38,148 bases of DNA from Mesorhizobium sp. 65-26. Its GTDB lineage: Bacteria > Pseudomonadota > Alphaproteobacteria > Rhizobiales > Rhizobiaceae. The translations under genes and the position numbers were made by a program. The stretch covers positions 1 through 38,148 of the forward strand of contig MKVL01000027.1 of NCBI GenBank assembly GCA_001899205.1, written 5' to 3'. Shown here piece by piece: positions 1 to 38,148 of this stretch (its first letter is position 1; each line of letters starts with the position of its first letter). A model generated the notes under the pieces. It was not told the origin of the DNA and did no database searches. It saw only the letters and a list, made by a program, of their open reading frames with translations.

Positions 1-316
1 GCTTGGCGGCCAGCACCTTCGGATAGATGTCGCCGACATTGTTGAGCCAGATCTCGACGGAGGCGCTGAGCGAGCCGTCGGCGAGCCCTGAAAATTGCGG
101 GAAGTTGCCGGCGGTGACGTATTCGACCTTGTAGCCGAGCTTTTCCAATATCTGTCCGGCGATGTGGGTGGAAACATGCGCGCCCGTCCATTCTAGCATC
201 GCCAGCTTGATGGGCTCGTCCTTCGCGCCGAGATCGGCGCTTTGCCCGGCCGTCGTTGCGGCAAGCATCAGCGTGAGGCCGAGACCGGCCCCTTGCAAGG
301 CATTTCCTATCTTCAT
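1..316 (-). CDS. OpuAC/ProX-type ABC transporter substrate-binding protein (5' part, cut by window edge)
   Basis: The first 105 codons are visible, starting at the ATG ending at 316 with AGGGGA six bases upstream. The N-terminus looks like a Sec signal peptide: a basic start, then a small/hydrophobic stretch ending near QSA about residue 27. The mature part contains EPIKLAMLEWTG, a GYKVEY strand and VEIWLNNVGDIYP, which match the glycine betaine/choline/carnitine binding proteins of the OpuAC family. Such proteins capture a quaternary amine in the periplasm and pass it to an ABC importer; the permease and ATPase would lie beyond the left edge. It follows an SDR gene by 83 bp that contain a hairpin, so it may be a separate unit from the acx operon. 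The ligand is unknown. Confidence 0.8.
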   Translation of the reverse strand, partial: MKIGNALQGAGLGLTLMLAATTAGQSADLGAKDEPIKLAMLEWTGAHVSTHIAGQILEKLGYKVEYVTAGNFPQFSGLADGSLSASVEIWLNNVGDIYPKVLAAK

Positions 317-354
317 GTCAGTTCCCCTGTTGGTTGATGGTCCTTCCGTCTATG

Positions 355-377
355 CCGGCCTCCTCCCAAGAGGCCGG
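355..377 (-). terminator. Hairpin between SDR gene and OpuAC gene
   Basis: CCGGCCTC and GAGGCCGG form a perfect 8-bp stem around a 7-nt loop, 23 bp past the stop codon of the SDR gene. No T-run follows it in the direction of transcription, so it is either a weak terminator or a stem-loop that protects the upstream message. Confidence 0.35.
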
Positions 378-399
378 GATCCATCACCCCCGCCCGACG

Positions 400-1227
400 C
401 TACCACAAGGCGCCGCCGGTGATCTGTATATTTTCCATGGTGATCCCCTTGGCGAGGTCCGAGCAGAGGAAGACCGCGAGCGCCGCGATTTCTTCCGGCT
501 GCATCATGCGGCCCTGGGGATTGCCCTTCCTGAATTCGTCCATCAGATCCTCGGCGCTGCGGCCCTTGCCCTCGCGCTCGACGACCTGCGCCACGTTGCG
601 GCGCATCAGTTCGGTCTCGACCCAGGTCGGGCTGATCATGACGCAGGTGACGCCATGCGCTGCACCTTCGAGTGCGACGCAGCGTGTCAACCCGAGCAGG
701 CCGGCCTTGGAAGCGCAATAGGCCGGATTGTCCTTCCAGCCGACTGAGGCCGCGGTCGAGCCGATGTTGACGATGCGGCCCCAGCCGCGTTCGATCATGC
801 CGGGCAGCACCGCGCGCGTCGTGCGGAAGGCGCCGGTGAGGTTGGTGTCGACGATCTTGTCCCAGAGTTCGTCGGAATGGCCGCAGACCGGCTGCTCGGC
901 CGTTGTGCCGGCGGCGTTGACCAGGATATCGGCTGGACCGATCGTCGCCAGGGCGTCAGCAAAGAAGACATCGGTGAGCGCGCTGTCGCGCACGTCGAGA
1001 TGGGCGGCGTGAACCTTGGTGCCATGCGCAGCCAGCGCCGATTTCACGCGCTCGATCTCGTCAGCGCCGGGATAATAGGCGGCGTCCACCCTGCCCGCCT
1101 GCGGTGGCGCCACATAGGAGCCGACGGCGACATTGGCGCCGGCCTTGGCCAATGCCGTTGCGATGGCAAAGCCCATTCCTGAAAAGCCGCCGGTAACAAC
1201 GGCGCCGCGGCCGATGAGGTTTGTCAT
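400..1227 (-). CDS. SDR family oxidoreductase (acx operon, second SDR)
   Basis: This 275-aa classical short-chain dehydrogenase/reductase is an NAD(P)-dependent alcohol/ketone oxidoreductase of the cytoplasm. Visible motifs are the cofactor loop TGGFSGMG (residues 12-19), NAAG (104-107), the catalytic Ser in NIGS (157), and YxxxK as Y170 and K174. The chain ends in TGGALW, typical of the family. It has a longer insert than usual at about residues 40-60. It is the fifth gene after the acetone carboxylase genes but is separated from the previous SDR by 189 bp holding a rhizobial repeat. Plausible substrates are 2-propanol/acetone or 3-hydroxybutyrate/acetoacetate; that is inference from context. 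The ATG at 1227 has only a weak upstream AGG. Confidence 0.85.
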   Translation of the reverse strand: MTNLIGRGAVVTGGFSGMGFAIATALAKAGANVAVGSYVAPPQAGRVDAAYYPGADEIERVKSALAAHGTKVHAAHLDVRDSALTDVFFADALATIGPADILVNAAGTTAEQPVCGHSDELWDKIVDTNLTGAFRTTRAVLPGMIERGWGRIVNIGSTAASVGWKDNPAYCASKAGLLGLTRCVALEGAAHGVTCVMISPTWVETELMRRNVAQVVEREGKGRSAEDLMDEFRKGNPQGRMMQPEEIAALAVFLCSDLAKGITMENIQITGGALW

Positions 1228-1270
1228 GGGCAGTAAACCTTCGATGTCTGATGCAGAATCCGGAGGTCGT

Positions 1271-1414
1271 CCCCCTCACCCGCCCTCCGCTTCGCTCGGG
1301 CGACCTCTCCCCAAGAGGAGAGGAGACTTGCAGCGCTGGCGCTTCCCTCTTCTCCGCAGCGGGGAGAACGTGGTTGCGAAGCGGCCGGATGAAGGGGCCT
1401 TCGGCCTGGGGCAA
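1271..1414. repeat. Rhizobial mosaic palindromic intergenic repeat
   Basis: The stretch has the hallmarks of the small palindromic repeats common between genes in Mesorhizobium and relatives. It starts with CCCCCTCACCCGCC, carries a CCTCTCC/GGAGAGG hairpin and a TTCTCC/GGAGAA hairpin, and ends in GCGGCCGGATGAAGGGG. It fills almost the whole gap between the two SDR genes and begins 2 bp beyond the stop codon of the upstream one. The family assignment is from memory of such repeats; copy number cannot be checked here. Confidence 0.6.
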
Positions 1415-1416
1415 CT

Positions 1417-2187
1417 TCACACTGCAAGATAGCCTCCATCGACGACCATTTCGGAGCCGGTGACGAATTTGGATTCGTCCGAGGCGAGGTAGAGCACCAT
1501 GTAGGCGATGTCCTTGGGCTCACCGAGGAAGCCGATCGGGTGGCGGGAAAGCGCCTTGGCCTTCTCCTGCTCGAGCGTGCCCAGATCGCGCAGATAATTC
1601 TCGGTCTGCGGCGTCCAGATGTAGCCCGGGTGGATGGAATTGCAGCGGATGCCGTAGCGCTGCTCGGCGCAATGGACGGCGACCGCCTTGGTCAAGGTGC
1701 GCACGCCGCCCTTGGAGGCGCAGTAGGCCGCAAGGTCCGCCTCGCCGATTATGCCGTCGATGGAAGAGAGATTGATGATCGATCCGCCGCCGGATTTCTT
1801 CATCAGCTTGATGCCTTCCTGGCAGCCGAGGAAGACGCCGTCGAGGTTGATCGCCATGGTGCGGCGCCATTCGGCTAAAGTCGTGTCCTCGATGTTCTTG
1901 GCAATCGCAATGCCGGCATTGTTGACCAGCACGTCGAGCCGCCAGAAGCGCTGCTCGATCGCCGCCATGACGACAGGCCAGTCCTCGGGCTTCGACACAT
2001 CGTGGCGCAGTGCCAGCGCCTCGCCGCCGGCCTTGACGATCTCGGCCGCCGTATCGCCGGCGAGCCCTTGGTCGATATCGCTGACGACCAGCTTCGCGCC
2101 TTCCGACGCCAGAAGAAGCGAAGACGCCCGCCCGAGGCCGAGACCGGCCCCGGTTACGAGCGCCACCTTGCCTGCGACGCGGCTCAT
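1417..2187 (-). CDS. SDR family oxidoreductase (acx operon, first SDR)
   Basis: This classical SDR is 256 aa from the chosen start. It shows TGAGLGLG (residues 12-19), NNAG (89-92), the Ser pair in NLSS (141-142), Y155xxxK159 and a C-terminal VDGGYLAV. It is probably an NAD(H)-dependent alcohol dehydrogenase. It lies directly after acxC, so oxidation of a secondary alcohol to the ketone used by the carboxylase, or reduction of acetoacetate, are reasonable guesses. Three in-frame starts exist: GTG ending at 2199, ATG at 2196 and ATG at 2187. The GGGAGG ribosome site sits about 12 nt before 2187 and only 3 nt before 2196. I chose 2187 because MSRVAGKVALVTG is the usual family start. Earlier starts would overlap the acxC stop. 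Confidence 0.85.
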   Translation of the reverse strand: MSRVAGKVALVTGAGLGLGRASSLLLASEGAKLVVSDIDQGLAGDTAAEIVKAGGEALALRHDVSKPEDWPVVMAAIEQRFWRLDVLVNNAGIAIAKNIEDTTLAEWRRTMAINLDGVFLGCQEGIKLMKKSGGGSIINLSSIDGIIGEADLAAYCASKGGVRTLTKAVAVHCAEQRYGIRCNSIHPGYIWTPQTENYLRDLGTLEQEKAKALSRHPIGFLGEPKDIAYMVLYLASDESKFVTGSEMVVDGGYLAV

Positions 2188-2195
2188 TTTCGGCA

Positions 2196-2702
2196 TCACC
2201 CTCCCTTGTTGGAAGACACCAGTGGCTTGCCCAGCCAGTCGCGGTATAAGCCTTCGAGATCGGGCTCGAAATCGTGCACGATCGGATAGCCGGGGGCGGC
2301 AGCCTCGACCTCATGCAGCGTGCCGCATTCCGGGCAGATGAATTCGCGGATCTCCATCCAGTCGGGGTCCGGCAGGTCACTGTTGGGGTAGATCTCGCGC
2401 AGTGATTCCTCGCTGTCGCGCACGATGATCGCGGCCTTCAGCTTCCAGTTCTTGCGGTAATCGCCGAAGGAATGGCCGCATTCGCATTTCGTCACCCGCT
2501 CGTCGCCGCTCTGGCAGATGAAGAGATGGTCGCCCACGGGGAGCAGGATCGGGTCCTTCCAGCCGACGCGGTCCTGCAGCACCGCGACATATTTGAAGAA
2601 ACGGTCGTCGTCCTTGTAGGCGCTCATGATGCGGCGCGTCTGCGGCCATGGCAGCGTACCGGCAACCAGATCGGCAATGACTTCCTTGCTGTATGAGGTC
2701 AT
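2196..2702 (-). CDS. acxC: Acetone carboxylase gamma-subunit-like protein
   Basis: This 168-aa protein matches the small (about 20 kDa) gamma subunit of acetone carboxylase. Four cysteines are arranged as C73-x-C75 and C123PEC126, a likely zinc site. The enzyme adds bicarbonate to acetone to give acetoacetate, using ATP converted to AMP. The gene starts 5 nt after the acxB stop and overlaps the earliest possible start of the following SDR, so all are probably co-translated. The order beta-alpha-gamma is the same as acxABC of Xanthobacter. Related carboxylases act on acetophenone or other ketones, so the exact ketone is not certain. Confidence 0.85.
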   Translation of the reverse strand: MTSYSKEVIADLVAGTLPWPQTRRIMSAYKDDDRFFKYVAVLQDRVGWKDPILLPVGDHLFICQSGDERVTKCECGHSFGDYRKNWKLKAAIIVRDSEESLREIYPNSDLPDPDWMEIREFICPECGTLHEVEAAAPGYPIVHDFEPDLEGLYRDWLGKPLVSSNKGG

Positions 2703-2707
2703 GGTCC

Positions 2708-4903
2708 TTACTCCACGCCGAAGGTCGATTTGGCATCGACATCCCAGAAGGTCGAAAAATCCCTGGTGAAGCGCGGCGACAGCTTGATGGCGCTGGCGTA
2801 CATCTTCTTCACCTCGGGCGCGAAATCGGCAGCCTTCACCCTTTCGCGTTCCTTGGCGATCCACTCCGAAACCGGCCTGGCGCGCGCCAGGCGCTTGGCC
2901 CGCATGTCGGCGCGATGGCGCTTGGTGGCCTCGATATTGGCGACCGGGAAGCCCTCCTCGTCTTCGTCGAGCACGATGCCGAAGATGCCCTCGGCTGCCT
3001 CCTTGGTGAGGAAGCCGTTCTCGACGTCCCAGGCGGTCTTGACCGGATCGCGTTCCAGCACGTCGCCGTAACCGCCGCCACCATTGTAGGAATGGGTGAA
3101 GACGTCGCCGGTCTTGTGCGGCGCGGTGATGTAGGGGCCCTCCAGCGTCACATGCTCGCCTTCCAGCCGCACCTCCAGTTCCGAGCGATACGGATTGGTG
3201 CCGGTGTGATGCGCCAGCGGCGCGCCATTTTCGGCCAGCTCGAAGATGTTCGAGTCGCGCACGGCGCGATGCTTCTGGCAGGTCGGCGCCGGATAGCCGC
3301 CGCAGAGACCGCCATTGTCGAAAACGCGCGAGGAATGCTCCGACGTAACCAGCCGCAGATGATCGGTCTTCGAGACCAGCCAAGTCGACAGGAAGGAACA
3401 GCCGCCGCGATACTTGCCGGCACCGCCGGAGTTGGGAACGATGGAGCGGCCGATATAGAGCATCGGCATGTTCTGTTCCCAGATCTCGATGTTGCCCATG
3501 TCGGACTCAGGGTTCCAGCCGACATAGGCGGTGTCCAAACCGTCCTTGATCGCAAGCGCGCCGGAACCGGCGGCGGCGCATTCGAAATGGGCCATGCCGA
3601 AGGGCGTGCCGTACTGGCTCTGGCCGCCCATCTCGATCATCGGGCTGTTGACCTGGCCGACAAAGGCCTCCTCGACGAAACCGCGAGCGATAAAGGAGCG
3701 CGACAAAAGCCGCTGGAAGACGCCATAGGCGGGCAGCAGCAGCGCCCACGAAGTGGCGGTCGCCACCATCTCGTTGTCGGGGTTGGTCCAGGTGCCGGCG
3801 GGCAGCTTCAGCTCGGTCGCCATCCAGGCGCCATCATTGACCAGCCCTTCGAAGTTCATGTGCTGGGTCAGCGTCACGAACATGCCACCGTCCATGCCGG
3901 CCGGCGTGCAGTTCATCGAATGGTAGCCCCAGGGCTGCGTGCCCTCGAAATCCATGATGATCTTGCCGTCTGACGTGATCTCCATCTCGATCGGCATGTT
4001 GTAGAGCCAGTCGGGATCGCCGAGCGGCTGATAGCCCGGTTTACCCTTGGTGACGTGGCCGTAAAAAGTGTGGCCGCGATAGATGCCGGGCACCGTGAGC
4101 TGGCGCGTGCGGGCGAGCTGGGCGCGTCGGCCCTCCTCGATGAACTCCTTCGACACCTGCATCCAGTAGTCGAGGCCGATCTCGTCGATCAGGCCTTTGA
4201 CGCTTTCGCGCATGTCGATGCAGGAGGCGACCTTGGCCTTCTCGTCGAGCACCCAGTAGATCGGCATGCGGAGGTTGCGTTCGCAGCGGATGACGTAGTC
4301 TCGGCGGAGCTCATCGTTCTCGCCGACCTTCTCGGCGCAGACGAACAGGCCTTCGGTGAAGCGCTCCTGCGCTAGCGCGACGTCGCCGCCGGGCGTGATG
4401 CCGCCAGCCTCCAGCTCGTGGCAGACGGCGCCGGCCCAGCCGACCAGTTTGCCTGAGTGGAAGATCGGCACCACGTCCATCACGTCGGGCACCTGTACGG
4501 TGCCGATGAAAGCGTCGTTGTTGGCGAAGATGTCGCCATCGCGGATCCGCGGATTCTCCTCGTAGCCGTTGCGGATCATCCATTTGATGAAGCGGCTCAT
4601 CGTGTGCACATGCACCATGATGCCGTTGGAGAGCGCAATGGCGTCGCCTTCCGGCGTGTAGATGGCGACAACCATCTCACCGACCTCGCGCACGCCGGGT
4701 GAAGCGGAGATACGGCGCGCCATCTCGCGGGCCGAGACACAGTAGGCGCGCAGCTTGGTGTGCAGCGTCTCGAACTTCAGCGGATCCTGGTTGCGCAGAT
4801 GCAGCTCGGTGATGCCGTCATAGCATCCGGTCTCTTCCATGAGCCGTTCGGATTCGAGGAGCCGTTCGCGGATGCGGAGCGCGGAAGCGGGTTTGTCCAG
4901 CAT
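2708..4903 (-). CDS. acxB: Acetone carboxylase alpha-subunit-like (hydantoinase B/oxoprolinase family)
   Basis: This 731-aa HyuB-family protein is close in size to the 85-kDa alpha subunit of acetone carboxylase, the subunit that binds Mn and carries out carboxylation. Recognisable stretches include GDIFANNDAF, the VCHELEAGGITPGGD region near residue 200, and a C-terminal GGGGYGD motif typical of HyuB proteins. I chose the ATG at 4903, which has AGAAGG nine bases upstream. An in-frame start at 4948 would overlap acxA and lacks a ribosome site. The gene follows the acxA stop by 14 nt and precedes acxC by 5 nt. Having all three subunits argues for acetone carboxylase over hydantoinase or 5-oxoprolinase, which have two. 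Confidence 0.87.
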   Translation of the reverse strand: MLDKPASALRIRERLLESERLMEETGCYDGITELHLRNQDPLKFETLHTKLRAYCVSAREMARRISASPGVREVGEMVVAIYTPEGDAIALSNGIMVHVHTMSRFIKWMIRNGYEENPRIRDGDIFANNDAFIGTVQVPDVMDVVPIFHSGKLVGWAGAVCHELEAGGITPGGDVALAQERFTEGLFVCAEKVGENDELRRDYVIRCERNLRMPIYWVLDEKAKVASCIDMRESVKGLIDEIGLDYWMQVSKEFIEEGRRAQLARTRQLTVPGIYRGHTFYGHVTKGKPGYQPLGDPDWLYNMPIEMEITSDGKIIMDFEGTQPWGYHSMNCTPAGMDGGMFVTLTQHMNFEGLVNDGAWMATELKLPAGTWTNPDNEMVATATSWALLLPAYGVFQRLLSRSFIARGFVEEAFVGQVNSPMIEMGGQSQYGTPFGMAHFECAAAGSGALAIKDGLDTAYVGWNPESDMGNIEIWEQNMPMLYIGRSIVPNSGGAGKYRGGCSFLSTWLVSKTDHLRLVTSEHSSRVFDNGGLCGGYPAPTCQKHRAVRDSNIFELAENGAPLAHHTGTNPYRSELEVRLEGEHVTLEGPYITAPHKTGDVFTHSYNGGGGYGDVLERDPVKTAWDVENGFLTKEAAEGIFGIVLDEDEEGFPVANIEATKRHRADMRAKRLARARPVSEWIAKERERVKAADFAPEVKKMYASAIKLSPRFTRDFSTFWDVDAKSTFGVE

Positions 4904-4917
4904 TGCGTTCGCCCTTC

Positions 4918-7059
4918 TCAAGCGTGGGTGTAGTGCAGCAGCGTCCATTCATCGACATGGACACGATCCTGCGGGTGGACGACGAGCGTCGTCGCCGGGT
5001 GTTCGATGATGGCGGGGCCGATCACCTCGTGGCCGGGCTGCAGAAGATCCATCTCGTAGAGATTGGCCTTGTGCCAGCGGCCGCCGATATAGGCTTCGCG
5101 CACTCCCTTGTGGGCCGAGGCCGGATCGGATTTGCCGAGCGGGCGCTTCAGGAGCACCGGCTTGACCTTGTCGGCGGTGGCGATCAGCCCGAGTTCGGTG
5201 ATCGAGAAACCGGCTTCGCCATAGCGCGAGACGCGATGGTTGACCTTGGCGTAAACCGCCTCGAACTCGTCGATGACCCTGCGCATGTCGTCGGCCGAAC
5301 CGATGGCCGACAGCGGCGCCATCACCTCGACGTCCTCGAGCTGGCCGGTATATCGCATCATCAGGAACGGCACGGTCTTGATCTTGTCCCTGCTGTGGCC
5401 GTCCGCGATCATCTCGTCGACAGCGGCCTTGGTCAGGTCGTCCCAGACGCCGGTCACCTTCGCGCCGAAGGCCTGCAATTCGTCATCGCTGGCGCGCGCG
5501 CCGATGTCGATCTGCGTCGACACCGAATGCCGGCGCATGAAGTCGGCAGTGGTGCAGCCGAAGGCCGAGAAGGCGGCGGCGAACTGGAAGGTGATGATGT
5601 CCTTGAAGCCGATGCCCCTGGAGCAGCCGGCAAGATGTAGCGGGCCCGAGCCGCCATAGGAGAGCAGCGTGAATTCCGACGGGTGAATGCCCTGACCGGA
5701 GATGACGCGGCGCAGCGCATTGTTGGCGTCGGCCTCCAGCATGTCGATCATGCCTTCGGCGGCTTCCTCGACGCCGACCCCGAGCACGCGAGCGCATTTC
5801 TCCTCGAAGGCCTTCCTCGCCTTCTCGACCTGCAGCACGACCTTGCCGCCAAGGAAATAATGCGGGTTCAAGCGGCCGAGAATGGCGTCGCAGTCGGCGA
5901 TGGTCGGCTCGGTGCCGCCCTTGGCGAAGCAGATCGGGCCGGGGTCGGAACCGGCGCTTTCCGGCCCGAGCGACACCTTCCTGGTCAGCGGGTCGACCTT
6001 CAGGATCATGCCGGCGCCGGCGCCGATCGTGTCGAGATGCAGCGTCGGCACGTTGAGCTTGAAACGGTCCATCAACGGTTCGTTCTCGATCCGCGTCTGG
6101 CCGCGCGTGATGACGCCCATGTCGAAGGAGGTGCCGCCCATGTCCGAGCAGATCAGCGAGTCGTTGCCGATCAGCTTGCCGACATAGGCCGCACCCAGGA
6201 TGCCGCCGATCGGCCCGGAGATCATCGTCTCGTGCAGGCGCGGATGGTTGATGGAGGTCAGGCCGCCGAAGGAAAGCAGCGTCTGCACGCCATATTTGAA
6301 GCCGTATTTCTTCGAGACGTCCTCGATGCCCTTGAGCTGCTTGCGGCCGCGCGACGTGGCGTAGGCCTCGATCAGCACCGAGTTCAGCCGCGATTGCTCG
6401 CGGATGACGGGGCGCACTTCATGGCTGGTGTAGACCAGGATGTCGGCGCCGGCGGCGGCGATCTCCTCGCTGCAGATCTCGGCGATGCGTTTCTCATGCG
6501 CCGGATTGACGTGCGAGAAGACGGTCATGATGCAGATCGCCTCGACCTTGTCGGCGATGAGCTTCTTCGCGGCGGCATGCACCTCGTGCTCGTAGAGCGG
6601 CAGGATGACGTCGCCGAACTGGTCGATGCGCTCGGTAACGCCGTGGGTGCGGCGGCGCGGCACCAGCGGATCGGGATGGTGGTGAGTAACCGCATGCAGG
6701 CGGTCGGCATAGGAATAATCCGCCCAGGCCTGCAGGCCGCGGCCCATCAGGATCATGTCCTCGAGGCCCTTGGTGGTGATCAGGCCCAGCTTGCGGCCGG
6801 TGCGCGACAACAGCGTGTTGAGCATGCCGGTGCCGGAATAGAGCACCACATTGACCCCGGAGAAGAGGTCTTGCAGCGAGATGCCCCAGGCGTCCGCCGC
6901 ATCCTCCGCCGAGGCGAGGAAGCCCTCGGCCTCGTTCTTCGGCGTGGTCGCCGACTTGCCGATCTTGAAGTGACCGTCCTGATCGACAAGGATCGTGTCG
7001 GTCATTGTGCCGCCGGCGTCGATGCCGATGACGATTGGATTGGTAGTGATCTGGTCCAC
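4918..7059 (-). CDS. acxA: Acetone carboxylase beta-subunit-like (hydantoinase A/oxoprolinase family)
   Basis: This 713-aa HyuA-type ATP-using subunit has the N-terminal phosphate-binding motif GIDAGGTMTDT (residues 12-22) and a second ASKHA-like motif DMGGTSFDMG. It is the size of the 78-kDa beta subunit that phosphorylates acetone and bicarbonate. The start is a GTG at 7059, with AGGG ten bases upstream; no better ATG is nearby. It is the first gene of the leftward operon acxA-acxB-acxC-SDR(-SDR). A LuxR-type regulator is transcribed away from it across a 116-bp region that holds an inverted repeat, so control by that regulator is likely. I saw no convincing sigma-54 promoter, unlike what is known for Xanthobacter acx. 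Confidence 0.87.
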   Translation of the reverse strand: MDQITTNPIVIGIDAGGTMTDTILVDQDGHFKIGKSATTPKNEAEGFLASAEDAADAWGISLQDLFSGVNVVLYSGTGMLNTLLSRTGRKLGLITTKGLEDMILMGRGLQAWADYSYADRLHAVTHHHPDPLVPRRRTHGVTERIDQFGDVILPLYEHEVHAAAKKLIADKVEAICIMTVFSHVNPAHEKRIAEICSEEIAAAGADILVYTSHEVRPVIREQSRLNSVLIEAYATSRGRKQLKGIEDVSKKYGFKYGVQTLLSFGGLTSINHPRLHETMISGPIGGILGAAYVGKLIGNDSLICSDMGGTSFDMGVITRGQTRIENEPLMDRFKLNVPTLHLDTIGAGAGMILKVDPLTRKVSLGPESAGSDPGPICFAKGGTEPTIADCDAILGRLNPHYFLGGKVVLQVEKARKAFEEKCARVLGVGVEEAAEGMIDMLEADANNALRRVISGQGIHPSEFTLLSYGGSGPLHLAGCSRGIGFKDIITFQFAAAFSAFGCTTADFMRRHSVSTQIDIGARASDDELQAFGAKVTGVWDDLTKAAVDEMIADGHSRDKIKTVPFLMMRYTGQLEDVEVMAPLSAIGSADDMRRVIDEFEAVYAKVNHRVSRYGEAGFSITELGLIATADKVKPVLLKRPLGKSDPASAHKGVREAYIGGRWHKANLYEMDLLQPGHEVIGPAIIEHPATTLVVHPQDRVHVDEWTLLHYTHA

Positions 7060-7121
7060 GGGTCGCTTTCCCTTACCGAGAATGACCCGAGGCTAGATTC
7101 CCGAAGCCGGATCGCGCCATA

Positions 7122-7133
7122 TGCCTAAAGGCA
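7122..7133. promoter_or_regulatory. Candidate operator between acxA and the LuxR-type regulator
   Basis: TGCCT-AA-AGGCA is a short inverted repeat with perfect 5-bp arms in the 116-bp divergent promoter region. It lies 62 bp from the acxA start and 42 bp from the regulator start. Its position suits a dimeric HTH_LuxR protein. Function is inferred only. Confidence 0.4.
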
Positions 7134-7175
7134 CAATGACGGGCGCAGGCTCGTCGCCGACAAAGGGGCATGCGT

Positions 7176-7952
7176 ATGGGCAATATCTGGGCGCCGCTCG
7201 CCAAGGCGATCGCCGCTACCGGCACGGACAGACATGTCGATTGCCTGATCGACCTGATAGGTGCCGACATTGACCACGACCTCGTCACGGTGACCCGCTA
7301 CTCGACGACCCAGACACCGGAATTCGTCAAGCATCGGCGCTTCTCCGACGAGATGGTCCAGCGCTATCTCGAGACCTATTATGTCTTCGATCCGTTCTAT
7401 GCCTCGTGGCGGCGTGAACGCCGACTGGGCATCATGCCCCTGAAACGGCTTGCCGACGACGAGGCGAAACGCGGCCAGTACATAGCCGGTTTCCTGGCGC
7501 AGTCGGAAATCTGCGACGAGGTCGGCATCATGCTCGCCGACGGCGGCGACTGGTGCCTGGGCATCTTCCTCGATCGGTCGACCGCCCCGTTCAAGGATGC
7601 CGAGATCACGCTGCTGGACGAAAGGCTGCCGGTTTTCCAGGAGCTCCATGCGCTCGATATCAAGGCGCGCGGCAGCGACTTCTCACGCACCTCGGGGGTA
7701 ACCGGTCCCGGAGCCTCGCCGCAGCAGCAGCCGAGCATTCCCGACAGCCTGTGGCCGGAGCTGTCGCTGCGGGAACGGGGACTGGTGCGGTTGATCCTGG
7801 CCGGGCACCCGACCGCCAATATCGCCGATCGGCTCGGCATCACCGTCGGCACGGTGAAAAACCACCGCCGCCGCATCTACGAGAAACTGGACATCACCAC
7901 CGAGCGCGAACTGTTCCTTCAGTTCTTCCAGCATCGGAGTTCGGGAACCTAG
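7176..7952 (+). CDS. LuxR-family transcriptional regulator, divergent from acx operon
   Basis: This is a 258-aa regulator. Residues 1 to about 165 form an alpha/beta sensor-like domain containing YLETYYVFDPFY and DGGDWCLGIFLDR. A Pro/Gln-rich linker follows, then a C-terminal LuxR-type helix-turn-helix: LSLRERGLVRLILAG, NIADRLGI and GTVKNHRRRIYEKL. No receiver domain is visible, so it is probably ligand-responsive, not part of a two-component pair. Of two close starts (7170 and 7176) I prefer 7176, which has AAGGGG seven bases upstream; for 7170 the ribosome site would be only 1 nt away. Its divergence from acxA suggests it activates ketone metabolism, perhaps sensing the ketone or alcohol. 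The ligand is unknown. Confidence 0.82.
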   Translation: MGNIWAPLAKAIAATGTDRHVDCLIDLIGADIDHDLVTVTRYSTTQTPEFVKHRRFSDEMVQRYLETYYVFDPFYASWRRERRLGIMPLKRLADDEAKRGQYIAGFLAQSEICDEVGIMLADGGDWCLGIFLDRSTAPFKDAEITLLDERLPVFQELHALDIKARGSDFSRTSGVTGPGASPQQQPSIPDSLWPELSLRERGLVRLILAGHPTANIADRLGITVGTVKNHRRRIYEKLDITTERELFLQFFQHRSSGT

Positions 7953-7967
7953 CCATTCATCCTTAAA

Positions 7968-8002
7968 CACCGGGGCGGCAAAGATATTATCGAAGCCCGG
8001 TG
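7968..8002. terminator. Long-loop inverted repeat between convergent genes
   Basis: CACCGGG and CCCGGTG form a 7-bp stem around a 21-nt loop in the 105 bp between the converging LuxR-type and ornithine cyclodeaminase genes. It lacks a T-run. It is a possible shared terminator, with weak support. Confidence 0.25.
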
Positions 8003-8057
8003 CCTGCTTCGCAGCGAAAGCCGGCAACGCGCCTCGCGGTGCCCCTCCAACGCCCGG

Positions 8058-9152
8058 TCAGGCGATCAGCTTGTCGGCCCGGCGATCGCCTTGTTGAGCA
8101 GGCGATGGCTCAGCCGCCCTCAGCAGCATACCGTAGAGGTCGCGCGGCTCGTCGGGATCGGCGAGCAGGTCGAGTTCCTCGTAGAGGCCGGTGGCCTTGA
8201 GCTGGTCGCGGACATAGCGCAGCGCGGAGAAGTCCTCGGTGGCGAAGCCGACGGAATCGAACAGCGTGATCTGTTCGGCCGTCTGGCGACCTTTGGCCTG
8301 GCCGGTCATCACCTGCCACAGTTCGGTCACCGGATGATCAGCGTCGAGCTGCTGGATCTCGCCCTCGATGCGCGTCTGCGGCGGAAACTCGACGAAGATG
8401 TCGGAGCGCAGCAGGATGTCGCGGTGCAGTTCCGTCTTGCCGGGGCAGTCGCCGCCGACCGCGTTGATGTGGATGCCGGAGCCGACCATGTTGTCGGTCA
8501 GGATCGTAGCGTACTGCTTGTCGGCGGTCACCGTGGTGATGATGTCGACGCCCTCCACCGCATCCTGCCCCGTCGCGCAGATGGTGATGTCGAAACCCTT
8601 GCCGGCGAGGTTGCGGGCGCATTTTTCCGAAGCCGAGCGATCGATGTCGTAGAGCCGCAGCCGGTCGATGCCGAGCAGCGCCTTGAAGGCGATGGCCTGG
8701 AACTCCGACTGGGCGCCATTGCCTATGATGGCCATGGCTTGGCTGCCCTTGGGCGCCAGGTATTTGGCGGCGACGGCGGAGGTGGCGGCCGTGCGCAGCG
8801 CCGTCAGGATCGTCATCTCGGTCAAAAGCATCGGGTAGCCCGAACCGACATCGGCCAGCACGCCGAAGGCGGTCACCGTCTGGCGGCCCTCGCGCATGTT
8901 CTTCGGGTGTCCGTTGACATATTTGAAGCCGTAGAGGCGGCCGTCGCTGGTCGGCATCAGCTCGATGACGCCGTCATGGCTGTGCGAGGCGACGCGCGGC
9001 GTCTTGTCGAACAATTCCCAGCGACGGAAATCCTCCTCGATATAGGCGGCGAGTTCGGTGAGGAAGCGCTCGACCCCGATGGTGAGCACCAGCTTCATCA
9101 TGCGGTCGACGCTGACGAAGGGAACGATGGCGAGGCGTGAAGGCTGGGTCAT
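8058..9152 (-). CDS. Ornithine cyclodeaminase
   Basis: This 364-aa member of the ornithine cyclodeaminase/mu-crystallin family converts L-ornithine to L-proline and ammonia using bound NAD. The N-terminal substrate domain includes GFKYVNGHPKN near residue 90. The dinucleotide-binding motif is IIGNGAQSEFQ, and later motifs include VTADKQYATIL and INAVGGDCPGKTEL, all typical of the family. Length is normal for ornithine cyclodeaminase (about 350 aa). The ATG at 9152 is 2 nt from the stop of the arginase gene, so the two form an operon that would degrade arginine through ornithine to proline, as known in Agrobacterium and Sinorhizobium. A C-terminal tail rich in Gln, Arg and Asp follows the conserved core. 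Confidence 0.92.
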   Translation of the reverse strand: MTQPSRLAIVPFVSVDRMMKLVLTIGVERFLTELAAYIEEDFRRWELFDKTPRVASHSHDGVIELMPTSDGRLYGFKYVNGHPKNMREGRQTVTAFGVLADVGSGYPMLLTEMTILTALRTAATSAVAAKYLAPKGSQAMAIIGNGAQSEFQAIAFKALLGIDRLRLYDIDRSASEKCARNLAGKGFDITICATGQDAVEGVDIITTVTADKQYATILTDNMVGSGIHINAVGGDCPGKTELHRDILLRSDIFVEFPPQTRIEGEIQQLDADHPVTELWQVMTGQAKGRQTAEQITLFDSVGFATEDFSALRYVRDQLKATGLYEELDLLADPDEPRDLYGMLLRAAEPSPAQQGDRRADKLIA

Positions 9153-9154
9153 GC

Positions 9155-10087
9155 TCAGAGGCTCCCCGAGTGGCTGCGGGTCGGGCGGTCCATGATGCGG
9201 CGGCCCATCAGGCTGGCGGTGAGGTCGACCATCAGCGTCGCGGTGCGGCCGCGCTCGTCGAGGAATGGGTTCAGCTCGACCAGGTCGAGGCTGGAGACGA
9301 GGCCGCTGTCGGACAGCATTTCCATCACCAGATGCGCCTCGCGGAAGGTGGCGCCGCCGGGAACGGTGGTGCCGACGGCCGGCGCGATCGACGGGTCGAG
9401 GAAATCGACGTCGAGGCTGACATGCAGCAGCCCGTTTTCCTGCTCGACGGCGGCGAGGAAGGCGCGCAGCAGCGGCGCGATGCCATGCTCGTCGATGGCC
9501 CGCATGTCGTGCACGGTGACGCCCGCCTCGCCCAGCGCCCGGCGCTCGGCCGGATCGACGCTGCGCAGGCCGATGGCGCAGATGCGGGCGGGATCGACGG
9601 GGGCCGCCAGGTCGGGGAAATAACCCTGAAAACCGTGGCGTCCGCTGGCATAGGCGAGCGGCACGCCGTGCAGGTTGCCGCTGGCGGTGGTGTCGAGCGT
9701 GTGGAAATCGGGATGGGCATCGAGCCAGAGCACGAAGAGCGGGCGGCCACGCTCGGCGGCCCGACGCGCCACGCCGGACACAGTGCCGGCGGAGATCGAG
9801 TGGTCGCCGCCGAGGAAGATCGGCATGGCATCCCCCGAAGCTTCGTAAGCGGTTTCGGCGATCGCCGTCGTCCAGGCAGCGATTTCCGGCAAGGCCTTCA
9901 GCGCGAGATTGCCATGGACGACAGGGCGGGCGACCGCTTTCCGCACCGCGCCCCAGTCCTCCACCTCGTGGCCGAGATCCGACAGCACGGAGACAAGCCC
10001 GGCGGTGCGCAGGGCGCTCGGCCCCATCTCGCATCCCATCCTGCCCGCGCCGTCCTGTACCGGCGCGCCGACGATCCTGCAGCGCAT
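9155..10087 (-). CDS. Arginase
   Basis: This 310-aa ureohydrolase cleaves L-arginine to L-ornithine and urea. All Mn ligands expected in the family are visible: H96 in GGDHS, D123/H125/D127 in LDAHPD, and D226/D228 in SLDVDFLDP; E271 in LVELNP is also present. The length is normal. It starts at ATG 10087 with an AAGGGCGG ribosome site and is immediately followed by ornithine cyclodeaminase. A divergent Lrp-type gene lies 131 bp away and is likely its activator. Agmatinase is a possible alternative, but the pairing with ornithine cyclodeaminase strongly favours arginase. Confidence 0.92.
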   Translation of the reverse strand: MRCRIVGAPVQDGAGRMGCEMGPSALRTAGLVSVLSDLGHEVEDWGAVRKAVARPVVHGNLALKALPEIAAWTTAIAETAYEASGDAMPIFLGGDHSISAGTVSGVARRAAERGRPLFVLWLDAHPDFHTLDTTASGNLHGVPLAYASGRHGFQGYFPDLAAPVDPARICAIGLRSVDPAERRALGEAGVTVHDMRAIDEHGIAPLLRAFLAAVEQENGLLHVSLDVDFLDPSIAPAVGTTVPGGATFREAHLVMEMLSDSGLVSSLDLVELNPFLDERGRTATLMVDLTASLMGRRIMDRPTRSHSGSL

Positions 10088-10106
10088 GGTCTTTCCCGCC
10101 CTTGCC

Positions 10107-10125
10107 GTTGACGGTGAGAGTCAAC
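10107..10125. promoter_or_regulatory. Inverted repeat upstream of arginase
   Basis: GTTGAC-7 nt-GTCAAC is a perfect 6-bp inverted repeat 20 bp upstream of the arginase start codon, in the divergent region with the Lrp-type gene. It is a candidate regulator site overlapping the arginase promoter. Confidence 0.35.
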
Positions 10126-10179
10126 CATCGCCGGCTGGCAGTTTGAACAGGAAAAATTGGCGTTTCGAAAAGATCAGCC

Positions 10180-10192
10180 TATCATATTGATA
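10180..10192. promoter_or_regulatory. AT-rich inverted repeat, candidate Lrp operator
   Basis: TATCA-TAT-TGATA lies 26 bp upstream of the Lrp-type gene in an AT-rich patch that stands out from the GC-rich surroundings. Lrp/AsnC proteins commonly bind such AT-rich palindromes and control themselves and a divergent target. Confidence 0.45.
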
Positions 10193-10218
10193 AGGTATTT
10201 TGAGCAAAATGGGCAGCC

Positions 10219-10659
10219 ATGGATACACTCGACGAAAGGTTGGTGACGCTTCTCAGGCACGATGCGCGGCGCAGCGTCTCCGACCTCGCGGTCGATCTCG
10301 GCGTCTCGCGCGCCACGGTCAGGGCGCGTATGGAGCGGCTGGAGAAATCCGGCGAGATTATCGGCTACACGGTGGTGCTGCGCGCCGATGCAGTGGACCA
10401 GCGTATACGCGGCGTGATGATGATAGAGATCGAAGGCCACGCCGCTGACCGCGTCATCCGCACGCTCGGTGGCTTCCCCGAGGTTTCCACCATCCACACC
10501 ACCAACGGCCGCTGGGATCTCGTGGTCGAACTCGGCACCGCCTCGCTGACCGACTTCGACGCGGTGCTGCGCCGCATCCGGCTGATCCCCGGCATAACCG
10601 GCAGCGAGACCAGCCTGCTTCTGGCGACGCCCAGGACGACCAAGGCGCGACTGGCGTAG
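10219..10659 (+). CDS. Lrp/AsnC-family regulator of the arginase operon
   Basis: This 146-aa protein has the usual two-part structure. An N-terminal winged helix-turn-helix (residues about 3-50) contains LDERLVTLLRHDARRS, DLAVDLGVSRATVRARM and EKSGEIIGYTV. A C-terminal RAM ligand-binding domain contains STIHTTNGRWDLVVEL. It diverges from arginase-ornithine cyclodeaminase, the arrangement known for arginine-responsive Lrp-type activators in rhizobia and Agrobacterium. It most likely senses arginine or ornithine; that is inference. The ribosome site before the ATG is weak. Confidence 0.88.
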   Translation: MDTLDERLVTLLRHDARRSVSDLAVDLGVSRATVRARMERLEKSGEIIGYTVVLRADAVDQRIRGVMMIEIEGHAADRVIRTLGGFPEVSTIHTTNGRWDLVVELGTASLTDFDAVLRRIRLIPGITGSETSLLLATPRTTKARLA

Positions 10660-10696
10660 CTGCCAGCGTTCCACCGGCGGAAACCGGGCTTGAGGA

Positions 10697-11677
10697 TCAC
10701 CGCTTGGCGGGGATACCGGCGGAGCGGCTCGGATGCCTGAGATGCGTTGGCGTGATGCCGGTCTGCTGGCGGAATACGCGGCTGAAATGCCCGGCATTGC
10801 CGAAGCCGCAGCGATAGGCGATCTCGCCGATCCGCAGGTCGCTTCCTTCGAGCAGCGACTTCGCATAGTGCACCCGAAGCGCCAGATAGGCGGCCATCGG
10901 ACTGATCCCCAGCTCGGTCGCGAAAAGACGTTCGAGCTGCCGCCGTGAGCAATTCAGCCGGTTTGCGATCTCGTTGACCGATACCTTGTCCTGGAGGCTG
11001 CTTTCCATCAGGAGCAAGGCGCGCTTGACCGCGCGGCTCGTGGCCTCGGGAAACAGATCCCCCACCGGCTGCACGTCCCTGATGTTGCGAATGCGATCCA
11101 GCACAAGGATCTTGGCGGCCTTTTCGGCGGCCTTCTGACCGATGAACTGCGACACAAAATAGCCGGCGAGGTCGGCCGCGCCGGTGCCGCCGGCGCAGGT
11201 GGAGCGGCCGCGGTCGACAGAGAACAGGCTGTCGGCATGCGCGTTCACATCGGGAAATTCCGCGCGAAAATCCTTGATGTGGAACCAGCTTACGGCGGCG
11301 CTGTAGCCGTCGAGCAAGCCATAGCGCGCGAGCACGAAGCTTCCCGTGCAGAGCGCGGTTATGGGAATGCCCTTCTCGGCCGCGCGCAAGAGGAAGGCTT
11401 CCTTTTCGGAGCTGAGGCTGCGGTTCGTGTCGAGCAGGCCGCCGACCACGACGACGTTGTCGAAATCCTCGGGATTGCCGATGGCCTTCGTCGGTAGCAG
11501 CTCGACGCCACAGCTCGCCCGGATCGGCAAGCCGCGCTCGCCGACGATCTGCCAGTCGAACTCGACCCTGCGGCTGCGGTCACCCTCATCGCCAGCGAGC
11601 CGCAGCGTATCGATGAAGAGTGAAAGCGGCGACAGGGTGAAATCGCGCACCAGAAGAAACGCAAACTTCCTGGCCAT
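10697..11677 (-). CDS. GlxA-type regulator (DJ-1/PfpI domain plus AraC HTH)
   Basis: This 326-aa transcription factor has an N-terminal DJ-1/PfpI-like domain (about residues 1-190) and a C-terminal AraC/XylS DNA-binding domain. The first carries the nucleophile-elbow-like ALCTGSFVLA and GLLDGY. The second carries VNEIANRLNCSRRQLERLF and GEIAYRCGFGNAGHFSRVFR. I chose ATG 11677; the longer frame begins only with TTG at 11710. Well-known relatives include ArgR of Pseudomonas (arginine), GbdR (glycine betaine) and CdhR (carnitine). Its neighbours are an arginase locus on one side and catabolic cluster A on the other, so its target is undecided. It converges with the Lrp-type gene 37 bp away. Confidence 0.85.
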   Translation of the reverse strand: MARKFAFLLVRDFTLSPLSLFIDTLRLAGDEGDRSRRVEFDWQIVGERGLPIRASCGVELLPTKAIGNPEDFDNVVVVGGLLDTNRSLSSEKEAFLLRAAEKGIPITALCTGSFVLARYGLLDGYSAAVSWFHIKDFRAEFPDVNAHADSLFSVDRGRSTCAGGTGAADLAGYFVSQFIGQKAAEKAAKILVLDRIRNIRDVQPVGDLFPEATSRAVKRALLLMESSLQDKVSVNEIANRLNCSRRQLERLFATELGISPMAAYLALRVHYAKSLLEGSDLRIGEIAYRCGFGNAGHFSRVFRQQTGITPTHLRHPSRSAGIPAKR

Positions 11678-11886
11678 CCGTTTCCCGAACCATCCCTTCG
11701 CATTGGCCAAGGCCCAAGCTGCCTGATCCCTTGGACAATCTCAGAGAAATCAACCGAAAAGGGAACCAGGAAATACGCCTTGCCGGCTCACATCACCGCC
11801 CAGTCGCTGGAAATCAGCGCACGGGATTGATGGCGGGTCGGCCAGCACCGCGCTGCAGTATGCGATCGGGGTGGCGAAGGCTCGGC

Positions 11887-12702
11887 CTAATCCAGCACTA
11901 TCGGCGTCGACGGCGGATAAGGCCCGACGCAGTTGAGCAGGCGCGACATTTCCCGGCTCGCCTCGATGGCCATCTCCTTCAGTTGCTGGGCGCGGGACAT
12001 CATGCGGCTTTGCGGCCCGCTGATGACAAGCGCCGCAACCAGCTTGCGGTCGTTTTCATAGACCGCCGCCCCGAAGGACGTCGTGCCCTCGACCATGCCG
12101 TCGATGTTTGAGGCGATGCCGGTGGCCCGGATATCGGCCAGGTCCGCCAGGAGATCGGCCTTCCTGGTGAGGGTGCGCGGCGTGAACTGCTCGCGCTTTG
12201 TCTTGCCTAGATAGTCAGCCAGCCTGCGCTCGCTGAAATGAGCCAGGAATATCTTGCCGGTGGTCGTCGAATAGAGCGGCCGCACTTCGCCCACGCGCAC
12301 GCTGTAGCGCAGCGGGCTGGCCGATTCGATCACGTCGATATACTCGGCTCCCGTGCCCGTCTCGTCGAGCGCGCCGAGGATGACGGTCTCGCCCGATTGC
12401 CTGGCAACGGCCTCCAGCGTCGGGTGCAGGAAGGTCGGAAACACGCGATGCTGCATGACCGCGGCGCCGAGCTTGAAGGCTTCCGGCCCCAGTTCGTAGC
12501 CGCCCGGCGCCTGGATGATGTAGCCGCCCTTGTCCAGTGCCCTGAGCAGGCTGAACACGCTGGTCTTGGGCAGTTTCAGGACATCGCTGAGCTCCGCCAG
12601 AGAGATCCGGCCGGACGCGTTGGCGAGCTCGTAAAGTATGTCCATGACACGAACCGCTGAACGCGGGCCGCCCGGCTTTTCAGACCGATCTTCTTCTTCC
12701 AA
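11887..12702 (-). CDS. IclR-family regulator of cluster A
   Basis: This 271-aa IclR protein has an N-terminal winged HTH (about residues 17-85, with VRVMDILYELA, LAELSDVLKLPKTSV and LLRALDKGGYI). It is followed by the IclR effector domain (GETVILGAL, PLYSTTTGKIFLAHF and AALVISGP). The start is a TTG at 12702, decided by an AGGAGA site seven bases upstream; the frame extends further but without a ribosome site. It ends cluster A, separated from the aldehyde dehydrogenase gene by a strong terminator hairpin, so it is probably transcribed alone. It is the likely repressor for the shared 30-bp elements at 16322-16352 and 24675-24705. It is a diverged paralog of the IclR gene at 26019-26843. The effector is unknown. 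Confidence 0.88.
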   Translation of the reverse strand: MEEEDRSEKPGGPRSAVRVMDILYELANASGRISLAELSDVLKLPKTSVFSLLRALDKGGYIIQAPGGYELGPEAFKLGAAVMQHRVFPTFLHPTLEAVARQSGETVILGALDETGTGAEYIDVIESASPLRYSVRVGEVRPLYSTTTGKIFLAHFSERRLADYLGKTKREQFTPRTLTRKADLLADLADIRATGIASNIDGMVEGTTSFGAAVYENDRKLVAALVISGPQSRMMSRAQQLKEMAIEASREMSRLLNCVGPYPPSTPIVLD

Positions 12703-12709
12703 CCCCCGG

Positions 12710-12715
12710 TCTCCT
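12710..12715 (-). promoter_or_regulatory. Ribosome binding site deciding a TTG start
   Basis: AGGAGA followed by the 7-nt spacer CCGGGGG precedes TTG 12702 of the IclR gene. No ATG in this frame gives a full-length HTH with such a site. Confidence 0.7.
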
Positions 12716-12792
12716 AATGATGTTCCACCATCATCGGTGACGAACTGCGTTCCGAGCGAACAGCCACTTGTCTTAGCCTGATTGGCGCAACG

Positions 12793-12820
12793 GCAAAAGG
12801 CGTGCCGCGACGCCTTTTGC
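12793..12820 (-). terminator. Rho-independent terminator after cluster A aldehyde dehydrogenase
   Basis: A perfect 11-bp stem (GCAAAAGGCGT/ACGCCTTTTGC) closes a 6-nt loop 51 bp past the aldehyde dehydrogenase stop. The A-tract and T-tract in the stem arms give the CGCCTTTT pattern of an intrinsic terminator, usable in both directions. It separates the catabolic unit from the IclR gene. Confidence 0.75.
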
Positions 12821-12870
12821 TGCAATCAGGCCAGCGAACCGCCGCGCGGTTCCACTGGAATTGCCCCGGT

Positions 12871-14355
12871 CTACCGGGCGTAGGCATCCGGATAGACATT
12901 GCCGAGATTGACCACGGTGGTCTTCAGCTCAGTGAACTCGTCGAGCGATTCGGGGCCGTTCTCGCGCCCGATGCCGCTCATCTTGTAGCCGCCATAGGGC
13001 ATGGCCCAGCGGACGTAGCGATAGGTGTTGACCCACACCGTGCCGGCTTCGATCTGGGCCGAAACGCGATGCGCGCGACCGACGTCGCGTGTCCACAGCC
13101 CCCCGACGAGGCCGTAGATCGTGTCATTGGCGATCCGCACTGCATCTTCCTCCGTGTCGAACGGGATCAGCGAGCAGACGGGACCGAAAATCTCCTCGCG
13201 CGAGGAGCGCATGTCATTGTTGGCATCGGCGAACACCGTCGGCCGCACGAAATAGCCGCCCTCCGTTTCCGGGCTATGGTACGCCTCGCCGCCGGCCACG
13301 ACGCGGGCGCCTTCCTCGCGGCCGATCGCGAAATAGCGCAGCGTCTTTTCCATCTGCTCCTGATGCGTCTGCGGGCCCATCTGGGTCGCGGTGTCGAGAG
13401 CATTGCCGATGCGGATGGCGCTGGCGCGGCGCGCGATCTCGTCCACCACACGGTCATAGATCGAACGCTGTACGAGGATGCGGGAGCCGAGCGTGCAGAC
13501 CTGCCCGCAGGAGACGAACGCACTGTGCGTGGCGGCGTTGAGCGCCTGCTCAAGGTCCGCGTCGTCGAAGATGATGTGCGGGGACTTGCCGCCGCATTCG
13601 AAGGCAAGCCGCTTCATGCTGTCCGCGGCATTGCGCATGATGTCCTGCGCGGTGCGGTGCTCGCCGGTGAAGGACACCACGCGAACGTCGGGATGGGCCA
13701 CCAGCCGCGCGCCGGCGACCGAGCCATAGCCGGGCACCACATTGACGACGCCAGGAGGAACGCCTGCCTCCTCAGCCAGCCTTGCGAGTTCCAGGGCCGT
13801 CACCGGCGTGTGCTCGGCCGCCTTGATGACGATGGCGCATCCCGCCGCGAGCGCCGTCGCAAGCTTCCAGGTGGTGGTCGTCAACGGCGCGTTCCAGGGA
13901 ATGATCGCCCCCACCACGCCGGCAGGCTCGCGGGTGGTGTAGATATGCGCGTTCGGGTCGATCTGGACGTGACGCCCCTCCAGATGTTCGGCAAGGCCGG
14001 CATAGTAATTGTACCATTGCGGATGCGACGGCAGCGCCGCGCGCGTATCGCGCAGCGGCTGGCCGTTATCGCTCGACTCGAGCTCGGCCAGCCTCGGCGC
14101 GTGTTCGGCGTAGATGCGCGCCAGGGCGCGCAGGATGTTGGCGCGCTGCATGGGCGCCATCCGGCGCCAGGGGCCGTTCATGGCATCCTTGGCCGCGGCC
14201 ACCGCCAGGTCGACGTCCTTGGCCCCCGCCATGGCGACGCTTGCCCATGGTTTGCCTGTCGACGGGTTGATCGAGGTGGTTATCTCGCCGTCGCTGGGGG
14301 CCACCCACTCGCCGCCGATGAAGAGCTTTTCCGCCCTGTAAAGTTCCGTTGCCAT
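12871..14355 (-). CDS. Aldehyde dehydrogenase, cluster A
   Basis: This 494-aa NAD(P)-dependent aldehyde dehydrogenase oxidises an aldehyde to an acid. Catalytic residues are visible: N155 in IIPWN, K178, E253 in FECGGK and the nucleophile C287 in GQVC. The usual cofactor-loop motif GSTxxG is replaced by GEHRTAQ (231-237), and the usual ELGGK is ECGGK. The paralog in cluster B shares both changes, so this is a distinct subfamily. The start ATG 14355 has a GAGGAG site. It is co-directional with the NMO-like gene 20 nt upstream and ends before a strong terminator. The aldehyde is unknown; context suggests an intermediate of the compound imported by cluster A. Confidence 0.9.
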   Translation of the reverse strand: MATELYRAEKLFIGGEWVAPSDGEITTSINPSTGKPWASVAMAGAKDVDLAVAAAKDAMNGPWRRMAPMQRANILRALARIYAEHAPRLAELESSDNGQPLRDTRAALPSHPQWYNYYAGLAEHLEGRHVQIDPNAHIYTTREPAGVVGAIIPWNAPLTTTTWKLATALAAGCAIVIKAAEHTPVTALELARLAEEAGVPPGVVNVVPGYGSVAGARLVAHPDVRVVSFTGEHRTAQDIMRNAADSMKRLAFECGGKSPHIIFDDADLEQALNAATHSAFVSCGQVCTLGSRILVQRSIYDRVVDEIARRASAIRIGNALDTATQMGPQTHQEQMEKTLRYFAIGREEGARVVAGGEAYHSPETEGGYFVRPTVFADANNDMRSSREEIFGPVCSLIPFDTEEDAVRIANDTIYGLVGGLWTRDVGRAHRVSAQIEAGTVWVNTYRYVRWAMPYGGYKMSGIGRENGPESLDEFTELKTTVVNLGNVYPDAYAR

Positions 14356-14375
14356 ATGCTCCTCACCAGCGAATG

Positions 14376-15485
14376 TTACGAATTGACCAGCCCGTCCATG
14401 CGCTCCTTCGCATCGACGAATTCGTCAAGCAGGTTGTAGATGACCTCCCGGCAACTCGTCTCCGATTTCATCTGGCCGACGATCTGGCCGACAGGCGAGT
14501 AGACCCAGTCTTTTGCCCCGGCTCTCTCCACGCGCAGGTTGGATTCCATCATCGTGGCCGTCTGCAGCGGCATCGGCAGGATCGGCGGCGCGCCCGCCTG
14601 CTCGAAGGCTTCCGTCAGCTTGCTCTTCAACAGCCGCACCGGCTTGCCGGTTCGCGAACGGCGCTGCACGGCCTCCTCGGACTTCGCCTCGACCAGCCGC
14701 TGCTTGACGATCGGCAGCAGTTCGCTTTCCGTCGTCGTCAGCCAGATCGAACCGCACCAGACGCCGTCGCAGCCCAGCGCCAGCGCCGCCGCCACTTGCC
14801 GCCCGGTGCCGATGCCGCCCGCCGCCAGCACCGGCATCGGCGCCACCGCGTCGACGACCTCCGGCCAGAGGATCATGGACGTCAGGGTGCCCGTGTGCCC
14901 ACCGGCCTCGGCGCCTTGCGCGATCACGATGTCCACGCCCGCCTCGCGCTGGCGAATGGCGTGCTCCGGCTTGCCGACCATGGCGCCGACGACGATGCCG
15001 CGCGCATGCAGCCGCTCGACCATCTCGCGATCGGGTACGCCGAGCGCGTTGACGACCATCTTGATGTTGTATTCGAGCGCGATCTCGACCAGTTCGCGCG
15101 ACTGCTCGGGTGTCATCTGGATCGTCGCGAGAGCCCGGTCCAGAAGCTCGTCGTGCTGTTCCTCAGGCAGGCGCGGTATGCCGCCGCTATCGAGATAGTC
15201 ACGCAGGTAGTCACGTTGCAGCGACGGAATGTCGGCGCGCGTGATCGTGTGGCTTTCCAGCTTCTGGTATTTGCCGGGCAGAAGGATGTCGATGCCATAG
15301 GGTTTGCCCTCGATATGGCTTTCGATCCAGTTCAGTTCCTCGCGCAGCTGCTCGGCATTGTGATAGGCGACCCCCAGCACGCCGCACCCGCCCGCGCGCG
15401 ACACCTCGATGACGACATCGCGGCAATGCGAGAAGGCAAAGATCGGGACCTCTATCCCAAGGAGTTCCGTGGCCTTTGTTTTCAT
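14376..15485 (-). CDS. Nitronate monooxygenase-like FMN oxidoreductase, cluster A
   Basis: This 369-aa TIM-barrel flavoprotein belongs to the 2-nitropropane dioxygenase/NMO family. Visible are AFSHCRDVV (residues 17-25), the FMN and catalytic loop EAGGHTG (193-199, His197) and the phosphate-binding AAGGIGTG (221-228). The family also includes FabK enoyl reductase and, as I recall, the actinobacterial IpdC-type enzymes that act on CoA thioesters in steroid degradation. With CoA-transferase and crotonase neighbours, a CoA-thioester substrate is at least as likely as a nitronate. The ATG at 15485 was chosen because MKTKATELLG matches the cluster B paralog, which is also 369 aa. It lies 46 nt after the crotonase gene and 20 nt before the aldehyde dehydrogenase. 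Confidence 0.85.
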   Translation of the reverse strand: MKTKATELLGIEVPIFAFSHCRDVVIEVSRAGGCGVLGVAYHNAEQLREELNWIESHIEGKPYGIDILLPGKYQKLESHTITRADIPSLQRDYLRDYLDSGGIPRLPEEQHDELLDRALATIQMTPEQSRELVEIALEYNIKMVVNALGVPDREMVERLHARGIVVGAMVGKPEHAIRQREAGVDIVIAQGAEAGGHTGTLTSMILWPEVVDAVAPMPVLAAGGIGTGRQVAAALALGCDGVWCGSIWLTTTESELLPIVKQRLVEAKSEEAVQRRSRTGKPVRLLKSKLTEAFEQAGAPPILPMPLQTATMMESNLRVERAGAKDWVYSPVGQIVGQMKSETSCREVIYNLLDEFVDAKERMDGLVNS

Positions 15486-15531
15486 GCTGACTGACCTGTT
15501 CCTGCAAGCTGGGATCGAAATTCGGCGGACG

Positions 15532-16305
15532 CTACCTGCCGAGCCATACGGGCGCGCGTTTCTCGGCGAAGGCGCGCGGCCCTTCCTGCGCGTCGTGGCT
15601 GTTGTAGACAGGCTCGAAAATGCCGTGCGCAACCTCCAGCGCCTCGGACACGCCATGCTCGGCCGCGGCCAGAACCATGGCGCGGCTGGCCCGCACGGTG
15701 AGGGGCGCGTTGTCGGCGATGCGGCGTGCCAGCGCCACGGCTTCATCGAGCAGCGATGCAAGCGGCACAACGCGGTTGACATAGCCAAGCTGGAAAAGCC
15801 GCTCGGCGGTCAGCGCGTCGCCCGTCATCAGCAGTTCCATGAGAATCCGCTGCGGCAGCATGGTCATCAGCGGAACCGCCCAGGGCGTGCCGCGGCCAAC
15901 CTTGGCCTCGGTAATCGCGAAACGCGCCGTGTCGGCGGCGACGCACAGGTCGCACATCTGCGCCATCAGCCAGCCCCCGGCCATCGCCACGCCGTTGACG
16001 GCGGCGATGGTCGGCTTCGTCACCGCGAGGTTCTGACCGATCACCGGCACGCCATCGCGACCACGCGGGGGAACCTTCAGCGCCGTCGCCGAGGCCTCCT
16101 TCAGGTCCATGCCGGCGCAGAAGGCCTTGTCGCCGGCGGCCGTCAGCACGGCCACCTTCAGCGTGTCATCGGCCTCGAAACGCTCGAAGGCGTTCCACAA
16201 CCCTTCCCGCACCTCGCGACCGAGCGCGTTGCGTCGCTCCGGGCGATTGATACGGATGATCGCGATGGCGCCGTCGCGCTCGAAAAGAACCGCGTCCTCG
16301 TTCAT
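15532..16305 (-). CDS. Enoyl-CoA hydratase/isomerase (crotonase) family protein, cluster A
   Basis: This 257-aa crotonase-fold protein acts on acyl-CoA. It has the oxyanion-hole strand AFCAGMDL (residues 61-68) and AVNGVAMAGG with MCDLCVAADTARF. Of the two hydratase glutamates only one is present: E133 in TEAK. The first position is Leu113 (GGWLMA where hydratases have GGCELA), and the IPGAGG loop is changed to GTPWAV. It may therefore be an isomerase, hydrolase or decarboxylase and not a classical hydratase. ATG 16305 has a GGAGG site. It is the first gene of a unit with its own sigma-70-like promoter and operator (16322-16381). Cluster B has no counterpart. Confidence 0.85.
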   Translation of the reverse strand: MNEDAVLFERDGAIAIIRINRPERRNALGREVREGLWNAFERFEADDTLKVAVLTAAGDKAFCAGMDLKEASATALKVPPRGRDGVPVIGQNLAVTKPTIAAVNGVAMAGGWLMAQMCDLCVAADTARFAITEAKVGRGTPWAVPLMTMLPQRILMELLMTGDALTAERLFQLGYVNRVVPLASLLDEAVALARRIADNAPLTVRASRAMVLAAAEHGVSEALEVAHGIFEPVYNSHDAQEGPRAFAEKRAPVWLGR

Positions 16306-16321
16306 ATTGCCTCCGCATCAT

Positions 16322-16352
16322 CATTCTTAAAATAGAACGATATTCTTATATC
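16322..16352 (-). promoter_or_regulatory. Candidate IclR operator upstream of crotonase gene (copy 1 of shared element)
   Basis: A 31-bp stretch aligns without gaps to 24675-24705, with 24 of the last 30 positions identical by my count. Its core GATATTCTTATATC (16339-16352) is palindromic, with GATAT/ATATC arms. It lies between the -10 box and the start codon, a classic repressor position. Confidence 0.65.
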
Positions 16353-16381
16353 GGGATAATTGGTGTTGAACAGGCTGTCAA
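16353..16381 (-). promoter_or_regulatory. Sigma-70-type promoter of crotonase-NMO-ALDH unit
   Basis: TTGACA (complement of 16376-16381), a 17-bp spacer and TATCCC (complement of 16353-16358) lie directly next to the candidate operator. The -35 box is perfect and the -10 box is weak, which suits a regulated promoter. Confidence 0.6.
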
Positions 16382-16516
16382 GCCAGGACGATCGCCGCTG
16401 CGTGCGCGGCCGCGCCGGCAACGCGCGGCACGTCTGCTCCGGCGAAGAGCCGTCGCATCTCCGTCCCAGTCTGCCGTTACGAAGAGGAAGCCTTCTCCGG
16501 GGACCCGCACACTCCG

Positions 16517-17764
16517 TCAGGCGGACGCGTCGGCCTTTGAGTCCGTTGCGGCAAAGACGATCTTTCGATCAAGCAAGCTGCCAATCTCGGCCGGCGAGCA
16601 GCCGATATCGGCAAGCACGCGCTCAGTGTCCCGGCCAAGGGATGGCGCCGCCCGCGGCGCGTCGGCGGGCGTGCCGTGAAAGCTCACCGGGAAGCGAGGC
16701 AGCTTGAGCGGCTGCCCGGTCTCATCCTCGACCGGCACGAAAAAGCCGGCCTCCCGCAGATGCGGGTCCGAATAGAGATCGCGCGTGTGGTTGACGATCA
16801 TGCAGGGTATCTCGGCCCTGGCGAGAAGTTCGGCCCATTCCGCATTGCCGCGCCCGGCCATGAGCTCACCCAGCGTGCGGTAATAGACGGCGGCATTGCG
16901 GGTCCGGGCCGCAAACGTCGCGAAGCGTTCATCGGCCATCAGGTCCTCGCGACCGACCACGCCGCAGAACGCCTCGAACTGCTTCTGGTTGTAGACGATC
17001 ACCGAGAGGTAGCCGTCAGCTGTCTTGAAAGGGCGCCGGTATGCATTGGTCGTGCGCGAATAGACCGGGTCACTGAGCGGCGGGTCGAACACGGCGCCCG
17101 TCGCGTGCTCCGCCAGAAGGCACTGCACCATGGTCTCGAACATCGGAACGTCGATTTCCTGACCGCCGCTGCCCTTGGACCGGCTGATGATCGCGGCCAG
17201 GATGGAATAGACGGCCGCCATGCCGGTCAGCTTGTCGGCGAAGACCGACGTCACGTAGGTCGGCTCTCCATGCATCTCGGCCTCGAGCATGGCCAGGCCG
17301 CTGACAGCCTGGATCGTATCGTCATAGGCCGGCTTGCCGAAATATTGGCCGTCGCGCCCGAAGCCGAGCAGGTTGCAGTAGACGAGGCCCGGATTGACGG
17401 CCGAAACGGCCTCGTAGGAGAGGCCGAGCTTGGCGATCGCCGCCGGCCTGATCGAATGCACCAGCACATCGCATGTCGCCGCGATCCGCAGGCAAAGTGC
17501 CCGCCCCTCGGGCGTCGACAGATCGACCCCGATGCTCTGCTTGCCGGCATTGAGATAGTGGAAAGTGCCCGCCATGCCGGGTTGCCGGGTCGGCCCGAGG
17601 TTGCGGATGATGTCGCCCTCCGGGCTCTCGAGCTTGATGATGGTGGCGCCGAGCTGCGCCAGGATGAGCGTGCAGTAGGGTCCCATCACCACGGATGTCA
17701 GGTCGAGGACACGCAAGCCGGCAAGCGGCGGCCCGGGTCGATCCGAATTCGTTGCGTTGTTCAT
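16517..17764 (-). CDS. CaiB/BaiF family III CoA-transferase, cluster A
   Basis: This 415-aa family III CoA-transferase moves CoA from one acyl-CoA to a free acid through an aspartyl-CoA intermediate. Visible are LRVLDLTSVVMGPYC (residues 17-31), the CoA-binding region HSIRP (103-107) and the active-site Asp in KPAYDDTIQAVSG (D148 by alignment to formyl-CoA transferase). ATG 17764 has only a weak ribosome site. It follows the ATPase gene by 69 bp and ends 211 bp before the separately promoted crotonase gene, so it is probably the last gene of the transporter transcript. It would activate the imported, hydrolysed acid for CoA-dependent degradation. A paralog lies at 36519-37754. Confidence 0.88.
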   Translation of the reverse strand: MNNATNSDRPGPPLAGLRVLDLTSVVMGPYCTLILAQLGATIIKLESPEGDIIRNLGPTRQPGMAGTFHYLNAGKQSIGVDLSTPEGRALCLRIAATCDVLVHSIRPAAIAKLGLSYEAVSAVNPGLVYCNLLGFGRDGQYFGKPAYDDTIQAVSGLAMLEAEMHGEPTYVTSVFADKLTGMAAVYSILAAIISRSKGSGGQEIDVPMFETMVQCLLAEHATGAVFDPPLSDPVYSRTTNAYRRPFKTADGYLSVIVYNQKQFEAFCGVVGREDLMADERFATFAARTRNAAVYYRTLGELMAGRGNAEWAELLARAEIPCMIVNHTRDLYSDPHLREAGFFVPVEDETGQPLKLPRFPVSFHGTPADAPRAAPSLGRDTERVLADIGCSPAEIGSLLDRKIVFAATDSKADASA

Positions 17765-17833
17765 GCGGCCTGCTTTCTGGCGATGGAATTGTCTGGCTGG
17801 ATCGCGTGCAAGGGACGGGATGCCCCCAATGGT

Positions 17834-19324
17834 TCAGTGGACCGACGCGTACATGATGGTCTCCTCGTCGGCGCCCTGCGGCGAGAACTCCTCGACCACG
17901 CGGCCCTGCCGGAACACCAGGATGCGGTCGGACAGATTGAGCACCTCGGGGAGGTATGAGGAGATGACGATGACGGCGAGGCCATCCTCGGCAAGCTGCT
18001 TGATCAGCGCGTGGATCTCGGCGATCGCGCCGACGTCGACGCCGCGCGTCGGCTCATCGAAGATCACCAGCTTTGGCTTCTGCAGCAGCGATTTGGCGAT
18101 CACCACCTTCTGCTGGTTGCCGCCCGACAGCTCGACGACATGCGTGTCGCCGTTGATCGCCCTGATCTGCAGGGCCTTGCGCCAATGTTCGGCCAGCGGC
18201 ACGATCTCGGAAGGTTTCACGATCAAGCGCGACGACCATTTCGACGCCAGATGGCCGATACGCAGATTGTCGGTGATCGAGAGCTGTTCGAAGAACCCTT
18301 CGACCTTGCGATCCTCCGTGACGTAGACGATGCCGTCGTTCACCGCCGGGCGTGGGACACGGTAGCGCACCGGGCGTCCCTCCAGCCGGATCGTGCCGCC
18401 ATGGAAGAAGTTGCGCTTGAGCACGCCGGCGATGATCTTGGCCGTCTCGGTGCGGCCAGACCCGATCAACCCGAACATGCCGGTGATCTGGCCGGCATAG
18501 ATCGAGAACGAGGTGTTGCGGACGATCTTGCCGAGCGACAGGTTCTCCACGCTCAGGATCTTGGCGCCGCGCCGACGCTGCCCGGCCTTCTGGCCATAGA
18601 GCGTGTCGGTCATCGTGCGGCCGACCATAGAGCGGATGATGCTGTCGCGGTCGAAGTCACGCGACGGACCGGTGACGACATGCAGGCCGTCACGCATGAT
18701 CATGATGCGGTCGGCCAGCATCAGGGCTTCTTCCAGGGCGTGGGAGATGAAGACAATGGCGATCCCCCTCGCCTTCAGCCGCCCGACCAGCGCGAAGAAA
18801 TGCTGCTTCTCCTCGGGCGTCAGCGATGCCGTCGGCTCGTCGAAGATGATGAGCCGGACATTCTTGCGCACCGCGCGCGCGATCTCGACCATCTGCTTCT
18901 TGGCCACGCCGAGCGTCGAAACCAGGGCCGTCGGGTCGACGTTGAAGTTGAGCGACTGCAGGAATTGCTGCGAGGCGATCGAAACGCCCCTGAGTCGGTT
19001 GAACGTCTTCTCGTCGCCGAGGAACAGGTTCTGACCGACCGTCATGGAGGGCACCAGGCTGGTCTCCTGGAACACCATGGCGATGCCGAGATCCAGGGCG
19101 GCTTCCGGATTCGCCATCCGCACCGGCTTGCCCTCGAGCAGCACTTCGCCCTTGGTGGGTTCCACCACGCCAGCCATGATCTTTGTCAGCGTCGACTTGC
19201 CGGCGCCGTTTTCACCGAGGATCGCCAGCACCTCTCCCGCGTGGACCTCCACGCTGATGTCCGAAACCGCCGGCACGCCGCGATAGGCCTTGGTGACGCT
19301 CTTCAGTTCGAGCAACGCCGTCAT
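17834..19324 (-). CDS. CUT2-type ABC transporter ATP-binding protein, cluster A
   Basis: This 496-aa protein has two fused nucleotide-binding domains, like RbsA. Domain 1 has an intact Walker A (GENGAGKST, residues 37-45) and Walker B (LIIFDEPTASLT), but a changed signature (STLGVAKKQMVEIARA). Domain 2 has the degenerate Walker A of the family (GLIGSGRTETAK) with a canonical signature LSGGNQQKVVIAK and Walker B LVIFDEPTRGVDVGA. It powers import through the two permeases of the cluster. The start ATG 19324 overlaps the stop of the propeller gene as TGATG, implying coupled translation. It is clearly paralogous to 26976-28478, though diverged. Confidence 0.92.
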   Translation of the reverse strand: MTALLELKSVTKAYRGVPAVSDISVEVHAGEVLAILGENGAGKSTLTKIMAGVVEPTKGEVLLEGKPVRMANPEAALDLGIAMVFQETSLVPSMTVGQNLFLGDEKTFNRLRGVSIASQQFLQSLNFNVDPTALVSTLGVAKKQMVEIARAVRKNVRLIIFDEPTASLTPEEKQHFFALVGRLKARGIAIVFISHALEEALMLADRIMIMRDGLHVVTGPSRDFDRDSIIRSMVGRTMTDTLYGQKAGQRRRGAKILSVENLSLGKIVRNTSFSIYAGQITGMFGLIGSGRTETAKIIAGVLKRNFFHGGTIRLEGRPVRYRVPRPAVNDGIVYVTEDRKVEGFFEQLSITDNLRIGHLASKWSSRLIVKPSEIVPLAEHWRKALQIRAINGDTHVVELSGGNQQKVVIAKSLLQKPKLVIFDEPTRGVDVGAIAEIHALIKQLAEDGLAVIVISSYLPEVLNLSDRILVFRQGRVVEEFSPQGADEETIMYASVH

Positions 19325-20415
19325 CACGCAGCCTCCCCGACTTGATCCGGTTCGCAGGCGACGAGACATTCCGCGCCCTTGCTTGCCGCATGGATCCGGC
19401 CGCCGAACTCGACGCAGGACGTGACGCCGTGGATCGTGCCGTCGGCGCGGCTGTGATAGCTGGCAAGCGGCTGCATGGCCGCATCCAGTCGCGCGACCAG
19501 CCCATAGGACTGGCTTGGCGCCCACGGCTTCAATATGCCCAGATGCTTGATGCCGCCGCCCTGCAACGGCTCACGAAACGAACGCCCGCTGGCGTGGCGC
19601 GGAGCCATCCAGTAGTCGGGATCGATGGTTTCGATCATGTGCCGCCGTGCTGCATCCTCACGCAGCATGAACTCGACCATCTGGGTGCGCGGCGCAAAGG
19701 CGGCGAGCCAGAAGCCGCCGCCAGAAGCGGGTGAAAGCCGTGAGGGATAGGCGGGCAGGTCGGCGAGCAGCGGCCGCGCGCGGCCACCCTCGCCGATCTC
19801 CACGATGCGATGGCGCCAGCTCTCGCTGCAGGCGAGGCGCCCGTCGGCAAGCCGGGCCAGGCCATAGGGAAAGGCAAGGTCCTTCGCCAGGCGCCTGACC
19901 TCGCCGCCGCGCTGGAATTGCCAGAGGCTGCCCGTCGAGCCCTTCTGCATCAGGTCGCGCTTCCAGTCGCTCGCGACAATTTGGGCGGAGCCGTTGGCGA
20001 CGAGCAGCCGGTCGCCCTCGACCAGGAGCGCCATGATCGAATGCGCTCCCGCCTCCGACGGAAGCGCAAGCCGGGTCGGCACGCCCGCCGCGTCGATCCA
20101 TTCGATCGTGCCGTCGGCCAGCGCGACAGCCAGGGACTGCCCGTCCGAGGCGAGTGCTGTGACCGCATGGGCATGATGGCCAACGCTCCGTGGAGCGCCG
20201 CCGCCAGCGTCGAAGGCCAGCACCTGCGTCCCGCTGCTCGCCAGCAGCCTCCCGCCATGAACACACAGGCTGTCGGGCTTGTCGATGGCGGCAAGGCGCT
20301 CAGCACCTTCGAGCAAGGTGTTCGGCAGCAACGGCCCGTCCATGGGAGGGACCGTGACCGCATGCTCGCCGGCGCCGGTGAAGGCGTCCCACCAGCCGCG
20401 CAGGGTCTTCATCAT
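19324..20415 (-). CDS. Stand-alone SMP-30/strictosidine-synthase-like beta-propeller protein, cluster A
   Basis: This 363-aa protein has no signal peptide and no membrane segment. Repeating blade motifs (LACSESWRHRIVEI, SGGGFWLAAF) place it near the strictosidine-synthase-like/SMP-30 six-bladed propellers. Compared by eye with the fused propeller encoded just upstream, the expected metal ligands are missing. GPED becomes DKPD near residue 48, PNG becomes PYG (Y184) and LPDNI becomes YPSRL (S225). It may be a non-catalytic partner, sensor or scaffold. Its ATG (20415) overlaps the fusion-gene stop as ATGA, and its stop overlaps the ATPase start as TGATG, so three gene products are translationally linked. 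I do not know a described function for this family in ABC operons. Confidence 0.75.
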   Translation of the reverse strand: MMKTLRGWWDAFTGAGEHAVTVPPMDGPLLPNTLLEGAERLAAIDKPDSLCVHGGRLLASSGTQVLAFDAGGGAPRSVGHHAHAVTALASDGQSLAVALADGTIEWIDAAGVPTRLALPSEAGAHSIMALLVEGDRLLVANGSAQIVASDWKRDLMQKGSTGSLWQFQRGGEVRRLAKDLAFPYGLARLADGRLACSESWRHRIVEIGEGGRARPLLADLPAYPSRLSPASGGGFWLAAFAPRTQMVEFMLREDAARRHMIETIDPDYWMAPRHASGRSFREPLQGGGIKHLGILKPWAPSQSYGLVARLDAAMQPLASYHSRADGTIHGVTSCVEFGGRIHAASKGAECLVACEPDQVGEAA

Positions 20416-22535
20416 TTGCGCGACCCCCAATAGCTGTCGTTACTGGTCCAGTTGGGATCCGCGTCGGGAAGGCGAAGACGACCTATCCTGTTGTTGTGGA
20501 CACCGCCGATATAGAGCCAGCCCTTGTGCTCGCGCATCGAGGTGGTCTGCGGATGGTTGACACCCCCGGCATCCCAGTAGGATTCCAGCACGGTGCCATT
20601 GTCATCGAAGCGGATGATGCAGCCGGCATTAATGTTCGGATACATCCACTCGTCATGCGCGACGCGCATCGCCATGCGGCGGCGGAAGCCCGGCATGCGC
20701 AGCGCCATGTCGACCACCGGCGCGCGCATCCCCATCAGCGCGCACCAATAGGTGCCGTCGGAGGCGCGGTTTATGTTGTCGGGCAGGCCTGGCAGGTCGG
20801 GAATGACGACCTCGAGCTTGCCCTTGCGCGGCCCGTCGAACCAGTAGCGGCTGATCCGCGCCGCCCAGGTCTCGGCGAAGAAGAACGACTGGCCGTCATT
20901 GGCGATGCAGACGCCGTTCGGGAAGACCAGGTTCTGCAGCACGGTGCGCGTCTTGCCAGAGCGCGGATCGTAGCAGACGATGCGCCCGTTGCCGCGCGTC
21001 TCGACGGAATCGGTCGCCCACTCGGCGATGTCGTAGCGGATCGTCGCCTCGCTGAAGAAGATGCGGCCGTCCGGCGCGATGTCGAGGTCGTCGGCGAGAC
21101 GCATGCGCGAGTCGTCGATGATCGACCAGAGCGAGCGGTTCGTCTCGTCGGTCTGGCGCACGACCTCACCGTCGGGCAGCACCTTGTAGAGCCCCATGCC
21201 GCCGACGCAGACATTGAGATGGTCGTTGCGGTCGAAGGCGAAACCCAGCGTCTGCCCGCCGATATGGGCGAACAGTTCCCGTTTCTTGTAGTCGGGAGCA
21301 AGGAAGCGGATCACATCGCCATGACGGCTGCCCGTGTAGAGGTTGTCGTCGCGGTCGAAGATGACGTCCTCGGGCCCGTCGAGCTCGCCAAGCCCGATCA
21401 GTTCGACATCCTTCAGGCGGTCGTTCTGGGCGTAGGGCGAGCCCGAATCCGGATCGGTCGGCGGGCAGGTCGGCATCGAGAAATAGGCCGGCGAGACATA
21501 GACGCTCGATATGACCTTGTGGCGGTTCTTCAGCCACTTCACGTCGATGGCGACGCCGATCAGCAACGCGACCGCGAGCACCAGCGTGCTGGCGCCGCTC
21601 TGCAATCCGAGGCTGATGAGGCTGTTGGTGAGCGTCAGCACGATCACCGTGCCCATCAATGCCTTGGCGACCGAGCCGCGACCGCCGCCGAGGCTGTTAC
21701 CGCCGAGCACCACGGCGGTGAGCACCAGCACCTCCATGCCGAGGCCGGCATCGGAGGCGGCACTGCCGATGCGCGCCGCGTAGAAGAAGCTGCCAAGCCC
21801 CGTCAGCGTCGACGACAGGACATAGGTGAGGCAGACGGTGCGCCGCACCTTGATGCCGGCGTTGTGCGCCGAGCGCCGGGAGCCGCCGACGGCAAGCAGG
21901 TGCCAGCCGAAGCGGGAGCGGGTGAGCATGACATGCAGGATGATGGCGACGACGAGCACGACCAGGCAGCTCACCGGCATCCCGTAGACGTCGCCATAGG
22001 CGAGATAGTCCCACAGCGGCGAGGAGGCGCCTCCGGTGGCCAGGCGGGTGCCGTAGGTGAGCACCAGCAGGTCGGCAGCGGAGCGGAAGATGATGAGCGT
22101 GACCAGCGTGGTGAGGAACGCGCGAAGCCGGAGGAAGCCGATCAGCAGGCCGTTGACGAGACCGATCGCGGCGCAGGCGGCCAGAACCACCGGCAAGGTG
22201 ACGAATACCGGCCAGCCCAGGAGGTTGATCAGCGCAAGCGTCAGGAAATTGCCGATCGCAAAGACCGAACCGACCGAAAGATCGATACCGCCGGCCAGCA
22301 TGACGATCGCCATGCCCATCGCCACGAACCCGACCTCCGCCAGTTGGCGGGTGGAATCGCTGAGGGTGAAGGGCTCGAAGAAGCCCGGCACGATGCTGCC
22401 GAAGACAGCGATCGAGCCGACCAGCATGAAGAACGGGATGACGTTGTCGATCCAGTTCTTCGAGAGCAGTTCACCCAACACGTGGTCGGGCACGTAGCGA
22501 TAACGCCAACGCGTCAATGTGTCTTGGACAGACAT
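20412..22535 (-). CDS. ABC transporter permease fused to C-terminal strictosidine-synthase-like/SMP-30 beta-propeller, cluster A
   Basis: The protein is 707 aa. Residues 1 to about 335 are a complete RbsC-type permease with many hydrophobic helices, GIDLSVGS (83-90) and a GGNSLGGGRG loop (278-287). After the last helix comes basic KWLKNRHK (333-340), which by the positive-inside rule puts what follows in the cytoplasm. Residues about 380-707 form a propeller with blade motifs and candidate metal ligands E389 (GPED), N540 (FPNG) and D586 (LPDNI), as in SMP-30/lactonase-type enzymes. No stop or frameshift lies at the junction, so the fusion is real. The likely role is to import a compound and hydrolyse its lactone or ester bond on entry. 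The ATG at 22535 has GAGG upstream. A paralog at 29544-31718 has the same architecture. Confidence 0.88.
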   Translation of the reverse strand: MSVQDTLTRWRYRYVPDHVLGELLSKNWIDNVIPFFMLVGSIAVFGSIVPGFFEPFTLSDSTRQLAEVGFVAMGMAIVMLAGGIDLSVGSVFAIGNFLTLALINLLGWPVFVTLPVVLAACAAIGLVNGLLIGFLRLRAFLTTLVTLIIFRSAADLLVLTYGTRLATGGASSPLWDYLAYGDVYGMPVSCLVVLVVAIILHVMLTRSRFGWHLLAVGGSRRSAHNAGIKVRRTVCLTYVLSSTLTGLGSFFYAARIGSAASDAGLGMEVLVLTAVVLGGNSLGGGRGSVAKALMGTVIVLTLTNSLISLGLQSGASTLVLAVALLIGVAIDVKWLKNRHKVISSVYVSPAYFSMPTCPPTDPDSGSPYAQNDRLKDVELIGLGELDGPEDVIFDRDDNLYTGSRHGDVIRFLAPDYKKRELFAHIGGQTLGFAFDRNDHLNVCVGGMGLYKVLPDGEVVRQTDETNRSLWSIIDDSRMRLADDLDIAPDGRIFFSEATIRYDIAEWATDSVETRGNGRIVCYDPRSGKTRTVLQNLVFPNGVCIANDGQSFFFAETWAARISRYWFDGPRKGKLEVVIPDLPGLPDNINRASDGTYWCALMGMRAPVVDMALRMPGFRRRMAMRVAHDEWMYPNINAGCIIRFDDNGTVLESYWDAGGVNHPQTTSMREHKGWLYIGGVHNNRIGRLRLPDADPNWTSNDSYWGSRK

Positions 22536-22567
22536 GGAGCCTCGGGCAATTTCTGTGCGGCCTTGAT

Positions 22568-22592
22568 GCGGCGAGGCCGGGGGCCTCGCCGC
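22568..22592 (-). terminator. Strong stem-loop between binding-protein gene and permease-propeller gene
   Basis: GCGGCGAGGCC and GGCCTCGCCGC form a perfect 11-bp GC stem with a 3-nt loop, 7 bp past the stop of the binding-protein gene. No T-run follows, so it is more likely a 3' stabiliser or partial attenuator, as in other binding-protein operons, letting the binding protein be made in excess of the membrane subunits. Confidence 0.65.
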
Positions 22593-22599
22593 CCTTCGA

Positions 22600-23616
22600 T
22601 CACTGAACGAGGTCCGGGATCTGTTCCATCTGCCAGCAGGAATTGGGCTTCAGGTTCGCCTTGGTGACGACCTTCAGCGGCGTGATGAGCGCGAACGGAT
22701 TGACCTTGGCTTCGCCATCCTGCTGGAGCAGGAAGGCGATGGCCGCGTTAAGGTCCCTGCCCTGGCGCGCGACGTCGTAGATCACCACCTCGTCGAAAGT
22801 CCCGCTTTCAACCATGTCGCAATCGGCCTGCTTGCGTCCGCCGCCGGAGGACGACAGGAAGACCTTGCCCGTAAGCCCGGCCTCCCGGATCGCGGCGGCC
22901 GTGCCCACGTCCATATTGTCCCAGAGTCCGACGATGCCGCACATGTCCGGGTTCTGCTTCAGCGCGGTCGCGGCGATGCCCTGGGCCTTGGTGGCGTCCC
23001 ACTCGCTGGACTGGTCGGATACGACCTGGATTTCTGGATGCTTGGCAAAGACGTCCTTGACCGCCTGGACCGTGATGAAATTGGCCGGGTCGGTAACGCG
23101 GCCCTGCATGATGGCGACCTTGCCTGATTTGCCCTTGCAGGCCTCGACCACCGAGTTCGCCTGGTGTTCGCCGATCTTGTACCAGTCGACGCCGACGAAG
23201 GCCTCCGTGGTGGTCTCGGACTTCAGGTTGACCTGCAGCACCTTGATCCCCTGGCCCTGCACGCGCTTCAGCAGCCTGGCATAGGCATTGCGGTCCGGAT
23301 TGTGCACCACGATGATGTCGGGCTTCTGCGAAATGAGCTGGGTGATCTGCTGGGCGCCGGCATCCGTGCTCCAGTTCGGGTCGCGGATGATGAGCTCGTA
23401 GCCCATGGCGTCGGCCTGTACCTTCATGGCCGCGGCCCAGCCCTGGGTGAGGTCGAAGCCCATCGACAGCGGCACGAAGGCGACCTTCTTGCCCTTCATG
23501 GCGGTGTAGGCGCGTTGATTGACCCCGTCGTCATACGGTTCGGCCCTTGCGACCGAACCGCCGGCTAGCGCCGCAACCGCAACGGCGGCGGCAAGCATTT
23601 TCCTGATGCCCTTCAT
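22600..23616 (-). CDS. Periplasmic sugar-type ABC substrate-binding protein, cluster A
   Basis: This 338-aa protein of the RbsB/periplasmic-binding-protein 4 type begins with a clear Sec signal peptide (MKGIRKMLAAAV to VARA, cleavage near residue 25). The mature part has the two-lobed fold pattern: GKKVAFVPLSMG, ISQKPDIIVVHNPD, GQGIKVLQVNL, AIMQGR and MCGIVGLWDNMDVG. The start ATG 23616 has GGAGGAGAGG upstream. It lies between the first permease gene and the strong stem-loop before the fused permease. Its ligand sets the substrate of the pathway but cannot be deduced; CUT2 systems are not limited to sugars. Confidence 0.9.
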   Translation of the reverse strand: MKGIRKMLAAAVAVAALAGGSVARAEPYDDGVNQRAYTAMKGKKVAFVPLSMGFDLTQGWAAAMKVQADAMGYELIIRDPNWSTDAGAQQITQLISQKPDIIVVHNPDRNAYARLLKRVQGQGIKVLQVNLKSETTTEAFVGVDWYKIGEHQANSVVEACKGKSGKVAIMQGRVTDPANFITVQAVKDVFAKHPEIQVVSDQSSEWDATKAQGIAATALKQNPDMCGIVGLWDNMDVGTAAAIREAGLTGKVFLSSSGGGRKQADCDMVESGTFDEVVIYDVARQGRDLNAAIAFLLQQDGEAKVNPFALITPLKVVTKANLKPNSCWQMEQIPDLVQ

Positions 23617-23663
23617 TTTCCTCTCCTCCACGATGAGACCTGTTCGCAAAATGCGACGGTTCT

Positions 23664-24665
23664 TCAGATGTCCCCCTGCTGCGACGTCTGTTCGTCGCGC
23701 GGGTTCAGCAGCGTGTCGGCCACGATCGCCGCCAGCAGGATTATCCCCTTGATGATGTTCTGCATCAGGAAGGGGATGTTCATAATCGTCATGCCGTTGA
23801 GCAGGATGCCGATCAGAAGCGTTCCCACCACCACGTTGCGGATGCCGCCCTTGCCGCCGCCGAGGCCGATGCCGCCCAGCACCACCACCAGAATGACGTC
23901 GTAGACCAGCGTCGAGTTGACGATGCGGGTGTTCATGCTGTCGACATTGGCGGTCATGACCAGGCCGGCGCAGAAAGCGATGAGCGCGGCGATCACATAT
24001 TGCAGGACGATCAGCGGCCTGACCGGCACGCCTGATATGCGGGCGGCCGCCGGATTGTCGCCGAGCGCGTAGACGAAGCGGCCGGCTTTGGCATAGCTCA
24101 GGAAGAGGTAGGCGACGACGCATACGACGGCGAAGACGATGACCGGCGCCGGAATGCCAGCGAGCGTGCCGCTGCCGAAGCCGCGCAGCCAATCCTGCCC
24201 GGGCGGCAGATTGACGATGTCGACACTGATCATGGCGAAGCGGCCGAGACCATAGACGAGACCGCCCATCGCCAGCGTCGTGAAGACGGCCGGTATCTCG
24301 ACATAGGCCACCAGAAAACCATTGGCGGCGCCGACCAGCACCACGAAGGCGAGGGCCAGCGCGAAAGCCGTGGGCGGCGCCACGCCCTCGCCCAGCATCA
24401 GGATCATCCAGGCAACCGAGACGGCCATCGTGGCGACGATGGAAAGGTCGATGCCCCGCCCGAGAATCGAAAGCGCCATGCCGACGGAGAGGATGCCGAG
24501 GATCGAGACGTTGCGCACAAGCGCCAACATGTTGTCGACGGTCGCAAAGCCGCGCAAGATAAGCGAGAACAGCGCGAAGATGACGACGGCCAGGGCGAAG
24601 ACGATCCATTCCTGGGTGATCTTCACCGACACCTTGGACGCGCCGGGCGCGGTCACGGTTTCCAT
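23664..24665 (-). CDS. ABC transporter permease (RbsC-type, not fused), cluster A
   Basis: This 333-aa integral membrane permease has RGIDLSIVATMAVS, a membrane-spanning run throughout, GDNPAAARISGVPVRPL before the last helices and VVLGGIGLGGGKGG. It pairs with the fused permease, so the transporter is probably a heterodimer, unlike the single-permease ribose system. Two starts are possible: ATG 24677 and ATG 24665. I prefer 24665 because the shared operator element occupies 24675-24705, which would overlap the earlier start codon, and because the -10 box lies at 24698-24703. First gene of the main cluster A transcript. Confidence 0.88.
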   Translation of the reverse strand: METVTAPGASKVSVKITQEWIVFALAVVIFALFSLILRGFATVDNMLALVRNVSILGILSVGMALSILGRGIDLSIVATMAVSVAWMILMLGEGVAPPTAFALALAFVVLVGAANGFLVAYVEIPAVFTTLAMGGLVYGLGRFAMISVDIVNLPPGQDWLRGFGSGTLAGIPAPVIVFAVVCVVAYLFLSYAKAGRFVYALGDNPAAARISGVPVRPLIVLQYVIAALIAFCAGLVMTANVDSMNTRIVNSTLVYDVILVVVLGGIGLGGGKGGIRNVVVGTLLIGILLNGMTIMNIPFLMQNIIKGIILLAAIVADTLLNPRDEQTSQQGDI

Positions 24666-24674
24666 TCCCCATTC

Positions 24675-24705
24675 CATTCTTATATCAGATTGATATTCTG
24701 ATATC
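24675..24705 (-). promoter_or_regulatory. Candidate IclR operator at the head of cluster A (copy 2 of shared element)
   Basis: This is a gapless match to 16322-16352. The core is GATATTCTGATATC (24692-24705), and a 7-bp inverted repeat TATCAGA/TCTGATA spans 24683-24703. It overlaps the -10 box, as expected for a repressor site. Confidence 0.68.
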
Positions 24706-24726
24706 CGTTCAAATGGGAATGGTCAA
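24698..24726 (-). promoter_or_regulatory. Sigma-70-type promoter of cluster A transporter operon
   Basis: TTGACC (complement of 24721-24726), a 17-bp spacer and TATCAG (complement of 24698-24703) precede the permease gene. Confidence 0.6.
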
Positions 24727-24821
24727 CCATATTCTGGCAAAGACTCGCCGCTGCCAAGACAGGACGGCAATATCCAGGGAAAACCAACGAAAACAGGTGG
24801 TTGCGGGACGGGCTGGCCGGA

Positions 24822-25988
24822 TCAGTATGACTTCGGCAGGCCGAGCACACGCTCGGCAATGAAGCTCAACACCAGTTGCGGGCTGACCGGCGCGATACGC
24901 GGCACCATGACTTCGCGCAGATAGCGCTCGACATGGTATTCCTTGGCGTAGCCGAAGCCGCCATGGGTCATGATGGCGGTATGGCAGGCTTCGAACCCGG
25001 CCTCGCCCGCCAGGTATTTCGCGCAATTGGCGGCGGCGGCGCAGTTCATGCCCTGGTCATACTGCCAGGCGGCATTCAGCACCATCAGCCATGCCGCCTC
25101 CAGATTGCACCAGCATTTGGCCAGCGGATGCTGCACGCCCTGGTTCTTGCCGATCGGCCGATCGAACACGACGCGTTCGCGCGCATAGCGGCTGGCCCTG
25201 TTCAGCGCGGCCATGCCGAGCCCGACGGCCTCGGCGGCGATCAGGATCCGCTCGGGATTGAGGCCATGCAGGATATATTCGAAGCCCCTGCCCTCCTCAC
25301 CGATCAGATCCTCCTCGGGAATGACGAAATCGTCGAAGAACAGCTCGTTGGAATCGACGCATTTGCGTCCCATCTTTTCGATCTCGCGCACGGCAATCCG
25401 CTCGCGGTCGAAGCGCGTATAGAAGAGGCTCAGCCCCTGGGTCGGCTTCTTCACCGTCTCACGCGGCTGCGTACGGGCAAGCAGCAGCATGCGGTCGGCC
25501 ACCTGGGCCGTCGATATCCACACTTTCTGCCCGAAGACGTGATAGCCGTCATCCCGCTTTTCGGCCCGCAACTTCAAATGCGTCGTGTTGAGGCCGGCAT
25601 CGGGTTCGGTGACGGCGAAGCAGGCCTTTTCCTGTCCCTCGGCGATGGGACGAAGCGCGCGCTCCTTCTGCGCTTCCGTCCCATAGACCTCGACCGGCTT
25701 CAGGCCGAAGATGTTGACGTGCACCGCCGAGCAGCCGGACATTCCGGCGCCGGACTCCGCGATCGTGCGCATCATGATGGCCGCATCGGCGACACCCAGT
25801 CCCGAGCCGCCATATTGCGGCGCGGTGCATATGCCGAGCCAGCCATCGCGACCGAGGGCATCGTAGAATTCGAAGGGAAATACGCCGTCGCGATCGCGTT
25901 CGAGCCAGTAGTCGTCGTCGAACCGAGCACAGATTCTCGAAACGGCTTCCTGAATAGCGTCCTGCTGCGGCGACTGCGCGAAATCCAT
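24822..25988 (-). CDS. Acyl-CoA dehydrogenase, cluster B
   Basis: This 388-aa flavoprotein desaturates an acyl-CoA at the alpha-beta position and passes electrons to electron-transfer flavoprotein. FAD/substrate motifs CFAVTEPDAG (123-132), VWIST (156-160) and HGGFGYAKEYHVERY are present. The C-terminal catalytic Glu of medium/short-chain enzymes is absent (RIAPVSP, 364-370). E246 in LNPERIL lies on the helix that carries the base in isovaleryl-CoA and long-chain enzymes, so it may serve instead. It follows the IclR gene by 30 nt and is the last gene of cluster B. Cluster A has no counterpart, so the two pathways may share it. Confidence 0.9.
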   Translation of the reverse strand: MDFAQSPQQDAIQEAVSRICARFDDDYWLERDRDGVFPFEFYDALGRDGWLGICTAPQYGGSGLGVADAAIMMRTIAESGAGMSGCSAVHVNIFGLKPVEVYGTEAQKERALRPIAEGQEKACFAVTEPDAGLNTTHLKLRAEKRDDGYHVFGQKVWISTAQVADRMLLLARTQPRETVKKPTQGLSLFYTRFDRERIAVREIEKMGRKCVDSNELFFDDFVIPEEDLIGEEGRGFEYILHGLNPERILIAAEAVGLGMAALNRASRYARERVVFDRPIGKNQGVQHPLAKCWCNLEAAWLMVLNAAWQYDQGMNCAAAANCAKYLAGEAGFEACHTAIMTHGGFGYAKEYHVERYLREVMVPRIAPVSPQLVLSFIAERVLGLPKSY

Positions 25989-26018
25989 TGATGCTGTCCT
26001 TGACCGGGCCGGCCGAGC

Positions 26019-26843
26019 TCAGTCGAGCTCGGCGACGTGATGCGGCGGATAGTGTTCGGTGCAATTGAGCAGGCGCGACATCTCGCGTGCCGACTGGAGC
26101 AGGAGATCCCTGATTTCCTGCTCCCTCGGCGTCATGCGCATGTCGGGGCCGCTGATGACGAGCGCGGCGCGCGCCACGCCGGCATGATCGTAGACAGGCG
26201 CGCCGTAGGAGGTGATGCCTTCCACCATGCCGTCTATGTTCTCGGCGACGAGATTCTTGCGGATGGCGTCGACCTCGGCGACCAGCGCCGCCTTCTTGGT
26301 TATGGTGCGCGGCGTGTACTGCTCGCGCGGCACGCTGGTCAGGTATTCCTGCAGGCGCCGGCGCGAAAAATGCGCGAGGAAAATCTTGCCGGTGGTCGAG
26401 GAATGCAGCGGCCGGGTATCCCCGACCTGCACCGAGAACCGCAGCGGACTGCGCGATTCGATGACATCGGCGTAGCGCGCCTCGATTCCGCTTTCGCCCA
26501 GCACGCCGAGGATGATCGTCTCGCCGCATTGGCGCGCCACCCGCTCCAGCAGCGGCCGCAACAGAGCCGGCAGGCTCTGCTGGGTTGAAATGGCGGAGGC
26601 TAGCCGGAAGGCTTCGGGGCCGAGCTTGTAGCCACCGACCTCCTGCACGATGTAGCCGCCCTTCTCCAGGGCCTTCAGGAGATTGAACGTGCTGGTCTTG
26701 GGCAACTCCAGCGCGTCGCTGATGTAGGACAGCGACAGATTGGTCGGCACCCGCGCAAGCTGATCCAGAATGTCCATGACCCGCGTGACCGAGCGCGGGC
26801 CACCATTCTTCAGGCTTTCGTCGTCAGTCCCATGCCTGGGCAT
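26019..26843 (-). CDS. IclR-family regulator of cluster B
   Basis: This 274-aa IclR protein has the HTH (VTRVMDILDQLA, ISDALELPKTSTFNLLKALEKGGYI) and the effector domain (GETIILGVLG, PLHSSTTGKIFLAHF, GMVEGITSYGAPVY, ALVISGP). It is paralogous to the regulator at 11887-12702, with shared stretches such as EQYTPRT against EQFTPRT. I chose ATG 26843; the frame extends upstream but that part looks non-coding. It lies between the transporter ATPase and acyl-CoA dehydrogenase genes. It is the best candidate to bind the palindrome at 37781-37797 in the cluster B promoter. Confidence 0.88.
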   Translation of the reverse strand: MPRHGTDDESLKNGGPRSVTRVMDILDQLARVPTNLSLSYISDALELPKTSTFNLLKALEKGGYIVQEVGGYKLGPEAFRLASAISTQQSLPALLRPLLERVARQCGETIILGVLGESGIEARYADVIESRSPLRFSVQVGDTRPLHSSTTGKIFLAHFSRRRLQEYLTSVPREQYTPRTITKKAALVAEVDAIRKNLVAENIDGMVEGITSYGAPVYDHAGVARAALVISGPDMRMTPREQEIRDLLLQSAREMSRLLNCTEHYPPHHVAELD

Positions 26844-26975
26844 TGCATCCCCCGCGGCACCCCGATGCCGCTCTCTTGTTGAACCGTGCGCCGGCCTCCG
26901 GTCCGCGGAAGGCGACCGACACACTCGAACCGTCTATGACGCGCCGGAAAGGGTCAAGCATCCGCGACGATCGCC

Positions 26976-28478
26976 TCAGTGGATGGCCGCGAACATGATC
27001 TTCTCCTCGGTCGCCGCGCTTGCATCGAACTGTTCGACGATGCGGCCGCCGCGCGCCACCAGGATACGGTCGGAGACGCTGAGAACTTCGGGCAGGTAAG
27101 AGGAGATGACCAGCACCGCGACGCCTTCGTCGGCGAGCTTGCCGATCAACTTGTGAATCTCCTCGATCGCCCCGACGTCAACGCCGCGCGTGGGTTCGTC
27201 GAAGATCACCAGCTTCGGCTTCTGCACCATGGACTTGGCGATCACCACCTTCTGCTGGTTGCCACCCGAAAGCTCGATGACACGCGCATCGCGGTTGATG
27301 GCGGCAATCTGTAGCTTGTCGCTCCAGTTCCTAGCCAGCTCCCGTTCCCGCTTCCTGGAGACAAGCAGCGGTTGCCGCTGCCCGGCCAGATAGCCGAGAT
27401 AGATGTTCTCGCTTATCGACATGGTCTCAAAGAAACCGTCCATCTTGCGGTCCTCGGTGACGTAGACGATGCCGTCCCGCACGCCCTGCGTGGGAACGCG
27501 GTAGCGCACCGGCCTGTTGTCGAGCTTTATCGTGCCGCCGCGCAGCCGGCGCCTTTTCATCGCCCCGGCGATGACCTTGGCGATCTCGGTGCGACCGGAG
27601 CCGACGAGGCCCGCGATCGTGGTCACCTGGCCGGCAAACACCTTGAACGTCATGTTGCGCACCATCGTGCCCGACACGACATTGTCGACCGACAGGACGA
27701 GTTCGCCGCGGTCGCGGATGCGCCTCTCGCTTGCCCGGGTCCTAGCCACTTCGCGGCCGACCATCATACGCACGATCTCGTCGCGCGTGGTTTCGCTCGC
27801 CCGCACCGTGCGGACCTTGCGCCCGTCGCGCAGCACCGTGATGCGGTCGGCGATCGACAGCGCCTCCTCCAGCGCGTGCGAGATATAGATGACCGCCACG
27901 CCGCGGCGGCGCAGGTCCTCGATCAGCAGGAAAAGGTGCTGTATCTCCTCCGGCGTCAGGCTGGCGGACGGTTCGTCGAAGATGATCAGCCGGGCGCCGA
28001 AATAGATGGCCCGCGTGATCTCGACCATCTGTCGCTTGGCGGTGCCCAGGGTCGACACGAGGGCCTTCGGGTCGACGGAGAAATTCATCGACTGCAAGAG
28101 ATGCTGGGCGCGGATGTTGAGGCTCTTGTGCGTCGAGAACATCGGCTCCCGGCCGAGATGGATGTTCTGCGCCGCCGTCATGGTCGGGACGAGGCTGGTC
28201 TCCTGGTAGACCATGGCGATGCCGAGGTTGAGCGCATCCTGCGGACTGTCGAAGGCACGCTTCTTGCCCTCGTAGATGAGTTCACCGGCGCTGAGGGTGG
28301 CCGCGCCGCAGATGACCTTGCACAGCGTCGACTTGCCGGCGCCATTCTCGCCCACCAGCGCATGCACCTCGCCCGGCGCGACATCGAAATCGATGTCGCT
28401 GATCGCGGCCGTGCCCTGGTAGAGTTTGGTCGCGCCCCTGAGGCGCAATGCCGGTTCGACCATCGCGGTGTCGTTCAT
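26976..28478 (-). CDS. CUT2-type ABC transporter ATP-binding protein, cluster B
   Basis: This 500-aa double-domain ATPase is like the cluster A protein. Domain 1 has GENGAGKST, an altered signature STLGTAKRQMVEITRA and LIIFDEPSASLT. Domain 2 has GLVGSGRTEIAK, LSGGNQQKVVIAK and LVIFDEPTRGVDVGA. ATG 28478 overlaps the stop of the propeller gene as TGATG, exactly as in cluster A. It is followed after 132 bp by the IclR gene. The in-frame upstream extension is a shadow of the propeller gene and was excluded. Confidence 0.92.
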   Translation of the reverse strand: MNDTAMVEPALRLRGATKLYQGTAAISDIDFDVAPGEVHALVGENGAGKSTLCKVICGAATLSAGELIYEGKKRAFDSPQDALNLGIAMVYQETSLVPTMTAAQNIHLGREPMFSTHKSLNIRAQHLLQSMNFSVDPKALVSTLGTAKRQMVEITRAIYFGARLIIFDEPSASLTPEEIQHLFLLIEDLRRRGVAVIYISHALEEALSIADRITVLRDGRKVRTVRASETTRDEIVRMMVGREVARTRASERRIRDRGELVLSVDNVVSGTMVRNMTFKVFAGQVTTIAGLVGSGRTEIAKVIAGAMKRRRLRGGTIKLDNRPVRYRVPTQGVRDGIVYVTEDRKMDGFFETMSISENIYLGYLAGQRQPLLVSRKRERELARNWSDKLQIAAINRDARVIELSGGNQQKVVIAKSMVQKPKLVIFDEPTRGVDVGAIEEIHKLIGKLADEGVAVLVISSYLPEVLSVSDRILVARGGRIVEQFDASAATEEKIMFAAIH

Positions 28479-29536
28479 CACGCACTTGCCTCCACTTCGA
28501 GCAGTTTTCCCGCCCCCTTGCTGACCGCGAGAAGCCTGCCGCCATGGTCGAGCGCCGAGGTGATGCCGTGGTGGCTGCCGCCGACCCGGCTGTGGAAGGA
28601 TTCCAGCGGCACGAGGCTGTCCGACAGGCGGCAGACGAGGCCGTAGGAGCGCGGCGGCGACCACGCCTTCCTGATCCCCAGCTTGACGATGGCGCCGCCC
28701 TGCAGCGGCTCGAGATACGAGCTTCCGGACGACAGTGCAGGTCGCACCCAGTAGAGCGGATCGATGGTCTCGATCATTTCCGTGCGGAAGGCGGGTTCTG
28801 ACAGGACAAAGTCGACCAGCAGCGTCCGTAGCGCGAAGACCGCGAGCCAGAAGCCGCCTCCCGAGGCGGGTTCGAGCCGGCCCGGATAGCCGGCGAGGTT
28901 TTCCAGCACAGTCTCGGCCGCTCCCGTCGCGGGATCGATGCGCAAGACGCGGTGCGCCCATGCTTCCGACACGAGAAGCTTGCCGTCGGCGGCAAGCGCG
29001 ACGCCGTTGGCATAGCGCATGCCGCGCCTGATGAAACGAGGCTGCGCTCCGGACGGCCAGACACCCACGCTACCCGTCTCGCCAAGGCGCATCAGGTCCT
29101 GGTACCACTCGTCGGCGCGGCAGGCTTGCGAGCCCTGCGTGAAGTAGACCGAGCCTGACGCGTCGCAGGCAAGCGCCGTAATGCAGTTCGACGGCTCGGC
29201 CGCACGGGCGATCTCGGCGCCGCGCGCGTCAAGCCTGACCAGCTCATGCCCCTCGATGGCGGCGACCACCACCCCATCCGGCCCGGCGGCCAGCGCGCTG
29301 ACCACGCCGGAGAAATCGGCAACCGTGACCAGCCGTTCGCCGTCCAGCCATGACAGCCGGTTGCCGGCGCTCACGTAGAGGCGATCGCCGCAGACGCAGA
29401 TGCAGTCCATGTCCTGCAAGGCAGCGATCGTCTTCGCCGCCTCGAGGCGGTCGTTGGCGCTCCAAGGCCCATCGAGCATCGGCGGCGGCAGGCTCTCCGC
29501 CTCGGGGCGGAACCATTTGCTCAGAAACTGAAACAT
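28478..29536 (-). CDS. Stand-alone SMP-30/strictosidine-synthase-like beta-propeller protein, cluster B
   Basis: This 352-aa protein is paralogous to the protein at 19324-20415. Shared blade motifs include LLVSEAWAHRVLRI and SGGGFWLAVF, both contain an MIETIDPxYW segment, and both end with a KGAxxL motif. No signal peptide or membrane helix is visible. Putative metal-ligand positions are only partly kept: N177 in YANG is present, while the Glu (QDMD, about residue 43) and Asp (GYPGRL, G219) are lost. It is probably cytoplasmic and may pair with the propeller fused to the permease. The ATG at 29536 has GAGG upstream and lies 7 nt after the fusion-gene stop. Its stop overlaps the ATPase start. 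Confidence 0.75.
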   Translation of the reverse strand: MFQFLSKWFRPEAESLPPPMLDGPWSANDRLEAAKTIAALQDMDCICVCGDRLYVSAGNRLSWLDGERLVTVADFSGVVSALAAGPDGVVVAAIEGHELVRLDARGAEIARAAEPSNCITALACDASGSVYFTQGSQACRADEWYQDLMRLGETGSVGVWPSGAQPRFIRRGMRYANGVALAADGKLLVSEAWAHRVLRIDPATGAAETVLENLAGYPGRLEPASGGGFWLAVFALRTLLVDFVLSEPAFRTEMIETIDPLYWVRPALSSGSSYLEPLQGGAIVKLGIRKAWSPPRSYGLVCRLSDSLVPLESFHSRVGGSHHGITSALDHGGRLLAVSKGAGKLLEVEASA

Positions 29537-29543
29537 GAGGTCC

Positions 29544-31718
29544 TCACTCGGCTGCCAGGATCTGAGGGGTCGGCGCGGCCTTGTCCTCGGGGCGCCGCCA
29601 GTAGCTTTTCAGGCTCGTCCAGCTCTTGTCCGCCCAAGGCAGCGGAATGCGCCCAATGCGGTTGTTTTCCAAGCCGCCGAGATAGAGGTAGCCCTTGTGC
29701 TCGCGCATCGAAGTGACCTGCGGATGCGACACGCCCTCGGCGTCCCACATCGATTCCAGGATCTGGCCGTTCTCGTCGAAGCGCAGCACGCAACCATGGT
29801 TGGAACCCTGGAAAAGCCACTCGTCCTTCGGCAGGTTCTTCACCATGCGCAACCGGAAACCGGGATGCTTGAGCGACAGATCGTTGGCCGGTGAGCGCAT
29901 GGCGCAGAGCGCCAGCCAATAGGTGCCGTCCGAGGCGCGATTGATGTTGTCGGGCTGGCCGGGAAGGTTGTCGAGCAGGATCTCGGCCTGCCCCGCCTTT
30001 GGTCCCTTGATCCAGAGCCGCTTGACGCGGCACGCCCAGGTCTCGGCCACGAACACCGACTGTCCGTCATGGGCGACGCAGATGCCGTTGGCGAAATGCA
30101 GGCCGCCCAGCACCGTCGTTGTCTTGCCGGTCTTCGGATCATAGCAGCAGACGCGACCGCTCGCCCGCCCTTCGAGGCTGTCGAACATCCATTCATGCAT
30201 CTCGAACCGGTAGGTCGCCTCGCTGAAATAGACCTTGCCGTCCGGCGCGATGTCGAGGTCGTCGGTCAGTCGCAGCCGCGAATTGTCGATGAGCGTGAAC
30301 AGGCTGCGATTGGTGCGGTCGGCAAGACGGCTTGTCGTTCCGTCCGGAGCCACCATGTAGAGCCCCATACCGGCAACGCAGACATAGATGTTCTCCTCGG
30401 CATCCATTGCCAGGCCCAGCGGACGGCCGCCAATGCGTGCGAAGATCTCGACCTCGTCATAGGGCGGCGCCGAACGTACGATCCACCCCTGGCGGGTACC
30501 GGCATAGATCCAGTCCCGGCTGTCGATGACGATGTCCTCGGGTCCCTCGATCCTGTCGATGCAGAGCGCCTCGGCCGAGCGCAGGACGTCGTTCTGCGAC
30601 AGCGGGCTGGCGGTTCCGGGAGACGTATCGGGCAGCGGTCCGAGCTCGAGCACGACCGGATTGACGTAGGTCTTCTCGATCGCCTTGTGGCGGTTCTTGG
30701 CCCATTTTACGTCGAGCCCCACCGCCAGCAGCAGGATGAAGCCAAGCAGGCTGGCGACGAAGGGGGCCGACACGCCGAGACTGGTCAGGTTGTTCACCAG
30801 AAGGAACACCACGCCGGTGCCGATCATCATCGAGCCGACGGTGCCGCGCCCGCCCGACAGGCTGACGCCGCCGGTCACGACCGCAGCAAGCGCGGTGATT
30901 TCCAGGCCGACGCCCGTCGTCGAGCCGATGCTGTTCAGCCGCGAGGCATAGAAGATCGCGCCGACGGCGGCGATCGCGCCGGCCACGATGTAGGTATAGA
31001 AAAGCACCCAGCTATAGCTGATGCCGGCATGTCGCGCCGCCTTGCGGCTGGCGCCCACCGCGACCACGCGCCAGCCGAATTTGGAGCGGCTGAGCAGGAC
31101 ATGGCCGACCAGTCCCGTGACCAGGAGCAACACCGCATTGACCGGCATGCCGAACAGGAAGCCGGAGCCGGCCCAGTCCCATGTCTCGTTGAACACGAAG
31201 GCGCTGGACAGGTCGGCGCTGTAGTGCAGCGACAGCATGTTGAACAGCGCCCGGTAGATGATGAGCGTCACCAGGGTGGTCAGGAACGGCCGCGTCTTCA
31301 TGAAGCCGATGAAGAAGCCGTTGACGCCGCCGAGCGCGGCCCCGACCGCGATGCCCGCCGCGATCGAGAGCCAGAGCGGCAACTGGTAGATGTTGAGGCA
31401 TACCAGGACCGTGAGATCGACCAGCGCGAAGATGGAGCCGACGCTGAGGTCGACGCCGCCCGAGATCAGCGTCAGGCCGACGGCGAGCGCGACGAAGCCC
31501 AGCTCGGCGAACTGCCGCAGCAGCGTGCTGATGTTGGCGAAGGAGAAGTAGTTGGGAACCACCGCGCCGAAATAGAGAACCAGAGCGACGAGCGCCGTGA
31601 ATGGGATGATGGGCTCCATCCAGGGTTTTGACATAAGCTCCGAGAATATTTTCGTCGGCATGGCATTCCACCAGAGCCTTCGAACAAAGGGAGCTTTCCT
31701 GTATTGCATAACCATCAT
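29544..31718 (-). CDS. ABC transporter permease fused to C-terminal strictosidine-synthase-like/SMP-30 beta-propeller, cluster B
   Basis: This 724-aa protein has the same architecture as the cluster A fusion: an RbsC-type permease with GGVDLSVGS and TGGVSLSGGRG, a basic KWAKNRHK linker after the last helix, then a propeller. The propeller has the putative metal ligands in GPED, FANG and QPDNI and many identical blades (DDLDIAPDG, YFSEAT, NRASDGTYW, HPQVTSMREHKG). It extends about 15 residues further at the C-terminus than cluster A. Several close starts exist (31718, 31715, 31709 and 31661). Alignment with the cluster A N-terminus favours one of the first three. It follows the binding-protein gene by 28 bp, without the stem-loop seen in cluster A. 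Confidence 0.87.
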   Translation of the reverse strand: MMVMQYRKAPFVRRLWWNAMPTKIFSELMSKPWMEPIIPFTALVALVLYFGAVVPNYFSFANISTLLRQFAELGFVALAVGLTLISGGVDLSVGSIFALVDLTVLVCLNIYQLPLWLSIAAGIAVGAALGGVNGFFIGFMKTRPFLTTLVTLIIYRALFNMLSLHYSADLSSAFVFNETWDWAGSGFLFGMPVNAVLLLVTGLVGHVLLSRSKFGWRVVAVGASRKAARHAGISYSWVLFYTYIVAGAIAAVGAIFYASRLNSIGSTTGVGLEITALAAVVTGGVSLSGGRGTVGSMMIGTGVVFLLVNNLTSLGVSAPFVASLLGFILLLAVGLDVKWAKNRHKAIEKTYVNPVVLELGPLPDTSPGTASPLSQNDVLRSAEALCIDRIEGPEDIVIDSRDWIYAGTRQGWIVRSAPPYDEVEIFARIGGRPLGLAMDAEENIYVCVAGMGLYMVAPDGTTSRLADRTNRSLFTLIDNSRLRLTDDLDIAPDGKVYFSEATYRFEMHEWMFDSLEGRASGRVCCYDPKTGKTTTVLGGLHFANGICVAHDGQSVFVAETWACRVKRLWIKGPKAGQAEILLDNLPGQPDNINRASDGTYWLALCAMRSPANDLSLKHPGFRLRMVKNLPKDEWLFQGSNHGCVLRFDENGQILESMWDAEGVSHPQVTSMREHKGYLYLGGLENNRIGRIPLPWADKSWTSLKSYWRRPEDKAAPTPQILAAE

Positions 31719-31746
31719 CCCACTAAGTACTTTGTTGTTTTTATTC

Positions 31747-32778
31747 TTATTGCTGATTAACCTTGTAGCACATGTCGTCGTTTATATTGTCCTTGGCCAT
31801 GCGCAGAAGCGGGGAATAGACGGCCACGGTCGCCTTCGAGGTATCGATGCCGGCGGCGCGCTGCTGCAGCAGGGTCAGCGCCATGTTGACGATCTGGTAA
31901 CCCTGCTGTGTGCCCTGATAGCTCCAGTCGGAGGTGTACCAGCCCTCCTTGATGTACTGGCAGCCAACCGGGTCACCGCCGCCGCTGGTGATGATCTTGA
32001 CGTCGCCGGGCTGCTTGCCGGCTTCCTTCAAGGCCTGGATGACGCCGACGCCGGGCACTTCCCAGTAGCTGACGACGGCGCACAGGTCGGGGTTCTGCAG
32101 GATGGCCGAGGCGGAGGCGTCGTAGAAGGCCTTGGTGTCCCAGCCGCCCTGCGACTGCTCGGCAACGACCTTGATGTCGGGATTCTTCTCCAGCACCTGG
32201 TTGATGCCCTTGGTGATGTCGATGGAGATCGCCGAGGTCAGTTCGCCCTTCATGATGGCGATCTTCTTGGAGGCGGCATTGGCGCAGGTGTTGACGACGT
32301 CGTCCGCCATCCGCGCGCCCATGGTGACGGAGTCGGCGCCGACATAGGCGTCGCTCTTGAAGTTGGAGGCCATGTTGACCTGCATGACCGGGATACCGGC
32401 CGCCTGCGCCTGCTGGATCTGCTTGGCCAGGAGCTGCACGTTCGGATTGTGCAGGATGAGAAGGTCGGGCTTCTCATTGATGAGCGTGGCGACGATCTGC
32501 GACTGGCGGTCGGCGTTGTAGTCGGGGTCACGCACGACGAAATCGATGCCGCGCTCGCCCAGTTCCTGCTTCATCACGCGTGTCCATTCGGCCGGCAGCG
32601 AATGCGCCATGCTGACGGGCACCCAGGCGACGCGCTTGCCCTTCAGCAGGCCGTCGACCTTGGCCGTAAACTGCGCCTCGTTCATCCATTGCTGGTTGTC
32701 CTGCGCCGTCGCGACGGCGGCCATGCCGAGCAGGGCCGCGCCCGCGAGAAGCGTCAGATGTCTTGCACCGTATTTCAT
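31747..32778 (-). CDS. Periplasmic sugar-type ABC substrate-binding protein, cluster B
   Basis: This 343-aa RbsB-like protein has a signal peptide (MKYGARHLTLLAG to VATAQ, cleavage near residue 25). The mature protein shows GKRVAWVPVSMAHS, INEKPDLLILHNPN, AAGIPVMQVNMAS, DLCAVVSYWEVPG and TSGGGDP. It is paralogous to the cluster A protein but less similar to it than the permeases or ATPases look to each other, suggesting a different ligand. ATG 32778 has GGGAGG upstream. The last codons and the gap after the gene are strikingly AT-rich. It precedes the permease-propeller fusion gene by 28 bp. Confidence 0.9.
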   Translation of the reverse strand: MKYGARHLTLLAGAALLGMAAVATAQDNQQWMNEAQFTAKVDGLLKGKRVAWVPVSMAHSLPAEWTRVMKQELGERGIDFVVRDPDYNADRQSQIVATLINEKPDLLILHNPNVQLLAKQIQQAQAAGIPVMQVNMASNFKSDAYVGADSVTMGARMADDVVNTCANAASKKIAIMKGELTSAISIDITKGINQVLEKNPDIKVVAEQSQGGWDTKAFYDASASAILQNPDLCAVVSYWEVPGVGVIQALKEAGKQPGDVKIITSGGGDPVGCQYIKEGWYTSDWSYQGTQQGYQIVNMALTLLQQRAAGIDTSKATVAVYSPLLRMAKDNINDDMCYKVNQQ

Positions 32779-32812
32779 GCTTTCCTCCCAGAAGTTGATA
32801 GATGCAGTGCGG

Positions 32813-33817
32813 TCATTCCCCTTGGCGCGCGGTTTCCTCGTTGCGAGGATGCAGCCGGTTATCGAGGAGAATGGCGGCCATGAGGACCGCGCCTCGCGCC
32901 ATGTCGGCGACGAGATTGTTGACGTTCATGATCGTCAGGCCGTTCAACATCGTGCCGATGAGCAAGGTGCCGGCGACGACGCTGAAAACACCGCCCCGGC
33001 CACCCACGAGGCTGACGCCGCCCAGGACGACGATCAGGATGACGTTGAAGATCATGGTCGAATTGATGATGTCGGAATCGACGCTGAGCGTGGTCGACAG
33101 AAGCAGGATCCCGGCGACGTAGGCGACGACCGCCGACAGGGCGTATTCGAGGATCGTCAACGGCCGGACCGGCACGCCCGACAGCCTTGCCGCCTCGGGA
33201 TTGTCGCCATGGGCGTAGATGAAGCGGCCGAGCACGGTGCGCGTCAGGAGCAGATGCACCAGCACGGCCATGACCGTGAAGATCAGCACCGAGATCGGAA
33301 TGTCGAAGACGCGCAGCCGTCCGAGATCGATGATGGAAGTCGCGTCCTTCGGCAGGTAGGCGATCGACTGGCCCTTCTGCACATAGCCGCGCAGCAGGCC
33401 GTAGAAGAGGATGTTGGTTGCCAGCGTCGCAAACAGCGCGGGGATCTCGATGAAGGCGATGATCAGGCCGTTGACGACGCCGACGGCCAGCGAGGCCATC
33501 AGCCCGAGAGCCATCGCAGCCGCGATGCCGTGGCCAGACTGGATCGCCACCGTCGTAACGACGGCGCCTGCCGCCATGGAGGCGATCTGCGACAGGTCGA
33601 TGCCGCGGGCAATGACCACGATCGCCGCGCCCAGCGCCAGTATGCCGAGCTGGGCAACGCTGTTGAGCAGCGTGATAATGTTGCCGTAGCTGGCGAAGCC
33701 GGGAAGCCTGATGGCGAAGAATGCGAAGAGCACGGCGGTCACGCCGAGCACGATCTGCTCCTGCGACACGTCGATCTTCTGGCGACGTTTGACGTTCATC
33801 GCTTGTGCCTGGCTCAT
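32813..33817 (-). CDS. ABC transporter permease (RbsC-type, not fused), cluster B
   Basis: This 334-aa multi-helix permease has ARGIDLSQIASMAAG, YAHGDNPEAARLSGVPVRPL and VVLGGVSLVGGRGG. It is paralogous to the unfused permease of cluster A. The start ATG 33817 is preceded by a strong GGGGAGGAG site; a longer in-frame start at 33841 sits 3 nt after the aldehyde dehydrogenase stop and has no such site. It is translated right after the aldehyde dehydrogenase and before the binding protein, so catabolic and transport genes share one transcript in cluster B. Confidence 0.9.
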   Translation of the reverse strand: MSQAQAMNVKRRQKIDVSQEQIVLGVTAVLFAFFAIRLPGFASYGNIITLLNSVAQLGILALGAAIVVIARGIDLSQIASMAAGAVVTTVAIQSGHGIAAAMALGLMASLAVGVVNGLIIAFIEIPALFATLATNILFYGLLRGYVQKGQSIAYLPKDATSIIDLGRLRVFDIPISVLIFTVMAVLVHLLLTRTVLGRFIYAHGDNPEAARLSGVPVRPLTILEYALSAVVAYVAGILLLSTTLSVDSDIINSTMIFNVILIVVLGGVSLVGGRGGVFSVVAGTLLIGTMLNGLTIMNVNNLVADMARGAVLMAAILLDNRLHPRNEETARQGE

Positions 33818-33844
33818 GGTCTCCTCCCCTTCCGTGGCCATCTC

Positions 33845-35332
33845 TCAAGCGCTGTAGGGATCAGGAAAGGTCGACGTCAGGTTCATCACCGCCGTCTTGG
33901 TTTCCTGATAGGCATCGAGCGCGTCCGGACCGTTCTCGCGGCCAAGGCCGCTGATGCCGAGGCCGCCATAGGGCAGGCTCCAGCGGACGTAGCGATAGGT
34001 GTTCACCCAGACCACGCCGGCGCGGATGCGCTGCACCATGCGGTGCGCGCGTCCGAGATTCTCGGTCCAGGCGCCGGCCACCAGGCCGTATTGCGTCGAA
34101 TTGGCGATCTCGACCGCCTCGTCCTCATCGTCGAAGGGGATCACCCCGACGACCGGGCCGAAGATTTCTTCCTGGGCGATGCGCATGTCGCGCGAGACAT
34201 CGGCAAAGACGGTCGGCTTGACGAAGTAGCCGTCGGCCAGATCGCCCTCGAGCCGCGCGCCGCCGGCGGCAAGCCTGGCGCCTTCGTTCTGGCCGAGCTC
34301 CATGTAGGAGAGCGTCTTCTTGAGCTGCGCCTCGTGGGCCTGCGGCCCCATCTGCGTGTCGGCCTGGTCCGGACGCCCCACCCTGATGCGGGTGGCTCGG
34401 CGCGCCAGTTCATCGACGACGGTCTGGTAGACGGAGCGATGCACCAGGATGCGCGAGCCCAGGGCACAGCTCTGGCCGCAGAGCGCGAAGCCGCTGGCCG
34501 TCACGGCGTTCAGGGCCTGGTCGAGCCTGGCGTCGTCGAAGATGATGTGCGGGGCCTTGCCACCGCACTCGAAGGACAGGCGCTTCATCGAGGCGGCGGC
34601 CTGGCGCATGATCTCCTGCGCGGTGCGATGCTCGCCGGTGAAGGCAATCTTGTTCACCCGCTCGTGCGCGGCCAGATGCGCGCCGGCATCCCGACCGATG
34701 CCGGGCACGATGTTGACGACGCCCGCCGGAACGCCCGCCTTCTCCAGGATCCTGCCGAGCAGCATGGTCGATACCGGTGTCTGTTCGGCGGGCTTGATGA
34801 CGATCGCGCAGCCGGTGGCGAGCGCAGGGCCGATCTTCCACGTCGTGTTGAGCAGCGGCGTGTTCCAGGCAACGATCGCACCGACGACGCCGACGGGCAC
34901 TTTCTGCGTGAAGGCGTGCACCGACGGGTCGAGCGGGATCTGGCGGCCGCAGCCGGTGTCGGCGAGACTGGCGAAATAGTTGAACCAGGTGGCGAGATTG
35001 CCGATCGAGGCGCGTGCGTCCTTCAGCAACATGCCATTGTCGCGCGACTCGCAGGCCGCCAGTTCTTCGACATTTTCCGTACAGAGCTGGGCGATGCGCC
35101 GAAGGAGGTTCGAGCGCTCCGTGACGCTCCATCGCGCCCACGGCCCGCGAAGCGCCGCTTGCGCTGCGTCCACGGCGCGGTCGATATCCGCCTTGCCGCC
35201 GAGCGCGGCCGTCGCCCACGCGCCGCCGGTCGCGGGATCGATCGAGGACACGATCTCGCCGTCCACCGGATCGACCCATTCGCCGCCGATAAACAATTTT
35301 TCGCTTCTGAACCGATCTGTCCGTACGTCCAA
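33845..35332 (-). CDS. Aldehyde dehydrogenase, cluster B
   Basis: This 495-aa aldehyde dehydrogenase is paralogous to the cluster A enzyme. It has IVAWN, FECGGKAPHIIF and the nucleophile Cys in GQSC, and the same unusual GEHRTAQ in place of the usual GSTxxG loop. The start is read as TTG at 35332 because GGAGGAG lies eight bases upstream and the product then begins MDVRTDRFRSEKLFIGG, matching the cluster A N-terminus. The upstream TTG at 35347 would be part of the ribosome site. It sits between the NMO-like gene and the unfused permease gene. Confidence 0.9.
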   Translation of the reverse strand: MDVRTDRFRSEKLFIGGEWVDPVDGEIVSSIDPATGGAWATAALGGKADIDRAVDAAQAALRGPWARWSVTERSNLLRRIAQLCTENVEELAACESRDNGMLLKDARASIGNLATWFNYFASLADTGCGRQIPLDPSVHAFTQKVPVGVVGAIVAWNTPLLNTTWKIGPALATGCAIVIKPAEQTPVSTMLLGRILEKAGVPAGVVNIVPGIGRDAGAHLAAHERVNKIAFTGEHRTAQEIMRQAAASMKRLSFECGGKAPHIIFDDARLDQALNAVTASGFALCGQSCALGSRILVHRSVYQTVVDELARRATRIRVGRPDQADTQMGPQAHEAQLKKTLSYMELGQNEGARLAAGGARLEGDLADGYFVKPTVFADVSRDMRIAQEEIFGPVVGVIPFDDEDEAVEIANSTQYGLVAGAWTENLGRAHRMVQRIRAGVVWVNTYRYVRWSLPYGGLGISGLGRENGPDALDAYQETKTAVMNLTSTFPDPYSA

Positions 35333-35377
35333 CGAACTCTCCTCCAATCCGATCCGGCACGCTTCGGCGCGGCCGAC

Positions 35378-36487
35378 TTATCCCTCGACGATCCCGGCCA
35401 TGCGCTCGCTGGCATCCGCGAACTCGCTCAGAAGCTCGAAGATGACCTGCTTGACCGTCATTTCATGCTGCATCTGGCCGACCACCTGGCCGACCGGGCA
35501 CGACAGCCATTCGTGCGCCCTGGCGCGTTCGACGCGCAGGTAGGACTCCAGCACGGTTGCCGTTTGCAGCGGCAGCGGCAGCGTGTCGGGCGCGTCCTTC
35601 TGGTTCCAGGCCTGGATAAGCTTGCTGTCGAGCAACCGGCATTTCTTGCCGGTGCGCGCCTTGCTCTGGATGGCGTTCTCGGATTCGGCCTCGAACAGCC
35701 GCTGCTTCATGTCCGACGTCAGGTCGCTTTCGCGAGTGCCGAGCCAGATCGAGCCGCACCACACGCCCTCCGCGCCAAGCGCGAGCGCGGCCGCCATCTG
35801 CCGGCCGTTGCCGACGCCACCGGCCGCAAGGACCGGCACCGGCGCGACAGCATCGACGACCTGCGGCCAGAGGATCATCGAGGTGATGTCACCGGTGTGA
35901 CCGCCGGCCTCCATGCCCTGCGCCACCAGAATGTCGACGCCGGCCGCGACATGCCGCCGGGCGTGCTCGACCTTGCCGACCATGCCGCCGACCTTGACAC
36001 CCGCCTTGTGCAGACGTTCGACCATCTCCACCGGCGGCGCGCCGAGCGCGTTGACGATGAGCCTGATCGGATATTCGAGCGCCACGTCGACAAGGGCCGC
36101 GGCCTGTTCGCGCGTCATGTTGAGGCGGCTGACCTCGGTCATGATCAGTTCGTCGGCCTGCCCTTCGGGAAGGCGCGGGATTCCTGCCTGGTCGAGATAG
36201 TGGCGCAGATATTCGGACTGCTCCCTAGGAATGTCCCCGAGCGTGATGCGCGGTGTCTCGATCCGGGCGTAGGCGGCTGGCAGCAACACGTCGATACCAT
36301 AGGGCCGGCCCTCGACATGGCGCTCGATCCAGTCGAGCTCGCGGCGCAACTGGTCCGGGCTGTGATAGGTGCAGCCAAGCACACCCATGCCGCCCGAGCG
36401 CGACGTCTCCACCACCACGTCCCGGCAGTGCGAGAAGGCGAAGACGGGAATGTCCAAGCCAAACATCTCTGTCGCCGCTGTCTTCAT
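35378..36487 (-). CDS. Nitronate monooxygenase-like FMN oxidoreductase, cluster B
   Basis: This 369-aa protein is the same length as the cluster A paralog, with conserved VFAFSHCRDVV near the N-terminus, EAGGHTG and AAGGVGNGRQ. It is a TIM-barrel FMN enzyme, either a true nitronate monooxygenase or a member of the branch acting on CoA thioesters. ATG 36487 has GAGG-CAAGG directly upstream. It lies 31 nt after the CoA-transferase gene and 45 nt before the aldehyde dehydrogenase gene. Keeping this enzyme beside a CoA-transferase and an aldehyde dehydrogenase in both clusters indicates that it is a core pathway step. Confidence 0.85.
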   Translation of the reverse strand: MKTAATEMFGLDIPVFAFSHCRDVVVETSRSGGMGVLGCTYHSPDQLRRELDWIERHVEGRPYGIDVLLPAAYARIETPRITLGDIPREQSEYLRHYLDQAGIPRLPEGQADELIMTEVSRLNMTREQAAALVDVALEYPIRLIVNALGAPPVEMVERLHKAGVKVGGMVGKVEHARRHVAAGVDILVAQGMEAGGHTGDITSMILWPQVVDAVAPVPVLAAGGVGNGRQMAAALALGAEGVWCGSIWLGTRESDLTSDMKQRLFEAESENAIQSKARTGKKCRLLDSKLIQAWNQKDAPDTLPLPLQTATVLESYLRVERARAHEWLSCPVGQVVGQMQHEMTVKQVIFELLSEFADASERMAGIVEG

Positions 36488-36518
36488 CCTTGCCTCGCTG
36501 CAGGTTTTCTCGATCCGG

Positions 36519-37754
36519 TCAGGCCACGCGCTCGCGCGCGGGTGCCATGAGGGCCTCGATCTCGGCCGTTCCGAAACCGAGCTCGCTCAGAATTTCATGC
36601 GTGTGTTCGCCGAGGGCCGGCGCCGGCCCGCCGATGCGGCCGGGCGTTCGCGAAAACTTCACGGGAGGGTTGGGCAGCCTCTGGCGCCCGTCGGCGGTTT
36701 CCAGCGTCGACCAGAAGCCGACATCGGCGAGGTGAGCGTCCGTCATCACGTCGTCGACGCTCTGCATCGGCGCCACCGGAATCTCGGCGGCCTCGAAAAG
36801 CGCGCACCATTCCGACGCCGGCCGGCGCATCAACTCTGCATCGATAAGAGCGAAATAGTCTTCCAGATTGGACGAGCGTGCGCCGAGCGTGGCAAAGCGC
36901 GGATCCGTGAGCAGGTCCGGCCGGTCGATGATCTCGACGAAACGGCGCCAGTGCTTGTCGTTGTAGATCAGCACGCACAGATCGTCGGTGGCGGTGCGGT
37001 GCGGCCTGCGCAGGCGGCTTACCACCCGTGCGTAGGCGGGGCGGCCGAGCGGCGGCTCGAAGGCGGAGCCCGTCAAATGCTGGGCCAGAAGGAACGACAC
37101 CACAGTCTCGAACATCGGCACGTCGATCTGCTGGCCTTCGCCTGTGCGCTCGCGGTGGAACAGCGCGGCCATGATCGCGTAGGCGGCGCTCAGGGAGCAG
37201 ACCTTGTCCGCGACGGACGAGGCCACATAGCCGGGCACGCCCGATGCTTCTTCCTGCAGCTTGGCCAGGCCTGAAGCCGCCTGGATGATGTCGTCATAGG
37301 CGGGACGGCCGAAGTAGCGTCCGCCCCGACCGAAACCATACAGCCCGCAATAGATGATGGCCGGATTGATCGCCGCCAGGCTGGCATAGTCGATGCGCAG
37401 TTTCTCGGCGGCGCGCGGGCGATTGGAATGGATGAAGACGTCGGTGCGGGCCACCAGTTTCTCCAGCACCTGGCGCGCGGCAGGATCCCTCAAATCGACG
37501 ACGATGCCGCGCTTGCCCCGGTTGAGGTTCAGGAACATCCCCGACATGCCCGGGCGCACCGACTTGCCGAGCTGGCGCGTCGTGTCGCCGCTCGGGCTTT
37601 CCAGCTTGATGACGTCGGCGCCGAGATCGGCAAGCAACTGGGTGCAATAGGGCCCCATCAGAACCGACGTCAGATCCAGCACACGGACCCCCGCCAGCGG
37701 CCCCTTCGCGGGACCCTGCGCCTGACGCCGGTCAAGGCTCTCCTCTGCCTGCAC
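36519..37754 (-). CDS. CaiB/BaiF family III CoA-transferase, cluster B
   Basis: This 411-aa family III CoA-transferase has VRVLDLTSVLMGPYC, HSNRPRAAEKL and the active-site Asp region RPAYDDIIQAASG. It is paralogous to 16517-17764. It starts with GTG at 37754, which follows a G-rich ribosome site (GGGGGGA, six bases away); no ATG gives a better start. It is the first gene of cluster B, downstream of a promoter region with a perfect palindrome. It would load CoA onto the acid derived from the imported compound. Confidence 0.88.
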   Translation of the reverse strand: MQAEESLDRRQAQGPAKGPLAGVRVLDLTSVLMGPYCTQLLADLGADVIKLESPSGDTTRQLGKSVRPGMSGMFLNLNRGKRGIVVDLRDPAARQVLEKLVARTDVFIHSNRPRAAEKLRIDYASLAAINPAIIYCGLYGFGRGGRYFGRPAYDDIIQAASGLAKLQEEASGVPGYVASSVADKVCSLSAAYAIMAALFHRERTGEGQQIDVPMFETVVSFLLAQHLTGSAFEPPLGRPAYARVVSRLRRPHRTATDDLCVLIYNDKHWRRFVEIIDRPDLLTDPRFATLGARSSNLEDYFALIDAELMRRPASEWCALFEAAEIPVAPMQSVDDVMTDAHLADVGFWSTLETADGRQRLPNPPVKFSRTPGRIGGPAPALGEHTHEILSELGFGTAEIEALMAPARERVA

Positions 37755-37780
37755 CTTCGATCCCCCCCTTTGTTCTTCAT

Positions 37781-37797
37781 ACGGAACACGGTTCCGT
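37781..37797 (-). promoter_or_regulatory. Candidate IclR operator of cluster B
   Basis: ACGGAAC-ACG-GTTCCGT is a perfect inverted repeat with 7-bp arms, 27 bp upstream of the CoA-transferase start. It lies just downstream of the -35 box at 37804-37809, in the position of a repressor site. Palindromes with GGAAC/GTTCC arms are compatible with IclR-type binding. It differs from the cluster A element. Confidence 0.6.
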
Positions 37798-37803
37798 TTT
37801 TAG

Positions 37804-37809
37804 TGTCAA
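37804..37809 (-). promoter_or_regulatory. -35 box of cluster B promoter
   Basis: A perfect TTGACA is read on the minus strand. No good -10 box lies at 17 bp; a TATGAA at a 22-bp spacing is poor, so the exact promoter is unclear. Confidence 0.4.
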
Positions 37810-38032
37810 GCGAGATGTTCCGATTTAAAAACATTTTTCCAATATCGGATTCTGGCGACACGTAGAGTCGATGCACACGGCAGGCGCGCGCAGTCTCGCA
37901 GAAGATAAAAACTCTTTTGGAACAACAAGGTGACTGCCGTTCGACGACACGAACGACAGCGCGCCCTGAGCATGAGCACCGGGCGATGCGCGCAGGTTTC
38001 CCGGCGCGCCAGAATCCATTCGAAGAGAGTTA

Positions 38033-38047
38033 GACCTGGCTCAGGTC
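38033..38047 (-). terminator. Short hairpin downstream of etfA
   Basis: GACCTG-GCT-CAGGTC is a perfect 6-bp stem with a 3-nt loop, 30 bp past the etfA stop. No clear T-run follows. It is a possible terminator or a protein-binding palindrome. Confidence 0.35.
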
Positions 38048-38077
38048 ACGGCACGAAACGCGCGTGGCGAATGGCAG

Positions 38078-38148
38078 TCAAAGCGCCTTCTGGAGTTCGG
38101 GCAGGATTGTGAAGAGGTCACCGACGAGGCCGTAGTCGGCGACCTGGA
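38078..38148 (-). CDS. etfA: Electron transfer flavoprotein alpha subunit, C-terminal end (cut by window edge)
   Basis: Only the last 22-23 codons are in the window. They read QVADYGLVGDLFTILPEL followed by QKAL and a stop, which is the conserved C-terminus of the ETF alpha subunit (the FAD-binding domain ends with YGLVGDLF and PEL). ETF takes electrons from acyl-CoA dehydrogenases and passes them to the ETF-ubiquinone oxidoreductase. It is read in the same direction as cluster B, 323 bp upstream, and could serve its acyl-CoA dehydrogenase, though etf is usually a housekeeping gene. Confidence 0.85.
   Translation of the reverse strand, partial: QVADYGLVGDLFTILPELQKAL

Follow-up and report, generated by a model that had tools for sequence, protein, structure and literature searches.

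In Mesorhizobium sp. 65-26, an ABC importer permease of the RbsC type is joined in one open frame of 707 codons to a six-bladed propeller of the strictosidine-synthase-like (SSL)/SMP-30/paraoxonase (N6P) superfamily. We lean, if only slightly, toward reading it as part of a CUT2-type importer to which a metal-dependent hydrolase is covalently linked on the cytoplasmic side, with a metal-free propeller as its obligate partner. The first-pass annotation of the window (the whole 38,148-nucleotide stretch analyzed here) had described this uninterrupted permease-propeller gene, and both the open frame and the Pfam domains agree. Beyond that description, we observed a stand-alone, metal-free second propeller (PROP2), six copies of the fusion in the genome, and a fixed five-gene cassette around it.

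The fusion frame begins with an ATG at 22535 and ends with its last codon at 20415-20417 and a stop at 20412-20414, without internal stops. Its parts are as follows.

20412..22535, minus strand: permease-propeller fusion gene, including the stop; open frame, 707 aa
21501..22535, minus strand: residues 1-345, N-terminal extension, RbsC-type permease, and basic end KWLKNRHK (Pfam, AF2 helices, charge count)
21450..21542, minus strand: linker, residues 332-362 (region identity comparison and alignment)
20415..21449, minus strand: residues 363-707, SSL/SMP-30-like (N6P) propeller with six blades (Pfam, AF2, Foldseek, alignments)

A domain search of the two halves, as the first-pass annotation had proposed, identified BPD_transp_2 (residues 62-328; E 3e-35), the family of RbsC-type permeases, followed by SSL_N (residues 367-411; E 5.9e-16), SGL/SMP-30 (residues 414-602; E 1.1e-13), and Str_synth (residues 482-568; E 1.7e-18), all above the curated Pfam cut-offs. 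The permease half stayed below the equivalog cut-offs of the NCBIfam models of ribose, allose, arabinose, galactose, and AI-2 permeases, and it had no match by sequence to solved structures at E 0.01. The AlphaFold2 (AF2) model, based on an alignment (A2) of 19 rows comprising window sequences and related loci, consists of a helical permease and an all-beta C-terminal half (mean pLDDT 77.8, pTM 0.56); pLDDT is below 50 in the linker (332-353) and in three propeller stretches (464-478, 500-515, and 621-635). As read from this model, the permease half would have about 10 TM helices in residues 27-331. Foldseek matched the C-terminal half to six-bladed propellers, from which we take the blade number, and the propeller predicted in the first-pass annotation is thus present in the model; the best matches were TGW6 and strictosidine synthases, then DFPase, paraoxonase (PON1), and the RPA3624 lactonase.

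Six full-length fusions are encoded in the genome itself, the present gene and five others at 48-60% identity, and a scan of other genomes found a full-length fusion at 17 of 21 loci. Outside this genome, relatives are present in further Alphaproteobacteria and in Variovorax, Alcanivorax, Pantoea, and Paraburkholderia. We aligned 51 distinct full-length fusions, leaving out one of 52 matching ORFs (<680 aa). A second alignment, A1, holds 23 fusions, those of the 17 loci and the six of the own genome; left out were L024 and L026 (truncated at contig ends), L029 (a distant permease only), and L025, in which the region is split over two frames. While L025 would suit an assembly or annotation artifact, in which two genes are read as one, the six copies in one genome, the 51 distinct fusions, and the annotation of the fusion as a single CDS in all six annotated plasmid regions opened (of 16 plasmid records matched) argue for a conserved single frame; we reject the artifact reading, whose probability we regard as negligible. 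Because full-length fusions recur in this and other genomes, a sequencing error near 21400-21520, where the first-pass annotation had considered that a stop or frameshift might lie, is excluded in practice.

The window contains two fusions, each within a cassette of five genes. The gene order permease-SBP-fusion-PROP2-ATPase was complete in 20 of 24 loci and interrupted by contig ends in the remaining four.

23664..24677, minus strand: partner permease without propeller, first cassette (BPD_transp_2; Pfam)
22600..23565, minus strand: periplasmic substrate-binding protein, first cassette (Peripla_BP_4; Pfam)
19324..20415, minus strand: PROP2, stand-alone second propeller, 363 aa; metal site not kept
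17834..19324, minus strand: CUT2-type tandem ABC ATPase, first cassette; the listed ORF runs to 19525, and the family match covers the part from 19324
32813..33841, minus strand: partner permease of the second cassette
31747..32778, minus strand: substrate-binding protein of the second cassette
29544..31718, minus strand: second fusion, 724 aa, with 48% identity to the first (sequence comparison)
28478..29536, minus strand: PROP2 of the second cassette, 352 aa
26976..28478, minus strand: ABC ATPase of the second cassette; the listed ORF runs to 28961, and the part from 28478 was used

A tandem-domain ATPase and a Peripla_BP_4 binding protein beside the fusion mark this as a CUT2-type operon. 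The cassette has the components of CUT2 (ribose/xylose/AI-2-type) importers, namely the permease half and its partner permease, a binding protein, and a tandem ATPase; it departs from them in the propeller of ~345 aa at the end of one permease subunit and in a second propeller gene between the fusion gene and the ATPase gene. In searches of the open-access literature we found no description of an importer permease-propeller fusion, in line with the first-pass annotation, which knew of no described transport-coupled hydrolase of this sort in the CUT2 family. A propeller lactonase is likewise fused in Deinococcus radiodurans, but there the partner is reported (PMC12362111) to be a Cu/Zn superoxide dismutase and not a transporter.

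The ATG of PROP2 can overlap the stop of the fusion by 4 bases, and the two are probably translated together. PROP2 was the next gene downstream in 38 of 39 fusion rows; two of 40 rows, which were the fusions' own propellers, were left out of this adjacency count. PROP2 and the fusion co-occurred in identical genomes in two samples (24 of 151 and 7 of 289 genomes), and neither sample contained PROP2 without the fusion or the fusion without PROP2.

The putative metal site of the fused propeller comprises the following residues.

21369..21371, minus strand: E389, putative metal ligand; 51/51 fusions, aligned to TGW6 Glu59
21090..21092, minus strand: D482, putative metal ligand, aligned to TGW6 Asn167; of 51 fusions, 45 have Asp and 6 have Asn here
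20916..20918, minus strand: N540, putative metal ligand; 51/51 fusions, aligned to TGW6 Asn226
20775..20780, minus strand: D586-N587, putative metal ligand pair; 51/51 fusions, N587 aligned to TGW6 Asn272

Judged by sequence positions, the fused propeller appears to carry the four-ligand pattern of the metal-dependent hydrolase branch of the N6P group, with the E389 stretch weak when taken alone: its alignment with TGW6 Glu59 (0.9 bits) is not significant by itself and is absent from the profile alignment. The Glu/Asn/Asp set pointed out in the first-pass annotation is borne out across the fusions. Since E389, N540, D586, and N587 are invariant and position 482 varies only between D and N, the pattern is what a metal-dependent active site would be expected to show. 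According to PMC4215206, four metal ligands are retained in the majority of SSL proteins, for which hydrolysis is the more likely activity; the fused propeller shares its metal-site logic with the SMP-30/DFPase/paraoxonase group. We infer with moderate confidence that the fused propeller is a metal-dependent hydrolase. PROP2, at the equivalent positions, has D at the first, T/M/V at the second, N/Y/A/R at the third, and S/G/A at the fourth (10 of 18 aligned rows), and in these rows it appears to lack the ligand pattern of an N6P hydrolase; it might be a non-catalytic partner of the fused propeller.

The closest solved relative, TGW6 (8kg3), is a rice IAA-glucose (acyl-glucose) hydrolase with a partial site and no bound calcium; for this reason, a lactonase is only one option among several for the fused propeller. 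SSL proteins and TGW6 have in common with it the SSL_N and Str_synth domains, the six-bladed fold, and the metal-site positions, whereas the present propeller is fused to a permease, is predicted to be cytoplasmic, and has at least two acidic site residues (E389 and D586, with D482 in most) compared to the one reported in TGW6. SMP-30/gluconolactonase, DFPase, paraoxonase, and the RPA3624 lactonase share an SGL Pfam match and Foldseek E values of about 5e-10 to 3e-9, but are less similar to the fused propeller than SSL/TGW6; judging by their titles, none of the solved entries of the SMP-30 group is a permease fusion. STR1 (2fp8) is like the fused propeller in fold and sequence. Its Glu309, which we take to be the catalytic residue of strictosidine synthase, aligns with T665 in a weak end stretch (8.6 bits), and this position is Thr in all 51 fusions; we therefore reject strictosidine-synthase (Pictet-Spengler) chemistry. 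STR also has Gly at the positions of N540 and D586, and Asn at that of N587.

Sequence features point strongly to the cytoplasmic side for the propeller, as the first-pass annotation proposed. The predicted inside loops of the 23 fusions carry on average 15.4 K+R compared to 0.8 outside; without the two termini the inside count is 6.4, and the inside loop at 81-87 has zero. Neither the sequences, the AF2 model, nor the charge count showed a further hydrophobic helix that would separate the propeller from the final helix of the permease. In the L069 relative, a permease 43% identical to the permease half of the second fusion runs C-terminally into an ABC ATPase, at the permease end that carries the propeller in the fusions. 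A periplasmic propeller that processes the ligand before uptake would be in keeping with the stand-alone SSL relatives, since all eight inspected (out of those found) have a hydrophobic N-terminal stretch, by eye an anchor or signal. However, the charge count and L069 make such a placement very unlikely, and PROP2 has no signal peptide or anchor evident by eye. Because the hydrophobic N termini of stand-alone SSLs point to an extracytoplasmic propeller, a cytoplasmic hydrolase would represent a change of side.

In the usual view of ABC importers, the ligand reaches the cytoplasm unmodified. In the arrangement that we propose, the 707-aa protein would be one of two membrane subunits of a CUT2-type (ribose/AI-2-like) importer: a small ligand would be captured outside by the binding protein and enter through a channel formed by the partner permease and the fusion, with uptake driven by the tandem ATPase. 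The fused propeller, holding a divalent metal through E389, D/N482, N540, and D586/N587, would open an ester, acyl-sugar, or lactone bond of the incoming ligand where the channel ends in the cytoplasm. An acid, either alone or together with a sugar, would then be released inside and pass to acyl-CoA or aldehyde-oxidizing enzymes that are often encoded nearby. PROP2 would most likely dock on the fused propeller as a non-catalytic cap or as a specificity or regulatory subunit.

The substrate might be an ester, an acyl-sugar, or a lactone. A Pfam scan of 20 selected neighbor ORFs gave matches for 13, five of them acyl-CoA-ligase-like, and recurring neighbors by BLAST include relatives of CoA transferase, acyl-CoA dehydrogenase, enoyl-CoA hydratase, and aldehyde dehydrogenase. 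In the annotated plasmid regions, sugar-acid/lactone genes lie near the Pantoea fusion and a ring-hydroxylating dioxygenase near that of Celeribacter. Since neighbor pathways vary between loci, no single substrate follows from them, and the family of the binding protein is not by itself enough to define the ligand.

Hydrolysis might further be coupled to transport and trap its product. In the fullest form of this idea, which is possible but which we consider less likely than not, the five parts would constitute a vectorial hydrolysis machine, whose importer channel opens into a covalently attached, metal-dependent propeller hydrolase with an obligate, metal-free pseudo-enzyme propeller as its cap; a ligand cut on entry could not leave, and uptake would therefore be pulled forward. 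Such a machine, if real, would parallel group translocation but work by hydrolysis, with an extracytoplasmic enzyme family moved to the inner side of a permease.

The juxtamembrane linker bears on two other roles for the propeller. Linker residues 332-349 have the highest mean pairwise identity of four regions compared in the 23 fusions (67.9%, above the propeller at 64.6% and the permease at 53.0%), and W334, K336, and N337 are kept in 51 of 51 fusions. Such conservation would suit a cytoplasmic regulatory or sensing domain. By binding either the substrate or a metabolite derived from it, this domain would gate the transporter (trans-inhibition), and PROP2, a strictly co-occurring propeller devoid of the metal pattern, would belong to the switch; that nearby pathways vary while the cassette stays fixed would fit as well. 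We consider this rather unlikely, because the fused propeller keeps the ligand set expected of an active site, while PROP2, of equal fold, has lost it in the 10 rows inspected. Alternatively, the propeller may be a genuine hydrolase that is simply tethered, acting on a cytoplasmic substrate, with the fusion securing co-expression and no coupling to transport. The AF2 linker is of low confidence and channeling finds no support in the present results, both of which favor mere tethering, but the conserved linker speaks against it, as does the tree, in which the fused propeller rows form one group (99/96). Furthermore, an unfused member of the propeller clade was not found in 289 genomes of the class (E 1e-20; at most seven candidates scored per genome): all 14 matches above 550 bits lay in frames of 712-745 aa, and the next relatives, at about 178-244 bits, were stand-alone SSLs. 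Tethering without coupling thus also seems improbable to us.

If the attached-hydrolase reading is correct, a conserved importer with an enzyme at its exit would combine import and the first catabolic step in one unit, and it would offer a tractable system for studying substrate channeling across a membrane. An intact propeller so strictly paired with a metal-free one also raises the question of pseudo-enzyme partners. For annotation, it matters that the label under the match in 10 of the 16 plasmid records, "SMP-30/gluconolactonase/LRE family protein," hides the permease half.

The fusion gene is a single open frame of 707 codons on the minus strand, with its ATG at 22535 and its stop codon at 20412-20414. 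The domain makeup given in the first-pass annotation, an RbsC-type permease joined to a strictosidine-synthase-like (SSL)/SMP-30 propeller, is correct, since all of the Pfam matches lie above their curated cutoffs:

Residues 62-328, BPD_transp_2 permease
Residues 367-411, SSL_N domain
Residues 414-602, SMP-30/gluconolactonase match
Residues 482-568, strictosidine-synthase domain

Mean pairwise identity among 23 fusions was 64.6% for the propeller versus 53.0% for the permease, and the juxtamembrane segment, residues 332-349, had the highest value of four regions compared (67.9%). An N-terminal extension (residues 1-26; window 22458-22535) is conserved ahead of the first helix of the fusion, and the partner permease seems to lack it; K26, and W28 just past the extension, are present in 51 of 51 fusions.

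The fusion is no artifact. Its own genome carries six full-length fusions, the 707-residue protein and five with 48-60% identity to it; one of these lies in the window (29544-31718) and the remaining four are on other contigs. Scanning one genome per species, we found a full-length fusion aligning end to end at 17 of 21 loci; of the remaining four, two are truncated at contig ends, one has only a distant permease, and L025 (Pseudophaeobacter leonis, 7881-9961) has its fusion split between two frames, reflecting a sequencing error or else gene disruption. Carriers named in the species scan include Mesorhizobium, Sneathiella, Seohaeicola, Variovorax, and Alcanivorax; among 16 matching plasmid records, 15 of which cover at least 80% of the query, carriers include Rhizobium, Shinella, Sulfitobacter, Salipiger, Paracoccus, Celeribacter, Pantoea, and Paraburkholderia. 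In sample searches that scored only a few candidates per genome, and with the own genome counted, the fusion occurred in 24 of 151 genomes sampled from the family (a few rows being contig-end fragments), 5 of 240 and 7 of 289 genomes in two draws from the class (the latter for rows >550 bits), and 11 of 398 from the phylum (rows >1000 bits). Its distribution is thus widespread yet sporadic.

Both cassettes in the window have the order permease, binding protein, fusion, PROP2 (a stand-alone second propeller), and tandem ATPase. The same order was found at 20 of the 24 loci examined (20 in other genomes and four in the own genome), with L025 counted among those 20; at L010, L019, L024, and L026, contig ends cut the cassette and the order holds over what remains. 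Among six annotated plasmid regions, five have the complete set of five genes; the sixth reaches the start of its record after PROP2. The window segment 11887-37754 consists of two tandem paralogous blocks whose gene order partly differs; pairwise identities are 33-63%, and the duplicated genes encode IclR, ALDH, NMO-like protein, CoA transferase, ATPase, PROP2, fusion, binding protein, and permease.

The obligate second propeller is the unexpected part of the cassette. PROP2 and the fusion occur in identical sets of genomes (24 of 151 in the family sample and 7 of 289 in the class sample), and PROP2 lies directly downstream of 38 of 39 fusion rows in the family sample, with the matched stretches -2 to 65 bases apart; the 39th row is a contig-end fragment without the C-terminal half, and the PROP2 count leaves out two further rows that are the fusions' own propellers. 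A 4-base overlap of the PROP2 start codon with the fusion stop is possible in the window and at 9 of 16 loci where the start was placed (L011-L016, L020, L023, and L028), although alternative starts are also possible. PROP2 of the first cassette had no Pfam match, and that of the second had subthreshold SGL and Str_synth matches. The AlphaFold2 model of PROP2 is a propeller (mean pLDDT, 83.7; pTM, 0.83) that resembles paraoxonase, strictosidine synthase, and TGW6, a rice IAA-glucose hydrolase, in Foldseek comparisons. In a tree without outgroup, 23 fused propellers (support, 99/96), 18 PROP2 proteins (100/100), and 8 stand-alone relatives (100/98) each formed one group. The metal-site pattern E, D, N, D is absent from all 10 PROP2 proteins inspected among the 18.

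On which side of the membrane does the fused propeller lie? Using helix limits from the AlphaFold2 model and our own assignment of loops, the mean K+R count over 23 fusions was 15.4 for predicted inside loops versus 0.8 for outside loops; the inside count is 6.4 when the two termini are excluded, and the inside loop at 81-87 has none. Locus L069, from another genome of the phylum, bears on the same question: an 850-codon frame (4436-6985) encodes a permease of this type that shares 43% identity with the second fusion's permease half and runs C-terminally into a tandem ABC ATPase, adjoined by a related permease and a binding protein. A BLAST comparison with the window's proteins revealed no propeller in this 12-kb stretch. 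ABC ATPases work in the cytoplasm; L069 thus acts as an independent natural reporter, by which the permease C terminus should be cytoplasmic. A hydrophobic N-terminal stretch, identified by eye in all eight stand-alone SSL relatives inspected, suggests that stand-alone SSL propellers are extracytoplasmic, in which case fusion would have relocated the enzyme to the cytoplasmic face of the membrane.

Condensing chemistry like that of strictosidine synthase is very probably not what the propeller performs, because the catalytic Glu309 of that enzyme aligns with T665, a Thr in all 51 fusions, albeit in a weak end stretch of the alignment, and because strictosidine synthase has Gly at the positions of N540 and D586. 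At the putative metal site, E389, N540, D586, and N587 are invariant across 51 distinct full-length fusions, and residue 482 is either D (45 fusions) or N (6 fusions); four stand-alone SSL relatives have E, D, N, D at the metal-site positions. E389, D482, N540, and N587 align with Glu59, Asn167, Asn226, and Asn272 of TGW6 (8kg3; numbering offset of 28, derived from this alignment); the stretch holding E389 scores 0.9 bits and is by itself not significant, while the other three lie in a significant stretch. The TGW6 authors describe these as partly conserved calcium-chelating residues, note a single acidic residue at the site, and find no calcium in the enzyme, which hydrolyzes IAA-glucose (PMC10958001). 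The fusion site differs in having at least two acidic residues. According to a superfamily review, most SSL proteins appear to retain four metal ligands and more likely hydrolyze (PMC4215206); TGW6, a hydrolase in which no calcium was found, counts against that view.

Searches of open-access papers, by title and start of abstract, yielded no description of a permease-SMP-30/SSL propeller fusion. The sequences themselves are public and carry the labels "SMP-30/gluconolactonase/LRE family protein," "ABC transporter permease," or RbsC. The importer class and the enzyme superfamily are both known; their conserved union is seemingly undescribed.

Most likely, the cassette encodes a CUT2-type importer that incorporates a putative cytoplasmic hydrolase acting on esters, acyl-sugars, or lactones and is accompanied by a metal-free partner propeller. 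Genes downstream of the window's first cassette encode a class III CoA transferase, an enoyl-CoA hydratase, a nitronate-monooxygenase-like flavoprotein, and an aldehyde dehydrogenase; a gene for an acyl-CoA dehydrogenase lies between the two cassettes. Among 20 neighboring ORFs scanned at other loci, five are acyl-CoA-ligase-like, one each is thiolase-, ChsH2-, and HMG-CoA-reductase-like, and seven had no match. Such neighbors would suit release of an acid followed by its activation with CoA. The ligand probably differs from cassette to cassette: the Pantoea cassette sits amid sugar-acid genes, with D-arabinono-1,4-lactone oxidase ∼5 kb off, and the Celeribacter cassette is near a ring-hydroxylating dioxygenase. 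Elsewhere in the window, at 2196-7059, HyuA/HyuB hydantoinase/acetone-carboxylase-like genes precede an acetone-carboxylase gamma-type gene, and two SDR genes are adjacent to this group. At 8058-11710, genes of the ornithine cyclodeaminase and arginase families are neighbors, and upstream of them is an AraC-type regulator with a DJ-1/PfpI domain.
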